Part shown: piece by piece, positions 1-64,000 of the stretch | Layout: each line of letters starts with the position of its first letter | How positions within the stretch are numbered: position 1 is the first letter of the stretch | Assembly (NCBI RefSeq): GCF_001610895.1 | Contig: NZ_CP011273.1 | Coordinates: 6,014,001-6,078,000, forward strand | Direction of reading: 5' to 3' | Source of the DNA: Planctomyces sp. SH-PL62 | GTDB lineage: Bacteria; Planctomycetota; Planctomycetia; Isosphaerales; Isosphaeraceae | Length of the DNA stretch: 64,000 nt | The notes under the pieces: model-generated | Told to the model about the DNA's origin: nothing | The model's input: only the letters and a program-made list of their open reading frames with translations | The model's database searches: none | Translations under genes and position numbers: made by a program

Positions 1-174
1 TGCATTGAGGGCCCCGGGGTCGTGACCCTGCTGATCGACCGCTGCCTCGCGGCGCAGATGACCTCGTCGGCGCTCGACGTCCTCGCGCAGGTCGTCCTGC
101 TCGACCCCGACCGGAGGGAGCTCACCCGCGGCGTGGTCGAGTCGGCCGTCATCGGGGGCTCCGCCCCGCCCTGA
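1..174 (+). CDS. 3' end of a gene cut by the window edge
   Basis: Frame 1 is open from the first base to a TGA at 172-174, giving the last 57 residues of a protein whose start lies outside the window. The visible residues run from CIEGPGVVTLLIDRC to VIGGSAPP. I recognise no family. The ending is followed by about 90 bases of GC-rich spacer before the next gene on the same strand. It could be a C-terminal helical segment of a phage- or plasmid-type protein, but that is a guess. Confidence 0.4.
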   Translation, partial: CIEGPGVVTLLIDRCLAAQMTSSALDVLAQVVLLDPDRRELTRGVVESAVIGGSAPP

Positions 175-267
175 AGGCCGGGCGGGGGGCTGCCCTCGGC
201 CCCGGGGGGGAGGAGGGGCACCTCGGCGTCCATCTCCCCCGGAACTCCACCGATCGCGCAGGTCGAC

Positions 268-1047
268 GTGAGCGACATCGTCGGACCCGACGAGGAACCG
301 ATCTATCGGGTGGGCCCGCTGCTCAGCGACGGCGAGACCAATCACAAGCAGGCCTTGGGCCTCTCGCTCTACCCGGAGTACCTGCCGGTGAACCTGTCTC
401 TGGCGCCGGATCGGAGCTCGGGTTACCGGGTCTGCCGCTTCGCGACCGAGGGATGCGGGGGCGGCAAGTGCACGTACTCGGCGGGGAACGGCAACCAAGC
501 CGCGACCCGCCTGCCGCGGATCGCGAAGACTCGCCTCTTCTTCCGGGATCGCGAGCTGTTCCGGTGGAAGCTCTTCTACGAGCTTGAAGCCTTCCGCGAG
601 CGGGCACGGAGAGAGGGGCGTACGCTGGTGGTCCGCCTCAACACTTACAGCGACCTCGCGTGGGAGACCCTGGAGCCGGACCTCTTCACCGAGTTCCACG
701 ACGCGCGATTCCTCGATTATACGAAGGAGTACGAACGCATGACGAGCGAACTGCCGCCGAACTACAGCCTGCTGTTCTCGCGCAGCGAGGAGAACGACGC
801 GCAGGCCCGGGAGCTGCTCTCCCGGGGCCACAACGTCTCGGTCGTCTTCGAGGTCGCGCCCGGCGTGGACCTGCCGACGCGCTGGCCCGACCCGGAAGGG
901 GGATTCGAGGTCATCGACGGGGACCACCACGACTACCGGTTCCTCGACCCCATGCCGAGGGTGGTGGGCCTCCGTCGCAAGGGCTGGCGGCTCGGAGGCG
1001 ACACGACCGGCTTCGTGGTGCACCCGGAGTCCGCGCACCTCGGGTAG
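268..1047 (+). CDS. GP88-like protein of unknown function (phage-type family)
   Basis: A 259-residue protein starting at GTG 268. It has the layout I associate with the gene product 88 family (PF17338) found in actinophages and bacteria. There is an N-terminal block NLSLAPDRSSGYRVC, then a Cys/Gly-rich patch ATEGCGGGKC, then KTRLFF and a long helical section with RTLVVRLNTYSDLAWE. The biochemical role is unknown. The clustered Cys residues (VC, GC, KC) could bind metal; that is inference. It is followed within a few bases by a perfect 18-bp hairpin, so its transcript probably ends there. Its position beside IS remnants fits a phage- or plasmid-derived gene. Confidence 0.7.
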   Translation: MSDIVGPDEEPIYRVGPLLSDGETNHKQALGLSLYPEYLPVNLSLAPDRSSGYRVCRFATEGCGGGKCTYSAGNGNQAATRLPRIAKTRLFFRDRELFRWKLFYELEAFRERARREGRTLVVRLNTYSDLAWETLEPDLFTEFHDARFLDYTKEYERMTSELPPNYSLLFSRSEENDAQARELLSRGHNVSVVFEVAPGVDLPTRWPDPEGGFEVIDGDHHDYRFLDPMPRVVGLRRKGWRLGGDTTGFVVHPESAHLG

Positions 1048-1051
1048 TCGT

Positions 1052-1094
1052 CGACCCGGAACCCGAGGACTCCACGTCCTCGGGTTCCGGGTCG
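1052..1094 (+). terminator. Perfect 18-bp hairpin after the GP88-like gene
   Basis: Positions 1052-1069 and 1077-1094 are exact reverse complements (18 bp) around a 7-base loop, starting 5 bases after the stop of the GP88-like gene. There is no U-tract, so it could be a terminator or an mRNA-stabilising structure. The position argues for transcript-end function. Confidence 0.6.
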
Positions 1095-1200
1095 GATGGT
1101 GACATGCTACTTAACTGGGGGATCATTACGCGGAGCAGTTCACGGGGGTAGTAACTTGCGCCTGGGCTGCGGGTCTGGTAGATCGGAGGTATGTCGCCCG

Positions 1201-1880
1201 CACCGCCGCTACCCCCGGATGTCTGGGACGCTGCCGGCCGAGCGCCAGCGAAAGGGCGTGGCATTGAACCTGAAGTTCGCCAAGTTCCCGGCGGCGAAGC
1301 CGCTGGAGGACTTCGACTTCAAGGCGCAGCCGGGGCTGGACCGCCGACTGATCGAGGACTTGGCGACGGGGCGGTTCATCTACGAGGGCCGCAACATCGT
1401 CCTGCTCGGGCCGCCGGGGCGGGCAAGACGCACCTGGCGATCGGCCTGGGGATCATGACGGCCGAGCGCGGGCATCGCGTCACGTCCACGACGGCGGTCG
1501 ACCTCGCGGCGCGGCTGACCGAGGCGATGGACTCCAACCGCCTGCACCGGGCGACGCAGGTGATGACGCAGCCGAAGCTGCTGATCGTCGACGAGGTGGG
1601 GTACCTAGGCTTCGACACGCCGCAGGCGAGCCTGCTGTTCCAGGTGATCTGCCAGCGCGATACTAGAAGGAGCAGAGCGTGGTGCTGACGAGCAACAAGC
1701 CGTTCGGCGAGTGGGCGCAGGTGTTCGCCGTCCGCGGCGTTGGACCGGCTCCTGCACCGGGCGACGGTGATCAACATCCGCGGGGACAGTTACCGACTCA
1801 AAGACCGCCGCCGGGCCAAAAGCGCGACGAGGGGACGAATCGAGATCGGAGACGGACCCCGCGAAGTCAGCGACGCATGG
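1201..1880 (+). pseudogene. Broken istB-type ATPase of an IS21-family element
   Basis: Three reading frames together spell an IstB/DnaA-like transposition helper ATPase. The first frame has KFPAAKPLEDFDF and NIVLLGPPG. The second has AGKTHLAIGLG (completing the Walker A), LLIVDEVGYLGFD (Walker B) and ASLLFQVICQR. Near 1680 it passes to a third frame with VLTSNKPFGEWAQVF. Near 1740 it shifts again to DRLLHRATVINIRGDSYRLKD. At least three frameshifts (near 1415-1430, 1675 and 1735) make it non-functional. The usual N-terminal ~45 residues and the partner istA are not visible upstream. Family knowledge: IstB normally works with the IstA transposase in IS21 transposition. Confidence 0.8.
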
Positions 1881-1888
1881 TCAGAGGA

Positions 1889-1941
1889 GTGGGGCAGTTT
1901 CAGACGATCGAAAGTGGGGCAATTTCAGTCGATCGTTGACA
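1889..1941 (+). repeat. IS21-type terminal tandem repeats and right end
   Basis: Two imperfect 23-base direct repeats begin GTGGGGCARTTTCAG at 1889-1911 and 1914-1936, spaced 25 bases apart. They are followed by a terminal CA at 1940-1941. IS21-family ends typically carry multiple internal repeats of this kind that bind transposase, and end in 5'-CA-3'. They lie directly downstream of the istB remnant, as expected for the right end. No matching left end was found in the window. Confidence 0.55.
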
Positions 1942-2502
1942 TTCGAGTTCGCCAACGACGACCACCGGACGCTGAAGTCGCACGCCTTGGGCAAGGACGG
2001 CGAGCGATATCCCTTCATGACGGCCCGATAGACCCGCAGGAAATGACGTCTCTGGCGGCCGCAGCAGAGAATCGTGCTCAGAGAAAGGCCATGCGCGAGC
2101 ACACGGTCCCACCGGTCCTGAACGTCTCGGACATCGTCGAGAACTTCGCCAGGGGCAGCCCTCCTGCCTTCAGTAACTTATGCTCTGTCGATGCACCCCG
2201 CGGTGGTTGCCTGACTCAAGGCGTTGAGGGGACGATCGCGGCCGCCCGACGCGTCGCGGAGCGGCGAAATCCAACGTGCGGCCGACGAGATGGCGTAGCG
2301 GGTCAGGATCGTCAAGTGATTCCTGCCGTTTCTCATTAGCATCCCCATATCCGTCGATATCGAACGGCTGGCGATAAAGAGGGATAAGTTGCTCCGTCAG
2401 ATGCTGGCTGCTGTCCCGATCTCCTACGTAGCGACCGAAGAGCGGGTATGCTCAACTCTATAGCGCTCAGGAAGCTACTGAAGACAGGCGAACTGAGGAC
2501 GC
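1942..2502. other. No intact gene; short coding remnants next to the IS21 end
   Basis: Directly after the IS21 end, a 28-codon plus-strand frame (EFANDDHRTLKSHALGKDGE, then RYPFMTAR and a stop, about 1943-2029) reads like a piece of a protein interrupted by the insertion. The rest of the stretch up to 2502 shows no convincing coding frame, RNA gene or repeat. Confidence 0.4.
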
Positions 2503-2685
2503 GTGAATTGCACCCGTGTTCCAGATTCCGCAAATGATTTAACCGCATGCAATTGCGGAAACAGTTGGGTGGGGCTGTCGGACGGGTGCCGGGAGGACGT
2601 GGCATTCCGCGAGATTGTCGGGAAATGGCGTCGGCTGACGCCTTCCGTCAGGGCTTTGATCATGGAATTGGTGCGGGGCGTGTGA
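2503..2685 (+). CDS. Small 60-residue hypothetical protein, possibly a gene remnant
   Basis: A short frame from GTG 2503 to the TGA at 2683-2685. Its C-terminus (VGKWRRLTPSVRALIMELVRGV) resembles short W-x2-L-x3-R-x2-I-x2-L tails that I have seen at the ends of planctomycete integrase-type or regulatory proteins. The N-terminal half contains CNCG, but no family can be assigned. It may be the last part of a decayed gene rather than a functional unit, because the start is weak and the surroundings are IS-damaged. Confidence 0.3.
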   Translation: MNCTRVPDSANDLTACNCGNSWVGLSDGCREDVAFREIVGKWRRLTPSVRALIMELVRGV

Positions 2686-2799
2686 CTCTCGGGGCGGGGG
2701 TTGGAGGCGAAGCGAATGGAACCCGGATCGAGGGAACGGCTCAGGCCGTTCTCGGGAATTTGATCCTGGCGAACCGGAACCACCCCGGACGACATGGGC

Positions 2800-3132
2800 T
2801 CAGCTCTTCCGTACGTAGCGCATCTCGAGCGGGCTCCACTCAGCCTCCAACATGAGTCGGTTCAGGTCTTCCATGGCATCCGGCTCCTCGGCTCCACACG
2901 GCACCCAGCCGCGGCCTGGGACGAGTTTGGCGAACCAGCCGAATTCGATGCATTCGGCAACGCCGGGATAAAACCCAGACCAATTCAGCCGGACGGCCTT
3001 CTGCTCGGCTGTGCAAGGGCACGACAGAACCTTCCCTCCGCAGTTCGGGCACTGCTCGAGGTCACATCGCTTCTGGTGCAACGCCCCAGGCGAGACGCCG
3101 CAGTCGGGACATTTTTGAATCTTATCAGCCAT
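2800..3132 (-). CDS. Small zinc-ribbon-like hypothetical protein
   Basis: A 110-residue protein beginning MADKIQKCPDCG. It has two CxxC knuckles (CPDCG near residue 8, CPNCG near residue 31) plus LSCPC, a pattern expected to bind zinc. The C-terminal half has a distinctive block, NWSGFYPGVAECIEFGW then FAKLVPGRGWVPC, that I recognise as recurrent in planctomycete small proteins of unknown function. The ATG at 3132 is chosen over an in-frame TTG two codons upstream because AAGGA lies 6 bases before it. It lies about 300 bases beyond the AIPR gene of the R-M-like operon on the same strand, and whether it belongs to that transcript is unclear. Confidence 0.7.
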   Translation of the reverse strand: MADKIQKCPDCGVSPGALHQKRCDLEQCPNCGGKVLSCPCTAEQKAVRLNWSGFYPGVAECIEFGWFAKLVPGRGWVPCGAEEPDAMEDLNRLMLEAEWSPLEMRYVRKS

Positions 3133-3434
3133 CGCCAATCCTTCTCACCGTGCTGGCCATCCGCCGGCATTCTGGGCTTCCCGGACTCGGCAGGCCCAGA
3201 TACACCTGTGCAGATTTTAGCGGGATCGAAAGTCAAGGAGAACCACTTCGCTCGGTTTGCGCGCATGCTTGCATCGATCTCTCGCAGCTCACACTGAAAC
3301 GGTCTCGTCGGACGGCCCGTGGAGTTGGCCGACGTCGGTGGGGTGAGGAGGCAGGCGGTCGAGCACATGGGGGATGCCTAGAAGGTCGGCCGGCGGAGCG
3401 CAAGCGCCCACGTCAACTCGGCTTGCCCTTTGGG
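3133..3434. other. Spacer between the AIPR gene and the zinc-ribbon gene
   Basis: Roughly 300 bases with no convincing frame on either strand, no tRNA and no clear hairpin. It would hold the promoter of the zinc-ribbon gene and the 3' end of the R-M-like operon transcript. Confidence 0.4.
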
Positions 3435-5312
3435 TTAGCCGACTGCCACTTGGCCAGACGACTTCGATTTCCCTCCGTTAGCCGTAACCTCTGAATCGTC
3501 GGCATGCCCCTTCGGGATGATGACCGGCTCGCAGGCCAGGCTCTTCCGGAAGGCTGCCCCTAGGTTGACGGTCTGGCCCCGAAGCGCCTCCCAGCATCGC
3601 TTAGCCTTGCACCACTCGCCGATGTTCTGCCCCCCGGGAGGCGACGTGATGCACTGCTGGGCCGCGAGGCCGATCCTCGCGATAGCCTGCTCGACTGGCT
3701 CGCTCAGCTCCTGCTCTTTCCAGATCCTGTCGAGGTCGAGGCGGCCCCCCGTTGAGTGGGCGAGGTAGGCGATCGAGTAGGTCACGATGTTCGCCTTGTA
3801 GCCGCCGAGGTCGAGGCCCTGGATGATCTGGTCGGTGCGCTTGAACAGGATCGCGAGGGCGACGATCCGGTTGAAGTCACGCGTCTCAACCTTGTCCCAG
3901 GCCGCCACCCCGCGCGCCGCGGACATGAACTGGAGGAAGTTCTTCTGCGCGCCCAAGCTCACGACGTGGGGCAGCTGGTGCCAGGAGTTAAGGAGCTTCC
4001 CGATGTCAGTCTTGGAGAAACGCTGGGTCGGCGGGTAGAGCTCGCGGAACCGCTTCTTCCTCGCGAGCGTTCCCAGCCGCCCCTGTTCGTAGAGATACTG
4101 CCCACGCACCCTCTCGTAGAACCAGTAGGACTCCTGTCCCCCCGCAGGAGCCGGGGCCAGGGTCGTCCGCGACAGCTTTTCGATTCGGACGTGGAAGGCC
4201 TCGTTGGCCGCGAAGTCCGCCTCGCTCACCTTGTTTTGGCTGTTCGCGTACTGCGAGATCAGCGGGACGACGCCCTCGACGGCCTCCTCCGGGACGACGG
4301 TCAGCTTGGTCTGCACCATGACCCCGTCCAGCTTCGCCCCGTCCTTGAAGCGGGCGTGGTGTATGGTGGCGGTCGTCTGCCCGCCATTGACGATCTGGAG
4401 GTTTCGGATGTGGGTGATGGCACGTCCGCCGCCCGGGACCTCGACCAAGGTGACCGCGTCCGCCACGGCGGAGATTCCGTTGTTGAACGCCAGGAACCTC
4501 TGAGGCTCGTTGATCAGCGTCCGCCTGATGCCCTGATTGACCTTGCCTCTGATCTGCAGGAACGCCCGGACGTTCCGCTCGAGCATCCGAAGACCATGCG
4601 TCTCGTACAGCTCGGACAGGATCTCGCCGGGGAGGTAGGTCAGGTAGACCGCGCAGTCGCCCGCCGCCCCGGGGGTGACCAGGCAGGGCAGGTTCTGGCC
4701 GAACTGCTTCTTGAGGTCGATCTCGATCGGCTCGGCCTGGCTGCCCGAGGTCTCGAAGCGATGGAGCCTGGTGATATCCCAGATCTCGCAACTCAGCTTG
4801 ATGCCGGCAAGCCGGTCGTCGTCCGATTTGGCCGACATTCCGTACTTGGTGAGCTTGACCTGTCCGTCGGTGAACAGGAAGAGCCGTACTTTCTCGAGCG
4901 ACTTCCGGTGCTGGTAGATCCGGTGCGCGACGGCGTGCAGCTCGGAGGATTGTTCCAGAGTGCGGTGCAGGCCGTCGAAGCACTTGCCGAGGAACGCCGC
5001 GAGACGCCGGAACTGGGCGTCGACCAAGTCCTTGCCGACCGTCGGCGGCGGGCTCCCCTTCGCGTGGATGCAGGTGAACAGGTCGAGTCGCCCGTCGTCC
5101 TCGCTCAGGTGATACCCATTCACCTCGATCCCGCGCGCCTTGTGGTAGCAGTCCTCGCCGCCATCCAGCACGCCCAGCCCCTCAAGCCGCTCGATCATCA
5201 CGCGGGTGAACGTGTTGATCCAGTAACCCGACCCTTCCGCCGAGGTGGACTGGTCATCGACCTGCAGGCGCAACTCATCCGCATATTCCTGCAGGCTCAC
5301 GTCCACCTTCAT
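3435..5312 (-). CDS. AIPR family protein (abortive-infection phage resistance type)
   Basis: A 625-residue protein of the AIPR family (PF10592). The diagnostic region around residues 225-320 contains LPGEILSELYETHGLRMLE, RNVRAFLQIRGKVNQGI, RFLAFNNGISAVAD and LQIVNGGQTTATIHHARF. Family knowledge: AIPR proteins occur in abortive-infection loci and in MORC/Z1-containing restriction-like operons; the biochemical activity is not established. The N-terminal ~200 residues contain a plausible nuclease-like alpha/beta segment (VRLFLFTDGQVKLTKYG), which I cannot assign. It is the last gene of the seven-gene minus-strand operon. Its ATG overlaps the stop of the DUF4420 gene as ATGA (5309-5312), so translation is probably coupled. 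Confidence 0.9.
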   Translation of the reverse strand: MKVDVSLQEYADELRLQVDDQSTSAEGSGYWINTFTRVMIERLEGLGVLDGGEDCYHKARGIEVNGYHLSEDDGRLDLFTCIHAKGSPPPTVGKDLVDAQFRRLAAFLGKCFDGLHRTLEQSSELHAVAHRIYQHRKSLEKVRLFLFTDGQVKLTKYGMSAKSDDDRLAGIKLSCEIWDITRLHRFETSGSQAEPIEIDLKKQFGQNLPCLVTPGAAGDCAVYLTYLPGEILSELYETHGLRMLERNVRAFLQIRGKVNQGIRRTLINEPQRFLAFNNGISAVADAVTLVEVPGGGRAITHIRNLQIVNGGQTTATIHHARFKDGAKLDGVMVQTKLTVVPEEAVEGVVPLISQYANSQNKVSEADFAANEAFHVRIEKLSRTTLAPAPAGGQESYWFYERVRGQYLYEQGRLGTLARKKRFRELYPPTQRFSKTDIGKLLNSWHQLPHVVSLGAQKNFLQFMSAARGVAAWDKVETRDFNRIVALAILFKRTDQIIQGLDLGGYKANIVTYSIAYLAHSTGGRLDLDRIWKEQELSEPVEQAIARIGLAAQQCITSPPGGQNIGEWCKAKRCWEALRGQTVNLGAAFRKSLACEPVIIPKGHADDSEVTANGGKSKSSGQVAVG

Positions 5313-6313
5313 GGGCCGGCCCCCGTTATCGTGCCGATCACCGTCGCCTCATCGACCCGGTGACGCATACACTCTGCCACGCTTATGGAATAACGTACCG
5401 CGCCGACGCCGACTTTCAGGCCGGCCTCGACGATCCGCGGGAAATCGCCCGCCACCTGAAAATAGTTCGCGGCCCTGATCGCGTAGCCGGTTTCGAGATA
5501 CTGGGGCGAGTGCGCGTCCAGGTAGCCGGCATCAATCAGCCGACTCTCGAACGATTCCGATGGCAGGGCCTCACCGGCGAGCGAAGCCCTGACGGCGGCG
5601 ACCAGCGCAGGAAGCGTCTCCGCGCCACTTGGCCGTTCCTCCAGGGAGAGGTGCAGGACGAAGAGCAGCCCCTCCGCGTCGAGCTGCCTCTCGCTAGCGA
5701 TCTCGAGCACCTGATGAAACTTGGCGGTCGTCGACTTCACTTCGACGGACGACTCGGAAAACTGGAAGTCCTGGTCGGCGGCGAGCGGCCCCCTCCAGGC
5801 GTCGACCGCCACTCTTGCATCGATGCTGCTGCCGAGCAACGTCTGGAGGAATTTCAGCTCGCCGAAGAGGCCCTGCCGGGCTGGAGGCGCGAGGCCTTCG
5901 GGTGCCGTCCGATCCAGGAACTGCTGCCACTTGCGCAGCCTCGCCACGAGTGCCTCGGCGGCAGCCGGGCCGTCCGCGGCGCGCCCCAGATGGCGGGCGA
6001 GGTCCTCGCAAACGACGGTGTAGATGTCGGCGTACCGCGACTCAATCAGGCGCACGGCGACGGTCGCCTGTCCTGCCCTGGGTTTGGCCATCGAGATCTG
6101 CGATACCTCGATCCCCGCAGAACGGGGGAGTTTCCCGGCCCTCGCGAGCGGCCCGGACGGCACGCCGACCAAGAGGACGCGATTCCCCGCGGGAAACTCG
6201 ATCGCCGCGCGCATGTCGCACGGGGAGTCGATCCCCACCCGGCGGGAGAGGTAGCCGGCCTCCGGCCTCGCGGGGTCGTTAGAGATCTCCTGCCATAGCG
6301 TCTCGAGGCTCAT
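5309..6313 (-). CDS. PD-(D/E)XK motif protein (DUF4420), putative nuclease subunit
   Basis: A 334-residue protein matching DUF4420 (PF14390), a PD-(D/E)XK-superfamily group. The catalytic set is visible: Glu in GLFGELKFL (E152), Asp in AADQDFQF (D182), and SVEVKST (E191, K193). This spacing supports an active Mg-dependent nuclease fold. In restriction-like operons it is the probable DNA-cleaving component beside the Z1 ATPase. It starts at ATG 6313, overlapping the Z1 stop (ATGA at 6310-6313), and its own stop overlaps the AIPR start, so three consecutive genes are chained. That it cuts unmethylated DNA is an inference from context. Confidence 0.9.
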   Translation of the reverse strand: MSLETLWQEISNDPARPEAGYLSRRVGIDSPCDMRAAIEFPAGNRVLLVGVPSGPLARAGKLPRSAGIEVSQISMAKPRAGQATVAVRLIESRYADIYTVVCEDLARHLGRAADGPAAAEALVARLRKWQQFLDRTAPEGLAPPARQGLFGELKFLQTLLGSSIDARVAVDAWRGPLAADQDFQFSESSVEVKSTTAKFHQVLEIASERQLDAEGLLFVLHLSLEERPSGAETLPALVAAVRASLAGEALPSESFESRLIDAGYLDAHSPQYLETGYAIRAANYFQVAGDFPRIVEAGLKVGVGAVRYSISVAECMRHRVDEATVIGTITGAGP

Positions 6314-9114
6314 TCCTCGCCCCCGAATTCCTGGGCGAAGTAGACGTTGTTCACCCGGTACCTGAGGCGCTCGGTCCGGGAACCACCCGGGAAGCTGATG
6401 GCGAACCCGATGGGGATCTCCTCCACTGCTGCCGGGCCGGGTTCGAGCGGGTAGATCAGCAGCAGCCCGCGGGTCACGGGTCGGCGGTCGCGGATCTGGA
6501 CACCGCCCGGCACGTCCGGCTCCTTCTTACCGTCGGCTGACCGGTTCGGGTCGGCTCCCCAGGCCTGCCGGGTCGCGTCCAGGGCTGCTGCGATGTCGGC
6601 CTTCGTCATGTCGAGCGTTTCGTCGGACGGGCTCACGAGGCGGCGGATCGTGTAGCGAGCCCTCTCATCGTCCGCCTTAAAATCCTGTCCGATGTGCTGC
6701 CGCTTGATCAGGCCGACGCGGTGGCCGCCAATCTCCCGCTGTTCCGCCTCCTTCTGGCTGCTGGAGATGAGCGCGACGGTCCACTCCGTCAATTCGTCTT
6801 CCCTGAGGCAGTTCTGGATGTAGGAGCGGATGAGCGGGATGCGGACCTTGTCGACGTCGTTGGGGACCCTGAACCGGCCCAGGAAGTCGTCCAGCACCCT
6901 CTCGGTCGGCACGCCGTCCCAGATGAGCGTGGCGAGCGGCTTCTTGTCCGTCCGTTCCCGCGGCTTGCCGAGGCTAGCGACGAAGTCCTCGACCGCACTC
7001 CTGTTCCGAGCCAGGGTCGGCCGGTCCCTGAAGAGAGAGATCGTCTCGCTGATGCCGCCCGAGTAGGTCAGCTCCATCTGAACGCCATGCCGCATCTTGA
7101 CGCCGCTGGTGATGAGCAAGTCGGGGTGGCACCGGACTCGGTGTCCGTACTGTTCCGGCGTGGAGCGGGCGAGGGCCATCTCGTCGAAGCGGCTCCTGAG
7201 TTCCTCGCTCGCGATTGAGATGTGCTCGTACCAGCCGATCAACTCGTCCGTGGTGTAAAGGCGGCAAAGGTCGAGATAGCCGGGACGGTACCCGAACCAG
7301 CGGCCCATTTGCATAAGGGTGTCGTACATCTTGGTGGAGCGCAGGTAGTAGCTGACGCTCAGCCCCTCGAGTGTTAACCCGCGCGACAGCTTGTCGCCGC
7401 CAATGGCGATCACGCTCAGGCCCTGCGAGGCGTTGGCGGAGTAGTCGAGGATGTCCCCGGCCATCCCGTTCACGACACGGACCTTGATCCACCGGGCCGC
7501 GTCCTGGAGGTGGGCCTCGACCTCTTCCCACACCAGAGCCTGGTACTCGTCCTCGCCGGAGAGGCGCGTAGCATTCATCCGGTCAGTGGTCGGCTCGAAA
7601 TCACGCTCCCATAATGCCTTCAGCTGCGGCATGAGAGCCTCGCCCGCCGCGCCTTGGCCGCGCCTCAGCACCTGCTCGATCCAGGTCATCTCCTCAGCGA
7701 TTTGCCGTGAGATGGTTTCCTGGACGTTTGTAAATTTCGTGACATGGACCAGCATCGAGCTGTGCTTCATCGCCTGCCCGCGGGCGCGCCGGGCGGCACA
7801 GACAAGCACGAAGGCCCGAATCGCCTCCTTGAGCGTATCGGGGAGTTCCCCGGGTACATGACCATTCTTGTGTTTGTCCGGAACCCATCCCTGATAGTCG
7901 GCGATTGGGCGAATGATCGGCAGGGGTTCCCTCTCTTCCAGGCCGGCCTCCGGGTCGGCGTCGTGGCCGAATACCCGGGCCGGGCCGACGTAGTTGGAGG
8001 GGGCCGGCATGTTCTTGATGAAGCTGCGGGGGAACAGGTCCTCGCCGTGCTTCGCCGTCTTTCCCTTCTCGTGGATGAAGATGTTGGCGAACGGCGTCGC
8101 CGTGTACCCGATATATGCAGTCTGCTCGAAGTGGTACAGGAGCTTCCGTATCAGCCCGTTGATGGCTTTCGGGTCGTGATCGGGGTCGGGCTTCCCGTCC
8201 TCATTGATGTTGCCAACGCCGGTGTCTACGGACGCGTAATCCGCCTCGTCATCGATCACGATGAGGGGCACGCCACGCACGAGCTTCCTGCCCTCGGCCC
8301 CCGGGGTGGCATAGAACTCCACCCAGCGCAGCAGGTTCTTCAGCACTCCGGCGTTCTTCTTGACCACGAACAGGAGTGGCTTCCCGCCCGGCTGAATCTT
8401 GAACCTGTCGGCCACGGCCCGGTTGAAGTCCCCATTCTGGGAGCTGTTGGTGATGGTGTCCGGCGCGGGGCAACTGGGGTCCAGGTTGCCGACCCCGACC
8501 AGCTTCATGCCCCCCTCCTGGAAGATCTGGCTACTCTCGTAGCCGAGGAACCCCTCGTCGAGGCGGAGCTGCGTCTGGCTGCGGAGGTTGTCGTGCCCGC
8601 CGGCGAGGACGACGATGAGCTTGTACCCCGCGTCGGCCGCCTTGCAGATCAGCCCGGTGTAGTGGGCCGTCTTCCCCGACTGGACATTGCCGCAGATGAG
8701 GCCCCGCCGATCCCATGCGCCTGGACGGGCAGGGTATTCGATCCAGCCGAGTACCTCTTCGATAAGCTTGTCCGTTCGGTCAATGACCTTCGGGGGCCAG
8801 TTCGCCTCCTCCTCGAGGAGCCGGGCGTACCGCTTCCAGTACCGCCAGCCCGTGGCGGCCTCGATCTCGGCATGGCGGGTTTCCAGCCACGGCTCGTGGC
8901 CGGCCTGATCAACCAGGATCGCGCCAATACCTATGGTCACGTTGAAGAGCGTCTCAAGCTCCCTCACGAGCCGATCACGATCCTCATCGTCCAGCGGTAC
9001 CAGTTTGCGTGCCTGCTCAACCTGCTCCCGGATGCAACCATCGGGGAGCGGGCGAGGAGCGGACTTGAGGAGCACCTGCGCCACCTGCCTGACCTGCTCG
9101 TACGGTGTCGTCAT
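6310..9114 (-). CDS. Z1-domain superfamily-2 ATPase/helicase-like protein
   Basis: A 934-residue protein with Z1 domain (PF10593) and helicase-type motifs: Walker A GNVQSGKT (142-149), DEAD-like IDDEADYAS (about 287-295), motif III YIGYTATPFAN (about 334-344), and a late GGDKLSRGLTLEGL then LMQMGRWFGYRPG block (motifs V/VI). Family knowledge: Z1 proteins are found with GHKL ATPases, m5C methyltransferases, DUF4420 and AIPR proteins in restriction-like systems. It is likely the DNA-translocating or remodelling motor. ATG 9114 is chosen because it overlaps the upstream stop as ATGA (9111-9114). The frame stays open further upstream, but that extension lies inside the preceding gene. Confidence 0.93.
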   Translation of the reverse strand: MTTPYEQVRQVAQVLLKSAPRPLPDGCIREQVEQARKLVPLDDEDRDRLVRELETLFNVTIGIGAILVDQAGHEPWLETRHAEIEAATGWRYWKRYARLLEEEANWPPKVIDRTDKLIEEVLGWIEYPARPGAWDRRGLICGNVQSGKTAHYTGLICKAADAGYKLIVVLAGGHDNLRSQTQLRLDEGFLGYESSQIFQEGGMKLVGVGNLDPSCPAPDTITNSSQNGDFNRAVADRFKIQPGGKPLLFVVKKNAGVLKNLLRWVEFYATPGAEGRKLVRGVPLIVIDDEADYASVDTGVGNINEDGKPDPDHDPKAINGLIRKLLYHFEQTAYIGYTATPFANIFIHEKGKTAKHGEDLFPRSFIKNMPAPSNYVGPARVFGHDADPEAGLEEREPLPIIRPIADYQGWVPDKHKNGHVPGELPDTLKEAIRAFVLVCAARRARGQAMKHSSMLVHVTKFTNVQETISRQIAEEMTWIEQVLRRGQGAAGEALMPQLKALWERDFEPTTDRMNATRLSGEDEYQALVWEEVEAHLQDAARWIKVRVVNGMAGDILDYSANASQGLSVIAIGGDKLSRGLTLEGLSVSYYLRSTKMYDTLMQMGRWFGYRPGYLDLCRLYTTDELIGWYEHISIASEELRSRFDEMALARSTPEQYGHRVRCHPDLLITSGVKMRHGVQMELTYSGGISETISLFRDRPTLARNRSAVEDFVASLGKPRERTDKKPLATLIWDGVPTERVLDDFLGRFRVPNDVDKVRIPLIRSYIQNCLREDELTEWTVALISSSQKEAEQREIGGHRVGLIKRQHIGQDFKADDERARYTIRRLVSPSDETLDMTKADIAAALDATRQAWGADPNRSADGKKEPDVPGGVQIRDRRPVTRGLLLIYPLEPGPAAVEEIPIGFAISFPGGSRTERLRYRVNNVYFAQEFGGEE

Positions 9115-10655
9115 GACCTGGTGCCCTTCTTTTTCACCGAGGCAGGAGGCAGGATCGCCTCGACCAGATGCCCGTGCTCTGCGAACGCCTCCATCCCCCG
9201 CAACCGCTCCGAGGCTTCGGAATCGGAGAGCCCCGCCGCTCGCAGGGCGGCGTAAACCTGCCGGATGACTCCCGAGATGTCCTTGTCGGGCGCCTTCTCG
9301 AAGGGCTGGGAGTGCGCATCGGGCTTCTCGGTTTCTTCGAGCCAGATCCTCCGGATCGGCACGGTCTCCTCGAGCAGCCTCAGGAGCGCGACAAGAGTTG
9401 GGCGGAGTTCCTTGGATTCGGCGAGGCATCGGGCGATCAGCGGGTGCTCACGGTTGACGACGTACCCGATTTTCCCCGCCCGCTCGGCCGCGTTCCAGAC
9501 AGGATCGACCGGTCCGGTCCGTCGCGGCGCGGCTGCGCCACCGCGGTGCCGGTAGACCGCTACCGCCTTCTTGCGGACCCCCTCGGCGATCCAGCGGAGC
9601 CGCTTGCGAAGGTGCGCGGGCGGCCTCGCTGTCGACTTCTTGACGTCGATGTCCCACTCCCGGTCCGCGGCGTTGTTTATGTCGACCCGGATCCGTGCGA
9701 GCTTGTAATGTTCCTCCTTGGTGAAGCCCAGCCCCAGCCAGTCGCCGGGCACGAGGAGGCGGCGGTTCCGGTAGACGTAGAAGCCCTGCTGGGCGTTCCA
9801 CCCCGCCGGCCCGCCGGCGGCGCGGTGGGCGTCCCTGGTCAATCGGTCGTGGTGGGGCAGAACGAACTCCTGTACCTCGACGCTGCCAGAAGAGGTCTCG
9901 AGCGTTTCGACCGGCCCGGCCTGGGTGGCCGTTTCATCCTCCAGGAAGGGGTCCCAGGGGACGACCCGCTCCCGTTCACCCTGCCCGTTGATGAAGAGCC
10001 TGATCGAGCCCTTCCCCTTGAGGTACCGGTGGAACACCATCCCGAGGTGCTCCTCGACATGCTGTACCAGTTCGAGGAATCTCTGGTGGTCCGTCTTGTT
10101 CGTGGTCTCGGTCCCCGTTACCAGCCTGTCCATCTGCTCCCACAGGACCACCGTCCCGTGTCGCAGCTTGCCGATCTGGGCCAGGCGCGGCATGGACCCC
10201 GAGGCCGCCTCGCGCAAAAGCTGCCAGTCGCGGACCTTCTGGACGTGATCGAGGTCCCACCTCCGGACGGCGGGCTGAGTTCCATCAGTCGTGCTGGCGA
10301 CGGTGAGGCGGCGGCACTGGGAGAAAGAGGCGGTCTTCAGGCCCAGTCCGAAACGGCCGAGATCGCCTGGAGTCCTCGGGGCCAGCGGGCTCCGGCTCCC
10401 GGCGCGCATCGCATTGACCAGATCGGCTTCCGCCATCCCGGCACCGTCATCGGCGATCGCCACATGCGATTCCGGGCCGTTCCAGAAGAACGTGAGCCAT
10501 ATATTCCTGGCCTCGGCCGAGATGCTGTTATCGACCAGATCCGCTATCGCGGTGGGGAGGTCGTAACCGAAGGCGCGCAGCGACTCGATCATGGCCGCCG
10601 CATCCGGGGCCACCAAGTCGTAGCCAGGTTTCGCCGACCGGGAACCCCTTGGCAT
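9111..10655 (-). CDS. MORC/MutL/Hsp90-like GHKL ATPase
   Basis: A 514-residue protein with an N-terminal GHKL ATP-binding fold. The N-box is AIADLVDNSISA (N43), followed by VAIADDGAGM (about 66-74) and the lid/G-box LGRFGLGLKTAS (99-110). A following S5-like domain region contains GFYVYRNRRLLVPGDWLGLG and WDIDVKKSTARPP, typical of the MORC/MutL group. Family knowledge: such ATPases form ATP-gated dimeric clamps on DNA, and bacterial MORC-like proteins lie in R-M-like operons. ATG 10655 follows a 133-bp gap after the second methyltransferase gene, so it may have its own translation signals. Its stop overlaps the Z1 start. Confidence 0.92.
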   Translation of the reverse strand: MPRGSRSAKPGYDLVAPDAAAMIESLRAFGYDLPTAIADLVDNSISAEARNIWLTFFWNGPESHVAIADDGAGMAEADLVNAMRAGSRSPLAPRTPGDLGRFGLGLKTASFSQCRRLTVASTTDGTQPAVRRWDLDHVQKVRDWQLLREAASGSMPRLAQIGKLRHGTVVLWEQMDRLVTGTETTNKTDHQRFLELVQHVEEHLGMVFHRYLKGKGSIRLFINGQGERERVVPWDPFLEDETATQAGPVETLETSSGSVEVQEFVLPHHDRLTRDAHRAAGGPAGWNAQQGFYVYRNRRLLVPGDWLGLGFTKEEHYKLARIRVDINNAADREWDIDVKKSTARPPAHLRKRLRWIAEGVRKKAVAVYRHRGGAAAPRRTGPVDPVWNAAERAGKIGYVVNREHPLIARCLAESKELRPTLVALLRLLEETVPIRRIWLEETEKPDAHSQPFEKAPDKDISGVIRQVYAALRAAGLSDSEASERLRGMEAFAEHGHLVEAILPPASVKKKGTRS

Positions 10656-10788
10656 CGCCTCGGTCTGTTACTTTCCAGCAGCACATGGCCGGTTTAGACG
10701 TTCAATTCAAGCAGGTTTGGGTGATCGCGCCAATGAGCTCGCATACCATCATCTCCGCCGCAAGTTCAGTTCTGCCACATGGTCCGGA

Positions 10789-12306
10789 TTATTCGGATTC
10801 TCCTCCCCTTCCAGCGTCTTCCGGCGACCTCGCCGGCTCGCCTAGCAGGCCCAGGACGGTGCGGGCGATGGCCCAGGCCATGAGCGGCGGCACGGCGTTG
10901 CCGATCTGCCGGTAGCAGTCGCCCATGTTACCCGAGAACGCGAAGCCGTCAGGGAATGATTGGAGACGAGCCGCCTCCCGGACGGAGACCGCCCGCTTCT
11001 GCGTCCCGTCGTAGTGGATGTGCGAGTAGGAGTCCTTCCCCAGGTGCGCCGTGACGGTCCAGGACGGCCCGCCCGGCACCAGCTTCCGCCACTTGTCGAC
11101 GAACTTGTCCTCGGGATACGGCGGGAAGAGTTCTCGTGCGAAGCCGACCAGCTCGGGCGACCACTCCTTGAACGGCAGGCCGATGCTCCGGACTCGCTCG
11201 AACTCCTCCCGCAGGACGCGGAGCGCGTCGATTTCCTCCCCGCTCTCGCCCTCCAGCCTGTCCCGGAACTTGCAGCGCACCCTCTCGGTGGCGATCTCGA
11301 TGGCCTCGGGATAGCGGTCTCCCGGCCGCATCAGGCCGAACGTCTCGTAGTCGCGTCGCGTCCGGCGGATGACGTGGTCGACGATCCCCTCTGGTCTCCC
11401 GAGTCCCGGCCAGGATCGCATTAGCCGAGCGTAGGCCGAGTGCGGCGGCCGGTCGTATGCCATGCGGCGCCGGAAATCGCCGCGTGGAAGGTGCCCCTCG
11501 CTGAGGTGGTCCTCCAGTCGCGGCAGGTCATCGAGCCCTTCGAACACTGAGGTGGCCGGGAAGCGGGCCTGCCCGTGACTCACGTCGAGGTCGTAGTGCA
11601 TGACGAACGGCAGATAGGTCGCGTAGTGGGTCGTCCTCGCCGAGGCGGCGGTGGTGAAGTAGCCGGAGGGCATCACGCCGATGCGATGCGTCGCCGGAGG
11701 CATGGCTGGCCGAGCAGCCAGGTCCTCCCTGACCCCAGTGAAGAACAGCCGCTCCCGGAACTGGGGTACGCCATACCACACCGCGTTCAGGACGGCATAA
11801 CCGACGCGGTAGCCGGACTCGGCGAGGTCGGCCCCGATCTCCTCCGCGACGTTCTGGCCGCCGATGGAGAGCATCCCCGGGACGTTCTCCATGACGAACG
11901 CCTTGGGCTTCCAGCGGCGCACGGCCGACAGGAAGATCTTGTAGAGCTCGTTCCGCGGGTCCTCCTCGAACCCTTCCTCCCTCTGCCCCTCGTCGCGCAG
12001 GGAGTCGAGCTTGGCCCGGCCGATCCGCGAGAACCCCTGGCATGGCGGGCCGCCGATCACGATATCGACGTTCTCGACTCCCGGGATGCCGTCCAGGTCA
12101 TACGAATGGAGGTCGCCCTCCCCGGGAGACGGTACAACCGGTGGGGCCTCGGGCTGCAGGCGAGTAAAGTTCTCCAAGAAAGTTGCATTCGCCGAGTCGT
12201 CCTCATCGATGCCAGCGAGGATTCGGCACCCGGCCGCCTGGAATCCGAGGGACATCCCGCCTGCGCCGCAAAATAGATCGATTACGACAGGTCCGCCTAC
12301 CGGCAT
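10789..12306 (-). CDS. DNA (cytosine-5-)-methyltransferase, second of two in the operon
   Basis: A 505-residue Dcm-type methyltransferase that transfers a methyl group from SAM to cytosine C5. Conserved motifs in order: I, VIDLFCGAGGMSLGF (8-22); IV, GGPPCQGFS with catalytic Cys89; VI, FVMENVPGM; VIII, QFRERLFF; IX/X, VREAARLQSFPDGF and QIGNAVPP. A long variable region between VIII and IX (about 200 residues) should hold the target-recognition domain. Start ATG 12306 is moderately supported. The frame stays open into the preceding gene, but no conserved sequence precedes motif I. It protects host DNA or marks it for the system; the target sequence is unknown. Confidence 0.9.
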   Translation of the reverse strand: MPVGGPVVIDLFCGAGGMSLGFQAAGCRILAGIDEDDSANATFLENFTRLQPEAPPVVPSPGEGDLHSYDLDGIPGVENVDIVIGGPPCQGFSRIGRAKLDSLRDEGQREEGFEEDPRNELYKIFLSAVRRWKPKAFVMENVPGMLSIGGQNVAEEIGADLAESGYRVGYAVLNAVWYGVPQFRERLFFTGVREDLAARPAMPPATHRIGVMPSGYFTTAASARTTHYATYLPFVMHYDLDVSHGQARFPATSVFEGLDDLPRLEDHLSEGHLPRGDFRRRMAYDRPPHSAYARLMRSWPGLGRPEGIVDHVIRRTRRDYETFGLMRPGDRYPEAIEIATERVRCKFRDRLEGESGEEIDALRVLREEFERVRSIGLPFKEWSPELVGFARELFPPYPEDKFVDKWRKLVPGGPSWTVTAHLGKDSYSHIHYDGTQKRAVSVREAARLQSFPDGFAFSGNMGDCYRQIGNAVPPLMAWAIARTVLGLLGEPARSPEDAGRGGESE

Positions 12307-12416
12307 GCCATGAATCCGTTCCCGAAGTCGGCGGGGCGTGAGGTGCACGTCGTGCGCGAATCCTGGACCCCGTCGGAATTGGTGGATTATACCCCCAAAT
12401 CGCCTTGCGGTCGGGA

Positions 12417-14483
12417 TCACGCGTATCCCGTCGCCCGGGAACGCTTTCTGGAAAACGTGACGAGGAAATTGGCGCCACGCCTGCGAGCGTCCGTCATCAG
12501 GACGATCGTGCCGCCGTGTGCCTCGACCATCTGCCGGGCGATGGTCAGCCCCATACCCCGGCCGCCTTCCTTGCTGCTGAACAGCGGGTCGAAGATTCGC
12601 TCCGCCAGCTCGAAGGGAACGCCCGGCCCACCATCGGAGAAGATCATCTCGCAATGGTCTCTCGACCCTTTCAGCGTCAGCCTGATCCTCGGCCCTTCCT
12701 CACCCCGGCTCCAGTCGAGCGCATTCGAGATCAGGATCTGGAGCAGGCAGCAGAGATTCTCCGGCCGCATCTCGGTCCGCAGGAGATCGGTCTCCTGAAT
12801 CACCAGCTCCATCTCGGCGCCGTGGGCGGCGAGGAGGGGTTCGATGAGCTGCCGGAAAGCCCGGGTCTCCGCGACCAGGTCGATCGCCCGTCGCCGCTCG
12901 GAGCCGCCGGTTGCAGCGGTGATCACGCGGAGGGTCTCGTCGATCTTGCCTAGCGAGGCATCGAGGCCTGAGATCGAATCGCGGACCTCCGGGATTCGCC
13001 GGTGGTGGAGGACGGCCTTCAGCCGCTCCAGCTCGTCGCGAATTCGCTTCATCTCGTGGGGGATGACCGGAAGCATCCCGGCGGTCATCTGCCCGATCGC
13101 CGCGACGCTCGAAAACCCTTCGACCATGCGTTTGCGGTCGGTGACGTCCCGCAGGGCCCGTTCCTGGAGCCGGTGCCTGATGGCCCTGAGTTCCTGCCCG
13201 ACCTCGCCGCCTGCCTTGCCTGCCAGCTTCTCCAGTTTCGCCGTGATGGAATCCACCTCGGCCGCTCGCTCCTCGCCGGGCCTCGTCCCCCGCTTCACCG
13301 GGTGGCGGATCGACTGGCGTTCCGCCTCGATGCTCTGGAGGACGAAGCCGGCGAGTCTGCGGAGGTCGTCCAGGGCCTGATTGTGGATCAGACCCTCGCG
13401 GTTGGTCTGGTCCATCAGGTCGGGGTTGCGGTCCCTCCCTATGTCGATGAAACCGATCACCTGATTGTTGCTGAGCTTCTCGACCGGGTTGTTCACCCGC
13501 CGCTGGTCGAGGCGTAGCCAATCGTCGTGGGGCTCGCCGTAGGGCCAGACCCGGAAACCATCGCGGTAGATACTGACCCCGGTCCATTCCCGCAGCCACG
13601 CCCGCACCTCCATGCGGGGGCCGATCCTGGCCAGAGACTCGCCCTCGAGGTCGAACGCGAAGATCCTGATCCTGACCGGCCCGCACGAGATTTCCCCATG
13701 GCCGTTCCACCGCTGTGCCACCGGGCGGCGGTTATTGAGCGCGATGGTGACGGTCTGCTCGCCGTCGAATTCCGCCTCAACGCGGTATGGGGCCTTCTCG
13801 AGAAAATCCTGGCGCAGCTCTCCCGAGTATTCCGGGAAGTCGTCGGATTCGATGTGAATGACGAACCTGTCCTTGTCCGTCCTGAACGGCGAGAGCAGGC
13901 GGGAAAGGCGTAGCGACAGCCGTCGGAACATACGCTCCGTCCACTGGGAGCGGAGCCCGCCCATGCGCAGCAACGTCCCGTGTCCATCGATCTCCCGAGC
14001 CTGCCGGACCTCCCAGCGGTTCAACACCTCGGAGAGCATAATCGCCTCGTCATCGTATCGGTCCCAGTCGACGACGGCGTGCACCTCCTCGGCGTGCCGC
14101 GGACACCGAGAGACGATGGTGAGGTTGCGAGCCAGCTTGTCGGCCGCGAACCGTCCGACCCCCTTCTCGCCGAGAACTCGCCGCCCGAGCCGCGTTACCT
14201 GCCTCCCCTTGCCGACCTTCGTGCTCGCAGCCGGCTCCATCCAGCGTCCTAGCAGCGTGTCCACGTCCATCCCGTGACCGTCGTCGCGGATGCTGATGAA
14301 TCCGTCCGGGCCGGTCACGCCCTCGAACGAGATGGTGACCCTGTGGGCGTCCGCGTCGTGCGCGTTCTTGACCAGCTCGCTGATCGCCACGACCTCGTCG
14401 CTGATAAGCTCCTCACCTATGAGCTTGAGCAGGCGGGCGCGGGGCTGGAAGGCGATGCTGCCATTCTTGGCTGCGACACTCAC
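12417..14483 (-). CDS. Protein with two GHKL ATPase domains (Hsp90/MORC-like N-terminus, histidine-kinase-like C-terminus)
   Basis: A 688-residue protein. The N-terminal GHKL domain has ISELVKNAHDADA (N40), IRDDGHGM (66-72) and GEKGVGRFAADKLA (105-118). The middle is helical and charged. Residues about 450-530 include GQMTAGMLPVIPHEMKRIRD, which resembles a HisKA dimerisation region with a His in the H-box position. The C-terminal GHKL domain has ILISNALDWS (N587), FSDGGPGVP (about 616-624) and GGRGMGLTIARQMVEAHGG (about 640 on), as in sensor kinases. GTG 14483 is chosen because AGGAG sits 8 bases upstream inside the end of the preceding gene, leaving a 4-base gap. No response regulator is visible nearby. 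Its role may be ATP-gated sensing within the R-M-like system (inference). Confidence 0.88.
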   Translation of the reverse strand: MSVAAKNGSIAFQPRARLLKLIGEELISDEVVAISELVKNAHDADAHRVTISFEGVTGPDGFISIRDDGHGMDVDTLLGRWMEPAASTKVGKGRQVTRLGRRVLGEKGVGRFAADKLARNLTIVSRCPRHAEEVHAVVDWDRYDDEAIMLSEVLNRWEVRQAREIDGHGTLLRMGGLRSQWTERMFRRLSLRLSRLLSPFRTDKDRFVIHIESDDFPEYSGELRQDFLEKAPYRVEAEFDGEQTVTIALNNRRPVAQRWNGHGEISCGPVRIRIFAFDLEGESLARIGPRMEVRAWLREWTGVSIYRDGFRVWPYGEPHDDWLRLDQRRVNNPVEKLSNNQVIGFIDIGRDRNPDLMDQTNREGLIHNQALDDLRRLAGFVLQSIEAERQSIRHPVKRGTRPGEERAAEVDSITAKLEKLAGKAGGEVGQELRAIRHRLQERALRDVTDRKRMVEGFSSVAAIGQMTAGMLPVIPHEMKRIRDELERLKAVLHHRRIPEVRDSISGLDASLGKIDETLRVITAATGGSERRRAIDLVAETRAFRQLIEPLLAAHGAEMELVIQETDLLRTEMRPENLCCLLQILISNALDWSRGEEGPRIRLTLKGSRDHCEMIFSDGGPGVPFELAERIFDPLFSSKEGGRGMGLTIARQMVEAHGGTIVLMTDARRRGANFLVTFSRKRSRATGYA

Positions 14484-14487
14484 GGGG

Positions 14488-16632
14488 TCAGCTCCTTTCG
14501 AGGGCGCGGCGGAAGCTGCGGGCGATCGCCTCGGCCAGCACAGGCGGGACCGCATTTCCGAGTTGGACCCACTGCTCGGACGGGGAACCGCAGAAGATGT
14601 ATCCGTCGTGGAACGACTGGACGCGGGCCGCCTCGCGGAGGCTGATGGACCGCACCTGGGTGGGATGGATGTAGCCGTTGCCGTCCTTCGCGAGGTGCGC
14701 CACGATCGTCTTGCACGGTCGGTCGCCCCGGAGCCTCGCGTACTTGTCGTCGAACACGTCCCGGCGGTAACGCATCAGGTCGCTGCGACCGTGTCTTTCG
14801 AGGGCGTGGATGCTGTCCTCGCCAGGCCGGAGCATGGCGTAAAGTTCGAGGTCGTTCGGGTTGTGGTAGCGGACGGTGTGCTGATACAGGAGGCGAGACG
14901 CGCGGAGTATGCCGAATTTCGTGAGGTAACGGCGGAACCGCGGATCGGTCAAGGCATGCGGCGTCGACCAGCCCTCGGTCGACTTGCCCTCCCCTGCGGC
15001 CCGCTCCGGCAGGTCGAATATCGCCTCGGACAGGCCGACGGGAGGTAACGCGTCATGGTCGAGGTGCTGACTGCGAGTGTCCTGGTAGTCCGCCGTGGGC
15101 ACGAGCGGCATGACCTTCAGGCGGGAGGCAACGAGAAACATCCGGATGCGGTCCTGCGGCACGCCGAACGCTGAAGCGTTCAGGCGCCAGACCTCGGTCT
15201 GATAGGTGCCTTTCTGTTCGAGCAGTCGTGCCGCCGTGTCGAGGAAGGAATGGTCCTCACGCTTCGCGGACTTCATGCCCGGCACGTTCTCCATCAGGAA
15301 GAGCTTCGGACGGAGGACCAGCGCGGCCTCGACCATCGTTTCGTACAGGTGGTTACGGTCGTCATCCTGGGGGCGATAACCAAGAAGCGATTTCTTCGAG
15401 CGGAATCCGACCGAAGAGAACCCCTGGCAAGGGGGCGCACCAGCGAGGACGTCGAGCGACTTCCCGGCCAGCCGCTTCAGGTCGCCCGTCGCGAGGGTGC
15501 GGATATCCTGCTCGATCACCCGCTCGTCCGGCACGCCAGGGTGGTTGAGCCGATAGGTGCGAGCGGCCATCTCGTCCATCTCGACCGCCGCGAGCGTCTT
15601 GAAGCCCGCCCGCGAGAAGCCTTCCGAGAGGCCTCCGCCCCCGGCGAACAGATCCATGACCGTGGGCGACTCCGCCGCCATGGCACGCTCCGACTCGGCC
15701 TTGCGGTAATACTGGCAGAGGTTGCGGATCTCGCAGGTGCCGCAGAGCGGCTTCGGGCTCCTGCAGACGGTCCGCCCGTGCTCGACGAGGTTGACGTGCA
15801 GGGAGTAGCGGAGGTTGGGTGGGATCAGATCCGCGAGTTCACGCTGAAGCTTCTTGTGGTCCAGACCGTCTAGGGAGAGCCCCAACTCGCGGTAAGGGCC
15901 GATCCGGCTGAGAACCCGCCCGACGTGCGTGTCAGCCGGGAAGACCAGACGACCAAAGGCGTACATCATCACGCAGTAGGCGCTCTTCCGCTGGATCTCG
16001 GGCAGCTCGCAAAGGAAGGCCTCGAGCCTCTCGTCGGACCAGTCGCGAGCTGGCTCCAGCGTGCAGGAACCGAAAGTCTCCCGGAGCTTGCCCAGCGCGG
16101 AGTAGAGCGCGAGAGTCTTCTTCCCCGACAGGCCGCCCGAATAGACGAGCCGCTCGACCTCGTCCCGCGGGGCGTCTAGCATCTGGTCCCAGGTCGGGAA
16201 CCGGCGTTTCAATGACTCGAAAGCCGTCTGGTAGGCACCTTCCCGGGTGTGCCGAGCGAGCAGGATGTAGACAAGCTCGTCGGTGGGATCCTTCTTGTTG
16301 CCGAGGTCGGGCGAACCGTAGAGCTCGGCGAGGATTCGGGCTACCTCGCGAAGATGGCTGATGCCGGAATCGAGTCGCTCGGTCAGTTGCTCCGACGGGA
16401 GCCCAGAGGTGAGCGTGAACCGTCCGGGCGTTTCGAGGAGCTCCTTCAGGAACCGCTTCCTCCAGCGGACGACCTCGGAAGGGAAGGCGCGAATGCGATT
16501 CCAGAAATCGCGGCGCTCGCTCGGGTGCGGGGTCCAGCCCGAGCGGTCGGGGGCCACGGGCGTGCAATCCTCCTCGGCGGCCGAGGCTGCCTCCACCTCC
16601 GCTGATTGATTTGACGGACCAGCCTTCTTCAT
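14488..16632 (-). CDS. HhH-GPD DNA glycosylase fused to a DNA (cytosine-5-)-methyltransferase
   Basis: A 714-residue fusion. Residues about 80-310 form an endonuclease III-like HhH-GPD domain. K216 in IQRKSAYCV and D234 in FPADTHVGRV are 18 residues apart, as are Lys120 and Asp138 of endonuclease III. A C-X6-C-X2-C-X5-C 4Fe-4S motif follows (C290, C297, C300, C306). Residues about 323-714 are a complete m5C methyltransferase: motif I MDLFAGGGGLSEGF, motif IV GAPPCQGFS (C402), FLMENVPGM, LREAARVQSF and QLGNAVPP. The canonical LPGVG hairpin is altered to LPEIQ. The ATG at 16632 is preferred to an in-frame GTG at 16692. It is the first gene of the seven-gene operon. The likely role is methylation plus excision repair of damaged or mismatched bases (inference). 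Confidence 0.9.
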   Translation of the reverse strand: MKKAGPSNQSAEVEAASAAEEDCTPVAPDRSGWTPHPSERRDFWNRIRAFPSEVVRWRKRFLKELLETPGRFTLTSGLPSEQLTERLDSGISHLREVARILAELYGSPDLGNKKDPTDELVYILLARHTREGAYQTAFESLKRRFPTWDQMLDAPRDEVERLVYSGGLSGKKTLALYSALGKLRETFGSCTLEPARDWSDERLEAFLCELPEIQRKSAYCVMMYAFGRLVFPADTHVGRVLSRIGPYRELGLSLDGLDHKKLQRELADLIPPNLRYSLHVNLVEHGRTVCRSPKPLCGTCEIRNLCQYYRKAESERAMAAESPTVMDLFAGGGGLSEGFSRAGFKTLAAVEMDEMAARTYRLNHPGVPDERVIEQDIRTLATGDLKRLAGKSLDVLAGAPPCQGFSSVGFRSKKSLLGYRPQDDDRNHLYETMVEAALVLRPKLFLMENVPGMKSAKREDHSFLDTAARLLEQKGTYQTEVWRLNASAFGVPQDRIRMFLVASRLKVMPLVPTADYQDTRSQHLDHDALPPVGLSEAIFDLPERAAGEGKSTEGWSTPHALTDPRFRRYLTKFGILRASRLLYQHTVRYHNPNDLELYAMLRPGEDSIHALERHGRSDLMRYRRDVFDDKYARLRGDRPCKTIVAHLAKDGNGYIHPTQVRSISLREAARVQSFHDGYIFCGSPSEQWVQLGNAVPPVLAEAIARSFRRALERS

Positions 16633-17089
16633 CACCCATCCCAATCCAGGACAACCATTTCGGGCGCGAACCGGTAACGCCACCCGATTCACGGGCTCGT
16701 CGCAGCCCCACGGCTCGGTGGGCGACCGATGTCCCCGGATCGACCGCCGCCACCGTTGTTAACCGCATTCTCGCAGGGATACGGCCCCACCGTCCAGGCC
16801 GCACCGGCGGAGATCCCACCAGGAACATTCTGCGCCTGTAGACGCCGGTTGCGGTCGTGGCGATGTCCTGCGGACGGACGATTCTGAGGAAGCGGCCACG
16901 AAACGTTATTTGTCTGCGGGACCAGATTTTCTGATTGCAACAGTGATTCTTTATGTGGTTATTAAGGCGATTCACGCGATGGCGTCCCGTCCCTGCACTG
17001 CGATTTCGTACACCGCGCTCGCTCACGACGTGTCGTGGATTCGGGTAAAATCAATCCGACGATAATCGATCAGCCGGAAGGAGGACGCC
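16633..17089. other. Divergent promoter region of the R-M-like operon
   Basis: About 450 bases with no convincing gene. The part near 16910-16980 is AT-richer than its surroundings (for example gattctttatgtggttatt), and a short inverted repeat CACGAC-gt-GTCGTG lies at 17024-17037. The region separates the minus-strand methylase operon from the plus-strand gene at 17090, so it should contain both promoters. I cannot place -35/-10 boxes with confidence. Confidence 0.4.
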
Positions 17090-17326
17090 ATGACCGAACA
17101 GGCAGCCAGATCGCTCGCCGTCACTGTGGGTGGCGAGGCCGTCTTCCCGATGCCGGGGAACCGCTTCTGGGGTGTGAAGATCGAGCGATTCGACGGACAG
17201 CTTGCGGCCATCGAGGATAACGCCGGCTGGGCCTACCGCGACTGGGTCGGTGAACTTCGACTTCGTCACGGGATCGACCTTGCCCTAGAGGACCGATTAT
17301 TGCCTTGCCGGTCTCAAATGCGATGA
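17090..17326 (+). CDS. Small 78-residue hypothetical protein
   Basis: ATG 17090 is preceded by a strong ribosome-binding site (GGAAGGAGGACGCC immediately before the start). The first ~55 residues look like a natural protein (SLAVTVGGEAVFPMPGNRFW, then GVKIERFDGQLAAIEDNAGW). The C-terminal ~20 residues look less natural, so the gene may be truncated. No family is recognised. It is divergent from the R-M-like operon and could be a small regulator or antitoxin-like protein, but nothing in the sequence shows this. Confidence 0.5.
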   Translation: MTEQAARSLAVTVGGEAVFPMPGNRFWGVKIERFDGQLAAIEDNAGWAYRDWVGELRLRHGIDLALEDRLLPCRSQMR

Positions 17327-17424
17327 ATTCGATTCCGGGGTCGAGCGAACCGGCCCAGGCACTAACATAGCCTTTGGCGCCATCTACGGGGTAGGTCACG
17401 GCGGGGGGCTTTGATAGTCGGAGC

Positions 17425-18816
17425 TCACGTCGCCCCATCACTCTCCAAGGTCTCGCCAGCAGAAGCGGATCGACCTTCATTATCTTTCTGCTTTTCTTTC
17501 AGAAGAGATTTTCTAATCTCGGCGACTTCTCTCTTGATCTCGTCCGTCCATTCGACATATCTGGCGACACCACCTCGATCGAGCGATTCCAGGTCTAGCT
17601 CTGGAAAGTTATCTCTTAGATACGCATTCAACTGCTTGAACGACTCATAGGCCAATTTAACCCGCTTGTGAAATCGCGGATATCTCTTATCGAAATCGGT
17701 TGGTTCGCGACTCCAGTGAACGCGGCGTGCGATGCCGGTGCTCAGAGGATCCTCAAAAAACCCCGCCGAATCCTCCTGGGTTTGCAACCAATACTTGAAG
17801 AAACCATCAACCCTCGCCTTTAGCTGTTGATCATAAAAATGAATCATCGCCGATCCCACATACTTCTCAGCAGGCTCGACCTCTGTGAGAATATCGTAAA
17901 TCCACCTATCCTCGTTTGCTTCCTCTAGGAAATGACTTACCAATGGCCTAGGCATTAATCCAAACAGCACAGTTAGGGTTTTCAAGTCTGACTTACGCCG
18001 GGTCTCATCGAGGGCATCAACACTGATAGCGGGCGGGTGAGCTTTCGCCGATTCTGATCGAGGCGATTTCTCGATAAGCACAAACGATTTCAAGGCCTCA
18101 GCTACAAATGCGGCCGCGTTCGCGGCCGCTTTCGCCTGACGTTGATTCTTCCTCAAGTTTTTCTTGCCGTCCGCCCAATCGCATATCGCTTTGATGACAA
18201 TCCAATCGACTTTATTCTCCTCGCACGCAATATAGACCCCTGCTCCTTCCATCTCTCCGCCGATCGCCTCGCCCTCATACTTCAGGAGTTCGTTTCGATA
18301 GTCGATGTTGTCGATCAATTTGTCGCCCGTTAGGATTAGACCTGCCTTGGCTTTAGCCCCTTCCCATTTGAGCTGATTAAAGTTCTCGAAGAAATTTATC
18401 AGTCGAGTCGAGGCGTGGGGTTTGTCGCCCCTAGGTACAATTTCTTTTCCTTCTTCTGTCCCGACTCGTCGGAGTTCGTAAGTCCACAACTGCGATGAAA
18501 TGAGAATGTCGCCGATTTTCTGCTTCTTCTCGTCGACGCCAAATGCAATTCCTACGGCGATAACGACCTCAGGATTGATCGTGTCGATCGCCATGTCAAC
18601 TGATCTTTGCGAGCCTCCTCGGCCGCCAGAACCCATCTCTGTGAGCAGATGGAAAATACTGGCGCCATTTAGGGTGCCAAAATCGTTGTACACGCGTTTT
18701 CCTATGGTTTTCGGCGCATGGGGCTGTCCGGTTGCTAATGAGAGGGCTTTCGACAAAGCGGTGGTCTCATGCGGATTTACGGTCACGATTAACACGTCTG
18801 CGTACCGCTCGGCCAT
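17425..18816 (-). CDS. Nucleosidase/PNP-superfamily protein with an extra C-terminal domain, putative defence effector
   Basis: A 463-residue protein. Residues 1-250 are an MTA/SAH-nucleosidase-like PNP_UDP_1 domain: VVIAVGIAFGVDEKKQKIGD (85-103), GGEMEGAGVY with E190, and IKAICDWADGKK with D213, matching the catalytic Glu and Asp of MTA/SAH nucleosidases. Residues about 260-440 form a separate, mostly helical domain I do not recognise. Family knowledge: PNP-like domains serve as nucleotide-depleting effectors in several anti-phage systems, including ATP-cleaving ones. The gene is clearly AT-richer than its neighbours, with many AAA/GAA/ATT codons, suggesting recent transfer. It sits between the methylase operon and an IS cluster, with no partner gene next to it. 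Confidence 0.8.
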   Translation of the reverse strand: MAERYADVLIVTVNPHETTALSKALSLATGQPHAPKTIGKRVYNDFGTLNGASIFHLLTEMGSGGRGGSQRSVDMAIDTINPEVVIAVGIAFGVDEKKQKIGDILISSQLWTYELRRVGTEEGKEIVPRGDKPHASTRLINFFENFNQLKWEGAKAKAGLILTGDKLIDNIDYRNELLKYEGEAIGGEMEGAGVYIACEENKVDWIVIKAICDWADGKKNLRKNQRQAKAAANAAAFVAEALKSFVLIEKSPRSESAKAHPPAISVDALDETRRKSDLKTLTVLFGLMPRPLVSHFLEEANEDRWIYDILTEVEPAEKYVGSAMIHFYDQQLKARVDGFFKYWLQTQEDSAGFFEDPLSTGIARRVHWSREPTDFDKRYPRFHKRVKLAYESFKQLNAYLRDNFPELDLESLDRGGVARYVEWTDEIKREVAEIRKSLLKEKQKDNEGRSASAGETLESDGAT

Positions 18817-18969
18817 GTCCGTTCTCTCTTGGAGCCTGAGAATCGAAGGTTAGATCGGACAACAAGACTAATATGTTAGAAAGCTTTCGTCACGACAGCA
18901 ACGCTCGGTTTTCCTAATCGTTTTGCCGGAAGCAGCTTGCGTCAGAGGCGGCCTCCGAGTAGTCCGCCA

Positions 18970-19381
18970 CTACGGCAATGATGGGTAGGGCCTGTTGACG
19001 GATTATTCCGCAAGACCTTTTCGGGCATGACCTTACGGCGAGAGGCAAACTCGGTCGGGCCGACCGCCAATCTTGACTGCTACGGGATTTACGACCGAAC
19101 CGTCAACAGGCCCTAGATTCGGTGGAGCTTGATGCGGGCGTCGGCGGTGGTGAACCGCCAGCGGGTCTCGACCCGGCGTTCGTTCCGCTCCTCCTCCCAG
19201 GCGGCGACCTCCCGCTCCAGCTCGTCCATCGACCCGATCCGGCGGTCGAGGCACTGGCGGGAGAGGACCGACAGCTCGATCTCGGCGACGTTCAGCCACG
19301 CGCCGTGCTTCGGAGTGTGGTGGATCTCCAGCCTCTCGGCGATCCGCCGGGCCTGTTCCGGCGGGAACGCCTCGTATAGGC
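18970..19381 (-). pseudogene. C-terminal fragment of an IS630-family transposase, interrupted by a MITE
   Basis: The minus-strand frame reads SLYEAFPPEQARRIAERL, HHTPKHGAWLNVAEIELSVL (with the catalytic Glu of the DDE_3 domain), CLDRRIGSMDELEREVAAW, and WRFTTADARIKLHRI. This is the C-terminal ~95 residues of an IS630 transposase. The fragment abuts an IS3 element at 19381/19382. A 126-bp insertion (18988-19113) splits its last codons. Removing the insertion and one copy of the flanking TA restores LHRIYPSLP followed by TAG at 18970-18972. The N-terminal two thirds are not found beyond the other end of the IS3 element. Confidence 0.8.
18988..19113. mobile_element. 126-bp MITE with 14-bp terminal inverted repeats and TA duplication
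   Basis: GGGCCTGTTGACGG (18988-19001) and its exact reverse complement (19100-19113) bound a 126-bp non-coding segment flanked by TA on both sides (18986-18987, 19114-19115). The last 7 bases of the repeat (TTGACGG) match the ends of the IS5-type element at 22856-23751. The left ~80 bases also resemble that element's leader: both end in GCCGACCGCC at a similar distance from the end. It is best read as an internal-deletion derivative of a related IS5/IS427-group element. It inserted into the 3' end of an IS630 transposase gene. Confidence 0.85.
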
Positions 19382-20240
19382 TGACCTGCCCCGGGAAGTT
19401 GGACCGGCTAAACGAGAGTTTTTCGGTCGGACGAGGCGGTCTTCTTCCCGGCCGGGGTTGAGGCGAACTCCTTGGGGGCAGGTATCCCAAGGCGCTGTGC
19501 GGGCGGACTTCATTGTAATCGATCCGCCAGGCTTCCACCTTCTCCCGGGCGTCCTCCAGGTCGGTGAAGTAACCCTGGTCGAGGCACTCCTCCCCGACCC
19601 GACCGTTGAAGGATTCGATGAAGCCGTCGTCCGTCGGCTTGCCCGGCCGGCTGAAATCCAGGGGCACGCCGTTGAGGTAGGCCCAGAGGTCGAGCATCTT
19701 GCCCGTGAACTCCGGGCCGTTGTCGACCCGGAGTTCACTGGGGGCTCCTCGTCCCCGCGCGACCTCCGCCAGGACCTCGGCGACCCGGCCCGAGGTGAAG
19801 CGGACGCCGACGCGGATGGCTAGGCTCTCGCGCGTGAACAGGTCGATGACGGTCAGTACGCGGAGCTTGCGCCCGTCCGCGAGTGCGTCGCTCATGAAGT
19901 CCATCGCCCAGGCCTGATCGGCCGCCTCGACGGCTGGCCGGTCGTCGCGATGGCGAGAGCTCACCCGGCGCCTCGGGCTCTTCCGCCGCAACGTCAACCG
20001 CTCCAGGCCGTAGAGGCGATGGACCCGCTTGACGTCGACGGCCCAGCCCTCGCGAAGGAGCAGGACGTGGAGCCGACGGTATCCGTACCGCACGCGGTCC
20101 GTCGCCAGCTTGCGGAGCCGCATCCGCGACGCCTCCTGCGACTCGTGACGGGGCTTGTAGTTATGGGTCGCTCGCGGGAATTCGGTCGCCTCGCAGGGCC
20201 GCCGCACGCCGACGCCGTAGCGGACCGCGAGGTCCGCCAC
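19113..20240 (-). CDS. IS3 orfB transposase (DDE integrase), reading through into an IS630 fragment
   Basis: An rve-type integrase core is complete: Asp in AWAMDFMSDALADGRKLRV, Asp in LRVDNGPEFTG, and Glu in DGFIESFNGRVGEECLDQ, followed by NEVRPHSALGYLPP. After that point the frame differs from what IS3 proteins normally end with. In the next frame the sequence reads KEFASTPAGKKTAS... and stops at TAG just inside the IS3 end, so one base appears to have been lost near 19465. The shift lets the frame run through the IS end into the IS630 fragment and stop at a TAG created by the MITE insertion. The chimeric 375-residue protein may keep strand-transfer chemistry. Natural expression would use -1 frameshifting from orfA, which is itself damaged. 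Confidence 0.75.
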   Translation of the reverse strand: MADLAVRYGVGVRRPCEATEFPRATHNYKPRHESQEASRMRLRKLATDRVRYGYRRLHVLLLREGWAVDVKRVHRLYGLERLTLRRKSPRRRVSSRHRDDRPAVEAADQAWAMDFMSDALADGRKLRVLTVIDLFTRESLAIRVGVRFTSGRVAEVLAEVARGRGAPSELRVDNGPEFTGKMLDLWAYLNGVPLDFSRPGKPTDDGFIESFNGRVGEECLDQGYFTDLEDAREKVEAWRIDYNEVRPHSALGYLPPRSSPQPRPGRRPPRPTEKLSFSRSNFPGQVSLYEAFPPEQARRIAERLEIHHTPKHGAWLNVAEIELSVLSRQCLDRRIGSMDELEREVAAWEEERNERRVETRWRFTTADARIKLHRI

Positions 20241-20576
20241 GATCGTCCTGCGTTGCGGCGGGGTCAGGCTTTTTCGCCGGGACGTCCCGGAGCGTCTTTT
20301 TGTCGAGGCTCAGGTCGGCGACGAGTTGCTTGAGCTTCCGGTTCTCCTCCTCGAGGAGCTGCAGCCGACTCACCTCGGGCGTCCCGAGCTCGCCGTACTT
20401 GGCCTTCCATCGGAAGAACGTGGCCTGGCTCACGCCCAACTTCCGACACGTGGCCTCGAAGCCCAGGCCGGCCTCCGCCTGCCTCAGCGAAGAGGAGCTG
20501 CTCCTCGTTGAACTTCGACTTCCTCATGGATCAAGGCTCCTTTTGGGGGAGCCTCATCTTTCCCGGGGGGAGGTCA
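19382..20576 (-). mobile_element. IS3-family insertion sequence (1195 bp)
   Basis: The ends match as imperfect inverted repeats: TGACCTGCCCCGGGAA at 19382 and the complement of TGACCTCCCCCCGGGAA ending at 20576. Between them are orfA (frameshifted) and orfB (DDE integrase) in the usual overlapping IS3 arrangement on the minus strand. The flanks (AGGC on the left, AGTC on the right) are not a clear target duplication. The two sides belong to unrelated sequence (IS630 fragment on the left only), suggesting a rearrangement after insertion. Confidence 0.8.
20161..20527 (-). pseudogene. IS3 orfA (HTH protein), frameshifted
   Basis: Two frames join to give a typical IS3 OrfA. ATG 20527 starts MRKSKFNEEQL. 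After a loss of about two bases near 20490 the other frame continues LRQAEAGLGFEATCRKLG, VSQATFFRWKAKYGELG (helix-turn-helix) and LEEENRKLKQLVADLSLDKK (leucine-zipper region). The downstream end overlaps orfB. Without repair of the shift no full OrfA can be made, so the element is probably non-autonomous. Confidence 0.75.
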
Positions 20577-20834
20577 AGTCTTCTCGCGAACGCCTGATGA
20601 GGGTTCTTGGACCTGGTGTCGCGTGGAGGGTTGATCGCCGCAGGCCGGTGCCTCCCTCGACCATACTGCCCAGGGTCGAAAATCTCCACCCGCGGGCCCT
20701 CGCCCATTCTTTCCTGTGAGTCCGTTCTCAGCGGCACGATCCCGCAGTAAGGGGATCGGAGGCGGAAACGGGCGGCGAGTGCGGGGGGCGTGCCCCGCGT
20801 CCGGCCCAGCGCCTCCGCTCCGGAGGTCACGTCG

Positions 20835-21440
20835 ATGGCGAAGCGGAAGACGACTGTGAAAGAGGTGAAGGTGGCCGAGGTCGTGCAGCTCGTGGAGGTC
20901 GAGGAGGGGGCCTTCCCTCCTCCGGGCGAGGCGCCTACGGGGACCGATCCCTCGGCGGGGCGAGCCGAGGCCTTGCGGCGTGGCGACAAGGTGAGGATCG
21001 TTCGGAATGGGGTGGACGCCTCGAGACCGCATGTGGTCGTCGGCGTCGGCGCGAAGGGGAAGTTCCGGGTGGCACCGGAGGACGGTCCCGGGCATCTGTC
21101 GTTCCTCTGCCAACCCCGGCATCTGCTGACCATCGTCGAGCGGGCGCAGCCCTCGCGGAACGCCAAGCCCGCGAAGGACCGCACCGGGACGGGCGTCCGA
21201 AAGGTGGTCCACGTCCCCGGACGCGGCTACCTGGCGTTCATCGCCCGGGGCTCCAAGCAGACCCGCCTGGCGCCGATCCTCGGCGGGAAGGTGGGAGGAC
21301 CCTCGGAGCTCTTCAACGGCTCCGTGACCGCCAGCGTCGTCTATGACCTGACGCTCCAGCTCCCCGAAGTGAGGCGGGCGATCCTCGACGACCCCGAGGG
21401 CGCATCCCCGCCCGATCACCTGCCGCTGGAGTTGGGTTGA
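20835..21440 (+). CDS. Hypothetical protein, 201 residues
   Basis: Starts at ATG 20835 with a good ribosome-binding site (GGAGGT, 7 bases upstream). The N-terminus is Lys/Val-rich (MAKRKTTVKEVKVAEVVQLV), then comes an acidic/proline linker. Then RRGDKVRIVRNGVDASRPHV and VVVGVGAKGKFRVAPEDGPG look like a small beta-barrel (KOW- or SH3-like) segment. The C-terminal half (FIARGSKQTRLAPILGGKVG, SVTASVVYDLTLQLPEVRRA) is unassigned. It is the first of four small same-strand genes (20835-22450) lying between IS elements, reminiscent of plasmid- or phage-borne genes. No function is assigned. Confidence 0.7.
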   Translation: MAKRKTTVKEVKVAEVVQLVEVEEGAFPPPGEAPTGTDPSAGRAEALRRGDKVRIVRNGVDASRPHVVVGVGAKGKFRVAPEDGPGHLSFLCQPRHLLTIVERAQPSRNAKPAKDRTGTGVRKVVHVPGRGYLAFIARGSKQTRLAPILGGKVGGPSELFNGSVTASVVYDLTLQLPEVRRAILDDPEGASPPDHLPLELG

Positions 21441-21523
21441 CTCGCCGTGGCGCCCGCGAGTCGTCTACCTCGCGGGTGCCGGGATGCAGCGTGTGAACAA
21501 CGCGGACACCGGAGTCAGGACCG

Positions 21524-21811
21524 ATGATGACCGAAGACATCGACGCCCCGGACGGGGGCGAAGGGCAGCCGTACGACCCGTCCGAGGAGGACCTGAAGTG
21601 GGCGGCCGAACACCTCAACGACGAGGACTGGTTCGCCGCGCACGGCGAGGTCCCGACCCCCGAGGACGGGGAGGTGGAGCTCGCCTACTACCAGGGGTGT
21701 CACCTCGCCGAATCGTACGGCGACTGGATGGGGCGCGAGGCCGAGCGGCTCGCGCGAGAGCTGGCGATCGACGGCGACGAGGACGAGGATGGAGACGAGG
21801 TGGTGCCATGA
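21524..21811 (+). CDS. Small acidic hypothetical protein, 95 residues
   Basis: Starts at the double ATG at 21524 behind CAGGA. Strongly acidic throughout: EEDLKWAAEHLNDEDWFAAH, the middle AYYQGCHLAESYGDWMGREA, and an Asp/Glu tail. Predicted to be soluble and helical. No family is recognised; such composition is common in DNA-mimic or accessory plasmid proteins, but nothing proves that here. Its stop overlaps the start of the next gene as ATGA (21808-21811), so the two are probably translated together. Confidence 0.65.
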   Translation: MMTEDIDAPDGGEGQPYDPSEEDLKWAAEHLNDEDWFAAHGEVPTPEDGEVELAYYQGCHLAESYGDWMGREAERLARELAIDGDEDEDGDEVVP

Positions 21812-22089
21812 GCACAACGCCCCGCTTCGTCCTCGGGCGCGTGGTCGCGACCGCCGAGGTCCTGGAGGCCCTGAGGCGGGCGGACCAGGACCTCGGCGAG
21901 CTCCTGCGGCGTCACGCCGCCGGGGACTGGGGGGAGGTCGACGCCCACGACCGGCGCGAGAACGAGCTCTCCGTGCGTAACGGGTTCCGCGTCCTTTCCG
22001 CCTACACGCTCCGGACCGGAGTGAAGGTCTGGTTGATCACGGAGGCCGACCGCAGTTCGACCTGCTGCCTGCTGCCTTCGGAATACTGA
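21808..22089 (+). CDS. Conserved hypothetical protein, 93 residues (plasmid/phage-associated type)
   Basis: ATG 21808 overlaps the upstream stop. The sequence has a recognisable conserved core: LRRHAAGDWGEVDAHDRREN in the middle and YTLRTGVKVWLITEADRSST near the end, then LLPSEY. I recall this as a widespread short protein of plasmids and integrated elements, usually annotated only as hypothetical. The length is normal for that group. It is followed by a strong GC hairpin (22102-22126). The function is unknown. Confidence 0.75.
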   Translation: MSTTPRFVLGRVVATAEVLEALRRADQDLGELLRRHAAGDWGEVDAHDRRENELSVRNGFRVLSAYTLRTGVKVWLITEADRSSTCCLLPSEY

Positions 22090-22101
22090 ACACCGAACGA
22101 G

Positions 22102-22126
22102 CCCCCGGGCGGTCGCGGCCCGGGGG
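22102..22126 (+). terminator. GC-rich hairpin, probable terminator
   Basis: CCCCCGGGC (22102-22110) pairs perfectly with GCCCGGGGG (22118-22126) over a 7-base loop and is followed by ATTTACA. It lies 12 bases after the stop of the 93-residue protein gene, a typical position for an intrinsic terminator despite the short T content. Confidence 0.6.
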
Positions 22127-22153
22127 ATTTACACCGCGAGGAGGGCCGGGGCG

Positions 22154-22450
22154 ATGCAGGTCCGAAGGGGATGGTACGCGCTCGCGGTCGCGAGCGACCT
22201 CGAGCCGGGCGTCGTGACCTACGTCGCGGCCGTCGGCGGGGAGACCGGCGACTCCGCGAAGTCGAGGCGGTTCGCCAGGCGCGGGGACGCACGAAAATAC
22301 CTGAGGGATTGGCAGAGACGGTGGGGATGGTCGCGTTGCCGGGGCACGGGCGGCTTCGAGGTTCGCTATCCCGATGGGAGGATCGAGCTGGTGACCGTCA
22401 GGATCGTCGAGGTCATCGAAGCTCCGGATGAGATGAGGTCGAGGATTTGA
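22154..22450 (+). CDS. Hypothetical protein, 98 residues
   Basis: ATG 22154 with GAGGAGGG upstream. The frame reads MQVRRGWYALAVASDLEPGV, VVTYVAAVGGETGDSAKSRR, and a Trp/Arg-rich WQRRWGWSRCRG followed by beta-strand-like FEVRYPDGRIELVTVRIVEV. No family is recognised. It is basic overall, so nucleic-acid binding is possible. It is the last of the small-gene group between the IS3 and IS5 elements. Confidence 0.55.
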   Translation: MQVRRGWYALAVASDLEPGVVTYVAAVGGETGDSAKSRRFARRGDARKYLRDWQRRWGWSRCRGTGGFEVRYPDGRIELVTVRIVEVIEAPDEMRSRI

Positions 22451-22855
22451 GCTTCCACGGATAGGGGCGGGGGATCAGGGGATCGTCCCGAGTGCGACCG
22501 CGGGGCCCCTGCAGCCAGGGAGAGGTCGGTTCCGTGCGTGGTCGCCACCAGCCCGACGGCGAAAACTCTGATCCTGATCCGGCCCCGGTGGGGACACGAC
22601 CCGCGACCGGTCCGATTTCGGGACGGGTGTTGCAGGCTTTGACCTGTAACTCTGGGAGGCTATCGCCTTGGAGCTGGGGAGGATTCCCGGGCCGTCAGGG
22701 TGAGGATGAGGATTGAGACGGCAGCTAGACGCGGATCGGGATGGGCCCCAGGATTAGATCGTTTCCCAGCTCTCGACAAGCTGATGCTAATGGAATTTGC
22801 GGGGATTATCGGGAAGAAGGGCAGATGGGGATCGGGCTAGAGAAGCGTCATTCTA
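22451..22855. other. Non-coding spacer before the IS5 element
   Basis: About 400 bases in which I see no convincing gene, RNA or repeat. The right edge is the TA duplicated by the IS5-type insertion (22854-22855). Confidence 0.4.
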
Positions 22856-23751
22856 GGCCGTGTTGACGGCTCAGGGGCCGATTCAGTAAGACTTTAAGGC
22901 GGATCGACAACCGGTTTGGAGCCGACCGCCATGCGATATCTCATCACCGACGAGATCTGGGCCGTCTTCGGCCCGATGGTCGAGAGCTGCCGCTCGAAGC
23001 TGGGCCCCGAGCCGGAGCTGCCCGACCGGATGTTCTTCGAGGCCGTCCTCTACTGGGCGAGGACCGGAGTCCCCTGGCGCGACCTGCCGGCGGAGTTCGG
23101 GGCCTGGGACGCGGTCTACAACCGGCTCCGCCGCTGGATCCACTCGGGGCGGCTCAAGAAGCTGTTCGACCTGATGGCCGAGCGGGCCGAGTGCGAGGAC
23201 GCCCGCCGGTTGATGGTCGACTCGACGGTCGTCCGGGCCCATCAGCACGCCGCGGGGGGCGGGCGAAAAAAGGGGGTGCCGCGGCGCAGGCCCTCGACCG
23301 GTCCCGCGGCGGCTTCTCGACGAAGCTGATCGCCGTCGCCTGCGACGAGGACGGCGTCGTGGCGGTGGACGTCGCCGAGGGGCAGCGGAACGACGCCCCG
23401 CTGGCGAAATCCGTCCTGATCCAGGCCCGCGACGCGGTCGGCGAGGTCGCCGAGGTGCTCGGCGACAAGGGGGTCGACTCCGACGCGGTCCGCGACGTGG
23501 TCCTGGACGACCTCGACGCCCTGCCGGTGATCCCGAACCGGAGGAACCGCAAGGAGCCCTGGCCGTGGGACGACGAGACGCAGGAGATCTACAAGCAGCG
23601 GAACCGGGTCGAGCGGGCGTTCGCCAAGGCCAAGCAGTTCCGCCGCTTCGCCACGAGATATGAGAAGCTGAAGGATGTCTACCTGGGCGTGGCCCGCCTC
23701 GTCTTCGGATTCATCCATGTCCGAAAGCTCGCTCAATCCGTCAAGACGGCC
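22856..23751 (+). mobile_element. IS5-family (IS427-group) insertion sequence, 896 bp
   Basis: Terminal inverted repeats GGCCGTGTTGACGG (22856-22869) and, at 23738-23751, the complement of GGCCGTCTTGACGG (one mismatch). Both ends are flanked by TA (22854-22855, 23752-23753), the target duplication typical of the IS427 group. A two-frame DDE transposase fills the element. The structure looks intact, so this copy may be active. Confidence 0.9.
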
Positions 23752-23754
23752 TAG
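22931..23754 (+). CDS. IS5-family transposase made by -1 frameshifting
   Basis: The first frame (ATG 22931) encodes MRYLITDEIWAVFGPMVES, GVPWRDLPAEFGAWDAVYNR and LMVDSTVVRAHQHA (first catalytic Asp). It meets an A-AAA-AAG slippery heptamer at 23266-23272 and would end at about 23329 without shifting. The -1 frame continues KKGGAAAQALDRSRGGFSTK, VAEVLGDKGVDSDAV (second Asp) and QRNRVERAFAKAKQFRRFAT (Glu), closing at TAG 23752-23754. The shifted product is about 275 residues, a normal length for the family. The stop codon uses the TA of the target duplication. Confidence 0.9.
23266..23272 (+). promoter_or_regulatory. Programmed -1 frameshift heptamer (A-AAA-AAG)
   Basis: The heptamer is in the correct phase: the zero frame reads CGA-AAA-AAG and slippage by -1 enters the frame that holds the rest of the DDE domain. 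It is followed by a G-run and GC-rich sequence that could stall ribosomes. Confidence 0.8.
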
Positions 23755-23862
23755 AGACGAGCCCGAGCGACGGCTGAATGCGCCCCGCCGTCAACGGCAC
23801 GACCTTATCCCGGGCTACTCGATCGACCGCGTAGCGGCGGTTTCGTATGATACTACGCGTGG

Positions 23863-24198
23863 GTGACCATCTCGGCCGGGCGCACGCTCGTCGCCAAGCC
23901 TCGCTCCGTCGAATCCTTCGCTCGACAGTTTCGGCAAACTGCCGAAACCTCTGTCCGGTTGGAGCTTGGATCGACGAACGAGATTGCTGGCAGCAAGCTC
24001 GTCTTCCGTGCTTGGAACCGGCACCTCCCGTTGTCGGTCCATGGGGAGACCAGGGCAGCTGAAACCGTCTTTCGCTTTAAGGCGATTTTCGGGATAAGGC
24101 TCCCACGACCTTGCGACTTACTGGACTCATCGAGTCTAGTTACCAACACCTCAGACAACCCAAATTACGCAGAGTGCACAGTCTATGGGGGCGGATAG
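23863..24198 (+). CDS. Doubtful 111-residue frame upstream of the PIN-AAA operon
   Basis: An open frame from GTG 23863 to TAG 24196-24198, overlapping the next gene by 14 bases. Residues such as VESFARQFRQTAETSVRLEL and GSKLVFRAWNRHLPLSVHGE look natural, and the frame would head the operon. However, the start has no clear ribosome-binding site, there is an equally long frame on the other strand, and the IS5 element ends just 110 bases upstream. The gene may therefore be a 5'-truncated remnant. Confidence 0.35.
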   Translation: MTISAGRTLVAKPRSVESFARQFRQTAETSVRLELGSTNEIAGSKLVFRAWNRHLPLSVHGETRAAETVFRFKAIFGIRLPRPCDLLDSSSLVTNTSDNPNYAECTVYGGG

Positions 24199-24661
24199 TC
24201 CGATTTTCCGTCTTTCTATCTGGCAGCCTGCTCGGCGAGGCAGGTTGCTCGACTACGCCAGGAAAGACGACGAGCAAATAAAAACGGCGATCAATTTCGA
24301 CAGCGCCCGACTGCTTGAGGAGATCTATCTCTGGCATCCAGGATCTGAAGACGTGTGGGGATGTTTCAAGGGCTCCGGGGTAGCGACGAAGATGCGAGAT
24401 CTATTCGTTGATGGATTTGCCCCAAGACTCTCCCCGGAGCAGCGGTCGATGGGACACTTCAGAAAGGCGGTAAATGATCTGGGCAAGGTTCTCGAAGATG
24501 AGGCAGCAAGCTCCTGGTCGGACACCATACAGACTGTAAGCGTCGGTCGCAAGGAGCCGGTGAACCTGCGTGGTAATGCTTCGCTCTCCCTTTGGCATCA
24601 CATGAAATGGATATCCCAGACTTTTGGGCACCTTCCCGGAGCCTCGGTGATGATTCGATGA
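24185..24661 (+). CDS. Hypothetical protein of the PIN-AAA operon, 158 residues
   Basis: Starts at ATG 24185 (MGADSPIFRLSIWQPARRGR). Aromatic- and acid-rich middle (LLEEIYLWHPGSEDVWGCFK), then ATKMRDLFVDGFAPRLSPEQ and a Ser/Trp-rich end. No family is recognised. Its TGA overlaps the next gene's ATG (ATGA, 24658-24661), which ties it to the PIN-domain protein and suggests the two act together. It could be a partner or antitoxin-like protein for the PIN domain, but the sequence does not prove this. Confidence 0.65.
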   Translation: MGADSPIFRLSIWQPARRGRLLDYARKDDEQIKTAINFDSARLLEEIYLWHPGSEDVWGCFKGSGVATKMRDLFVDGFAPRLSPEQRSMGHFRKAVNDLGKVLEDEAASSWSDTIQTVSVGRKEPVNLRGNASLSLWHHMKWISQTFGHLPGASVMIR

Positions 24662-26856
24662 ATGGTATCTGCCTCAGATCACCCGAAGAAGCCATCGAGC
24701 ACCTGGCCGAAGTCTTCGAGGCTGGGGGCAATGTGGCGTATTTGGAAGTGCACGAAGATGTGTGCTTCCAAGCGGATAAGTGGCTGCGCCTCGGGAAGCT
24801 TGCCGTTCATCCGTCCGGAGATGAGCAAGGTGCGGTGGAGGCCCCGGTCGAAGAAGCGATTCAGTTTGGCTCCTATTCTTGGACTCTTCCCGGCTATGCA
24901 GACATCGTAGCTCGAGTAAACGCGGCCTACCTACCGGAGAATGGGCGGGCTGGCGAGAAGGAAGCCTCGCACGGCGACAGGACGCGACGAGCACTCGAAT
25001 CGGTTATGCACTGTGCGGTCAAATGCGGGTTTGTTAATCCGATCTTCGATGCTCGCGCAGTCACCGACATGCCCTTCAAGAGGCCGACGACCGTTGTGGT
25101 AGACACTTCTGCGGCGATGCAGGGTGGTCTGGACTTCGTCGTTAGGAATCTATACCCGATGGCGCGGATTAAGATTCCAGCCATCGTTCACATGGAGATT
25201 CTGCTCAAGGCGGACCGCTATCTCACGCTGAGAAGAGCGAGGAAGAAATCGCCCGTCGCCGCCACACTTCTCGACCACGTGACTGGTCTGGGTCCCCAAC
25301 GCACGGTGCTCCGCCTGGAACTGCAGACTGAGGCTGAAATCGAGCGACCCAGGCTCGGCTCCGATCCCCTGCGAGGAGTCGTCCAGCCCGACTCAGACGC
25401 GGAAGACAAGAGCCTCGGCCTCCAGGTGATACAACGCAGCTTCGCCGATCGGCTGATCCTGGAGACCGCTATTCAGCATCGAGATCGCCTGAGTCCAGAT
25501 CATCCGATCATGGTGCTTACGGCGGACCAAGGTCTCGCTCGGATGACGCTGGCGGAAGGGCTTCACCCCCTGTTCTTCTCAACTCCTCCTCTAGAGAGCA
25601 TCTGCGGAAAGATGCTCTCGGGGACAAGCTTTCGACCATTCATCTTTAATTTCAACGAATCTTCGCTTTACCACATCCCTATGACATCGCTTCTTTGGGA
25701 GCTGGCGAGCACTTTCGGGAGCGTCCGAGTCGTTGTCGAAGATGGCTCGGCATCGCTGAAGGTTTCTGCTATCGGCGAGGACCTCTCCTGGCATCCGTAT
25801 CACTCTCACGACGATCTGCTTTGGAGCTTTCGGACGATACCTCCGCCGCCCGCTCCGCCTACCGATGATGAGCCACCGGCCGGTGAACAGCCGCCCGATG
25901 ACGCACCGCCGCCGCCTGCAAATGATGGTGGAGATCCGCCCGTTGGTGTGGAGGCCCCCCCCACCGAACCCACGTCGGTAGCTCCTCGGCAAGGCGATTC
26001 TGTTGGCGGGAGTGACGACAGGAGCTTCGAGTCGCGCGGCTACGCTGGCAAGGCGACCGGTGGACTGACGGGGTCCTACCGGTTCCCGGTCGGTTCGCTT
26101 CTCAGGTTGGCACTGGCGTTCGCTCGAAAGGCTTTCATCTCGGACAAGGACGGAACCGAGATCGTAAAAATGAAAACAGTTAAGCGCTATCAAGATTTCA
26201 GGAATTTCTTCCTGTCGGGGCAATTCGCGGAGCGGGATAAGGGCGGCCTAAGGAAGCTCCCCGCGATGGACGATCTGATCACCGCAATCAGGACCCCGGA
26301 TCTGAAATCCCTCAAGGAGCAATTCTGCCGAGTGCCTTCGTTCACGTCCTTCCTCGATGAGCTGACAGTCGGCAAGCCGGTTACGCGGGACGAGATTAAA
26401 AGCATCGGGAAGTTCGCGTTCACGACCTACGTGGGGTTATCCGAGATCAGCTGCGCGGCACTCGACATCCCTGATGAGGGTATCTACGGAACCCCCAACA
26501 CCCCACCCCCGTCAGAATTCGCGCCCACGGCGCTTGCGGTTTACAAGAATCTGAGAGGCCGAGAGGAGTACGTTCTGACGGGGAAATGGCTAGAGGAGCT
26601 GGCTCGGTCACATGGCATCCACCCGCTGAATACCCGAGAGCGGCTGAACGAGGCACGCGCTATCGGGCTCATTGAGCGCTATACAGAAGGGTCGACGCCC
26701 GAGACGCAGTACGAGCGCCACAATATGCTGATTCTCGAAGTGGCCAACGGGCAACCGCAGACTAAGAAGCTCAATCTATACCACGGCAATTTCATCATCC
26801 CCGAGAAAGCGAGTGTAAGCATTCGCCTGGAGGATAAAACGCATGGGACTGCGTGA
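24658..26856 (+). CDS. PIN-domain protein with proline-rich linker and C-terminal wHTH-like region
   Basis: A 732-residue protein; ATG 24658 is chosen for the ATGA overlap. Residues about 145-310 form a PIN nuclease fold with the acidic set D149 (VVVDTSAA), E180 (VHMEILLKADRY), D264 (FADRLILETA) and D290 (VLTADQGLARMTLAEG), consistent with a metal-dependent RNase. Residues about 395-445 are a Pro/Asp-rich linker. The C-terminal ~240 residues contain EEYVLTGKWLEELARSHGIH and NTRERLNEARAIGLIERYTE, resembling a winged helix. Stand-alone toxin PIN proteins are ~140 residues, so this is a much larger, regulated version. It probably cuts RNA when activated by the neighbouring ATPase (inference). 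Confidence 0.75.
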   Translation: MNGICLRSPEEAIEHLAEVFEAGGNVAYLEVHEDVCFQADKWLRLGKLAVHPSGDEQGAVEAPVEEAIQFGSYSWTLPGYADIVARVNAAYLPENGRAGEKEASHGDRTRRALESVMHCAVKCGFVNPIFDARAVTDMPFKRPTTVVVDTSAAMQGGLDFVVRNLYPMARIKIPAIVHMEILLKADRYLTLRRARKKSPVAATLLDHVTGLGPQRTVLRLELQTEAEIERPRLGSDPLRGVVQPDSDAEDKSLGLQVIQRSFADRLILETAIQHRDRLSPDHPIMVLTADQGLARMTLAEGLHPLFFSTPPLESICGKMLSGTSFRPFIFNFNESSLYHIPMTSLLWELASTFGSVRVVVEDGSASLKVSAIGEDLSWHPYHSHDDLLWSFRTIPPPPAPPTDDEPPAGEQPPDDAPPPPANDGGDPPVGVEAPPTEPTSVAPRQGDSVGGSDDRSFESRGYAGKATGGLTGSYRFPVGSLLRLALAFARKAFISDKDGTEIVKMKTVKRYQDFRNFFLSGQFAERDKGGLRKLPAMDDLITAIRTPDLKSLKEQFCRVPSFTSFLDELTVGKPVTRDEIKSIGKFAFTTYVGLSEISCAALDIPDEGIYGTPNTPPPSEFAPTALAVYKNLRGREEYVLTGKWLEELARSHGIHPLNTRERLNEARAIGLIERYTEGSTPETQYERHNMLILEVANGQPQTKKLNLYHGNFIIPEKASVSIRLEDKTHGTA

Positions 26857-27991
26857 CAAACTCCAACGCGATGCGCCTAGGGAGGCCGATCCGCGTAAAT
26901 GGCTCTTCGAGCGGTTCGGCATCCTCGAGAACCCGTTCCCATCCGCTGGGCAGCCCACAGGGCACCCTCGCCTCGACTACACCGAAGGCGACAAGGAGGT
27001 TGTCGAGTCGATCAGGCAGTTCGAGCGAGACTACGCCACGCAGGTGCTCGTCGTGGAAGGGACGCAGGGGATCGGCAAAACCAACTTGCTGAATTATTAC
27101 CAGCAGGAGCTTCAGGATCTCTATCGCGAAGACAACACCTTCTATATCATCCGCTACTACCCGGATCCGGAACCAACGTTTGACGCAATTGTGCGTCGTG
27201 TGTTTCAGGAATTGAACCAGAACCATCTCATCAAAATCGCAACTAAGTTGAAGGAGCTGAACGACGCCCAGGCGGAGCAAGTTAGAGAACTGGCGAGGAG
27301 TTACGAGATCCGTATCGTTCTCCAGAAACTTCGCCAGGCGGAGGATGCCGCGACTCTCGCCAAAGTCGCCGATACCGCGATGGAGTGGCTCGTCGGGCTT
27401 AGGCTTCTCAACAAGCACCGCGATCTTCTTGGCGTCCAATTCAGGTTGGATACGGTTGAATCGAAGACACAAGCGCTGCGCGATATCGTCTTCATTAGCG
27501 AAAAGCTCGAACTCCTTAAGGGCATCTTCCTGTTGCTTGACGAGCTGGAGAAGCAGGACTATTCACTCACAAAGACCCCCGTGCTTCGCTATCTTTCGGC
27601 CATCCGAGCACTGATTGACGCATTACCAAGACGCCTGTTTCTCATGCTCGCGATCACCAGCGAAGCAAGAAGGCGCTACTTCGAGATGCTTCCCGCCATC
27701 GCTAGCCGCCTCGAAAACAAGATTATTCTTAACCCCATCCGTCAGTTCGAAGAGGCTGAGAATCTGGCGAGCTTCTACGAGGCAAACGCGAAGGCCAAGG
27801 CTCAGCAGGATTCAGTCTCCAAAGATTGGGCTGCCGGGCGTGAGCCCGTTCTCACGCGAGCCGAGATATCGAGAATCTTCGAAACAGCGATTCGGGGTTC
27901 CGCCGACCAAGGCGTCAAGGGCGTCACGCACCGAGCCTACCTCAATCGGCTTCGCCAAGCAGCCGAGGAGAAGATGGCCGAAGCAAGGTGA
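26843..27991 (+). CDS. AAA/ORC-Cdc6-like ATPase of the PIN operon
   Basis: A 382-residue P-loop ATPase. The N-terminus KWLFERFGILENPFPSAG is typical of ORC/STAND-type ATPases. Walker A is GTQGIGKTN (from about residue 73); Walker B is GIFLLLDELEK (near 230). A sensor-like LFLMLAITSEARRRYFEMLP follows. The protein ends with a helical, Lys/Arg-rich region and no extra effector domain. It starts at ATG 26843 with GGAGG upstream and overlaps the PIN gene by 14 bases, so the two are co-translated. The likely role is an ATP-dependent sensor or loader for the PIN protein; a defence function is inferred from context. Confidence 0.8.
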   Translation: MGLRDKLQRDAPREADPRKWLFERFGILENPFPSAGQPTGHPRLDYTEGDKEVVESIRQFERDYATQVLVVEGTQGIGKTNLLNYYQQELQDLYREDNTFYIIRYYPDPEPTFDAIVRRVFQELNQNHLIKIATKLKELNDAQAEQVRELARSYEIRIVLQKLRQAEDAATLAKVADTAMEWLVGLRLLNKHRDLLGVQFRLDTVESKTQALRDIVFISEKLELLKGIFLLLDELEKQDYSLTKTPVLRYLSAIRALIDALPRRLFLMLAITSEARRRYFEMLPAIASRLENKIILNPIRQFEEAENLASFYEANAKAKAQQDSVSKDWAAGREPVLTRAEISRIFETAIRGSADQGVKGVTHRAYLNRLRQAAEEKMAEAR

Positions 27992-28012
27992 CCGCGAGGC
28001 GGACCTCGTCGG

Positions 28013-28372
28013 TCACGCGCTGAGCACGTGTTTCCGACAGACGTCGGCCACGAACCGCTCTGCCGCCCCCTGATCTGGGGCCTCAGGCAGGCTGGAGCGG
28101 CATTGGCATTCCAAGATGCGTTGCAGCCCATCGTCAATAAGATCGGCAACCTGCTTGCAGCTCAATTCAGCGGCTCGAATGCGAAGCAGCAACTCCGCTT
28201 CTGGCCGGGGAAAGCTCATCCGGTGATCCGACAAAAGCTCCTGGGCCTCATAGCAGACACGCACTACGTGCATCAACTCCTTCCAGTCCAAGCCTTCACC
28301 TGACTCGGCTTGCTCTATACGTTTTGCATAGTCTTCGTTGAGCTTCTTGATGACCCTGTGAGCGTCCTTCAA
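28013..28372 (-). pseudogene. C-terminal remnant of a nucleotidyltransferase-like protein
   Basis: The frame encodes KDAHRVIKKLNEDYAKRI, a helical middle with WKELMHVVRVCYEAQELLSD, FPRPEAELLLRIRAAELSCK, and a tail with SSLPEAPDQGAAERFVADVC. This matches the C-terminal helical half of YcgL/RlaP-like predicted nucleotidyltransferases (PF10127), as I recall it. The frame stays open upstream for about 40 more codons to a TAG near 28495 but contains no catalytic GS-x-DxD motif and no ATG. It is probably a truncated leftover; a functional short protein starting at TTG cannot be excluded. Confidence 0.5.
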
Positions 28373-28492
28373 TATTGTGCTATCCTGGCACTTCTTGTCG
28401 CAGGCGCTGAGACTCTTCTGGGGCTGCCCAGAAGCTGCACTTTCCGTGATTTGCTGAATATGGACAGCCGCGGGTGAACTCTGCGGGTGCGT

Positions 28493-28738
28493 CTAAACGC
28501 CAGGCTCCGCGATCAGGTAGAAGTCGAATCCCCGACATTCCGGGATGCGATTGCCCGGGGCGACCGTCATGAGCGATTTCAACTCGTCGTCTGACAGCGT
28601 GCGTCGCAATCCACCCTCGCCGAGCGAGAGCGTTCTCCCGTCATAGCTGAGGATGCCGCTCTCCAAGGCGTCGAAGCCCCGGCGGCCCTGCCTGAGGATG
28701 ACGACGGAACGGCCGTCGATGTGTGCCGGGTGAAGCAT
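28493..28738 (-). CDS. Small hypothetical protein, 81 residues
   Basis: Starts at ATG 28738 (MLHPAHIDGRSVVILRQGRR). It contains DALESGILSYDGRTLSLGEG, a DDELKSLMTV segment and ends RGFDFYLIAEPGV. The alternation of beta-like and helical stretches and the natural composition support a real gene. I recall similar short proteins in planctomycetes ending in CRGFDF, function unknown. It lies between gene remnants. Confidence 0.55.
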   Translation of the reverse strand: MLHPAHIDGRSVVILRQGRRGFDALESGILSYDGRTLSLGEGGLRRTLSDDELKSLMTVAPGNRIPECRGFDFYLIAEPGV

Positions 28739-28836
28739 GACGCCGCCTTCCAGGCGTTGAATAGACGGGGGCCGGTCCGGGCGGGACGATGGCGGTTATC
28801 ACGACTGCCTGACGTCCCGAGCGGAGCCGACCCCCG

Positions 28837-29083
28837 ATGACATCCTCGCATCCGACGCTCGCCCCTTGCCAGTGGTTCGTCCGCCTCGCTTCGATCCTCG
28901 ACCGGCGCTCGGCGCCGAGGCTGGCCCTCTTGTTCATCGGAGCGGTCGTGGCCGGCGGAAACGTCACGACCTGGATCCGGGCCGCAGGGCTGAGCGACCG
29001 CTCCTGCTACATCGCCGTCGCGGCGGGCAAGCGGGCCGAGAGGGTCGCGAACGCTGACCTGCCCCCGTCGATGCTGCCACGAA
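28837..29083 (+). pseudogene. N-terminal fragment of a DDE (IS4-like) transposase
   Basis: ATG 28837 begins MTSSHPTLAPCQWFVRLASI, then LDRRSAPRLALLFIGAVVAG and VTTWIRAAGLSDRSCYIAVA. I recognise this as the N-terminal ~80 residues of a transposase common in planctomycetes, normally several hundred residues long. It is cut off where an IS3-type fragment on the other strand begins (about 29084). The upstream ~110 bases are repeated in inverse orientation at 45806-45930, so they are probably the end of this element. Confidence 0.65.
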
Positions 29084-29620
29084 CTATGTTAGTGTCTGGG
29101 CCAATTCGGCCATAGCCGCCGGGCCGAGGAGCGAAGCTCCAAGGGTCGGCGTCCGCGGCGCGACCGTCTCCGGGGCCGGCGGCCGGTAGCCCAGGCTGCT
29201 GTGCGGCCGCACGGTGTATGCCACCCGCCACCGCTCGATCTGGACCTTGGCCTCCAGCAGCGTGTCGAAGACTTCCCCCTCCAGCAGCTCGTCCCTAAGC
29301 TTGCCGTTGAACGACTCGACGTAGCCGTTCTCCCAGGGGCTCCCCGGCTCGATGAGCAGCGTCCCGACGCCGACTCGGCCGAGCCGCCTCGCGCACCGTC
29401 TTGGCCGTGAACTCCGGCCCGTTGTCCGAGCGGACGTACGCGGGGACGCCCCGCCGCACGAATAGGTCCGCGAGCCGCTCCAGGAACCCCGCCGCGGCCG
29501 ATCCTGTCACCTGCTCGGCTTCCTCGCCGAAGCGCTCCGGGCCCACCACTCGGACGGCAAGCCGGCTTCGCTCGCCCCGGCCGAGGCGTGAACGGTCACG
29601 GATGCTGACCCTGGACACCA
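29084..29620 (-). pseudogene. C-terminal fragment of an IS3-type orfB transposase, frameshifted
   Basis: The minus strand encodes RLADLFVRRGVPAYVRSDNG, PEFTAKTVREA (catalytic Asp region). After a frameshift near 29385 it continues with ENGYVESFNGKLRDELLEGE (catalytic Glu), YTVRPHSSLGYRPPAPETVA and ELAQTLT, ending at TAG 29084-29086. The first part of the gene is missing. It is a different lineage from the IS3 element at 19382. Confidence 0.75.
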
Positions 29621-30353
29621 AATCCTGTCAGCATTGCCCATCCCGCCTGGGAGAGACTACGGCCACGCTCCTTCCGGCGTAAGCCGATGGCGAATTCCAG
29701 GCCGCCGATCCGGCTGCGCCAGGGGGCGGCTGATACGGATACCCTTGGCGGTAGTGGTCTCCTCGAGATTCTGGATGGCTATCAGCCGGCAGCCCCCCCA
29801 TCAGCCTGGCGGATCAGGGCAAAGCGATCTCTATATGCGAATCATATCGGGATCGACGGTATGCCGGGACAAGCCCACATCGTTCGCGGGCGACCTCGAT
29901 CGGGACGCCGGCGATCAGTGCCGCGTCCACTTGCGACGCCGCCCCTGCCGGCCTTCGAGGATCAGTCGTCGCATCCCCAGGATCGCCTCGAGCCGTCGGA
30001 AGGACAGCTCCGGGGATTCCGGTTCAGGATTTCGCAGGCGGGAAATCCAATGCATTCCGCGCCTACGCCGGAGTCATCTTAGATTTCCCTCCGACCAGGG
30101 ACGGGTTGCCAGTCAGGTGGGTCGACCCGAGGGTGAAACTCGCCGAATCCTTGGCGGGGCCGTACATCCCGAGGTTCATGAGGATCGGGATCGTCCAGGT
30201 GCGTCCCAAGGTGGAGCTGTGGGGCTAGGTCTAGGGTGGGATTGCGAGGAGGAACCGGGCTGGTTTGCACCCCGGTTTCTACCCTCGTGCACCACTCAAT
30301 TCGACCCCAGATCAATTTGATGCAAAGCCTTTAGCCAAAAAACCTTATCGAAT
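29621..30353. other. Remnant DNA between the transposase fragment and tRNA-Val
   Basis: No intact gene. A plus-strand frame from about 30000 to TAG 30226-30228 reads IPVQDFAGGKSNAFRAYAGV, ILDFPPTRDGLPVRWVDPRV and MRIGIVQVRPKVELWG. It looks like the C-terminal end of a once-functional protein of unknown type with no start codon. The rest is featureless. The stretch adjoins the 3' end of the tRNA and may include an integration junction. Confidence 0.35.
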
Positions 30354-30425
30354 GGGCGATGAGGGATTCGAACCCCCGACCTCCTACGTGTAAGGCAGGC
30401 ACTCTAACCGCTGAGTTAATCGCCC
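30354..30425 (-). tRNA. tRNA-Val (anticodon UAC)
   Basis: The complement folds into a full 72-base cloverleaf. The acceptor stem is GGGCGAT/ATCGCCC, the D stem ACTC/GAGT, the anticodon stem CCTGC/GTAGG with loop CTTACAC (anticodon TAC), and the T arm GGGGG-TTCGAAT-CCCTC. CCA is not encoded. The 3' end points to the left, into the IS-rich accessory region, which makes it a likely integration site. Confidence 0.95.
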
Positions 30426-30486
30426 TTCGGGGGATATTCTAGCCGAAGATTCGTCCGGCGCGAGCGCGGTTCGGGAAAAGGTGGGG

Positions 30487-31653
30487 TCAGGGGGCGGGAG
30501 GGTCGCCGAGGGAGCGGGATGGGGGCGTCGGCGGCGCGGGGGAGGTTTCGGGGGCGGCGGGCGGGGAGGAATCGGCGGGGATCGGGGTGGGTTCGGGGAG
30601 GCTGGGGAGGATGCGGCGGGCTTCGACGATGCGCCAGGAGGTGTCGATGCCTTCCAGGCGGAAACGCACGAGGGTCAGCCGCATCGGGGTCGGCGGATCG
30701 CCGGGGGAGCCCAACTCGTCGACGACCTGGGCGTCGACCTCGGCGCGGTCGTAGACGAAGGGGCCGTCGGCCTTGAGGGTGAGGAAGGGGCGCCTGAGCA
30801 GGGCGTCCCAGATCTTGGGGGACTCGGCGACCTCCAGGGCCAGCTTGCGGGGCTCGGCGGGAAGCGGCGGCTGGGCCTCGTCGATGAGCATCTTGTAGGT
30901 CGGCAGGATCTTCTTGGGGGCGAGGGTCCCCTCGGCCAGCTTCTGGAAGACCTGGCCCAGGCCCTCGGCGGCGTCGAAGATGTCGTCGGGGTCGCCGCTG
31001 GCCATCTTGTCATAGAGGCCGGACTTCTCGGCGTCGGCCTTCGCCTCGTGCAGCGCGTCGAGGGTCTCCGCCGCTGGGCCGAGCGGGTTGCGCGGGGTGA
31101 ACCGGCCGATCGCCGGATCGTAGCTGTACTCCCCCTCGATCCGTCGATTCAAAGCCGCGATCGGCGCGAACGAGCCGCGCAGGGAAGTCGTCTTCGCCTT
31201 GTCCCGCGAAGGCTGGGAGAAGCTGCGGATCGCCGGCGGATCTTCCACGACCGCGAGCCGCTTCTGGACTTCCTCGTCATGGTCCACGAGCGCCTGGAGA
31301 TACGCCTCGGCCACCCGCGCGACCGGGTCCGTCGTCCGCTTGCGGAACCTCGGCCAGACGGCCAGGTACGTGGCGACGCCCGCCAGTACGAGCAGCAGGA
31401 GGCCGATCAGCACGAACCAGCGGCGGGAGGACTTGCGCTCCTTCGCCTCCGGCGAGGGCCGGAATACCGAAGCGACCTCGTCGGGCTCGTCGTCGCCGAC
31501 GCGGATCGCGACCGGGACGGGCCGGGGCTCGGGTTTCGGGGGGGGGGCCTTGTGGAGCGTGCCGCACTTGGGGCAGGCGACGGTGCCCCCCTGGGGCTCG
31601 TCCGGGGCGAGGAAGGCCGTCTGGCATTTCGTGCATCGGACGCGGACGCTCAT
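30487..31653 (-). CDS. Membrane protein with N-terminal MJ0042-type zinc finger
   Basis: A 388-residue protein starting at ATG 31653, which overlaps the stop of the upstream gene (ATGA at 31650-31653). The N-terminus MSVRVRCTKCQTAFLAPDE and TVACPKCGTLHKAPPP form paired CxxC knuckles. One transmembrane helix follows (RWFVLIGLLLLVLAGVATYL, about 79-98), then a ~290-residue soluble domain with repeated helix-rich segments and a Pro-rich tail. This architecture is common in planctomycetes, and the role is unknown. The zinc finger should be cytoplasmic and the C-terminal domain probably periplasmic. A much longer same-frame opening upstream lies inside the neighbouring gene and is rejected. Confidence 0.8.
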   Translation of the reverse strand: MSVRVRCTKCQTAFLAPDEPQGGTVACPKCGTLHKAPPPKPEPRPVPVAIRVGDDEPDEVASVFRPSPEAKERKSSRRWFVLIGLLLLVLAGVATYLAVWPRFRKRTTDPVARVAEAYLQALVDHDEEVQKRLAVVEDPPAIRSFSQPSRDKAKTTSLRGSFAPIAALNRRIEGEYSYDPAIGRFTPRNPLGPAAETLDALHEAKADAEKSGLYDKMASGDPDDIFDAAEGLGQVFQKLAEGTLAPKKILPTYKMLIDEAQPPLPAEPRKLALEVAESPKIWDALLRRPFLTLKADGPFVYDRAEVDAQVVDELGSPGDPPTPMRLTLVRFRLEGIDTSWRIVEARRILPSLPEPTPIPADSSPPAAPETSPAPPTPPSRSLGDPPAP

Positions 31654-32513
31654 GGTCGGTCGCCTTCGCGAGAGGAGGTTCGAGGAGGAGTCGCGGAGTC
31701 TTCGTCGACGGCCGTCGCGCACCGCCCGCAGACGTCGCGACCGCCGGCGACGGCCCGGCCGCAGACGCGGCAGAGGCCCGCCCGGCGGCGGATCTCGGGG
31801 AGCGCGGCGCGGAGCGGGGCGGCCTCGGGCTCGTCGCCCAGGCTGTCGAGGACGCGGGCGATCCAGCGGGCCACCTCCCAGTCGACGTCCTTCGCCCGCA
31901 CCCGACGTTCCACCAGCGCCTTGACCCAGGCCGCCAGGCCGCGATCGAGCGCGTGCAGGGCCTCGCCGCGAAGGTGCCGCGTCAGCTCGTCGCGAAGTTC
32001 CATCGCGCGCTCGACCTCCTCCTCGGCCTTCGCCGCGTCCAGCTCGCGACGGAGGCCTTCGGCGCGGCCCGTCGTCAGGCGTCGCGGTTCCGGCGCGGTG
32101 GTCGGCCTCGGCGTCGTGGGGGCGGACGCGGGAGCGGGCGTCGCTCCAGCTTCCGCCTCCAGCCCGGCGGCGATCCTGCCGAGCGTGGGGATGACGTGGA
32201 TCTCCATCAGGTCGACCGTCCGCCACGACGCCTCGGCGCCGTCGGCCAGGACGTCCAGGAGCCCGGCGACGACCTTGAGCGTCGTCCCCAGCACCCATCC
32301 CGCCAGACCGAAGCCGACGACCGTCGCCAGGGCGATCAGGGCGGTGATCCGCCGCTCGGACCAGGTGAACTGGGCGTCCGACAACAGTACCTGCGCCTGG
32401 CTGAGGAAATACGCCAGCCCGAACGCCGCGACGCCAAGCTGCACGACCGGCGCCAGCCTGGCCAGGGCCCGGCCGCCCGTCCGGATCGAGGTGTAGCGCG
32501 GCGACGAATTCAT
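31650..32513 (-). CDS. Membrane protein with C-terminal zinc-ribbon-like motif
   Basis: A 287-residue protein from ATG 32513. Two hydrophobic segments lie in the first ~95 residues (LAPVVQLGVAAFGLAYFLSQ; ITALIALATVVGFGLAGWVL). A charged coiled-coil-like region follows (RRELDAAKAEEEVERAMELR), and the C-terminus has GLCRVCGRAVAGGRDVCGRC, a double CxxC knuckle. It is coupled to the zinc-finger membrane gene downstream, so the pair probably acts together at the membrane. The function is unknown. Confidence 0.75.
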   Translation of the reverse strand: MNSSPRYTSIRTGGRALARLAPVVQLGVAAFGLAYFLSQAQVLLSDAQFTWSERRITALIALATVVGFGLAGWVLGTTLKVVAGLLDVLADGAEASWRTVDLMEIHVIPTLGRIAAGLEAEAGATPAPASAPTTPRPTTAPEPRRLTTGRAEGLRRELDAAKAEEEVERAMELRDELTRHLRGEALHALDRGLAAWVKALVERRVRAKDVDWEVARWIARVLDSLGDEPEAAPLRAALPEIRRRAGLCRVCGRAVAGGRDVCGRCATAVDEDSATPPRTSSREGDRP

Positions 32514-32675
32514 GTGGCCTCCAACACGTCCCGAGAAGGGTCGGGGAATCGCGACGGCGAAATCGTCCTCGTCGGCCCCTCTCGCATTATAATCGTCGCG
32601 GTCCCCGATAAGATGAATACGCCGCGTCAGCCGGACGCTCCTCGGAGACATCCAGGCGCAGAGGAGGTCCTCGCC

Positions 32676-33389
32676 ATGACGACGGACGGAGTTTCCTCCC
32701 CACGGCCCGAGCACGTCGACCGCCGCCGCCTGGTCGTGAGTACCGCGTGCTCGGTGCTCGTCCTGGCCCTCTGCCTGTTCCTCCCCGCCGGGACCTGGGC
32801 CTGGCCGAACGGCTGGCTGTTCTTCGCCGTGACGGTGGCGGCCGGGTCCGTGATCTCGGTTTACCTCCAGCGGGTCAATCCGGAGGTCATCGCCGCCCGG
32901 GTCAACCATCACGAAGGGACCAAGCCGTGGAATCGGCGGCTCGTGAGCCTCCTTTTCCCGACGTTGATCTCGATCATCCCCATCGCGGCGCTGGACGGCG
33001 GCCGATACCACTGGTCCCACGTCCCCTGGTGGGGGTGCGCAACCGGGTACGCCTTGTTCCTGGCCGGGATCGCGGGCCTGACCTGGGCCGAATCGGTGAA
33101 CAAATTCTTCGAGCCCACGGTTCGAATCCAGGCCGACCGGGGTCATCGCGTCGTCGACGCCGGCCCGTACGCGCTCGTCCGGCATCCGGGATACGTCGCG
33201 GTCGGCGCACTCGTGCCGGGGATGGCCCTGTCCCTGGGGTCGTACTGGGCTTTGGTCCCCGCCGCAGCCTCGTATTTGCTGCTGATCGTGCGCACGGCCC
33301 GCGAAGATCGGACGCTTCAGGAGGAGCTGCCGGGCTACCGGGAATACGCCCGACGGGTGCGTTATCGACTCGTCCCCGGAGTCTGGTGA
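32676..33389 (+). CDS. Isoprenylcysteine carboxyl methyltransferase/PEMT-like membrane protein
   Basis: A 237-residue protein with about five to six membrane helices (for example LVVSTACSVLVLALCLFLPA and WLFFAVTVAAGSVISVYLQR). The C-terminal signature of the ICMT/PEMT group is present: GPYALVRHPGYVA, followed by ARTAREDRTLQEEL-type residues and YREYARRVRYRLVPGVW. Family members methylate small hydrophobic or lipid substrates with SAM at the membrane; the substrate here is unknown. ATG 32676 is preceded by AGGAGGT. A TATAAT box at 32588-32593 could be its -10 element, though no good -35 is seen. Confidence 0.85.
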   Translation: MTTDGVSSPRPEHVDRRRLVVSTACSVLVLALCLFLPAGTWAWPNGWLFFAVTVAAGSVISVYLQRVNPEVIAARVNHHEGTKPWNRRLVSLLFPTLISIIPIAALDGGRYHWSHVPWWGCATGYALFLAGIAGLTWAESVNKFFEPTVRIQADRGHRVVDAGPYALVRHPGYVAVGALVPGMALSLGSYWALVPAAASYLLLIVRTAREDRTLQEELPGYREYARRVRYRLVPGVW

Positions 33390-33602
33390 CGAGGCTCGCG
33401 ACGGGCGACCCCGTCGGCGCGAGGCCCTATCCTTCGATCGGTGACATCACTATAGTGCCGATTGTTCAGATCACCAATCGGTAAAGAATCGGGCCTCGTC
33501 GCCCTCCGTTGCCGATACTGCTTCCACTTGAGTCGCGCCGCACCTCGTCGGCGAGGGTTCGGCGTGCGCCCCGATCGTCCTTTGGCCCAGGAGTGACGCT
33601 CC

Positions 33603-33827
33603 ATGTCGTTGCCGCGTTCGATCATTCGAGTGAGTTCGTTCGGGATCCTTGGTTTGGGAATCGTCGGCCTCGTCGCGGGCTGCGGTTCCGAGCAGCCGAA
33701 GACCGGGACGACGGTGTATTCGAGCCCCGAAGAGATCCAGGCGAAGAACCAGGAGTTGCAGAACGCCATGAAGGGCGGGGCCTACGGGTCGGCGGGCAAG
33801 AAGTCCGCGAACATGGTCGGCCAGTGA
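33603..33827 (+). CDS. Small lipoprotein, 74 residues
   Basis: ATG 33603. Signal peptide with lipobox: FGILGLGIVGLVAGC, so Cys27 or thereabouts should be lipidated after cleavage. The mature part is short and polar (SSPEEIQAKNQELQNAMKGG). Small lipoproteins of this kind commonly lie just upstream of DUF1559 genes in planctomycetes, as here (next gene at 34089). The function is unknown. Confidence 0.75.
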   Translation: MSLPRSIIRVSSFGILGLGIVGLVAGCGSEQPKTGTTVYSSPEEIQAKNQELQNAMKGGAYGSAGKKSANMVGQ

Positions 33828-34088
33828 CCTGAGCCGCTCGATCACGGGACGACGCATCGCTTCGAACCGTGTTCGCGGCGCCGGGATCCCGCGCGCCCAC
33901 CCCTCGCTTCGGGGGCGAGCCGCGTCGTCGCGAGATTTCGGAAAATCCGAAGAATTTCGGTCGTCCGGCGGCGTATACGTCGCTTTTTCCCATTGCGCCG
34001 CACGGCTTGATCGTGGGGGCCGCTCGCGAGGCGTCCCCGTTCGGCCGCTTCATCACTTCCCCTCCCCTGTCTGCGTGAGGACGTCAAC

Positions 34089-35138
34089 GTGCGATCTCGT
34101 CGAGCATTCACTTTGATCGAGTTGTTGGTGGTGATCGCCATCATCGCCGTTCTGATCGCCCTGCTGCTGCCCGCCGTCCAGTCGGCGCGCGAGGCGGCGA
34201 GGCGTTCGCAATGCATCAACAATCTGAAGCAGATCGGACTCGCGGCGCACAATTATCATAGCGCGGTGGGCTCGTTCCCCCTGGCCGGCGGCAAGAACGC
34301 GTTCGGCGGGCCGACCGACTACCATCCCTGGACCGGTTGGAGCGCCCAGGGCATGCTGCTGAGCTACATGGAGCAGGCCCCGCTCTACAACGCCGCCAAC
34401 TTCGACTGGTCGCCGACGTCCGGCGGGGCGGGCTACGCCCTGAACACGACGGTCTCGAACGCCATCATTTCGGCCTTCCTCTGCCCCTCGGACGGCTTCG
34501 CCGGAAAGGCGAACATCAACAACTACCACGCGTCGTACGGCACGACCGTGGAGCAGGGCGGCTTTGAATCGATCCAGCCCTCGCAGAGCAGCGGCCTCTT
34601 CTGCCAGTACACGGTCTACTCGCTGGCCGACTGCACCGACGGCTCGTCGAACACCGTCGCCTTCGGCGAGGCGCTCGTCGGCGACAACGCGGGCACGACC
34701 AGCCCCTACCGGGGGAACATGGGCCTGGGGGCCAGCGGCCCGCAGGTGGCGGGCTACCTCCGCGACGCCCAATCCCAGATGGTCGCCGTGATCGCCGACC
34801 TCCAGTCCTGCGCGCTGGCCTTCCGGAACACGGGCAGCGGCGGGATCGCCAGCAACCGAGGCTATCGCTGGGCCTACTCCGCGACCGGCTACTCGATGTT
34901 CAACGTCCTCCAGACGCCGAACGAGCTGAAGTTCAACGGCTGCCGCTTCGGCTGCTCCGGCGGCTGCGACCCGAGCTACGGCTACTCCTACGGGACCTCC
35001 AGCAACCACTCCGGCGGCGTCAACGTCGCCTTCGGCGACGGCAGCGTTCGGTTCATCAAGGACTCGATCAACCGCCAGACCTGGTGGGCCCTCGGCACCC
35101 GAGCCGGCGGCGAGGTCGTCAGCTCCGACAGCTTCTGA
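34089..35138 (+). CDS. DUF1559 protein with prepilin-type N-terminus
   Basis: A 349-residue protein starting at GTG 34089, with TGAGGAC upstream. The type IV prepilin-like leader [20 protein letters not shown] would be cut before Phe; the -1 residue is Ala rather than the usual Gly. The helix is followed by [20 protein letters not shown]. The DUF1559 C-terminus has the H-x9-DG motif [18 protein letters not shown]. Family knowledge: DUF1559 proteins are hugely expanded in planctomycetes and are thought to be pseudopilin-like secreted or surface proteins. One of three in this window. Confidence 0.92.
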
Positions 35139-35234
35139 CCGGCGGCGATCGGCCGCGGGGATGACGGCGCCTCGGAGGATGGGATAGCATGGGCCTCGAC
35201 CCCCATCCCGTCCTCCGAGGAGACGACGACCACC

Positions 35235-35699
35235 ATGACCCCGGGACGACGCACGCTGCAATTCCAGGATTTCCAGGAGATCCACGCCGACGTCGAGCGG
35301 CTCTTGAAGGGCCACACGAAGCTCGGCGCCTGGTCGCTCTCGCAGGTCTGCGACCACCTGGCCGCGACGACCCGCCGGGCGGTGGAGACCCCGGCCGACG
35401 CCCCCCAGGACCTCTCGCTCCGCGTCGGCGACGCCCGGCGCGATCAGGTCCTCACCTCCGGGATCCTGCCCGAAGGGATCCCGATGCCCGCGGGCGCCGC
35501 CGCCCCCGAGGACGGCGACCCGCGCGAGGCGGCCGGGCGGCTGCGCGAGGCCCTCGCTGCTCTGGAGGCCTCGCCCGGCCCCGCCGCCCCTCACCGGCTG
35601 TTCGGCCCGCTCACCAAGGACCAGTGGCGGCGGTTGGCCTGCATCCACTGCGCCCATCACCTCAGCTTCATCATCCCCGCTGACGGGGGGACCGTCTGA
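35235..35699 (+). CDS. DUF1569 (DinB-like fold) protein
   Basis: A 154-residue protein matching DUF1569 (PF07606). It has LQFQDFQEIHADVERLLKGH, WSLSQVCDHLAATTRRAVET (a His in the DinB-like metal-site position), RLFGPLTKDQWRRLACIHCA and HHLSFIIP. Family members are small helical-bundle proteins, possibly metal-dependent, without a proven reaction. The N-terminal Tat leader seen in some relatives is absent. Its TGA overlaps the sulfatase ATG by one base (TGATG, 35697-35701), so the two genes are probably co-translated. Confidence 0.85.
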   Translation: MTPGRRTLQFQDFQEIHADVERLLKGHTKLGAWSLSQVCDHLAATTRRAVETPADAPQDLSLRVGDARRDQVLTSGILPEGIPMPAGAAAPEDGDPREAAGRLREALAALEASPGPAAPHRLFGPLTKDQWRRLACIHCAHHLSFIIPADGGTV

Positions 35700-37156
35700 T
35701 GCGCCGCGGGTTCCTCGTCGCGGTCCTCGCCGCCGCCCTGCTCCCGTCGCTCGCCGCCCGAGGCGACGACGCGCGGCCGAACATCGTCTGGATCGTCGTC
35801 GACGACATGTCGGCGAACTTCGGTTGCTACGGCGAGACGCTCATCCAGACGCCGAACGTCGACCGCCTCGCCCGCGAGGGGACGCGGTTCGCGAGCGCGT
35901 TCGTCACGGCGCCCGTCTGCTCGGCCAGTCGGTCGGCCCTGATCACGGGGATGTACCAGACCAGCATCGGCGCGCAGAACCATCGCAGCGGCCGGGGAGT
36001 CGAGAAGATCCGGCTCCCCGATGGGGTCGAGCCCCTCCCGGCCCTCTTCCGCCGCCACGGGTATTACACGGCCGTCGGCCCGGGCCAGGGCCAGGGGCCG
36101 CTCGGGAAGACCGACTACAACTTCGAGTGGGACCGCGCGATGTACGACGGGGCCGACTGGTCCGGACGCAAGCCTGGCCAGCCGTTCTTCATGCAGGTCC
36201 AGCTCAGCGGCGGCAAGCAGCGCGAGAACCGGAACTGGCTCGCGACCGTCCGCAAGCGGTTCGTCGCCACGAGCGCCGACGGGGTCTCGCTGCCGCCGTA
36301 CTATCCGCGCGACCCCGTCCTCCTCGAAGACTGGGCCGCATACCTCGACGCCGTCCGCCACACCGATCGCCAGGTCGGCGACGTCCTCGCGAGGCTGCGG
36401 CGCGAGGAAATCCTCGATCAGACGGTCGTCATGTTCCTGACCGACCACGGAATCAGCCACGCGCGCGGCAAGCAGTTCCTCTACGACGAGGGCATCCGCG
36501 TGCCGCTGGTGATCCGAGGCCCCGGCGTCCCCGTCGGGATGGTCCGCGAGGATCTCGTCTCGCACATCGACCTTGCGGCGACCTCGCTCGCGATGGCCGG
36601 CATTCCGGTCCCGAAGGCCATGCAGTCGCGCGACCTGTTCGCGAAGGACTTCGCCCCGCGCGACGCCGTCTTCAGCGCCCGCGACCGCTGCGACGAGACC
36701 GTCGACCACATTCGAAGCGTCCGCACCGATCGCTACAAGTACATCCGCAACTTCCTGCCGGGCCGCCCCCACTTGCAGCCAAACCGCTACAAGGACGCCA
36801 AGTCGATCGTCAAGCGGCTCCGAGATCTGCACGCCGAGGGGAAACTCGACGCCTTGCAGGAGCAGCTCCTGTTCGCCCCCACCCGGCCCGAGGAGGAGCT
36901 TTACGACCTCCAGGCCGACCCGCACGAGACCCGCAACCTCGCCGCCGACCCCGCGCGCCGAGAGACGCTGGAGACCCTGCGCAAGCGGCTCGACGACTGG
37001 ATCACCGAGACCGGCGATCAGGGCGCGAATCCCGAACCGACCGCGATGTACGACAGCGACATGAAAGCGTACGTCGATTCCCCGAAGCCCGAGGAAGCGG
37101 CGGTCATCCGAGCGAACATCGCCCTGATGAAAGCCTGGGCCGCCGAGGGGAAATGA
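35699..37156 (+). CDS. Exported type-I sulfatase
   Basis: A 485-residue protein with an N-terminal signal peptide (FLVAVLAAALLPSLAARGDD). Sulfatase core: NIVWIVVDDMSANFGCYGET with metal-binding Asp pair, TPNVDRLAREGTRF, and the formylglycine site CSASRSALITG (Cys to be oxidised). A later block FLTDHGISHARGK is a second metal/active-site region. It hydrolyses sulfate esters, probably on polysaccharides, in the periplasm or outside; the substrate cannot be told from sequence. Activity needs a formylglycine-generating enzyme elsewhere. Coupled to the DUF1569 gene upstream. The gene converges on the RND pump gene, with an inverted repeat between them. Confidence 0.93.
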   Translation: MRRGFLVAVLAAALLPSLAARGDDARPNIVWIVVDDMSANFGCYGETLIQTPNVDRLAREGTRFASAFVTAPVCSASRSALITGMYQTSIGAQNHRSGRGVEKIRLPDGVEPLPALFRRHGYYTAVGPGQGQGPLGKTDYNFEWDRAMYDGADWSGRKPGQPFFMQVQLSGGKQRENRNWLATVRKRFVATSADGVSLPPYYPRDPVLLEDWAAYLDAVRHTDRQVGDVLARLRREEILDQTVVMFLTDHGISHARGKQFLYDEGIRVPLVIRGPGVPVGMVREDLVSHIDLAATSLAMAGIPVPKAMQSRDLFAKDFAPRDAVFSARDRCDETVDHIRSVRTDRYKYIRNFLPGRPHLQPNRYKDAKSIVKRLRDLHAEGKLDALQEQLLFAPTRPEEELYDLQADPHETRNLAADPARRETLETLRKRLDDWITETGDQGANPEPTAMYDSDMKAYVDSPKPEEAAVIRANIALMKAWAAEGK

Positions 37157-37185
37157 AGCGAGCCCCCCTCATCCGGCCCGGATGA

Positions 37186-37373
37186 AAGTCTTCCCCTCTC
37201 GCGGGGGAAGACAGACACCGCAGGGGTCAGATGAGGGGGAGGACGAGCACGCCAGCCGTCGGAATCCGCAGTCCGGCCGACCATAACGCCGTAGGTCGTC
37301 TTGCTCGTCTTCCCCCTCATCCGGCCCTGTGGGCCACCTTCCCCCGCGAGGGGGGAAGGACTTTATGGTCTCG
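37186..37373. repeat. REP-like inverted doublet between convergent genes
   Basis: Two ~50-base arms in opposite orientation. The left arm (37186-37240) contains CTTCCCCTCTCGCGGGGGAAG and then GTCAGATGAGGGGG; the right arm (37310-37373) contains CCCCCTCATCCGGCCC and CTTCCCCCGCGAGGGGGGAAG. Each arm is itself a small hairpin. A related doublet occurs at 53297-53489. Placed between the 3' ends of the sulfatase and RND pump genes, it could act as a two-way terminator. Confidence 0.7.
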
Positions 37374-37426
37374 GACGCGGATTCCGACGGCGCTCGGGTT
37401 CGCCCTCGACCGCGAGGCGGCGAGGG

Positions 37427-40400
37427 TCACACCGCGTCGTCCTCGCTGCCGGCCTCGTCGTCGGCGAAGGTTTCTTCCTGAAGGGCCGACTCGGGGGGCC
37501 GGGGCGGGCCCGGATCGAACCAGGGGTAGATGGCGGGGATCACGACGAGCTTCAGGAGCGTACTCGTCAGGATGCCGCCGATGACGACGGTCGCCAGCGG
37601 GCGCTGGACCTCGGCGCCGGAGCCGTGGGAGAAGGCCATCGGGACGAAGCCGAGGCTCGCCACCATTCCGGTCATGAGGATCGGCCGGAGCCTCGACATC
37701 GACGCCTCGCGGACGGCGTCGCGGGTCGGCGTGCCGGTCTCGATGAGCTGGCGGATCGCCGAGACGAGGACCAGGCCGTCGAGCACCGCCACGCCCGAAA
37801 GCGCGATGAAGCCGACGCCCGCCGAGATGCTGAAGTTGAGGTCGCGCGCCCAGAGCGACATCACCCCGCCTATGGCGCCCAGCGGCACCGAGAGGAAGAT
37901 GAGGAGCCCCAGCCCGACCGACTGGAAGGTGGCGTACAGGAGCAGGAAGATCCCCAGGAGGGCCACCGGCACGACGATCGTCAGCCGCTTGGTCGCGGAC
38001 TGGAGGTTCTCGAAGGTGCCTCCCCATTCGAGCGTGTAGGAGCGCGGCAGCTGGATCTGGGCCTCGACCTGCTTCTGGGCCTCGCCGACGAAGCTCGCCA
38101 GGTCGCGTCCCCGGACGTTGGCCTGGATCATGACGCGGCGGCGGCGGTCCTTCCGCCAGATCTCGTAAACGCCGTCGACGTTCTCGACGTCGGCCACGTC
38201 TTCCAGCGGGATGAGCCGGCCCTGGGAGTCGCGGATGCGGAGCTGGCCGATGGCCTGGGCGTCCTTGCGCATCTCGGGGGAGACGCGGACCTGCAAGTCG
38301 AACCGGCGCGGGCCTTCGACGACCTGGCCGACGATCTTGCCGCCGAGCGCCGTGCCGACGTCCAGCACGTCGGACGCGTCGATGCCGTAGCGGGCGATCC
38401 GGTCGCGGTCGATCGTGATCTTCAGGAACGGCAGCCCGCCGAGCGCCTGGGCCTTCACGTCGGTCGCGCCGGGGATCTTCTGGAGTATTGCGGCGATCGC
38501 GTCGGCCTTCTCCTGCAAGACGTCGAGGTCGTCGCCGAACAGGCTGATGCCGACGTCGGCGCGGACGCCGGCGAGGAGGTCGTTGAACCGGAGCTGGATC
38601 GGCTGCGTGAAGCTGAGGAACGTGCCCGGGAGGACGTCGGCGGCGATCGCGTTGATGCGATCGATCAGCTCGTCCTTCGAATGGACCGACTTCCAGTCGT
38701 CCGACGGCTTGAGCAGGACGAACACGTCGGTCAGGTTGACGCCCGCCGGGTCGATGCCGATCTCGGGCCGGCCGGTCCGGCTGACGACCGTGCGGATGAC
38801 GTCGGGGAGCTGCTCGTGCAAGGCGGCCTCGAATCGAGTGGTCCCTTCCAGGCCCTCGGTGAGCGAGGCGTCCGGGGGACGGATGAGGACGACCACGAGG
38901 TCCCCCTCGTCGAGCTGGGGGATGAACTCGCCGCCGAGCTGCATCGCGAAGGGGATGGTGGCCGCCAGCCCCGCCGCCGCCGCCATCGCCACCACGACGG
39001 GGCGCTTCACGACCCAGCCGAGGGTCGGGGCGTAGAGTCGCTTGGCGACGCGGATCGGCCAGGTGTCGCGTTCCGCGGTCCCCGGTTTCAGGAAGAACGA
39101 GGCCAGCACGGGCGTGGCCGTCAGGCTGAGGATCAGAGAGCCGATCAGGGCGAAGACGACCGTCAGCGCCATCGGCCGGAACATCTTCCCCTCCACCCCT
39201 TCCAGGGCCAGGATCGGGAGGTGGACCATCGTGATGATCGCCACGCCGAAGACCACCGGCTTGCGGACCTCCAGCGTCGCCCGCCGCACCACGTCGACCG
39301 ACTTCTCGCGGGGATCGGCGTGGGAGAGCCGGCTGACGCAGTTCTCGATGACGATCACGGCGCTGTCGACGATCAGGCCGAAGTCGAGCGCGCCCAGGCT
39401 CATCAGGCTGCCGGCGATCCCCGAGGCGAGCATCAGATTGCCCGCGAAGAGCATCGACAGCGGGATCGCCGAGGCCACGATCAGGCCCGCCTTCAGGTTG
39501 CCCAGCAGGACCAGAAGGACCGCGACGACCAGCACGCCCCCTTCGGTCAGGTTGTGGGTCACGGTCGAGATCGTCCGCTCGATGAGCGCCGCGCGGTCGT
39601 AGAAGGGCTCGATCACGACGCCGGGTGGGAGGGTCTTCTGGATCTCGGCGATCTTGGCCTTGATCCGCTCGACGACGACGCGGGAGTTCTGTCCCGAGAG
39701 CATCAGCACGGTGGCCGTGGCGGCCTCGCCCCGGCCGTCTCGGGTGACGGCCCCGGTGCGGATCATGGGGGCGAACCGAGCCTCGCCGACGTCGCGGACC
39801 CGGATCGGCGTGCCCGACCGGCTGGCGTCGATCACCACGTTGTTCAGCGCCTCCAGGTCGCCGATCAGGCCGACCATGCGGATGACCCGCTGTTGCCCGC
39901 TCCGTTCGATGTAGCCGCCGCCGGAGTTGGCGTTGTTGCGACGGATGGCGTCGAAGACCTTGTCCATCGAGATGTTCCGGGCGGTCAGCCGCGTCGGGTC
40001 GATGGTGACCTCGTACGTCTTCAACTCGCCGCCGAACGGGTTGACCTCGACGACGCCGGGGACGGTCTTCAACGGCCGGGCGACGTCCCAGTCGAGGATG
40101 GTCCGCAGCTCCATCAGGGAGTGGGGCTTGGCGGCGTCGGGGGCGTTCTTGACTTCGAACTGGAAGATCTCGCCCAGGCCGGTGGCGACCGGGCCGATCT
40201 CGGGCCGGCCGAAATCCGGGGGGATGTCGGCGGTGATCTGCGAGAGTCGCTCGCCCACCTGCTGGCGGGCCCAGTAGATGTCGGTCCCCTCCTCGAAGAC
40301 GACCGTCACGCCCGAGATGCCGAGCTGCGAGAACGAGCGGACCTCCTGGACGTAGGGGATGCCGTTCATCTCGTTCTCGACCGGCACCGTGATGAACTGC

Positions 40401-40585
40401 TCGACCTCCTCCGGCCCCAGCGCCGGGGCGTTGGTCAGGGCCATGACCTGGACGTTGGTGACGTCCGGCACGGCGTCGATCGGCAGGTTGAGGAGCGAGT
40501 TCGTCCCCACCGCGACCAGCGCGAAGAGGGACAGGACCACGAGGGGACGATTGCGCAAGGACCAGGTGATCAGTTGATCGAACAT
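37427..40585 (-). CDS. Heavy-metal efflux RND transporter (CusA/CzcA type)
   Basis: A 1052-residue inner-membrane RND permease, normal length for the HME subfamily. The N-terminus FDQLITWSLRNRPLVVLSLF and PIDAVPDVTNVQVMALTNAP are typical. TM4 carries the HME-type proton-relay region (LMSLGALDFGLIVDSAVIVI), followed by MVHLPILALEGVEGKMFRPM. The second half repeats the first (FLSVPLGAIGGVMSLWARDL, LRPILMTGMVASLGFVPMAF). It exports metal cations such as Cu(I), Ag, Zn, Co or Ni from the periplasm via a tripartite complex. No membrane-fusion protein or outer-membrane channel gene is adjacent, and the metal is not determinable here. Confidence 0.93.
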   Translation of the reverse strand: MFDQLITWSLRNRPLVVLSLFALVAVGTNSLLNLPIDAVPDVTNVQVMALTNAPALGPEEVEQFITVPVENEMNGIPYVQEVRSFSQLGISGVTVVFEEGTDIYWARQQVGERLSQITADIPPDFGRPEIGPVATGLGEIFQFEVKNAPDAAKPHSLMELRTILDWDVARPLKTVPGVVEVNPFGGELKTYEVTIDPTRLTARNISMDKVFDAIRRNNANSGGGYIERSGQQRVIRMVGLIGDLEALNNVVIDASRSGTPIRVRDVGEARFAPMIRTGAVTRDGRGEAATATVLMLSGQNSRVVVERIKAKIAEIQKTLPPGVVIEPFYDRAALIERTISTVTHNLTEGGVLVVAVLLVLLGNLKAGLIVASAIPLSMLFAGNLMLASGIAGSLMSLGALDFGLIVDSAVIVIENCVSRLSHADPREKSVDVVRRATLEVRKPVVFGVAIITMVHLPILALEGVEGKMFRPMALTVVFALIGSLILSLTATPVLASFFLKPGTAERDTWPIRVAKRLYAPTLGWVVKRPVVVAMAAAAGLAATIPFAMQLGGEFIPQLDEGDLVVVLIRPPDASLTEGLEGTTRFEAALHEQLPDVIRTVVSRTGRPEIGIDPAGVNLTDVFVLLKPSDDWKSVHSKDELIDRINAIAADVLPGTFLSFTQPIQLRFNDLLAGVRADVGISLFGDDLDVLQEKADAIAAILQKIPGATDVKAQALGGLPFLKITIDRDRIARYGIDASDVLDVGTALGGKIVGQVVEGPRRFDLQVRVSPEMRKDAQAIGQLRIRDSQGRLIPLEDVADVENVDGVYEIWRKDRRRRVMIQANVRGRDLASFVGEAQKQVEAQIQLPRSYTLEWGGTFENLQSATKRLTIVVPVALLGIFLLLYATFQSVGLGLLIFLSVPLGAIGGVMSLWARDLNFSISAGVGFIALSGVAVLDGLVLVSAIRQLIETGTPTRDAVREASMSRLRPILMTGMVASLGFVPMAFSHGSGAEVQRPLATVVIGGILTSTLLKLVVIPAIYPWFDPGPPRPPESALQEETFADDEAGSEDDAV

Positions 40586-40886
40586 GATTCGGGGGGGTCT
40601 CCGGCGTATCGAAGGTGCGACGTCGGGAAGGATTCCGGGAGGATGGGGGCGGCGTGCGAGGCGGCCGCGACGGACGCGCGAGGGCGGGCCCGTATCTCCC
40701 CATCTCGCGGAGGGAAAGGCGGCCGAAGGCGGGATCAGGCGGATCGTCGGGGCCGAAGGGCCGCGAAGCCGACGGAGTCCCCGCGCGCCGCCCCGTCCGT
40801 CCCCGCGGGGGAGGAAGGCGACGGGCGCGCGGACTCACCCGGGATGCATGGCGGGGCGCCTCAGAATCGGAGCCGACAGAGGAGGC
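40586..40886. other. Spacer upstream of the RND pump gene
   Basis: About 300 very GC-rich bases with no convincing gene. It separates the pump gene from the small exported-protein gene on the same strand. Confidence 0.35.
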
Positions 40887-41237
40887 TCAGCGAGGAGCCT
40901 CCGGGCCGCGCGGAGGAGGCGGCGAAGGGGGAGGCGGGGGGGGAGGCGCGTCCAGGGGCATGCGGTCGAAGCCCGCGACGAGGGCGAAGGCGGAGGGCCG
41001 CCCCTTGGAATCCATCGCCTCGCCGGGGTCGTCCTCGTCGTCCCCTTCGGGCTCCTCGGGGAACTCCTCGACCTCGTGGACGTGCGACGTCGCGGCGGGG
41101 CGGACGGGGTCGACGTCCCACGGGCTCATCGCCGCCTCGACCGTCGGCGACCCCGGCGCGCTGACGAGAGCCGAGACGGACGGGCCGTCCTGGCCGACGA
41201 GAGCGAGGCCGAGCAAGAAGACGAGCGGGGCGAGCAT
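40887..41237 (-). CDS. Small exported protein upstream of the RND pump
   Basis: A 116-residue protein starting at ATG 41237 with a hydrophobic N-terminus (MLAPLVFLLGLALVGQDG), probably a signal peptide or anchor. The middle has SHVHEVEEFPEEPEGDDEDD, a His/acid-rich stretch that could bind metal, and a polyproline C-terminus. It is on the same strand as the RND pump and about 300 bases upstream. A metal-chaperone-like role is conceivable but not shown; no family is recognised. Confidence 0.6.
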   Translation of the reverse strand: MLAPLVFLLGLALVGQDGPSVSALVSAPGSPTVEAAMSPWDVDPVRPAATSHVHEVEEFPEEPEGDDEDDPGEAMDSKGRPSAFALVAGFDRMPLDAPPPPPPPSPPPPRGPEAPR

Positions 41238-41416
41238 GAATATATACTCAGAATTACGTCAGGATGCGTCTCCGGGTCATTATAGCCGGGCGAGGCCTCG
41301 GGCGTTGAGGGGATTTCCGGTAAAGCCGAGGCCGCCTCGCCTCGAATCCGGGCGGGGGATCGGCTATCGTGGCCGTCTTGCGGACGCGGACCGTCCTCGG
41401 GAGGGAGGCGCCATCG

Positions 41417-42088
41417 ATGCGCAGTGAGGAAAACGAGGGGCGCGGGACGTCGGTGATCCTCAACCTGGGGGACGCCCTCGAAAAGGTCCCCAGGTCTCAT
41501 AAGGCCCTGATCACCCCCGCGATCCGCGAGGCGTTCCGGGACCCCCTCGCCTACTTTGGGCGGATCGCAGACCGATGCCCGTTCCCGAACATGAAAGCCT
41601 GGCTGGATGCCCTGGTGGCGGGAGGCCTCTGGGACCTGGCCCTGCATCAAGGATCGCCCCGGGAGTACACCGACGCGGGCTTCCGCTGGTGGCCCGAAGG
41701 GGTCGCCTGCGCCGAGATCACGCCCCCCTCCGGCCAGGTCCCGCCGGGCCTGCCCGCAACGCTCCGCACGTATTATTCGCTCGTGGACAAGGTCGGTTGG
41801 ATGCCCTTCGGGTGCGCGGGGGGGCTCGGCGGCGCCGGGGGTCATGGGTCCATCGCGCCCTTCTATCTTGAGAACTCCGGCCTGGACGTCGACCCATCGC
41901 AGGTGCACGCCTTCGGCTCGAGCCTGGGCGGCGATATGCTGATCTACACCCACCACGACCGGGGCGGCTGGCTCTGCCACGAGAACGGTCACGTCCACCT
42001 GCTGGGGACCGTCGCGGAGACGATCGACTGGGTGTACGCCGAGCTGCTGGCCGATCGATCGCCGGATTTCGACTACCGATGGCTCTGA
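41417..42088 (+). CDS. Hypothetical protein, 223 residues
   Basis: ATG 41417 with GGGAGG about 9 bases upstream. The frame is open earlier, but the upstream residues are not protein-like. The sequence is rich in Trp, Gly and His: MKAWLDALVAGGLWDLALHQ, GFRWWPEGVACAEITPPSGQ, SLVDKVGWMPFGCAGGLGGA, IYTHHDRGGWLCHENGHVHL. The pattern slightly resembles SMI1/KNR4-like (SUKH) proteins, but I cannot confirm this. Soluble, with no signal peptide. Confidence 0.65.
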   Translation: MRSEENEGRGTSVILNLGDALEKVPRSHKALITPAIREAFRDPLAYFGRIADRCPFPNMKAWLDALVAGGLWDLALHQGSPREYTDAGFRWWPEGVACAEITPPSGQVPPGLPATLRTYYSLVDKVGWMPFGCAGGLGGAGGHGSIAPFYLENSGLDVDPSQVHAFGSSLGGDMLIYTHHDRGGWLCHENGHVHLLGTVAETIDWVYAELLADRSPDFDYRWL

Positions 42089-42104
42089 CACGCGCGGAGG
42101 CCGC

Positions 42105-42311
42105 ATGGCCGATTCGAGCCCGGTGAAGCTCGTCCCCCTGATCACGGTGTTCGGCGTGATTCTCGAGCCGGTCGCCGGCGAGTTCCTCCGGGCGAGCGAG
42201 GTTCAGGCTCCGCTGCGGCCTTCGTTCCGGCGGGGCTGCTGCGACACCGCCACGATCCTCCGGGGCGCGGGCTGCTTCGGGGAAGTCGACCTCCACGCCC
42301 CAGAGCCCTGA
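42105..42311 (+). CDS. Small hypothetical protein, 68 residues
   Basis: ATG 42105 has GGAGG 5 bases upstream and follows the previous gene by 16 bases. The frame reads MADSSPVKLVPLITVFGVIL, EPVAGEFLRASEVQAPLRPS and ends CFGEVDLHAPEP. The good start site supports it, but the short length and lack of a known family keep confidence low. Confidence 0.4.
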   Translation: MADSSPVKLVPLITVFGVILEPVAGEFLRASEVQAPLRPSFRRGCCDTATILRGAGCFGEVDLHAPEP

Positions 42312-42394
42312 GCCCTCGGTTTCCGGTACAATGTCCCGGTGCGTCCGGGTCGCCGGTCGCGGTCGCCTACGAAGGTCCGAGTCGAAATCCAAAC

Positions 42395-44194
42395 ATGGCG
42401 TTACTGAGCATTCGCGGGGTGGGGCTGTCGTTCGGCGGCCCGAAGTTGCTGGACGGGGTGGACCTGACCATCGAGGCCGGGGAGCGGATCTGCCTCCTGG
42501 GCCGCAACGGCGAGGGGAAGAGCACGCTGCTGCGGCTCATCAGCGGCGAGATCGGGCCCGACGAGGGGTCGATCATTCGCCAGCAAGGCCTGCGAGTGGC
42601 CCGGCTCCTCCAGGACGTGCCGGCCGGGCACGGCGGCACCGTGGCCGACGAGGTCGCCGAGGGCCTGGCCCACGACGACCACGGCTTCGGCGGCGAGGAC
42701 CACCGCGTCCAGTCGGTCGTCTCCCGCGTCGGGCTCGACCCCGACGCGAAGTTTTCGGAGCTTTCCTCGGGGATGAAGCGGCGGGTGCTGCTGGCCCAGG
42801 CGATCGTCGCCGAGCCCGACGTCCTGCTGCTCGACGAGCCCACGAACCACCTGGACATCGAGTCCATCGGCTGGCTCGAAGGCTTCCTCCTGCGCTATCC
42901 CGGCACGATCGTCTTCGTCACCCACGACCGGGTGTTTCTCCAGAAGCTGGCGACCCGGATCGTCGAGCTGGACCGGGGCCGGCTGATGGACTGGGCCTGC
43001 GACTACCCCACGTTCCTCGTCCGTCGCGACCAGCTCCTCGCCGCCGAGAACCGCGAACGCGACCTCTTCGACAAGAAGCTCGCCGAGGAGGAGAAGTGGA
43101 TCCGCAAGGGGATCGAGGCCCGCCGCACCCGCAACGAGGGGCGGGTCAGGGCCCTCGAAGCCATGCGAAGGGCCCACCAGCGACGCCGGGACCGCCAGGG
43201 GACCGCCCGCATCCAGGCCCAGGAAGCCGAGCGCTCCGGCATGCTCGTCATCGAAGCCGAGGACGTCGAGTTCGGCTACGGCGAGCGGTCGATCGTCCGC
43301 GACCTCTCCGCCACCATCGTCCGAGGCGACAAGGTGGGCGTGATCGGCCCCAACGGCGCCGGCAAGACCACCCTGCTCCGCCTCCTGCTCGGCCAGCTCG
43401 CCCCCCGCTCCGGCACGATCCGCCAGGGGACCAACCTCGAAGTCTCCTACTTCGAGCAGCTCAAATCGTCGCTGGACGACGAGAAGACGGTCCAGAAGAA
43501 CATCAGCGACTACGACATGATCACGATCGACGGTCGTGAGAAGCACATCCTGGGCTACCTGCAAGACTTCCTGTTCACCCCAGACCGGGCCCGGACGCTG
43601 GTCAAATACCTCTCCGGCGGCGAGCGCAGCCGGCTCCTGCTGGCGAAGTTGTTCACGAAGCCCTCGAACGTGCTGGTGCTCGACGAGCCGACGAACGACC
43701 TGGACCTGGAGACGCTCGAACTCCTGGAATCGCTGCTGGTCGAGTATCAGGGGACGGTCCTGATCGTCAGCCACGACCGGGCGTTCCTGAACGACGTCTC
43801 CACCAGCGTCCTCGCCGTCGAGGCCGACGGCCGCGTCAAGGAGTACGAGGGGGGCTACGACGACTACCTCCGCCAGCTCTCCGCCGAGCGTCCCGCCGAA
43901 GCCTCCCCCCCGCCGTCGTCGTCGCCCGCCGCCCCGAAGGCTGCCGCCAAGTCGGCCGCTCCCAAGGTCCAGAAGCTCACCAACCTGGAGCGCAAGGAGC
44001 TGCAAACGCTCCCCGGCAAGATCGAGAAGCTGGAAACCGAGCTCGCCGCCCTCCACGAGACCATGGCCGACCCGGCCTTCTACAAGCAAGACCGCGACGC
44101 CATCGCCCAGACCAACGCCAAACTCCAGGCCCTCGAAGCCGACCTCGCCTCCGCCTACGAACGCTGGGAGGCCCTCGACGCCATCGGCGGCTGA
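42395..44194 (+). CDS. ABC-F family ATPase (Uup-like)
   Basis: A 599-residue protein with two ABC domains and no membrane segments. First domain: GRNGEGKST, signature LSSGMKRR, DVLLLDEPTNHLD. Second: GPNGAGKTT, signature LSGGERSR, VLVLDEPTNDLD. Between them is a charged linker (FDKKLAEEEKWIRKGIEARR). The C-terminus has an Ala/Pro/Lys linker and a coiled coil (LTNLERKELQTLPGKIEKLE) as in Uup. Family knowledge: ABC-F proteins act on ribosomes or on DNA/replication intermediates (Uup). The length and C-terminal coiled coil favour the Uup branch. Confidence 0.92.
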   Translation: MALLSIRGVGLSFGGPKLLDGVDLTIEAGERICLLGRNGEGKSTLLRLISGEIGPDEGSIIRQQGLRVARLLQDVPAGHGGTVADEVAEGLAHDDHGFGGEDHRVQSVVSRVGLDPDAKFSELSSGMKRRVLLAQAIVAEPDVLLLDEPTNHLDIESIGWLEGFLLRYPGTIVFVTHDRVFLQKLATRIVELDRGRLMDWACDYPTFLVRRDQLLAAENRERDLFDKKLAEEEKWIRKGIEARRTRNEGRVRALEAMRRAHQRRRDRQGTARIQAQEAERSGMLVIEAEDVEFGYGERSIVRDLSATIVRGDKVGVIGPNGAGKTTLLRLLLGQLAPRSGTIRQGTNLEVSYFEQLKSSLDDEKTVQKNISDYDMITIDGREKHILGYLQDFLFTPDRARTLVKYLSGGERSRLLLAKLFTKPSNVLVLDEPTNDLDLETLELLESLLVEYQGTVLIVSHDRAFLNDVSTSVLAVEADGRVKEYEGGYDDYLRQLSAERPAEASPPPSSSPAAPKAAAKSAAPKVQKLTNLERKELQTLPGKIEKLETELAALHETMADPAFYKQDRDAIAQTNAKLQALEADLASAYERWEALDAIGG

Positions 44195-44451
44195 ACGTCT
44201 GGACGGTCCACTTGCGGCACTCGGCCGCTCCTCGATTTCGTCAGTGGCCGCGCGGCCGGCCTTGACCAGGGCGGCGTCCTGGGCCCGGTCCTGCTCGGAT
44301 GACTTTCTCGCCGTCGTCGGGCGACGGCGGCATTGCGGACGAGGGGGCGGGGCGATAGCGTGGGCGGCGGGGCGGCCCTCCCTGGGAGCGGATAGGGCCG
44401 GGGCCCCGTCTTCGTCTTCGCCCCTCGCTTTGATGGAAGGACGCATCTGAG

Positions 44452-45675
44452 ATGTCGCACCTCTCCCGTCGATCGTTCCTGACAACGTCCGCGGCGGTCG
44501 CGGCCGGGACTTCCGCGCTCGGGGCCGCTCAGGACCCCAAGACGATTCCCGGCTTCGACCAGACCAAGACCGACTACGACCCGACGAAGGAGTGGAAGCC
44601 CTTCAGCGACCGCAAGATTCGCCTCGGGATCGTCGGCCACGGCATCTGCAAGTTCGGCCTGGCCTTCGACCTCCAGAACCATCCCAACGTCGAGCTGGTC
44701 GCGGTCAGCGACCTGTTCCCGGATCGCTGTGCGGAGATGGCGCAGCAGGCGAAGTGCGAAAAGACGTATCCGTCCCTGGAAGAGATGGTGAAGGACGACT
44801 CGATCGAGGCCATCTACTGCGCCACCGACGCGCCGTCGCACGCCAAGCACGCCATCCTCTGCCTCCAGCACGGCAAGCACGTCGCCACCGCGGTCCCTGC
44901 CTTCCGCGGCGACATCGAGGACGCGGAGAAGCTCCTGGAATGCTGCAAGAGCAACCCGGGGCTGGTCTACGCGATGTTCGAGACGTCTCAGTTCCATGAC
45001 GACCTCTACGCGATGGAGAGGCTCTACGCCGCCGGCGTGTTCGGCCGCCTCGTCTATTCGGAAGGGGAGTATTGCCACCCGCACAGCCTGGGCTCGCCGT
45101 CGCTGGGCTCCTACAAGGACTGGCGGAAGAAGGGCTGCCCGATGTGGTACCCCACGCACGCGACGGCCTACTACGTCGGCGTGACGCACAAGAGCTTCCT
45201 CGAGGTCTCGTGCCAGGGCACCGCCGACTTCGAGGAATCTCGGCGCGTCCCCAACAGCATCGGCAACGTCTTCACTTCCGAGGTCGGCCTGTTCCGCACC
45301 GCGGAAGGCGGCATCTCCCGGATGATGGTTTGCAAATCGCAGGGAGAGTACCTGGAAGCGGGCCGCATCCGTGGCGAATACGCCGGATACAACCACACGT
45401 TCACCGGAGACGAGACCGGGCGGAAGCGCTATGAAGAAGCGCTCAAGAACGGCCTGCAACTCAAGAAGCCCGCGCTCCCGCCGGGCGTCCAGGCGGGGGG
45501 ACACGGCGGCTCGCACGGCTACCTCGGCGACGACTTCATCGACGCCATCCTCCGAGGCCGAAAGCCGGCGGTGGACGTCATCGACGCGCTCAACATGACC
45601 GTCCCCGGCTACTACGCCCACCTGTCCGCGATGAAGGACGGGGAAACGCTGAAAATCCCGCAGTACTCCCTGTAA
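44452..45675 (+). CDS. Tat-exported Gfo/Idh/MocA-family oxidoreductase
   Basis: A 407-residue protein. The N-terminus SRRSFLTTSAAVAAGTSALG is a twin-arginine signal. The Rossmann region begins IRLGIVGHGICKFGLAF, and the substrate-site region has SIEAIYCATDAPSHAKHA, then LQHGKHVATAVPAFRGD (position of the usual EKP motif, here altered to AVPAF). Family members are NAD(P)-dependent dehydrogenases acting on sugars or inositols. Planctomycetes export many of them to the periplasm, often with tightly bound cofactor. The substrate is unknown. The changed EKP suggests an atypical active site. Confidence 0.9.
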   Translation: MSHLSRRSFLTTSAAVAAGTSALGAAQDPKTIPGFDQTKTDYDPTKEWKPFSDRKIRLGIVGHGICKFGLAFDLQNHPNVELVAVSDLFPDRCAEMAQQAKCEKTYPSLEEMVKDDSIEAIYCATDAPSHAKHAILCLQHGKHVATAVPAFRGDIEDAEKLLECCKSNPGLVYAMFETSQFHDDLYAMERLYAAGVFGRLVYSEGEYCHPHSLGSPSLGSYKDWRKKGCPMWYPTHATAYYVGVTHKSFLEVSCQGTADFEESRRVPNSIGNVFTSEVGLFRTAEGGISRMMVCKSQGEYLEAGRIRGEYAGYNHTFTGDETGRKRYEEALKNGLQLKKPALPPGVQAGGHGGSHGYLGDDFIDAILRGRKPAVDVIDALNMTVPGYYAHLSAMKDGETLKIPQYSL

Positions 45676-46173
45676 CTCCCGATCGACGGGCCTATCGGCC
45701 CGGCCAGGCGCTGAAACCGGGAAATCGTGGGAATCTGGACCATTCCGAGACTTCCAGGGACCGCCTGGTTCCTCCAGGTTTGGTGCCTGGCCTCTTGCGT
45801 CCCGGCAAAGGGGCGAGCGTCGGATGCGAGGATGTCATCGGGGGTCGACACCGATCGATCGGCACGTCGGGCGGAATGGCGACCGCCTTCGTCTTGCCCG
45901 GCCCGACCCCCGTCCACTCAGATCGAAGACCATGCCCCAGGCTGCTCTTCCCCTTCCCTCTCGGGTGGCTGCCCGGTTCCTGTCGTACCTGACGTGAGTT
46001 CGAACGCGATCTGAACTATCATCGCCTGGAGCCGATGCAGTGCTGGCGGGGGAAAGACGACTCCGTCCAGCCGCAATCGCCGGGATGGCCTTCACGCGAC
46101 TGAAACCGGACCGGACGAGGCGTAAGCCGCCCGCCTCGCGAGGGGCCGAAGTTCTGAAACGGAGCGCTCAGGG
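45676..46173. other. Intergenic region with a transposable-element end
   Basis: About 500 bases with no gene. Its centre (45806-45930) is a copy of the end of the IS4-like element seen at 28750-28870. The remaining parts show nothing I recognise. Confidence 0.5.
45806..45930 (-). repeat. Solo IS-end fragment related to 28750-28870
   Basis: The plus strand here reads GGCAAAGGGGCGAGCGTCGG followed by ATGCGAGGATGTCATCGGGG. The same sequence occurs as the complement of 28820-28870, with weaker similarity across about 120 bases to CCCGGCCCGACCCCCGTCCA. On the minus strand it includes the first ~10 codons of the IS4-like transposase (MTSSHPTLAPL) and its leader, then diverges. Confidence 0.7.
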
Positions 46174-47928
46174 ATGGAGACCGCGAAGATCGCCCAGGTG
46201 CTGGATGAGATGGGGACGATCCTGGAGGTCCAGGGGGAGAACCCCTTCCGCTGCCGCGCGTACCACAACGCGGCGCAGGCGCTGCACGGGATGCCGGGGG
46301 ACCTGACGGAGATGATCGCCGACGGCAGCCTCGCCGAGGTGCCGGGGATCGGCGAGACCCTCTATTCCAAGATCGTCCAGCTGGCCACCACGGGGCGGCT
46401 CCCGGCCTACGAGCAGCTCCGCGCCCAGACCCCGCCGGGGCTCCTGGCGCTCTTGCGGGTGTCGGGGATCGGGCCCAAGAAGATCAAGGCGCTCCACGAG
46501 GCGCTCGCGATCGAGAGTTTGGCCGACCTCCGGGCCGCCGGGGAGTCGGGGCGGATCGCCAAGGTCAAGGGTTTCGGCGCCAAGACCGAGGCCAACATCC
46601 TCGAAGGGATCGGCTTCCTGGAAACGGCCGGCGGACGAATCCTCCAGAATGAGGCGCTCGCGCTCGTCGCGCCGATCCTCGACTTCGTCCGGAGCCGTCC
46701 CGGCGTGATCCGGGCCGAGGTCTGCGGCAGCCTCCGACGACGGGCCGAGACCATCGGCGACCTCGACGTCCTGTTCGCCTCGGCCGATCCCTCGGCGGTC
46801 CTCGACGAGTTCGTGAAGCTCCCGCAGGTCGCCCGCGTCCTCGGCCACGGGCCCACCAAGGCCAGCGTGCTCCTGCCCGGCTTCAAGACCGACCAGTTCG
46901 TCCAGTGCGACCTGCGCGGGGTGGCCGACGACCAGTTCGCCTTCGCCCTCCACTACTTCACCGGCTCCAAGTCCCACAACATCGCCATGCGGAAACGGGC
47001 CCTGGCGCGGGGGCTCTCGCTCAACGAGTACGGGCTGAACCCGGTCAAGGACGGGGCGAAGGGGGTCGCCTGCCGCGACGAGCCCGAGCTGTTCCGCGCC
47101 CTCGGTTTGGAATACGTCCCCCCCGAGCTTCGTGAGGACGCCGGGGAGTTCGAGGCCGCCGAGGCCGGCACGCTCCCCAAACTCATCGAGCCCGACGACC
47201 TGACCGGCACGTTCCACTGCCACTCCGACTGGAGCGATGGCGACGCCACCCTGGAGGAGATGGCCGAAGGCGCCCGCGCGATGGGGATGCAATACCTCGG
47301 CATCGGCGACCACTCGCGATCGCTCGCCATGGCCCGCGGCCTCACGATCGAACGCGTCCGCGACCAGTGGTCGAAGATCGACGCCCTCAACGCCGGCTAC
47401 GGCGGCGCCTTCCGCCTGTTCAAGGGGACCGAGTGCGACATCCTCGGCGACGGCTCCCTCGACTTCCCCGACGACGTCCTCGCCGGCTTCGACTACGTCG
47501 TGGCCAGCGTCCACTCCCGGTTCAAGATGTCTCGCGACGAGATGACGGCGCGGATCATCAAGGCGATCTCCAACCCGCACGTCACCATGCTCGGACACGC
47601 CACCGGCCGGCTGCTCCTGTCCCGCTCGCCCTATGAGGTCGATCTGGACGCCGTGATCGATGCGGCGGCCGAGCATCGCACGATGATCGAAATCAACGCC
47701 AGCCCGTACCGTCTCGACCTCGACGCCGCCCACTGCCGACGCGCCCGCAAGAAAGGGGTGATGATCGTCATCAACCCCGACGCCCACTCCGTCGCCGGCC
47801 TGGGAGACCTCCGCTACGGCGTGAGCGTCGCCCGCCGCGCCTGGCTGACCAGGGACGACGTCTTCAACACCGCCCCCCTCCCCCAGATCGCCGAACGGCT
47901 CGAAAGCCTGCGGCGACGAGGAGGCTGA
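46174..47928 (+). CDS. polX: DNA polymerase X with PHP domain
   Basis: A 584-residue bacterial PolX. Helix-hairpin-helix segments (LAEVPGIGETLYSKIVQL; LLRVSGIGPKKIKALHEALA) are followed by the nucleotidyltransferase core CGSLRRRAETIGDLDVLFAS, with the catalytic Asp pair in GDLDV and a third Asp in VQCDLRGV. The C-terminal PHP domain has FHCHSDWSDGD, YLGIGDHSRS and INPDAHS, metal-binding His/Asp motifs giving 3'-5' exonuclease activity in characterised relatives. It is a base-excision-repair gap-filling enzyme. Length and domain order are normal. Confidence 0.95.
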   Translation: METAKIAQVLDEMGTILEVQGENPFRCRAYHNAAQALHGMPGDLTEMIADGSLAEVPGIGETLYSKIVQLATTGRLPAYEQLRAQTPPGLLALLRVSGIGPKKIKALHEALAIESLADLRAAGESGRIAKVKGFGAKTEANILEGIGFLETAGGRILQNEALALVAPILDFVRSRPGVIRAEVCGSLRRRAETIGDLDVLFASADPSAVLDEFVKLPQVARVLGHGPTKASVLLPGFKTDQFVQCDLRGVADDQFAFALHYFTGSKSHNIAMRKRALARGLSLNEYGLNPVKDGAKGVACRDEPELFRALGLEYVPPELREDAGEFEAAEAGTLPKLIEPDDLTGTFHCHSDWSDGDATLEEMAEGARAMGMQYLGIGDHSRSLAMARGLTIERVRDQWSKIDALNAGYGGAFRLFKGTECDILGDGSLDFPDDVLAGFDYVVASVHSRFKMSRDEMTARIIKAISNPHVTMLGHATGRLLLSRSPYEVDLDAVIDAAAEHRTMIEINASPYRLDLDAAHCRRARKKGVMIVINPDAHSVAGLGDLRYGVSVARRAWLTRDDVFNTAPLPQIAERLESLRRRGG

Positions 47929-48000
47929 GGCCGGCCGACCGGGAATCCGAAGGTGACTTTCGGAGACCGGCGACACGCATGCAGGATCTCTCCCGTATCC

Positions 48001-48028
48001 TTGCTGTGAGGGCCGCCGGTCCTATAAT
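48001..48028 (+). promoter_or_regulatory. Sigma-70-type promoter upstream of the DUF2203 gene
   Basis: TTGCTG (48001-48006) and a consensus TATAAT (48023-48028) are separated by 16 bases, in an otherwise GC-rich spacer. It would drive the DUF2203 gene at 48276 with a leader of roughly 240 bases. The rest of 47929-48275 holds no gene that I can see. Confidence 0.6.
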
Positions 48029-48275
48029 GAACTGGTGAATCAACCAGGAAGGTGGTCGGAATCCCCGCTGGATCTGGGAACCTGGGATTGAACCCTTCGG
48101 TTCTCCCCGATCGCCCTGCCGGAGAGGAAGAATTCATCGCGACCCAGGCCCGACGCCCAATCGCCATATCGCTCGGACGTTCGGCGCCTGATTCGCTTAC
48201 CGACGTGATCGCGACGCCTCGGTCCTTCGGGCCCGGTTTCATCCGCCTTCATCCCTTGGTTGCGAGGACGTTCTC

Positions 48276-48734
48276 ATGGCCGCGACGAAACCCCTTCGGG
48301 ACACGCGAAAGAGATATTACACCGTCGAGGAGGCCAATCGGGCCCTGACGCTGGTCAGGGCCATCGTGGCCGACATCGTCCGCCAGAACGGCGTGGTCGA
48401 GGAATTGCAACAGCGCCTCGCCCGCATGGGACGGGAACGCCGACAGGACTCCGAGGACCTCTACTCGGAGGAGCTCACCCATTTTCAGGGCGAGCTGGAG
48501 GCGGAGGAAGAGCGCCTGAACACCTTCCATGAGGAGTTGAAGCGGCTGGGAGTCGAGTTGCGGAACCTCGACGGGCTCTGCGACTTCCCCAGCCTCATGG
48601 ACGGCCGCGAGGTCTACCTCTGCTGGCGTTTGGGCGAGCCCCAGGTCTCCCACTGGCACGAGCTGGAAGCCGGATTCGCCGGCCGTCAGCGGATCGCCGA
48701 TCGGCCCGACGGCGGGGCCGGCCCCGCGGCCTGA
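48276..48734 (+). CDS. DUF2203 protein
   Basis: A 152-residue protein matching DUF2203 (PF09969). RYYTVEEANRALTLVRAIVA is at the start, a long coiled coil in the middle (SEELTHFQGELEAEEERLNT), and the hallmark end GLCDFPSLMDGREVYLCWRL, HWHELEAGFAGRQ. The function is unknown; the family is cytosolic and often single-copy. It is preceded by a good promoter about 250 bases upstream and followed by cmk on the same strand. Confidence 0.9.
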   Translation: MAATKPLRDTRKRYYTVEEANRALTLVRAIVADIVRQNGVVEELQQRLARMGRERRQDSEDLYSEELTHFQGELEAEEERLNTFHEELKRLGVELRNLDGLCDFPSLMDGREVYLCWRLGEPQVSHWHELEAGFAGRQRIADRPDGGAGPAA

Positions 48735-48931
48735 GCCCCCCTCGATCCGCATCCTGGACCCCCACCGCCCCGCGCGGCCGACCGGCCTCGCGGGGCGGCT
48801 CCTTGAAGTTCGCGGCCAGTCTAGGACAATGGGCGTGGAGCCAGGCCGCCGGCGTCATCGCTTCCCCCTTCGAGTCGCGGGGAAGGGCGGCGGGATCGGG
48901 CTGGACGCAACCGGATCAGGACTCGCCCGTC

Positions 48932-49585
48932 GTGTATCGCGTCGTAACCATCGACGGCCCCGCGGGGGCCGGCAAGAGCACGGTCGCCCGGCTCCTGGCC
49001 GAACGTCTGAGTTGGCGGTTCCTGGACACGGGGGCCATGTACCGGGTCGTCACCCTGGCCGCGCTCCGGGCCGGGACCGACCTTGAGGACGCCGAGGCGC
49101 TCGACCGCCTCGCCGCCGGCCTGGACGCCTCATTCCCCCCCGGCCTCGCCATCCTGGACGGCGAGGACGTCTCGCTGGCCGTCCGCGACCCCGCCGTGAC
49201 GCGGGCCTCGCGGTTCATCGCCGATTGTGCGGCCGTACGCGCCCGCCTCGTCGCCTGGCAGCGAGCCTTCGCCGAGCAGGACGACGTCGTCACCGAGGGC
49301 CGCGACCAGGGGACCATCGTCTTCCCCGACGCCTTCCGCAAATTCTTCGTCACCGCGTCCGACGTGGAGCGCGCCCGCCGTCGCCATGCAGAGCTTCGGG
49401 CGAAGGGGGCCGATTCCGAACTGGACGCCGTGCTCGCCGACCAGCGAGCCCGAGACGCCCGCGACGCCTCCCGCGCCATCGCCCCGATGAAGCCGGCCGA
49501 CGACGCCGAGACCCTCGACACGACCGGGATGACCATCGACGAGGTGGTCTCCCTCCTGCACCGGAAAGTCCTCCCCTCCCCATGA
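48932..49585 (+). CDS. cmk: Cytidylate kinase
   Basis: A 217-residue CMP/dCMP kinase (ATP + CMP to ADP + CDP). P-loop: VTIDGPAGAGKSTVARLL. The CMP-binding part has FLDTGAMYRVVTLAALR, and the conserved EGRDQGTIVFPDA normally reads EGRD(I/M)GT, so the Ile/Met is replaced by Gln here. The lid region is RRRHAELRAKG. GTG 48932 is chosen because the P-loop usually begins 5-10 residues from the start; the open frame further upstream is not conserved. The stop overlaps the acyltransferase ATG (ATGA, 49582-49585). Confidence 0.9.
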   Translation: MYRVVTIDGPAGAGKSTVARLLAERLSWRFLDTGAMYRVVTLAALRAGTDLEDAEALDRLAAGLDASFPPGLAILDGEDVSLAVRDPAVTRASRFIADCAAVRARLVAWQRAFAEQDDVVTEGRDQGTIVFPDAFRKFFVTASDVERARRRHAELRAKGADSELDAVLADQRARDARDASRAIAPMKPADDAETLDTTGMTIDEVVSLLHRKVLPSP

Positions 49586-50337
49586 ACGCCGACGCACCAA
49601 CCAACCTGGACGACGCCCCCACGCCCCCCGCCGGCGACCCGGCGCCGACGGCCGCACCCACCGCCCGCGTCCGTCGCGAGCGTCCCCAGGGGGATCGCTC
49701 CCGAATCGGCCTGCTCTGGTATCGGGGGGTGAAGGCGGTGGTTTCCACCTGGATGGCCGCGATCGGGGGCTGTCGGTCGACCGGCTGGCGGAACATGCCC
49801 GAATCCGGCGGCGTGATCCTCGTCTCCAACCATCTCAGCTACCTCGACGTCTTCATCCTGGGGATCGGCGTCCGCCGGCCGCTGAACTACGTCGCGCGGT
49901 CGACCCTCTTCCTGCCGGGGCTCGGGGCCCTGATCCGCTCGGTCGGCGGGTTCCCGATCCAGCGCGAGGGGATGGGGGCCTCGGGCATGAAGGAAACGCT
50001 CAAGCGGCTCCGGGCCGGCGGCGTGGTGACCCTCTTCCCCGAAGGGACCCGCAGCCGCGACGGCGAGCTGGGCGAGATGAAGTCGGGCATCGCGCTGCTG
50101 GTCTCCCGGGCGGCGGTCCCCGTCGTCCCCGTGGGCCTCGCCGGGACCTTCCGCGCCTGGCCCCGCGGCCGACTCCTCCCCCGCCCCCATCCGATCCGCG
50201 TCCATTACGGCCCCCCCATCCTGCCGACGGACCTCGAAGGGCTCGACCCCCGCGCCGTGACCGCCCTGATCCGGGAGCGCATGGCCGAATCCATCGAGGA
50301 GGCGCGTCGGGGCCTCGCCCGAGACCTGGGCGCCTGA
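49582..50337 (+). CDS. 1-acyl-glycerol-3-phosphate acyltransferase-like protein (PlsC family)
   Basis: A 251-residue protein of the PlsC/LPLAT family. VSNHLSYLDVFILG carries the catalytic H-x4-D motif, PLNYVARSTLFLPGLG the second block, and VTLFPEGTRSRDG the substrate-binding FPEGTRS motif, with VPVVPVGLAGT near the end. It acylates lysophosphatidic acid or a related glycerolipid at the inner membrane. The first ~45 residues are a Pro/Ala-rich extension. Coupled by ATGA to cmk; cmk-plsC pairs are common in bacteria. Confidence 0.9.
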   Translation: MNADAPTNLDDAPTPPAGDPAPTAAPTARVRRERPQGDRSRIGLLWYRGVKAVVSTWMAAIGGCRSTGWRNMPESGGVILVSNHLSYLDVFILGIGVRRPLNYVARSTLFLPGLGALIRSVGGFPIQREGMGASGMKETLKRLRAGGVVTLFPEGTRSRDGELGEMKSGIALLVSRAAVPVVPVGLAGTFRAWPRGRLLPRPHPIRVHYGPPILPTDLEGLDPRAVTALIRERMAESIEEARRGLARDLGA

Positions 50338-50473
50338 GCCTCGAAAGCCCCGGGGCTCCCCGCTAGAGCCGCATCGGCGCGTGGATTAGAATCCGAGGGC
50401 GGGCGCCGTCGTCTCTCCACGCCTCAGCCGAGGGGGGAGCGGGGCGCGTCGAGTTCCTCCTCCAGCCAAACGG

Positions 50474-51478
50474 ATGCGCCTCATGACCCCGGAAGATTCG
50501 ACCCGGCGACCAACCGCGAAGCACCCGATCGCGATGAACCGACGAGCGGCCCTGGCGGGCGTCGCGGCCTCGACGCTCCTGGGGCTCTCCCCCCGGAAGG
50601 CCGTCGCCCAGGCTCCCCCGACCGGAGGTCCGTTCCTGCTCGGCCTGAACACGGCCACGATCCGGGGCCAGAAGCTGGGGATCGTCGAGATCATCGACCT
50701 GGTCGCGAAGGCCGGCTATGGAGGGCTGGAGCCCTGGCTCGACGAGATCAACCGCTACCGAGACGGCGGTGGCTCGCTCGAAGACCTGGGCAAGCGCCTG
50801 CGCGACGCCGGCCTCTCGGTCGAGAGCGCCATCGACTTCTTCGAATGGGGGGTGGACGACCCCGAACGCCGCCGCAAGGGCCTGGAAGCGGCGAAGCGCT
50901 CGATGGACACGCTCCAGAAGATCGGAGCCAAACGAGTCGCCGCGCCGGCCGCCGGGGCCACCGACGTGGTCGTCGAGCTTCCCCGCCTGGCGGAACGCTA
51001 CCGGACGCTGCTGGAGTTGGGAGACCAGTTCGGGATCGTGCCCGAGGTCGAGGTCTGGGGGTTCTCGAAGACCCTGGGGAACCTGGCCGAGGCCTCCTAC
51101 GTGGCGATCGCCGCGGGACATCCCAGGGCCTGCGTCCTGCCCGACGTCTATCACCTCCACCGAGGGGGCTCGTCGTTCGAGGGGCTCAACCTCCTGGGGC
51201 CGGCGGCGATCCCCGTCCTGCACCTGAACGACTACCCCGCCGTCGCCGACCCGACGACCCTGAACGACTCGGACCGCGTCTACCCCGGCGACGGCGTCGC
51301 GCCGATCCGCCGGATTTTGGAGTCGCTCGCCTCGCGAGGCTTCCAGGTGATGCTCTCGCTGGAAGTCTTCAACAAGGCTTACTGGGAGCAAGACCCCGCC
51401 GTCGTCGCCGCGACCGGAGTTCGCAAGATGCAGGCACTCATCGAAGGGATCTCGGCCCCCGCCCGCGTCGGGTCGTAA
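50474..51478 (+). CDS. Exported sugar-phosphate isomerase/epimerase-like TIM-barrel protein
   Basis: A 334-residue AP-endonuclease-2-like (Xylose isomerase-like TIM barrel) protein. A twin-Arg-like signal MNRRAALAGVAASTLLGLSP begins at the Met codon at 50534. Three candidate starts exist (50474, 50483, 50534), and the last gives the most normal signal peptide. Barrel segments: LGLNTATIRGQKLGIVEIID, GYGGLEPWLDEI, GIVPEVEVWGFSKTLGN (metal-ligand Glu), VLPDVYHLHRGG and VLHLNDYPAV. Family members isomerise or epimerise sugars in carbohydrate catabolism; planctomycetes export many. The substrate is unknown. Confidence 0.85.
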   Translation: MRLMTPEDSTRRPTAKHPIAMNRRAALAGVAASTLLGLSPRKAVAQAPPTGGPFLLGLNTATIRGQKLGIVEIIDLVAKAGYGGLEPWLDEINRYRDGGGSLEDLGKRLRDAGLSVESAIDFFEWGVDDPERRRKGLEAAKRSMDTLQKIGAKRVAAPAAGATDVVVELPRLAERYRTLLELGDQFGIVPEVEVWGFSKTLGNLAEASYVAIAAGHPRACVLPDVYHLHRGGSSFEGLNLLGPAAIPVLHLNDYPAVADPTTLNDSDRVYPGDGVAPIRRILESLASRGFQVMLSLEVFNKAYWEQDPAVVAATGVRKMQALIEGISAPARVGS

Positions 51479-51494
51479 GCCCCTGTCCCACCCC

Positions 51495-51665
51495 ATCCTC
51501 GGCCAGGCCCACGCGTGGGTCGAACGGGCCCTGGAGCCGGGCGATCGGCGCTCGACGCCGCGGTCAGCCGTCGGGACACGGCCATCCGGGCGGCTCGGAA
51601 AGGGCCGACGGGCCAGGCGATCGGCTGCGACCTCCAGCAGACGTCGCCTCGGCCCGGCTGGGCTC
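51495..51665 (+). pseudogene. Decayed fragment of a YtqB-like SAM-dependent methyltransferase
   Basis: The first frame gives GQAHAWVERALEPGDR. After loss of one base near 51547 the next frame gives ALDAAVSRRDTAIRAARKGP, TGQAIGCDLQQ. Together they resemble the N-terminal SAM-binding region of YtqB/rRNA-methylase-type proteins (normally AH..V..AL.PGD.A(I/L)DAT.G.G.DT.FLA...GP.G.V.G.D.Q). The GxGxDT loop is mutated and the rest is missing, so it is a dead remnant. The region around it (51479-52093) has no other gene. Confidence 0.5.
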
Positions 51666-52093
51666 GCCGTGAGCCGCCGACCACCCGTGGTTCGCCCCCA
51701 GTTCTGGAACGCCCAGGCCTCGCTTAGTTTCCTTGCCGCTTCGCCGTAATCGAAACATCTCGCCGGTCATACCCCGAGGATTTGCTCTTCCAGTAATTCA
51801 TACTATATCTATGGACTTTGTTTGAATTAGCCTTGACCCGGTCGCCGATAGGCTGCACAATGGGCCGATCTCGCGACGTTTCGCCGTCGCAATGGAGGGC
51901 GAGGCTGCGTCCGCTGCGCATGCCCCGAGGGGACGAGTCGCACCAAGAGGCGCGTCCCCGGAACGCTCCCGCCGCCTCATCCTTTCACGGTTGGAAAAAC
52001 CAGGCCGACTCGACCACGAGAGGCGTATCGCGCTTTCGCCGGCACGCGACCAACCCCACGAGGGGAGGTCCTGCCTGGGAGTCGAGTCGAGCC

Positions 52094-53257
52094 ATGAAAC
52101 TTTCCACGTCCCCTGGTCGTCGCGGCCTGTCGCGTCCGTCGGCTTCCGACCTCGCGTCGGGCGGTCGACGCGGCTTCACGTTGATCGAGCTGCTGGTCGT
52201 GATCGCCATCATCGCCGTGTTGATCGCGCTGCTGCTGCCGGCCGTCCAGGCCGCCCGCGAGGCCGCCCGGCGGGCCCAGTGCACCAACAACCTGAAGCAG
52301 ATCGGCCTGGGGCTGCACAACTACCACAGCGTGTTCGAGTCATTTCCCCCAGGCTCGCTCTACGGCCGTCGCGCCGACCTGACCCTGGGGAACAACCGGG
52401 ACTTCTCGGCCCATGTGCGACTGCTGGGCTTCACCGAGCAGCCGGCCTTGTACAACGCCGCGAACTTCGCGCTGGCGTGCTTCAACGACCAGCCGTACGG
52501 CAACCACGTCAACTCGACCACGACGACGACTCGGCTGGCGTTGATGCTCTGCCCGTCGTCGCCCCCGCCGTCGTGGAACCATCAAGCGTCGGGAGCGCCG
52601 TTCAACTCGCAGCGGGCGCCGGGGGGGAATTATTTCGCGTCGGTGGGCGCGACGCTGGAGTTCGCCGGGCATCAGGTGAACGGCCCGCCCAACGGGGTTT
52701 TCGAGTACGTGGGGCAGTACGGCCGCAGCCACGGCATCAGCGAGATCAGCGACGGCACCAGCAACACCATCGCCTTCGGCGAGTGGCGGACCGGTAGCGG
52801 CAACCCCAACGTCACGACGATCCCCACCGACATCATCTTCGTCGGCAGTTTCCCGGCCGGAACCCAGCGCGGCAACGGCTCGCTCGGGTCGCCGAATCTG
52901 CAGCGCCCCGACTTCCTGGCCTGGGCCTCCCAGTGCGCCGCGGCCGCCAAGGACAGGGACGGCTATTACGGCAAGAGCACCACGCTCGGCCAGAACTGGT
53001 CGCTCGGGTTGGTCGCCTACTCGATGGGCAATATCCTGCTCGGCCCCAATCCGAAGTACCCGAACTGCTCCACCCACGCCACCGGCACGCTCCAGTCGCC
53101 GGGCGTCTGGGGCCTCAGCAGCCTGCACCCCGGCGGTGCGAACATCCTGCTGGCCGACGGCTCGGTCCGGTTCCTGAAGGATTCCGTGGCGCTGGAGACC
53201 GTCTGGGCGCTCGGCACCCGGGCCGGCGGCGAGATCATCTCGTCCGACTCCTACTGA
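52094..53257 (+). CDS. DUF1559 protein with prepilin-type N-terminus
   Basis: A 387-residue protein from ATG 52094 (MKLSTSPGRRGLSRPSASDL). The leader is longer than usual (about 27 residues) before the processing site [11 protein letters not shown], then the pilin-like helix and [20 protein letters not shown]. The C-terminal H-x9-DG motif is HPGGANILLADGSVRFL. Like its relatives it is probably processed by a prepilin peptidase and exported. An earlier in-frame opening is ignored because the sequence upstream is not conserved. Confidence 0.92.
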   Translation: MKLSTSPGRRGLSRPSASDLASGGRRGFTLIELLVVIAIIAVLIALLLPAVQAAREAARRAQCTNNLKQIGLGLHNYHSVFESFPPGSLYGRRADLTLGNNRDFSAHVRLLGFTEQPALYNAANFALACFNDQPYGNHVNSTTTTTRLALMLCPSSPPPSWNHQASGAPFNSQRAPGGNYFASVGATLEFAGHQVNGPPNGVFEYVGQYGRSHGISEISDGTSNTIAFGEWRTGSGNPNVTTIPTDIIFVGSFPAGTQRGNGSLGSPNLQRPDFLAWASQCAAAAKDRDGYYGKSTTLGQNWSLGLVAYSMGNILLGPNPKYPNCSTHATGTLQSPGVWGLSSLHPGGANILLADGSVRFLKDSVALETVWALGTRAGGEIISSDSY

Positions 53258-53296
53258 GAGTCCGTCCCGGAAGCGTGCCGCGGTCCGATCGACGGC

Positions 53297-53489
53297 CTTC
53301 CCCCCGGCGGGGGAAGGTGGCCCGAAGTGCCGGACGGGGGGGGACGAGCGACTCGCCCCTCGGAGTTCCAGGGGCCGTCCCGAGGCCGTCGGCCCGGGCG
53401 GGAGGCCCCGAAATCCGAAGCTCGCCGCGGGCGTCCCCCCCCTCATCTGACGCCTTCTGCGTCTGACTTCCCCCGCCGGGGGGGAAGAC
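53297..53489. repeat. Second REP-like inverted doublet
   Basis: The left arm (53297-53342) has CTTCCCCCCGGCGGGGGAAG, then GTGGCCCGAAGTGCCGGACG. The right arm (53436-53489) has CCCCTCATCTGACGCC and CTTCCCCCGCCGGGGGGGAAG. It is the same design as 37186-37373: two hairpin arms in opposite orientation around ~95 bases. It lies between a DUF1559 gene and a lipoprotein gene on the same strand. Confidence 0.7.
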
Positions 53490-53568
53490 CGTTTCAGCTC
53501 GCCTTTGCCCTTATGGGGCAGGCTCTGAGCCCGGAAGGGCCCGGCCTCGAACTTCGACCTCTATCTCG

Positions 53569-54066
53569 ATGGAGCCTGATATCGTGTTGCGACTGAACGC
53601 CCTTCGCGCGTCGTCCTCCTTCCGCGCCTCGACTTTCCTGATCGCCCTGGTCGCCGCGGGGTGTGGCGGCCAGGAGGGGCCGCCGCGCGAGCCCGTGGAA
53701 GGGGTCGTCACCCTCGACGGCGAGCCCCTGGAGAAGGGGCTGATCACCTTCACGCCCGCCGCCGGCGGCGAGCTGGTCGTGAGCGGCCTGATCGTCGACG
53801 GGACCTTCGCGCTGCCCCGCGAGGAGGGGCCCGGCCTCGGCCCCCACCGGGTCGACGTCTGGTCGAAGAAGGCGACCGGGAAGACCCTCAAGGACGCCGA
53901 CGACCCCGAGAACCTCGTGGAAGAGCGGGTGGAGGTCATCCCCGCTCGATACAACCTGAAGTCCGAGCTGAGAGCTGAGGTGGTCCAGGGGGGCGGAAAC
54001 CAGTTCACCTACGAACTGACCGGCTCCAGGGCGACCCCGAAGAAGGTCGCCTCGAGCCGGCCATGA
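53569..54066 (+). CDS. Lipoprotein with carboxypeptidase-regulatory-like fold
   Basis: A 165-residue protein. Signal peptide with lipobox FLIALVAAGC, then EPVEGVVTLDGEPLEKGLIT, a beta-sandwich start typical of small planctomycete lipoproteins resembling carboxypeptidase regulatory domains. PHRVDVWSKKATGKTLKDAD and EVIPARYNLKSELRAEVVQG, FTYEL follow. Such lipoproteins are habitually encoded right after DUF1559 genes, as here. ATG 53569 is used; a GTG five codons later is possible. The function is unknown. Confidence 0.85.
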   Translation: MEPDIVLRLNALRASSSFRASTFLIALVAAGCGGQEGPPREPVEGVVTLDGEPLEKGLITFTPAAGGELVVSGLIVDGTFALPREEGPGLGPHRVDVWSKKATGKTLKDADDPENLVEERVEVIPARYNLKSELRAEVVQGGGNQFTYELTGSRATPKKVASSRP

Positions 54067-54146
54067 AGAGAGACGTCCGTTCGACCGGGACGGGCCGGAA
54101 GCGCCGCCCCGGTCGAATGCGTCGCGACGATCGCGGGTCGATCGGA

Positions 54147-55259
54147 TCAATACTGGTCGGCGCTGACGATCTCGCCGCCGGCCTTGGTGCCGAGCGCCTG
54201 GAAGACGCCCATCTGGGTCGTGGGGGCGTAGACCCAGTTGCTGCCGCCGCCGGACGCGCCCTGGGCGCCGGGGTTCCAGGAGTTGACCGAGTTCTTGATG
54301 TAGCGGACCGAGCCGTCGCAGAAAGCGAAGTTGGCGCCGCCGGGGTGGCTGCTGGCGGACGTCATCTTGAAGTTGTCGCTGCGGGGGAACTTGTTCGCCG
54401 GGGCGCCGGGGTTCAGCGAGGGGTCGGCCTGGCGATTGTCCTTGAAGTAGTTGGGGGGGAAGAACGTCGAGAAGGCCGTGTCGCCCCAGTCGCCCGAGAT
54501 GTACATGTTGGTCGTGTAGCGGTCGTTCTCGGTGCCGGCGTAGGGGACGATCCGGCTGTGGGCGTGCTCGCCGTAGAGGATCGTGTTGCTGGTGCCGTCG
54601 GTGATCGCGGCGATGGTCGTGGGCCGGAAGCTGGAATCATAACCCCAACCGGCGGGGTTGCTCTCGCCGGGGCTGGGCACCCGTCCGCCGTTGTGGTTGA
54701 AGATGCCGTCCGACTGGCCGACCTTGGGGTCGCCGTAGCGATACGCGAGCGTCCCCATATTGGCGGCGTAGCTGCTGTAGGTGAAGGGCTGGTAGGCGTC
54801 GTCCCAACCCGTCGTGTCGCCGCCGAGGTTCGGGGCGCGGAGGCCCGTCACGTCGTCGCTGGGGCACCAGAGGGTGTTCATGCCGATGGCGGTGACCGTC
54901 GTGTTGGCGCCGACCCAGTTGGTCAGGTTGCAGTTCAGCGCGTTCCAGACCGTCCCGCCCTCGTAGTAAGCCAGCAGGGCGACGAACTGGCCGAAGTCCT
55001 GACGCATGGCCGTGCCGTCGTTGAAGCGGCCGATGTGGTCGCCCATCGGGAACGAGCCGTTGGAGCTCTCATAATTGTGCGTGGCCAGGCCCAGCTGCTT
55101 CAGGTTGTTGGTGCACTGGGCCCGCCGGGCGGCCTCGCGGGCGGCCTGGACGGCCGGCAGCAGCAGCGCGATCAACACGGCGATGATGGCGATCACGACC
55201 AGCAGCTCGATCAGCGTGAAGCCGCGACGAGCCTCGGCCGGGGAAGGCGAACGATCCAT
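54147..55259 (-). CDS. DUF1559 protein with prepilin-type N-terminus
   Basis: A 370-residue protein from ATG 55259. The processing site is [11 protein letters not shown] after a 12-residue leader. The helix and [20 protein letters not shown] are almost identical in DNA to the 52094 gene over the first ~130 bases, so the two are paralogues. The C-terminal H-x9-DG motif is [17 protein letters not shown]. It is convergent with the lipoprotein gene at 53569. Probably exported and pseudopilin-like. Confidence 0.92.
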
Positions 55260-55387
55260 GGAAACTCCTCACGAGAAAGTTAGATATAACGAGCGAAGGG
55301 AAGTCAGGACGTGTACGTCGGCCGAACCGTCGCGAAACGCGGGAGGTCCGGCCCGAGATTGGGAGGCTTCGAGGTCGTCGGACCTGG

Positions 55388-55627
55388 TCAGGGGGCCTTG
55401 CCCGCCGCCTCCTTGCGACGCTGCTCGCGAAGTTCCGCGATCCCCATTTCCAGTTTGGGATCGGGAGCTCTCTTGCCCTTGCCCTTGGTGACCTTCGGCG
55501 TCTCGACCGGCGCCTGGGGCGTCTCCGGCGCGGGGGCGGGAGCCGGTTCGCCGCAGCCCGCCAGGGTCCAGGCCAGGGCGACGATCAGCCCCGGCGCCGC
55601 CTCTCTCCATGAGCGACTGAATGCCAT
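55388..55627 (-). CDS. Small lipoprotein, 79 residues
   Basis: Starts at ATG 55627. The signal peptide ends in the lipobox LAWTLAGC. The mature part is a Pro/Ala linker (EPAPAPAPETPQAPVETPKV) and a basic tail. It sits upstream of a DUF1559 gene on the same strand, the usual small-lipoprotein/DUF1559 pairing, with 128 bases between them. No known function. Confidence 0.75.
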   Translation of the reverse strand: MAFSRSWREAAPGLIVALAWTLAGCGEPAPAPAPETPQAPVETPKVTKGKGKRAPDPKLEMGIAELREQRRKEAAGKAP

Positions 55628-56032
55628 CAGTTTCGATGCCTCCTAATGGACCGCGCGATTGGGACCCCGCCGCACAGCCTCGACGCCTCACGTCGAGAGC
55701 CGTGCGGAGCGATACGAAATTGACCCCGAATCTCCCGCGCAGGGCCCGAACCTCTTCGGAGAGCCCCCGCGGACGAGTCGGCATCGACTCGAAACGCCCC
55801 CGGATGCTCCGCTGAGAAGGTTGGGAACGAATTCGGATCGGATTAGAGAGAAAGCCCGTCGAAAGAGATGAGCGAGCGACCGCGATGCTATGCGGCGCGA
55901 CGCCTTGATCGATCGACGCGTCGACTGCACGAGACTGGATCAAAGAACGTAGAAAATCGTACCCTACTTACCTGGGAAACGAAATCAGATTTTTGATCCT
56001 TAATCGATTTTTACGGAAATCCTCGCAAATCA
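55628..56032. other. Intergenic region, AT-rich at one end
   Basis: About 400 bases without a convincing gene. The part at 55940-56030 is AT-rich for this genome and lies just beyond the 3' end of the membrane protein gene at 56033. The promoter of the lipoprotein gene is expected on the minus strand just above 55627, but no clear boxes are seen. Confidence 0.35.
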
Positions 56033-57289
56033 TCAGAGCCTCAGGAAGATCCCTCGCTTCTCCAGGGAGCGGACGAACATCCAGGAGACGCCGAAGAACA
56101 GCACGAGGGCTGCGAAGGCGTACCAGAACGGCGAGTCCTTGGGAGTCACCGCCAGCACCGCCCCCTCGACGTAGTGGTGGATGATGTAGGCCGCGAGCGG
56201 ATTCTGCCCCAGGGTCCCGAACAGCCCCAGGCGGGCACCCGCGACGTCGCAGGCCGGGATGAACAGCGCGTAAAGCGCGATCGCGATGCCGGACGAGAAG
56301 AGCATGAACGGTACGCTCACCAGCTTCTTGTTGATCTGCCAGTAGTTCACCGGCAGGACGTCCTTCGGCGGCGGCTGGATGAACGGCGGGGTCGCCAGCA
56401 GGCTGCCGAGCGATCGCCCCTGGGCGTTCGACCAGGGGGGGATCACCGGCGAGGCCGCGACGTTCTTGCCCGCCACCTCCACGCTGCCGTACCGCGTGTC
56501 ATAGAGGGTCGTCAGGCCGTTGAGCCCATAGCCGAGGACCATCAGCACGGCCCCCGCCGCCAGCAGCTTCCGCGTCGCCGCCGCCGGGGCGTGCGAGTTC
56601 ATCACGTCGTAGACGAGGGTGCCGAAGAGCATCGGCACGGCCCAGCTCAGCGGACCGAAGAAGCCGCCGTCCCACGCCCCCTTGCCGGTCATCCCCCAGA
56701 GGTCGTCCATCCAGTTCGGCAGGCCGTAGATGAAGAAGACGTTGAACGAGTAGGCCAGGAACAAGGCCAGCGCCATGCACGCGGCGGTCGCCGCCAGCCG
56801 CACCCGGAACCCGGCCGCGATCACCGGCATGATCACGATCTGGGCCACGCCGATGATCGCCAGCGTCTCCCACAGGTCGGCCTTCAAGACCCCCAGGAGG
56901 AACTTCCCCGGCGCCCCGGCCAGCTCGTCCCACTTGCCGACCTCGAAGTCCTCGCTGCCGTACATCACCATCGAGATCAGGATCAGGGCCAGGCTGCGGA
57001 AGAAGAACCGCCCGTAGGTCGCCGCCGCCCCCAAGCGGTCCAGCCGCCGGAGCACCGACAGCCGATAGGAGAAGCCCGCCGCGAACAGGAAGGCGGGCAT
57101 GATCGTGTCGGCATAACTGAAATAATGGTCGTGGTGTTTCAACACCTCCGGGAACGCCTTCAGCCCCCCCACGAAGTTGACCACGAACATCCCGGCCACG
57201 GTGTAGCCGCGGAACTGGTCCATCGAGACGATCCGCGTCGGCGCGGACGGCGTCGGTGGGGCCGGACTGAATAACGGGGCGGCGCTCAT
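56033..57289 (-). CDS. HGSNAT/DUF5009-like multi-pass membrane protein, putative acyltransferase
   Basis: A 418-residue protein from ATG 57289. It begins with SMDQFRGYTVAGMFVVNFVG, the typical (S/R)xDxxRG start of the heparan-alpha-glucosaminide acetyltransferase-like group (DUF5009/DUF1624). A His pair follows in VLKHHDHYFSYADTIMPAFL. About ten membrane helices are expected. The family is thought to acetylate sugars across the membrane; the substrate is unknown here. Upstream in-frame residues to 57403 are not membrane-protein-like and are excluded. Confidence 0.85.
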   Translation of the reverse strand: MSAAPLFSPAPPTPSAPTRIVSMDQFRGYTVAGMFVVNFVGGLKAFPEVLKHHDHYFSYADTIMPAFLFAAGFSYRLSVLRRLDRLGAAATYGRFFFRSLALILISMVMYGSEDFEVGKWDELAGAPGKFLLGVLKADLWETLAIIGVAQIVIMPVIAAGFRVRLAATAACMALALFLAYSFNVFFIYGLPNWMDDLWGMTGKGAWDGGFFGPLSWAVPMLFGTLVYDVMNSHAPAAATRKLLAAGAVLMVLGYGLNGLTTLYDTRYGSVEVAGKNVAASPVIPPWSNAQGRSLGSLLATPPFIQPPPKDVLPVNYWQINKKLVSVPFMLFSSGIAIALYALFIPACDVAGARLGLFGTLGQNPLAAYIIHHYVEGAVLAVTPKDSPFWYAFAALVLFFGVSWMFVRSLEKRGIFLRL

Positions 57290-57580
57290 GGACGACCCTC
57301 GATTTGATGCAAGGCGATGCGGAAGACCGCGCGGGGGGAAGCTGAGACCTCGGGACCCCGGCGCGACCGATCCTAACGAGTCCCCCAGACGCGGGCAACG
57401 CACCCGATCGCCCCGATGCGGTTTTTCATCAGTCCGAACTCTTTAGTTGTCAATTCGTCCCCATCCCGAAACCCCTCCGTCCGGGCCCGGCCGACGGCCC
57501 CCGGCGCGGGGCTGGGGCCTGGGATCGAGCCGTCGCCGGCGATCCTTGACATTCCCCGGCCGGAGAACGAAGCTGGAACG

Positions 57581-58693
57581 ATGCGCATCGAACAGATCGA
57601 CCTCGCCATCGTACGCCTCCCCTTGATCCGCCCGTTCCAGACGAGTTCCAGCCGCAAGGTCCACCTGGATCACATCCTGGTGCGGATCGTCGCCGACGGC
57701 GTGGAAGGCTGGGGGGAGTGCGCGAGCCCTTCGGACCCCTTTTATTGCCCGGAGACGACCGAGACCTGCTGGCATCTCCTCCACGACTTCCTCGCGCCGA
57801 TGACGCTCGGGAAGCCCTGGACGACGATCGAGGAGTTGACGGGCTTATATAAGAAGGTAAAAGGGAACGGCTTCGCCCGCGCGGGGCTGGAGATGGCCTG
57901 CTGGGACGCCCTGGCCCGGTCGCGGGACCTGCCGCTGCATCGGCTGCTGGGGGGGACCCGGGGCGAGGTGCTTTCGGGGGTCAGCCTGGGGATCGAGTCG
58001 GACGTCGGCGCGCTGTTCGAGAACATCGACCAGTACCTGGCCGAGGGCTACCGTCGGATCAAGCTCAAGATCGCTCCGGGGTGGGACGTCGACGTGGTTC
58101 GCCGGGTGCGCGAGCGGTATCCCGACGTGGCGTTGCAGGTCGACGCCAATTCGGCGTACACGCTCGACGACGTGGAGTTGCTGAAGCGGCTCGACGACTT
58201 CGACCTTTTGCTGATCGAGCAGCCGCTGGCCCACGACGACATCATCGACCATGTGAAGCTCCAGGCGGCGCTCCAGACGCCGGTCTGCCTGGACGAGAGC
58301 ATTCATTCGGCCGAGGACGCCCGCAAGGCGATCGAGCTGGGGGCCTGCCGGGTGATCAACATCAAGGTCAGCCGGGTCGGCGGCCCGCTCGAAGCCCGCC
58401 GGATCCACGACGTCTGCCGCGAGCGCGGGGTGCCGGTCTGGTGCGGCGGGATGCATGAGTTCGGGATCGGCCGGGCGGCCAACGTGGCCGTCGCGAGCCT
58501 CCCCGGCTTCTCGCTCCCCGGCGACGTCTCGGGTTCGGACAAGTACTATCGCGAGGACGTCGTCGAGCCGGCGATCCTGGCCCCCAACGGCTCGATCGCC
58601 GTCTTCGAGGGGCCCGGCCTGGGCGTCGAGCCGGTGGTCGACCGCATCCGCAAGAATACGCTCCGCGCCGCGACCCTCCGCGCCGGCGTTTGA
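57581..58693 (+). CDS. menC: Enolase-superfamily OSBS / N-succinylamino acid racemase
   Basis: A 370-residue MLE-subgroup enolase-superfamily enzyme. Catalytic set: KLKIAPGWD (KxK), VDANSAYTL (first metal Asp), LLIEQPL (Glu), CLDESIHS (Asp) and NIKVSRVGG (second Lys). This pattern is that of MenC type 2, which does o-succinylbenzoate synthesis and/or N-succinylamino acid racemisation. ATG 57581 gives a normal length. It is followed at 21 bases by an M20 peptidase gene and then a GNAT gene, the context of NSAR pathways. No other menaquinone gene is adjacent, so the racemase role is favoured. The symbol follows the family name. Confidence 0.85.
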   Translation: MRIEQIDLAIVRLPLIRPFQTSSSRKVHLDHILVRIVADGVEGWGECASPSDPFYCPETTETCWHLLHDFLAPMTLGKPWTTIEELTGLYKKVKGNGFARAGLEMACWDALARSRDLPLHRLLGGTRGEVLSGVSLGIESDVGALFENIDQYLAEGYRRIKLKIAPGWDVDVVRRVRERYPDVALQVDANSAYTLDDVELLKRLDDFDLLLIEQPLAHDDIIDHVKLQAALQTPVCLDESIHSAEDARKAIELGACRVINIKVSRVGGPLEARRIHDVCRERGVPVWCGGMHEFGIGRAANVAVASLPGFSLPGDVSGSDKYYREDVVEPAILAPNGSIAVFEGPGLGVEPVVDRIRKNTLRAATLRAGV

Positions 58694-58714
58694 CCCCAAG
58701 CCCGAGTCCCCGCC

Positions 58715-59854
58715 ATGAACTCGAACGCCGTCCGCACGTTCGTCGACGACCGGCTGGAAACCTACATCGCCGAGCTGAAGTCGCTGGTCGAGCACGAATC
58801 CCCCAGCCGCGACAAGGGCCGGCTCGACCTGCTGGCCGGGGCGATCGCCGACCGCTGGGAGGGCCTCGGGGGGAACGTCGAGCGGATCGCCAACGACGCG
58901 GGGGGGGACCACCTCGTCGGCCGGTTCTTCGAAGCGGCGCCCGGCCCCCCGGCGCTGGTGGTCGGGCACTTCGACACGGTCTGGCCCGTGGGGACGCTGG
59001 CGAGACTGCCGTTGCGACGCGACGGGGGGCGGCTGTTCGGCCCCGGCGTGTACGACATGAAGACCAGCCTCATCCTCGTCGCCGGCGTGCTCGAAGCCTT
59101 CGCCGCCCTGGGACTGCGGCCCGCCCGGCCGATCACCGTCCTGTTCACCTCGGACGAGGAGGTCGGCAGCAAGACCTCGCGGACCCGGATCGAGGCCCTG
59201 GCCCGTGAGAGCGCCCACGCCCTGATCCTGGAGCCCCCGCTGGCCGACGGCTCGCTCAAGACGGCGCGCAAGGGGGTCGGGCGGTTCACCCTGACGGTCG
59301 AGGGCAAGGCGGCGCACGCCGGGGTGGCGCCCGAACTCGGGGCCAGCGCGATCGTCGAACTGGCGCATCAGGTCCTCAAGGTCGCCGCTCTGAACGATCC
59401 GGCCGCCGGGACGACGTTGAACGTCGGCCTGATCGAAGGGGGGACGACTCCGAACGTCGTCCCCGCGCGGGCCTCGGCCGAGATCGACGCCCGCGCCGTG
59501 ACGATCGCCGGGGCCGAGGCGGTCGAGAAGGCCCTGCTCGGCCTGTCGGCGGTCACTCCCGGGACCCGCGTGACGGTCGAAGGGGGATTCAACCGCCCGC
59601 CGATGGAACGCAGCCCGGCCGTCGCCGAGCTGTTCGCGAAGGCCCGGCGCGTCGGCGAAGGGCTCGGGCTGGCCCTGACGGAAGGCTCAACCGGCGGCGG
59701 CAGCGACGGCAACTTCACGGCGGCCGTCGGCACGCCGACGCTCGACGGCCTGGGCGCGGCCGGCGGCGGCGCCCACGCCGACGACGAGCATATCGAGATC
59801 GGCTCCATCCCCGAACGCGCCGCGCTGCTGGCCGCCCTGCTCCTGGAAATCTGA
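58715..59854 (+). CDS. M20-family metallopeptidase, putative N-succinyl-L-amino acid hydrolase
   Basis: A 379-residue M20 peptidase of the glutamate-carboxypeptidase type. Zinc ligands and catalytic residues: VVGHFDTVWP (His, Asp), YDMKTS (bridging Asp), TSDEEVGS (Glu pair), ALILEPP (Glu) and, near the end, GGAHADDEHI (His). The dimerisation domain has VGRFTLTVEGKAAHAGVAPE. It cleaves N-acyl or small-peptide amide bonds. Next to an NSAR-like gene and a GNAT gene it fits the L-specific desuccinylase of the D-to-L conversion pathway (inference from context). Confidence 0.88.
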   Translation: MNSNAVRTFVDDRLETYIAELKSLVEHESPSRDKGRLDLLAGAIADRWEGLGGNVERIANDAGGDHLVGRFFEAAPGPPALVVGHFDTVWPVGTLARLPLRRDGGRLFGPGVYDMKTSLILVAGVLEAFAALGLRPARPITVLFTSDEEVGSKTSRTRIEALARESAHALILEPPLADGSLKTARKGVGRFTLTVEGKAAHAGVAPELGASAIVELAHQVLKVAALNDPAAGTTLNVGLIEGGTTPNVVPARASAEIDARAVTIAGAEAVEKALLGLSAVTPGTRVTVEGGFNRPPMERSPAVAELFAKARRVGEGLGLALTEGSTGGGSDGNFTAAVGTPTLDGLGAAGGGAHADDEHIEIGSIPERAALLAALLLEI

Positions 59855-59879
59855 CCTCGCGCCAACCCGAAGGAAGCCC

Positions 59880-60689
59880 ATGACGAACCTGCGCCGCGTG
59901 CTCGATGGCGTCGTCCTGCGACGCGCCGAGAGCCCCGCCGACTATCGAGCCTGCCAGGACGCCCAGCGCAAGGCCTGGGGGATCACCGAGGACGGCTACA
60001 TCATCCCGGTCGCCACGATGGTCGGCGCCAACCTGCACGGCGGCCTGGTGCTGGGGGCGTTCCTGGCGGACGGCACGGCCGTCGCCATGTCGTTCGGCTT
60101 CCTGGGCCGGATCGAGGGCCGCGTCGGCCTGTACTCGCAGCTCACGGGCGTCGTGCCCGGCCGCCAGTCGCTCGGCCTGGGCCGCGAGATGAAGCTCCTC
60201 CAGCGCGAATTCGCCCGCGCCGAGGGGCTGCCGGTCATCGCCTGGGCTTTCGACCCGCTCCAGTCCGGCAACGCCCGGTTCAACCTCGTGAAGCTCGGGG
60301 CCCGGGTCCGCCGGCACGTCGACGACATGTACGGACCCCGCACCGACGCCCTCAACGCCGGCGTCCCCACCGACCGCGTCATCGCCGAGTGGGAAGTCTT
60401 CGAAGACCTCAAGCCCCTGACCGACCCCGGCGACGCCCCCAGCCTGATCGAACTTCACGAGGGCCTGCCCCGGGTCGTTTCGGCGCCGGCCGCCGACCTC
60501 CTCTGGCTGCCGATCCCGCACGACGTCGCCCGCCTTCGCCGGGACGCTCCCGAGACCGCCGAGGCCTGGCGCAAGGCCGTCCGCCAGGCGTTGGGGACGG
60601 CGTTTTCGCTCGGCTACGAGGCCGTCGGCTTCCACCGCCAGGCCGACCCCCGCTGCGGCTACATCCTGCGGCGCCGCGCCGGGACGTGA
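59880..60689 (+). CDS. GNAT-like acyltransferase (COG3375 type), putative D-amino acid N-succinyltransferase
   Basis: A 269-residue protein beginning VVLRRAESPADYRACQDAQR. It has GGLVLGAFLADGTAVAMSFG, LYSQLTGVVPGRQSLGLGRE (acetyl-/succinyl-CoA phosphate-binding GxGxG/A-like loop, here QSLGLGRE) and VIAWAFDPLQSGNARFNLVK. This is the COG3375 type of predicted acyltransferase. It begins 25 bases after the M20 peptidase gene with GAAGGA upstream. In characterised NSAR operons a GNAT enzyme adds succinyl to D-amino acids; this is the best guess here. Confidence 0.8.
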   Translation: MTNLRRVLDGVVLRRAESPADYRACQDAQRKAWGITEDGYIIPVATMVGANLHGGLVLGAFLADGTAVAMSFGFLGRIEGRVGLYSQLTGVVPGRQSLGLGREMKLLQREFARAEGLPVIAWAFDPLQSGNARFNLVKLGARVRRHVDDMYGPRTDALNAGVPTDRVIAEWEVFEDLKPLTDPGDAPSLIELHEGLPRVVSAPAADLLWLPIPHDVARLRRDAPETAEAWRKAVRQALGTAFSLGYEAVGFHRQADPRCGYILRRRAGT

Positions 60690-60807
60690 CGAAACCGGCA
60701 CCTCGACCGGAGTCGCGCCGCCGCTCGGTGTACCACGGCCGGTCCTCGATTTAGACTCGGAAGTCGTGCCCCGCCCCCCCCCCCGCAACCGACCGGGAGT
60801 CATCGCC

Positions 60808-61935
60808 ATGCCGAGTGGACGTCTCGCCTCCGTGCTCCTCATGCTCGCCTGCATCGGCCCGGCGCCCTCGGGGCGGGCCGACGAACCGAAGGCCTCCGCG
60901 CCGCCGCTGGCCCGCATCCGGGTGAGCGAGGACAAGTCGCACTTCGTCCTCGAAGGCTCGAATCGTCGGTTCGTCCTCTGGGGTTTCAACTACGACCACG
61001 ACGACGCCGGCCGGCTTCTGGAAGACTACTGGGCCGACGAGTGGGACACGGTCGTCGAGGACTTCCGCGAGATGAAGGAGCTGGGCGCGAACGTCGTCCG
61101 CGTCCATCTCCAGACCGGCAAATTCCTCAAGTCCGCCGACGCGGCCGACGAGGCGAGCCTCAAGCGGCTGGGCGACCTCGTGAAGCTCGCGGAGGCGACG
61201 GGGCTCTATCTCGACCTCACAGGCCTGGGCTGCTACCACAAGCAGGACGTCCCCGCGTGGTACGACGCGCTCGACGAGAGCGCCCGTTGGGACGCCCAGG
61301 CGGTCTTCTGGAAGGCCGTCGCCGGGGTCTGCAAGGAGAGCCCGGCCGTCTTCTGCTACGACCTGATGAACGAGCCGGTCCTCACCGGCGGCAAGAACCC
61401 CGAGAGCTGGCTCGCCGGCGACCCGCTGGGCGACAAGTACTTCGTCCAGCGGATCACGACCGACATGAAGGGCCGCAAGGATCGCGAGATCGTCGGGGCC
61501 TGGATCGAACGGCTGACCTCGGCGATCAAGCAGGTCGACGACCGGACCCTGATCACCGTCGGCGTGATCCCCTGGGCCCAGGTCTTCAAGGGGGCCAAGC
61601 CGCTGTTTCACGACCCTGAAGTCGGCAAGTCGCTCGACTTCGTCGCCGTCCATTTCTACCCCAAGGCCGGCAAGCTCGACGAGACGCTCGAGGCGCTCAA
61701 GGTCTACGAGGTCGGCAAGCCGCTTGTCATCGAGGAGATCTTTCCGCTCGGCGCGAGCCTCGAAGAGACCGAGACGTTCATCGAACGCTCGAAATCGCAC
61801 GTCGACGGCTGGGTCAGCTTCTACTGGGGCAAGACGATCGCCGAATGCGAGAAGACGGCCGACATCCCCCACGCCGTCACCGCCGCCTGGCTCAAACGCC
61901 TCCGCGACCTGGCCCCCGCCGACTCCCGCCCCTGA
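60808..61935 (+). CDS. Exported GH5-like glycoside hydrolase
   Basis: A 375-residue protein from ATG 60808 with GGGAG upstream and a signal peptide (LASVLLMLACIGPAPSGRAD). TIM-barrel features of clan GH-A: VLWGFNYDHDDAGR at the first strand, ELGANVVRVHLQTGKFLKSA, the acid/base Glu in CYDLMNEPVLTGG, and the nucleophile Glu in VIEEIFPLGAS, with FVAVHFYPK between them. It probably cleaves beta-1,4-linked polysaccharide (cellulose or mannan type) outside the cytoplasm; the exact substrate is unknown. Confidence 0.85.
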   Translation: MPSGRLASVLLMLACIGPAPSGRADEPKASAPPLARIRVSEDKSHFVLEGSNRRFVLWGFNYDHDDAGRLLEDYWADEWDTVVEDFREMKELGANVVRVHLQTGKFLKSADAADEASLKRLGDLVKLAEATGLYLDLTGLGCYHKQDVPAWYDALDESARWDAQAVFWKAVAGVCKESPAVFCYDLMNEPVLTGGKNPESWLAGDPLGDKYFVQRITTDMKGRKDREIVGAWIERLTSAIKQVDDRTLITVGVIPWAQVFKGAKPLFHDPEVGKSLDFVAVHFYPKAGKLDETLEALKVYEVGKPLVIEEIFPLGASLEETETFIERSKSHVDGWVSFYWGKTIAECEKTADIPHAVTAAWLKRLRDLAPADSRP

Positions 61936-61960
61936 GCCGCGGCCATTCCGCGGGGCGGCG

Positions 61961-63205
61961 TCACTCGTCGCCGGTGGAGTAGAAGAGGAGGTTGGCGATG
62001 CGCCAGCGGCCGCGGTCTTGCTTCAGGGTGAAGTGGTCGTAGCCCCTCTCGACGCGGGCGCCGGCGGTGAGCTTCCAGGAGACCACGGCGCGGGCGAGCT
62101 TCTGTTCGAAGCGGATCTCGATGGACTCCGGGACCTCGACCATCCGGGAGGGGGAGCGGCGGTGGGCGTCGCGCTGGCTGGTGATGAAGCGAGGGCGAGG
62201 GATCGTGAAGAGCTGGCCCTGATCGTTGATGTGCTGGATCGCGGCGTCGGTCATGAAGCAGTCGTCGTAACCGTCCATGTCCTGAGCGGACCAGACGCGG
62301 AAGTAATGCTCGACGAACGCCCGGACCTCTTTCTCGACGGCCGACGCAGGAGCCTCGGCGGCCTCGGATCGGAACGAGGCGGGCCGCGCGACGGGGTCCG
62401 GCCTGGGCCGGGGCTCGCCCGGTTCAAGCTCGCGCCAGGCTTCCAGAAGGTCCATGACGTAGCGCTCCACGCGGGGGGCATCGACGGCCTGGTCCTGGAC
62501 CTTTGCGCCGAGCGGCGGGACGTGGCTGAACAGCACCGTGCCGCGGATCTTCCCCGTCTTCTTGAGGTATTCGAGGCTGTAGAGCATCTCCTCGCAGAGG
62601 TAGCGGCCGGCCTCGTCGGAGAGCTTGACCGCGTGGCCCTTGCCGACGAGCGCCTTCACGAGCGGCTCGACGTCGTACGAGGCGACGAACGCGATCGGGC
62701 CGTCGGCCGCGATCCGAGGCGCCTTCGGCTTCTCGCCGGAGTTGTCCGGGAACGGCCAGCGGTCCCGTCGGGCCAGGGCCTCGATCGTGAACGAATCCGG
62801 CCTCCCCTGGCCGAACGCGAAGACGGCGACCGGCTTGTGCTCGGCGACCAGGGCTTCCAGCCGCTTGAGAGGCTCGTCCCAGACGACCGGAAGCTGCCGG
62901 GCGACGAGCCGATAACCGTTCCACTCGCGGCCGTCGAGCCCCTTGATCCCCTCCCACGACGGGTTCGGGGGCTTGTCCTTGCCGAACGGCTCGAAGCCCG
63001 TCAGCAGGATCACCGGCGGGTCGACCCGCGCCGGCTCGACCCGGGCCAGGCCGGAATCGAGCCCGACGCCGAAGATCGTGGCGAGGAGCAGCAGGCAGGC
63101 CGCGCGAGGCGCGCGGCGGGGGGGCGAAGACGTCACGGGCGGGGCTCCCGAGGGCTCGGGTCGCGGGGCGGCCCGGCGTCCGGGCCGAGGCCGATCGAAA
63201 GTCAT
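61961..63205 (-). CDS. Pyroglutamyl-peptidase I (C15) fused to an NTF2/SnoaL-like domain, exported
   Basis: A 414-residue protein. It has a basic N-terminus and hydrophobic signal (AACLLLLATIFGVGLDSGLA). The C15 domain (about 65-270) has VILLTGFEPFGKDKPPNPSW, VFAFGQGRPDSFTIEALARR (Glu), DEAGRYLCEEMLYSLEYL (catalytic Cys) and VLFSHVPP (His). The C-terminal ~130 residues are an NTF2-like fold (VEKEVRAFVEHYFRVWSAQD, YDHFTLKQDRGRWRIANLLF). C15 enzymes remove N-terminal pyroglutamate and are normally cytosolic and ~215 residues, so export and fusion are both unusual. Start 63205 (ATG) or 63136 (GTG with GGGAG). Confidence 0.8.
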   Translation of the reverse strand: MTFDRPRPGRRAAPRPEPSGAPPVTSSPPRRAPRAACLLLLATIFGVGLDSGLARVEPARVDPPVILLTGFEPFGKDKPPNPSWEGIKGLDGREWNGYRLVARQLPVVWDEPLKRLEALVAEHKPVAVFAFGQGRPDSFTIEALARRDRWPFPDNSGEKPKAPRIAADGPIAFVASYDVEPLVKALVGKGHAVKLSDEAGRYLCEEMLYSLEYLKKTGKIRGTVLFSHVPPLGAKVQDQAVDAPRVERYVMDLLEAWRELEPGEPRPRPDPVARPASFRSEAAEAPASAVEKEVRAFVEHYFRVWSAQDMDGYDDCFMTDAAIQHINDQGQLFTIPRPRFITSQRDAHRRSPSRMVEVPESIEIRFEQKLARAVVSWKLTAGARVERGYDHFTLKQDRGRWRIANLLFYSTGDE

Positions 63206-63270
63206 TGGAGCAGAGCGCCGGGCCGGACGCAAGCCGCGCCGGCCCCGGCGTCGGCGCCGACGGCCCCCGA

Positions 63271-63777
63271 TCATTCGACGACGGCCTTCCGCTTCATCGT
63301 GTACGTCCCCTGATAGCCCGCGATATCCCAGGTCCCTTCGAGGATCTGGGCCGAGTCGGACGAGACGGTCCCCTTGTAGCCGACGTCGTGGCTGACGCCG
63401 CCGGTGCCGTCGTACGACTTGACGAATTGGAGCGTCCTCGTCGCGCCGTCGTAGCGGCCCTCCGCCGTGGCGTGGAGCCGGGGCGAACGGTCGTCGCCGA
63501 ACGTATTCGCCTCCCGGATCATCGCCTCGATCCCGTCCCGCTCCTGGAGCAGGAAGGCCGTGAAGGCGACGGGCCTCCGCCCCGAGCCCTCGGGGCACCT
63601 GTACTCGCCCGACCAGATCCCGGACGACGCGCCGGGCTTCGAAGCGCAGCCCTCGCAGCACGCGGCCCCGGACTTCTCCGGCCCGTCGTCGACAACCATC
63701 GCGACCGTCCCGAGGGCCAGGACCGCCGCCGCGACCGCAACCGCTCGCGCGAACCCCGACCGACCTTCTCGGATCAA
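63271..63777 (-). CDS. Exported hypothetical protein with DUF1579-like beta pattern
   Basis: A 168-residue frame from TTG 63777. The N-terminus FARAVAVAAAVLALGTVAMV is a signal or anchor. Cys-rich SGAACCEGCASKPG could bind metal or form disulfides. The rest is beta-rich (SGIWSGEYRCPEGSGRRPVA, ATAEGRYDGATRTLQFVKSY, VSSDSAQILEGTWDIAGYQG), resembling lipocalin-like DUF1579 proteins. No ATG is available upstream; AGGAG lies 15 bases before the TTG, so the start is uncertain. The function is unknown. Confidence 0.6.
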   Translation of the reverse strand: MIREGRSGFARAVAVAAAVLALGTVAMVVDDGPEKSGAACCEGCASKPGASSGIWSGEYRCPEGSGRRPVAFTAFLLQERDGIEAMIREANTFGDDRSPRLHATAEGRYDGATRTLQFVKSYDGTGGVSHDVGYKGTVSSDSAQILEGTWDIAGYQGTYTMKRKAVVE

Positions 63778-64000
63778 ATTTATCTGGATTTGACTCCTGT
63801 GTCGAAATGATCGAACGTCTCGTCGAACGACCCGGCGGTGCCGCGGGCAGAGGTGACGCCGAAATTCTGGCCGCGGCCTCCGACGTTCGTCGAGAAAAAA
63901 ACTCGGCGACCCGAACTCGAAGGCCCGTCCCGCCTTGACCGACCCTCGCGGTCTCCCATACGATCGGGGCGCCGGGCCCGTCGGGACGGGCGGCCGGCCT

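Follow-up and report, generated by a model that had tools for sequence, protein, structure and literature searches.

What does a DNA glycosylase do when it shares one polypeptide with a cytosine-5 methyltransferase? The question is raised by a gene of Planctomyces sp. SH-PL62 (genome G000, 6.8 Mb), located in a stretch of 64,000 nucleotides of contig C1 that is referred to here as the window. An earlier note on this DNA had proposed that the glycosylase either repairs deaminated 5-methylcytosine (m5C) or excises cytosine or m5C as a restriction activity. Deamination of m5C yields thymine, and the resulting T:G mismatches are repaired by Vsr or Mig; Vsr is an unrelated PD-(D/E)XK nuclease that starts repair by nicking. 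From sequence comparison we consider it probable that an MZA-like anti-phage operon here encodes a self-repairing m5C methyltransferase, in which an HhH-GPD domain would carry out T:G (U:G) repair in place of Vsr.

The fusion protein and its two domains

The frame of the fusion gene contains no internal stop in the list of open reading frames, and an alternative GTG start (14488-16692) would add 20 residues. Its features are as follows.

14488..16632, minus strand: fusion gene, HhH-GPD glycosylase and m5C methyltransferase, 714 residues from the ATG (open reading frame, Pfam, motifs, same fusion in locus L017)
15685..16452, minus strand: HhH-GPD/EndoIII-like glycosylase domain with 4Fe-4S cysteines, residues about 61-316 (Pfam, PDB sequence matches, AF2 model, fold match to DrEndoIII-1 with Z about 23)
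15985..15987, minus strand: codon of K216, the Schiff-base lysine position of EndoIII (alignment with EcNth, Mig, DrEndoIII-1 and ROS1)
15931..15933, minus strand: codon of D234, the catalytic aspartate (Asp in all alignment rows but L003_1381, which has Glu)
15715..15765, minus strand: 4Fe-4S cysteine block C290-C297-C300-C306 (motif positions)
14491..15666, minus strand: m5C methyltransferase domain MT1, residues about 323-714 (PF00145, 172 bits; motifs; PDB matches to DNMT1, M.HaeIII and M.HhaI)

The presence of both domains in a single protein, as described in the earlier note, is confirmed. The one frame matches the Pfam families HhH-GPD (27.8 bits, cut-off 26.2) and DNA_methylase (172 bits, cut-off 22), with the glycosylase first and an intact methyltransferase second, and K216, D234, the four cysteines, the hairpin LPEIQ at 210 and the methyltransferase motifs all lie where that note had placed them. 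MT1 contains motifs I, IV (PPCQ), VI (ENV), VIII and X, which together with its PF00145 score identify it as an m5C methyltransferase. The N-terminal domain belongs to the HhH-GPD superfamily, as it passes the PF00730 gathering score (30.7 bits when scored alone) and combines a catalytic aspartate after the HhH with the EndoIII fold. AlphaFold models of the glycosylase domain (mean pLDDT 91.7, pTM 0.87) and of the whole protein (mean pLDDT 80.5, pTM 0.68) were obtained, the first of them confident. The possibility that a sequencing or assembly error had joined two genes is ruled out, because a Planctomycetota metagenome assembly (L017) encodes the same fusion, with a glycosylase domain 66% identical, and three more fusions were found in L009, L023 and L100.

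In a fold search with the domain model the best matches, counting structures up to 1 Z apart as tied, are Deinococcus radiodurans EndoIII-1 and EndoIII-3 (Z 23.2-23.7), followed by other EndoIII chains (20.6-21.3), ROS1 (20.2) and Mig (19.9). D. radiodurans EndoIII-1 (DR2438, 4unf) is also the nearest solved relative by sequence (4e-28, about 29% identity); it differs in being a stand-alone protein, and the window's domain scores 107.9 bits against the 400-bit cut-off of the DR2438 equivalog (NF053634). The fold, with Z of 20.6-23.7 to EndoIII chains, could suggest an ordinary EndoIII for oxidative base repair, fused by happenstance. This is the least probable of the explanations weighed here: the domain falls short of the NCBIfam endonuclease III (nth) equivalog TIGR01083 (61 vs 211.7 bits), six other HhH-GPD matches in the genome all outscore it on the Pfam model, four by a wide margin (59-93 vs 31 bits), and the linkage to methyltransferases is repeated, as set out below.

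The altered hairpin is partly common to the nearest relatives (PEIS in L017, SEVG in L018, PEVG in L019), most other members of the clade described below having PGVG or PGIG. The aspartate and all four cysteines are intact in each of the five clade fusions, and the lysine position is occupied by Tyr in L009, as in Mig, and by Thr in L100. Retention of Asp and Cys while Lys varies is what would be expected if base removal is the function kept in the fused forms. That the lysine predicts a glycosylase with lyase activity, as the earlier note had held, is a weak argument: D. radiodurans EndoIII-1 also has Lys and yet, in the available part of one report, is said to act mostly as a monofunctional glycosylase (PMC10523315). 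K216 therefore permits lyase activity and is no proof of it. That the window's domain has Lys and not the Tyr of Mig is likewise a caveat to the repair reading.

An MZA-like operon around the fusion gene

The fusion gene heads an operon-like series of seven minus-strand genes, the ends of which mostly overlap. Neither this series nor the second methyltransferase, MT2, was mentioned in the earlier note. The six genes that follow are listed below.

12417..14555, minus strand: GHKL ATPase with HATPase_c_3 and HATPase_c (Pfam; phmmer homologue in L017 and in the Vsr-type MZA loci L161 and L163)
10789..12654, minus strand: second m5C methyltransferase MT2, two genes downstream of the fusion (Pfam, 185.9 bits; tree)
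9111..10655, minus strand: MzaB, MutL/GHKL ATPase (PADLOC, 425 bits; NCBIfam, 511 bits, cut-off 850)
6310..9429, minus strand: MzaC, Z1 domain (PADLOC, 812 bits from residue 113 on; Pfam Z1, 276 bits)
5309..6313, minus strand: MzaD, DUF4420, PD-(D/E)XK (Pfam, 251 bits; PADLOC, 105 bits)
3435..5312, minus strand: MzaE, AIPR (Pfam, 313 bits; PADLOC, 334 bits)

The true start of MzaC is probably near 9117. The MZA anti-phage system reportedly takes its name and origin from Gao et al. 2020; the term MZA is absent from the text of Rousset et al. 2022. MzaB, MzaC, MzaD and MzaE occur together and in order in the window, as in that system, which the window's operon differs from in having two methyltransferases, a second GHKL ATPase and the glycosylase fusion. 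The operon is called MZA-like because MzaB and MzaC fall below their NCBIfam equivalog cut-offs (MzaC with 882.5 vs 1500 bits) and no match to MzaA was found among the six proteins scanned with NCBIfam. In L017 the fusion has the same neighbours: MzaC, MzaD, MzaE, a GHKL ATPase, the end of MzaB and an MT2-type methyltransferase.

A local Vsr HMM found no match in positions 1-30000 of the window. The only PF03852 (Vsr) match in the genome (G000:C1:59960) lies outside the window at the far end of contig C1, where this single vsr gene overlaps another m5C methyltransferase gene.

Operons of comparable composition have been described for MORC and paraMORC restriction-modification systems, in which GHKL ATPases are found with cytosine methylases, AIPR and Vsr (Iyer et al., 2008; PMC2292703); the words 'glycosylase' and 'HhH' are absent from that text.

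A glycosylase clade and its methyltransferases

A contig scan with an alignment of three methyltransferase-linked glycosylases (A3) gave 21 loci. An m5C methyltransferase is present in 13 of these (L020 repeats a query locus) and a DpdA-like gene lies next door in four: L031 (PADLOC and NCBIfam), L034 and L029 (Pfam TGT) and L027 (similarity to L031 only). The remaining four have neither gene; of these, the upstream sequence of L036 is just 104 bases long, L032 and L035 are not members of the clade described below, and L037 has a short frame with 7-kb flanks. As an in-phylum control, the A3 profile was matched at 1e-25 in 59 of 392 genomes (61 matches, with at most seven candidates scored per genome). 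Among the surroundings of 58 further matches, an m5C methyltransferase occurs in three (L094, L095 and L100), all within the clade, and none was seen in the other 55, some of which lie on short contigs. Chance neighbourhood is ruled out by this control.

A tree of 90 rows, including six references, places the window's domain in a clade of 25 glycosylases with support of 99/97. Left out were two degenerate haloarchaeal domains (L012_7050 and L013_7380), two divergent rows (L135_2904 and L003_1381) and the duplicates L007, L008, L011, L015, L020, L094 and L151. Within the clade five members are fused, 14 are near an m5C methyltransferase, four are beside a DpdA-like gene and two have neither. 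'Near' here denotes that the fetched locus contains a methyltransferase at any distance; it directly adjoins the glycosylase in 11 of the 14 (in L030 on the opposite strand), lies 1.8 kb away in L026, and 4-5 kb away in L028 and L095. Only one of the other 59 non-reference rows is linked (L012_6099, itself fetched for its linked methyltransferase), and among the references Mig is linked. The linkage of 19/25 vs 1/59 gives a Fisher value of 9.8e-13, and without the three query rows and L012_6099 the contrast is 16/22 vs 0/58 (2.8e-12); these values serve as guides, since related rows are not independent. A family HMM was seeded with clade members, so that the tree, and not its bit scores, is the independent evidence. 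Co-residence in defence islands can also produce linkage between genes, which is a caveat to the repair reading, as are the four clade members beside DpdA-like genes, where no methyltransferase was seen.

The clade forms one group with D. radiodurans EndoIII-1 and EndoIII-3 and ROS1 (98/96), E. coli Nth being in another (98/96), and Mig is outside both and outside the 87-row set (100/99) that holds the clade. A position deep within ordinary EndoIII and without methylase linkage, which the earlier note had considered damaging to its proposal, is not what the tree and the linkage counts show. The window's protein does not belong to the Mig type either, as it has Lys and Mig does not group with its clade.

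The further fusions differ in arrangement. Those of L009, from another genome of the window's class, and L023, from Desulfallas, are glycosylase-first, and in L100 the methyltransferase comes first and the glycosylase last. Given the well-supported branches, the fused label of the five fused rows must have been gained or lost at least four times in all, and the reversed domains of L100 imply that at least two of the fusions are separate events.

The loci also differ in their defence genes. DrmA and DrmB of DISARM are present in L016, L018 and L023, and likewise in the haloarchaeal L014. L033 encodes a methyltransferase, a glycosylase and a type II restriction gene (364 bits), for which no NCBIfam or PDB match was found when a recognition site was sought, and L022 has, in the place of the restriction gene, an HNH gene of 83 bits that reaches 47 bits with a type II restriction HNH model. 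From these two loci it follows that the glycosylase need not be the restriction part. The glycosylase thus accompanies methyltransferases across defence types, often beside other genes that could attack.

Degenerate HhH-like domains (34-47 bits) are fused to haloarchaeal methyltransferases beside DrmA-like genes in L012, L013 and L014, and in the aligned rows of L012 and L013 the lysine is lost and two of the four cysteines remain. A weak HhH-like match (23 bits) is also found at the C-terminus of the L057 methyltransferase. Such domains would fit a role mainly in DNA binding or as a base-flipping scaffold for the methyltransferase, with catalysis incidental. For the window's protein this role is highly unlikely, given the intact Asp and cysteines of all five clade fusions and the fact that most clade members are separate genes; L012 itself has a separate Mig-like (Tyr) glycosylase adjoining its degenerate fusion.

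Phages and plasmids were searched by tblastn as a possible home of the clade. None of 195 plasmid records covers 80% of the whole protein. With the glycosylase domain as query no match exceeds 36.3% identity among 60 of 68 plasmid matches listed or among all 11 phage matches, and the same holds for 25 of 36 plasmid matches listed for an L039 query; the tree does not include these matches. From IMG/VR came L038, L039 and L173, the last with a broken glycosylase frame and no methyltransferase in its 7.7 kb.

Alternation with Vsr and the probable role of the glycosylase

MzaC is present in 12 of the 392 phylum genomes, that of the window included, and in 31 records of the plasmid collection. The other 11 phylum loci and 14 plasmid loci were examined. 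An m5C methyltransferase is present in 23 of these 25 loci, L063 (3.4 kb) and L170 showing none, and 18 of the 23 encode Vsr, while none encodes a clade glycosylase. The two MZA loci with the glycosylase, the window and L017 (14.7 kb), have no Vsr, so that 0 of 25 methyltransferase-bearing MZA loci have both. The contrast of 18/23 vs 0/2 has a Fisher value of 0.07 and is weak taken alone because only two MZA loci carry the fusion; the tally also counts near-identical loci repeatedly (L158/L159; L162/L164/L166). Five of the loci (L060, L062, L160, L168 and L169) have a methyltransferase with neither repair gene, a further caveat to the repair reading.

Stronger support for an alternation of partners is offered by the methyltransferase tree, which is labelled by locus, three loci contributing two methyltransferases each. 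MT2 of the window, MT2 of L017 and the enzymes of L018 and L019, all from loci with the glycosylase, form a clade of nine (100/97) with five enzymes from MZA plasmid loci of Rhizobium, Sinorhizobium and Ensifer, all of which have Vsr. Over the whole tree the fewest switches between Vsr and glycosylase is six. At the level of gene content and trees, one repair enzyme thus appears to stand in for an unrelated one.

The following mechanism may be proposed. The C-terminal domain, judged by its family, would methylate cytosine at the recognition sites of the system and so spare host DNA. By established chemistry, deamination at these methylated sites would leave T:G mismatches, from which the N-terminal domain would excise the mismatched T (and U) and start base-excision repair back to C. 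The glycosylase would thereby take the part presumed for Vsr, which accompanies most other MZA methyltransferases examined, and the fusion would couple the amount, and perhaps the location, of the repairer to that of the enzyme that writes the mark. Repair of deaminated m5C, one of the two functions proposed in the earlier note, is the better supported because of the Vsr alternation, the methyltransferase linkage and the presence of separate genes for restriction or defence in the loci; the intact catalytic residues apart, little speaks for restriction or m5C excision.

Restriction by base excision would mean that phage DNA lacking, or carrying, methylation at the site loses a base to the HhH domain while the fused methyltransferase protects the host, as with PabI. 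Both Lys and Asp are intact, the pairing of glycosylase and methyltransferase follows the gene logic of PabI systems, and the sole PADLOC match to the domain is to a 'Type II nicking endonuclease' model (39 bits), a match that can be read for either view. PabI restriction glycosylases have the HALFPIPE fold, and 'HhH' is absent from the text of the review that covers them (Kojima and Kobayashi, 2023; PMC10273834); the window's domain has the EndoIII fold. The operon already holds MzaD of the PD-(D/E)XK family and Z1 and AIPR genes, L033 and L022 have their separate restriction and HNH genes, the lysine is replaced in L009 and L100, and the partner that alternates is a repair enzyme. Restriction is accordingly rated as distinctly improbable.

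Very unlikely, too, is a writer joined to an eraser, in which the domain would remove m5C itself like ROS1/DEMETER and make methylation reversible. The earlier note had judged the domain closer to these plant enzymes than to E. coli EndoIII. The shared group that excludes E. coli Nth and the similar catalytic motif region, with KSxxC and FPxDTxVGR stretches matching ROS1, bear this out in part; the closeness is put in doubt by equal pairwise E-values (ROS1 1.8e-12, E. coli Nth 1.3e-12), by the nearer D. radiodurans EndoIII-1, and by the ROS1 row, which is partial (48% of columns) and on a long branch with no firm place in the group. ROS1/DEMETER have a 'unique split Nth-like' domain and a C-terminal zinc finger (PMC9266487), whereas the window's domain is a continuous one of 256 residues without plant-type extensions and leads directly into the methyltransferase. 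The same group also holds DrEndoIII-1 and DrEndoIII-3, described without m5C activity in the available part of PMC10523315. Erasure would moreover undo self-protection, and the alternation with Vsr argues against it. A restriction or demethylating HhH-GPD glycosylase fused to its own m5C methyltransferase would, by base excision at the methylation site, form an MZA-type attack or off-switch and a second restriction-glycosylase lineage, unrelated to PabI; taken in this broad form the idea is unlikely.

The repair reading has close precedents. Mig.MthI, a T:G/U:G glycosylase encoded on plasmid pFV1 close to an m5C methyltransferase gene and a restriction gene, is likewise an Fe-S HhH-GPD enzyme with the same presumed job; it differs in being a separate gene, in its Tyr, in its position outside the clade and in belonging to a type II restriction-modification system and not MZA. 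The dcm-vsr pair similarly places a dedicated gene for the repair of m5C deamination beside a methyltransferase. No description of an HhH-GPD/m5C methyltransferase fusion was found in literature titles and abstract starts, a search that covered subscription papers to a small extent, and 'glycosylase' and 'HhH' are absent from the available part of a preprint on YprA helicases of DISARM, Dpd and Druantia (PMC12458937). The arrangement is real and recurrent, has no earlier description that was found, and is a variant of the pair of methyltransferase and repair enzyme.

A fused writer and repairer would be a useful tool for examining m5C mutagenesis or for keeping it in check, and the clade suggests a testable rule for 'EndoIII-like' genes in MZA, DISARM and type II restriction-modification loci. 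For deazaguanine DNA the same question arises from the side branch whose members adjoin DpdA-like genes. Marking self with m5C costs mutations, and the findings suggest that anti-phage systems come equipped against this cost with exchangeable repair modules: some loci have Vsr, others a glycosylase from a separate Fe-S clade, which has been fused to the methyltransferase more than once and in both domain orders.

Surroundings of the operon and of a Tyr-type fusion

Upstream of the operon, the window contains the following features:

17425-18816, same (minus) strand as the operon, just upstream: 463-aa protein with a nucleoside phosphorylase domain (PNP_UDP_1)
19113-20439: apparent integrase-type insertion-sequence transposase pair (reading frames judged by eye)

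The phosphorylase-domain protein gives weak matches to PADLOC effectors (60 bits) and is possibly a further defence gene. The neighbours of the L009 fusion, which has the Mig-like Tyr, include unassigned genes and one resembling type I restriction R (154 bits; L015:10044-19477). No MZA gene was seen in this interval, which makes it a different defence context. A glycosylase relative on an IMG/VR viral contig (L173) has its reading frame broken in two.

Degenerate HhH-like domains on other methyltransferases

Methyltransferases adjoining DrmA-like genes on haloarchaeal plasmids carry a degenerate N-terminal HhH-like domain, and an MZA methyltransferase has an apparent C-terminal counterpart:

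L012:6099-9290, haloarchaeal, N-terminal
L013:7380-9626, haloarchaeal, N-terminal
L014:7524-9836, haloarchaeal, N-terminal
L057:13167-15023, MZA, apparent degenerate C-terminal HhH/Fe-S domain (23 bits)

L012 additionally encodes a separate Mig-like (Tyr) glycosylase, about 140 bases from the methyltransferase with the degenerate domain. Vsr is also present in the L057 MZA locus.

SNF2- and DpdA-linked glycosylases

At four loci (L021, L024, L038 and L039) an SNF2-type helicase and one further, unassigned gene adjoin the methyltransferase and glycosylase, a gene set that may represent an undescribed defence module. The unassigned proteins of these loci (699, 408, 529 and 509 aa) gave no Pfam match.

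The Chloroflexales loci L027, L029, L031 and L034 form a tight sub-clade of window-type glycosylases, each encoded directly after a DpdA-like gene with which its end overlaps, for example:

L031:2145-4075, Chloroflexales, DpdA-linked glycosylase locus

The DpdA-like gene of L031 scores 439 bits in PADLOC and 462.9 in NCBIfam, above the cut-off of 200. In L034, a gene close by resembles DpdH weakly (45 bits). This arrangement would tie a base-excision enzyme to the insertion of deazaguanine in DNA.
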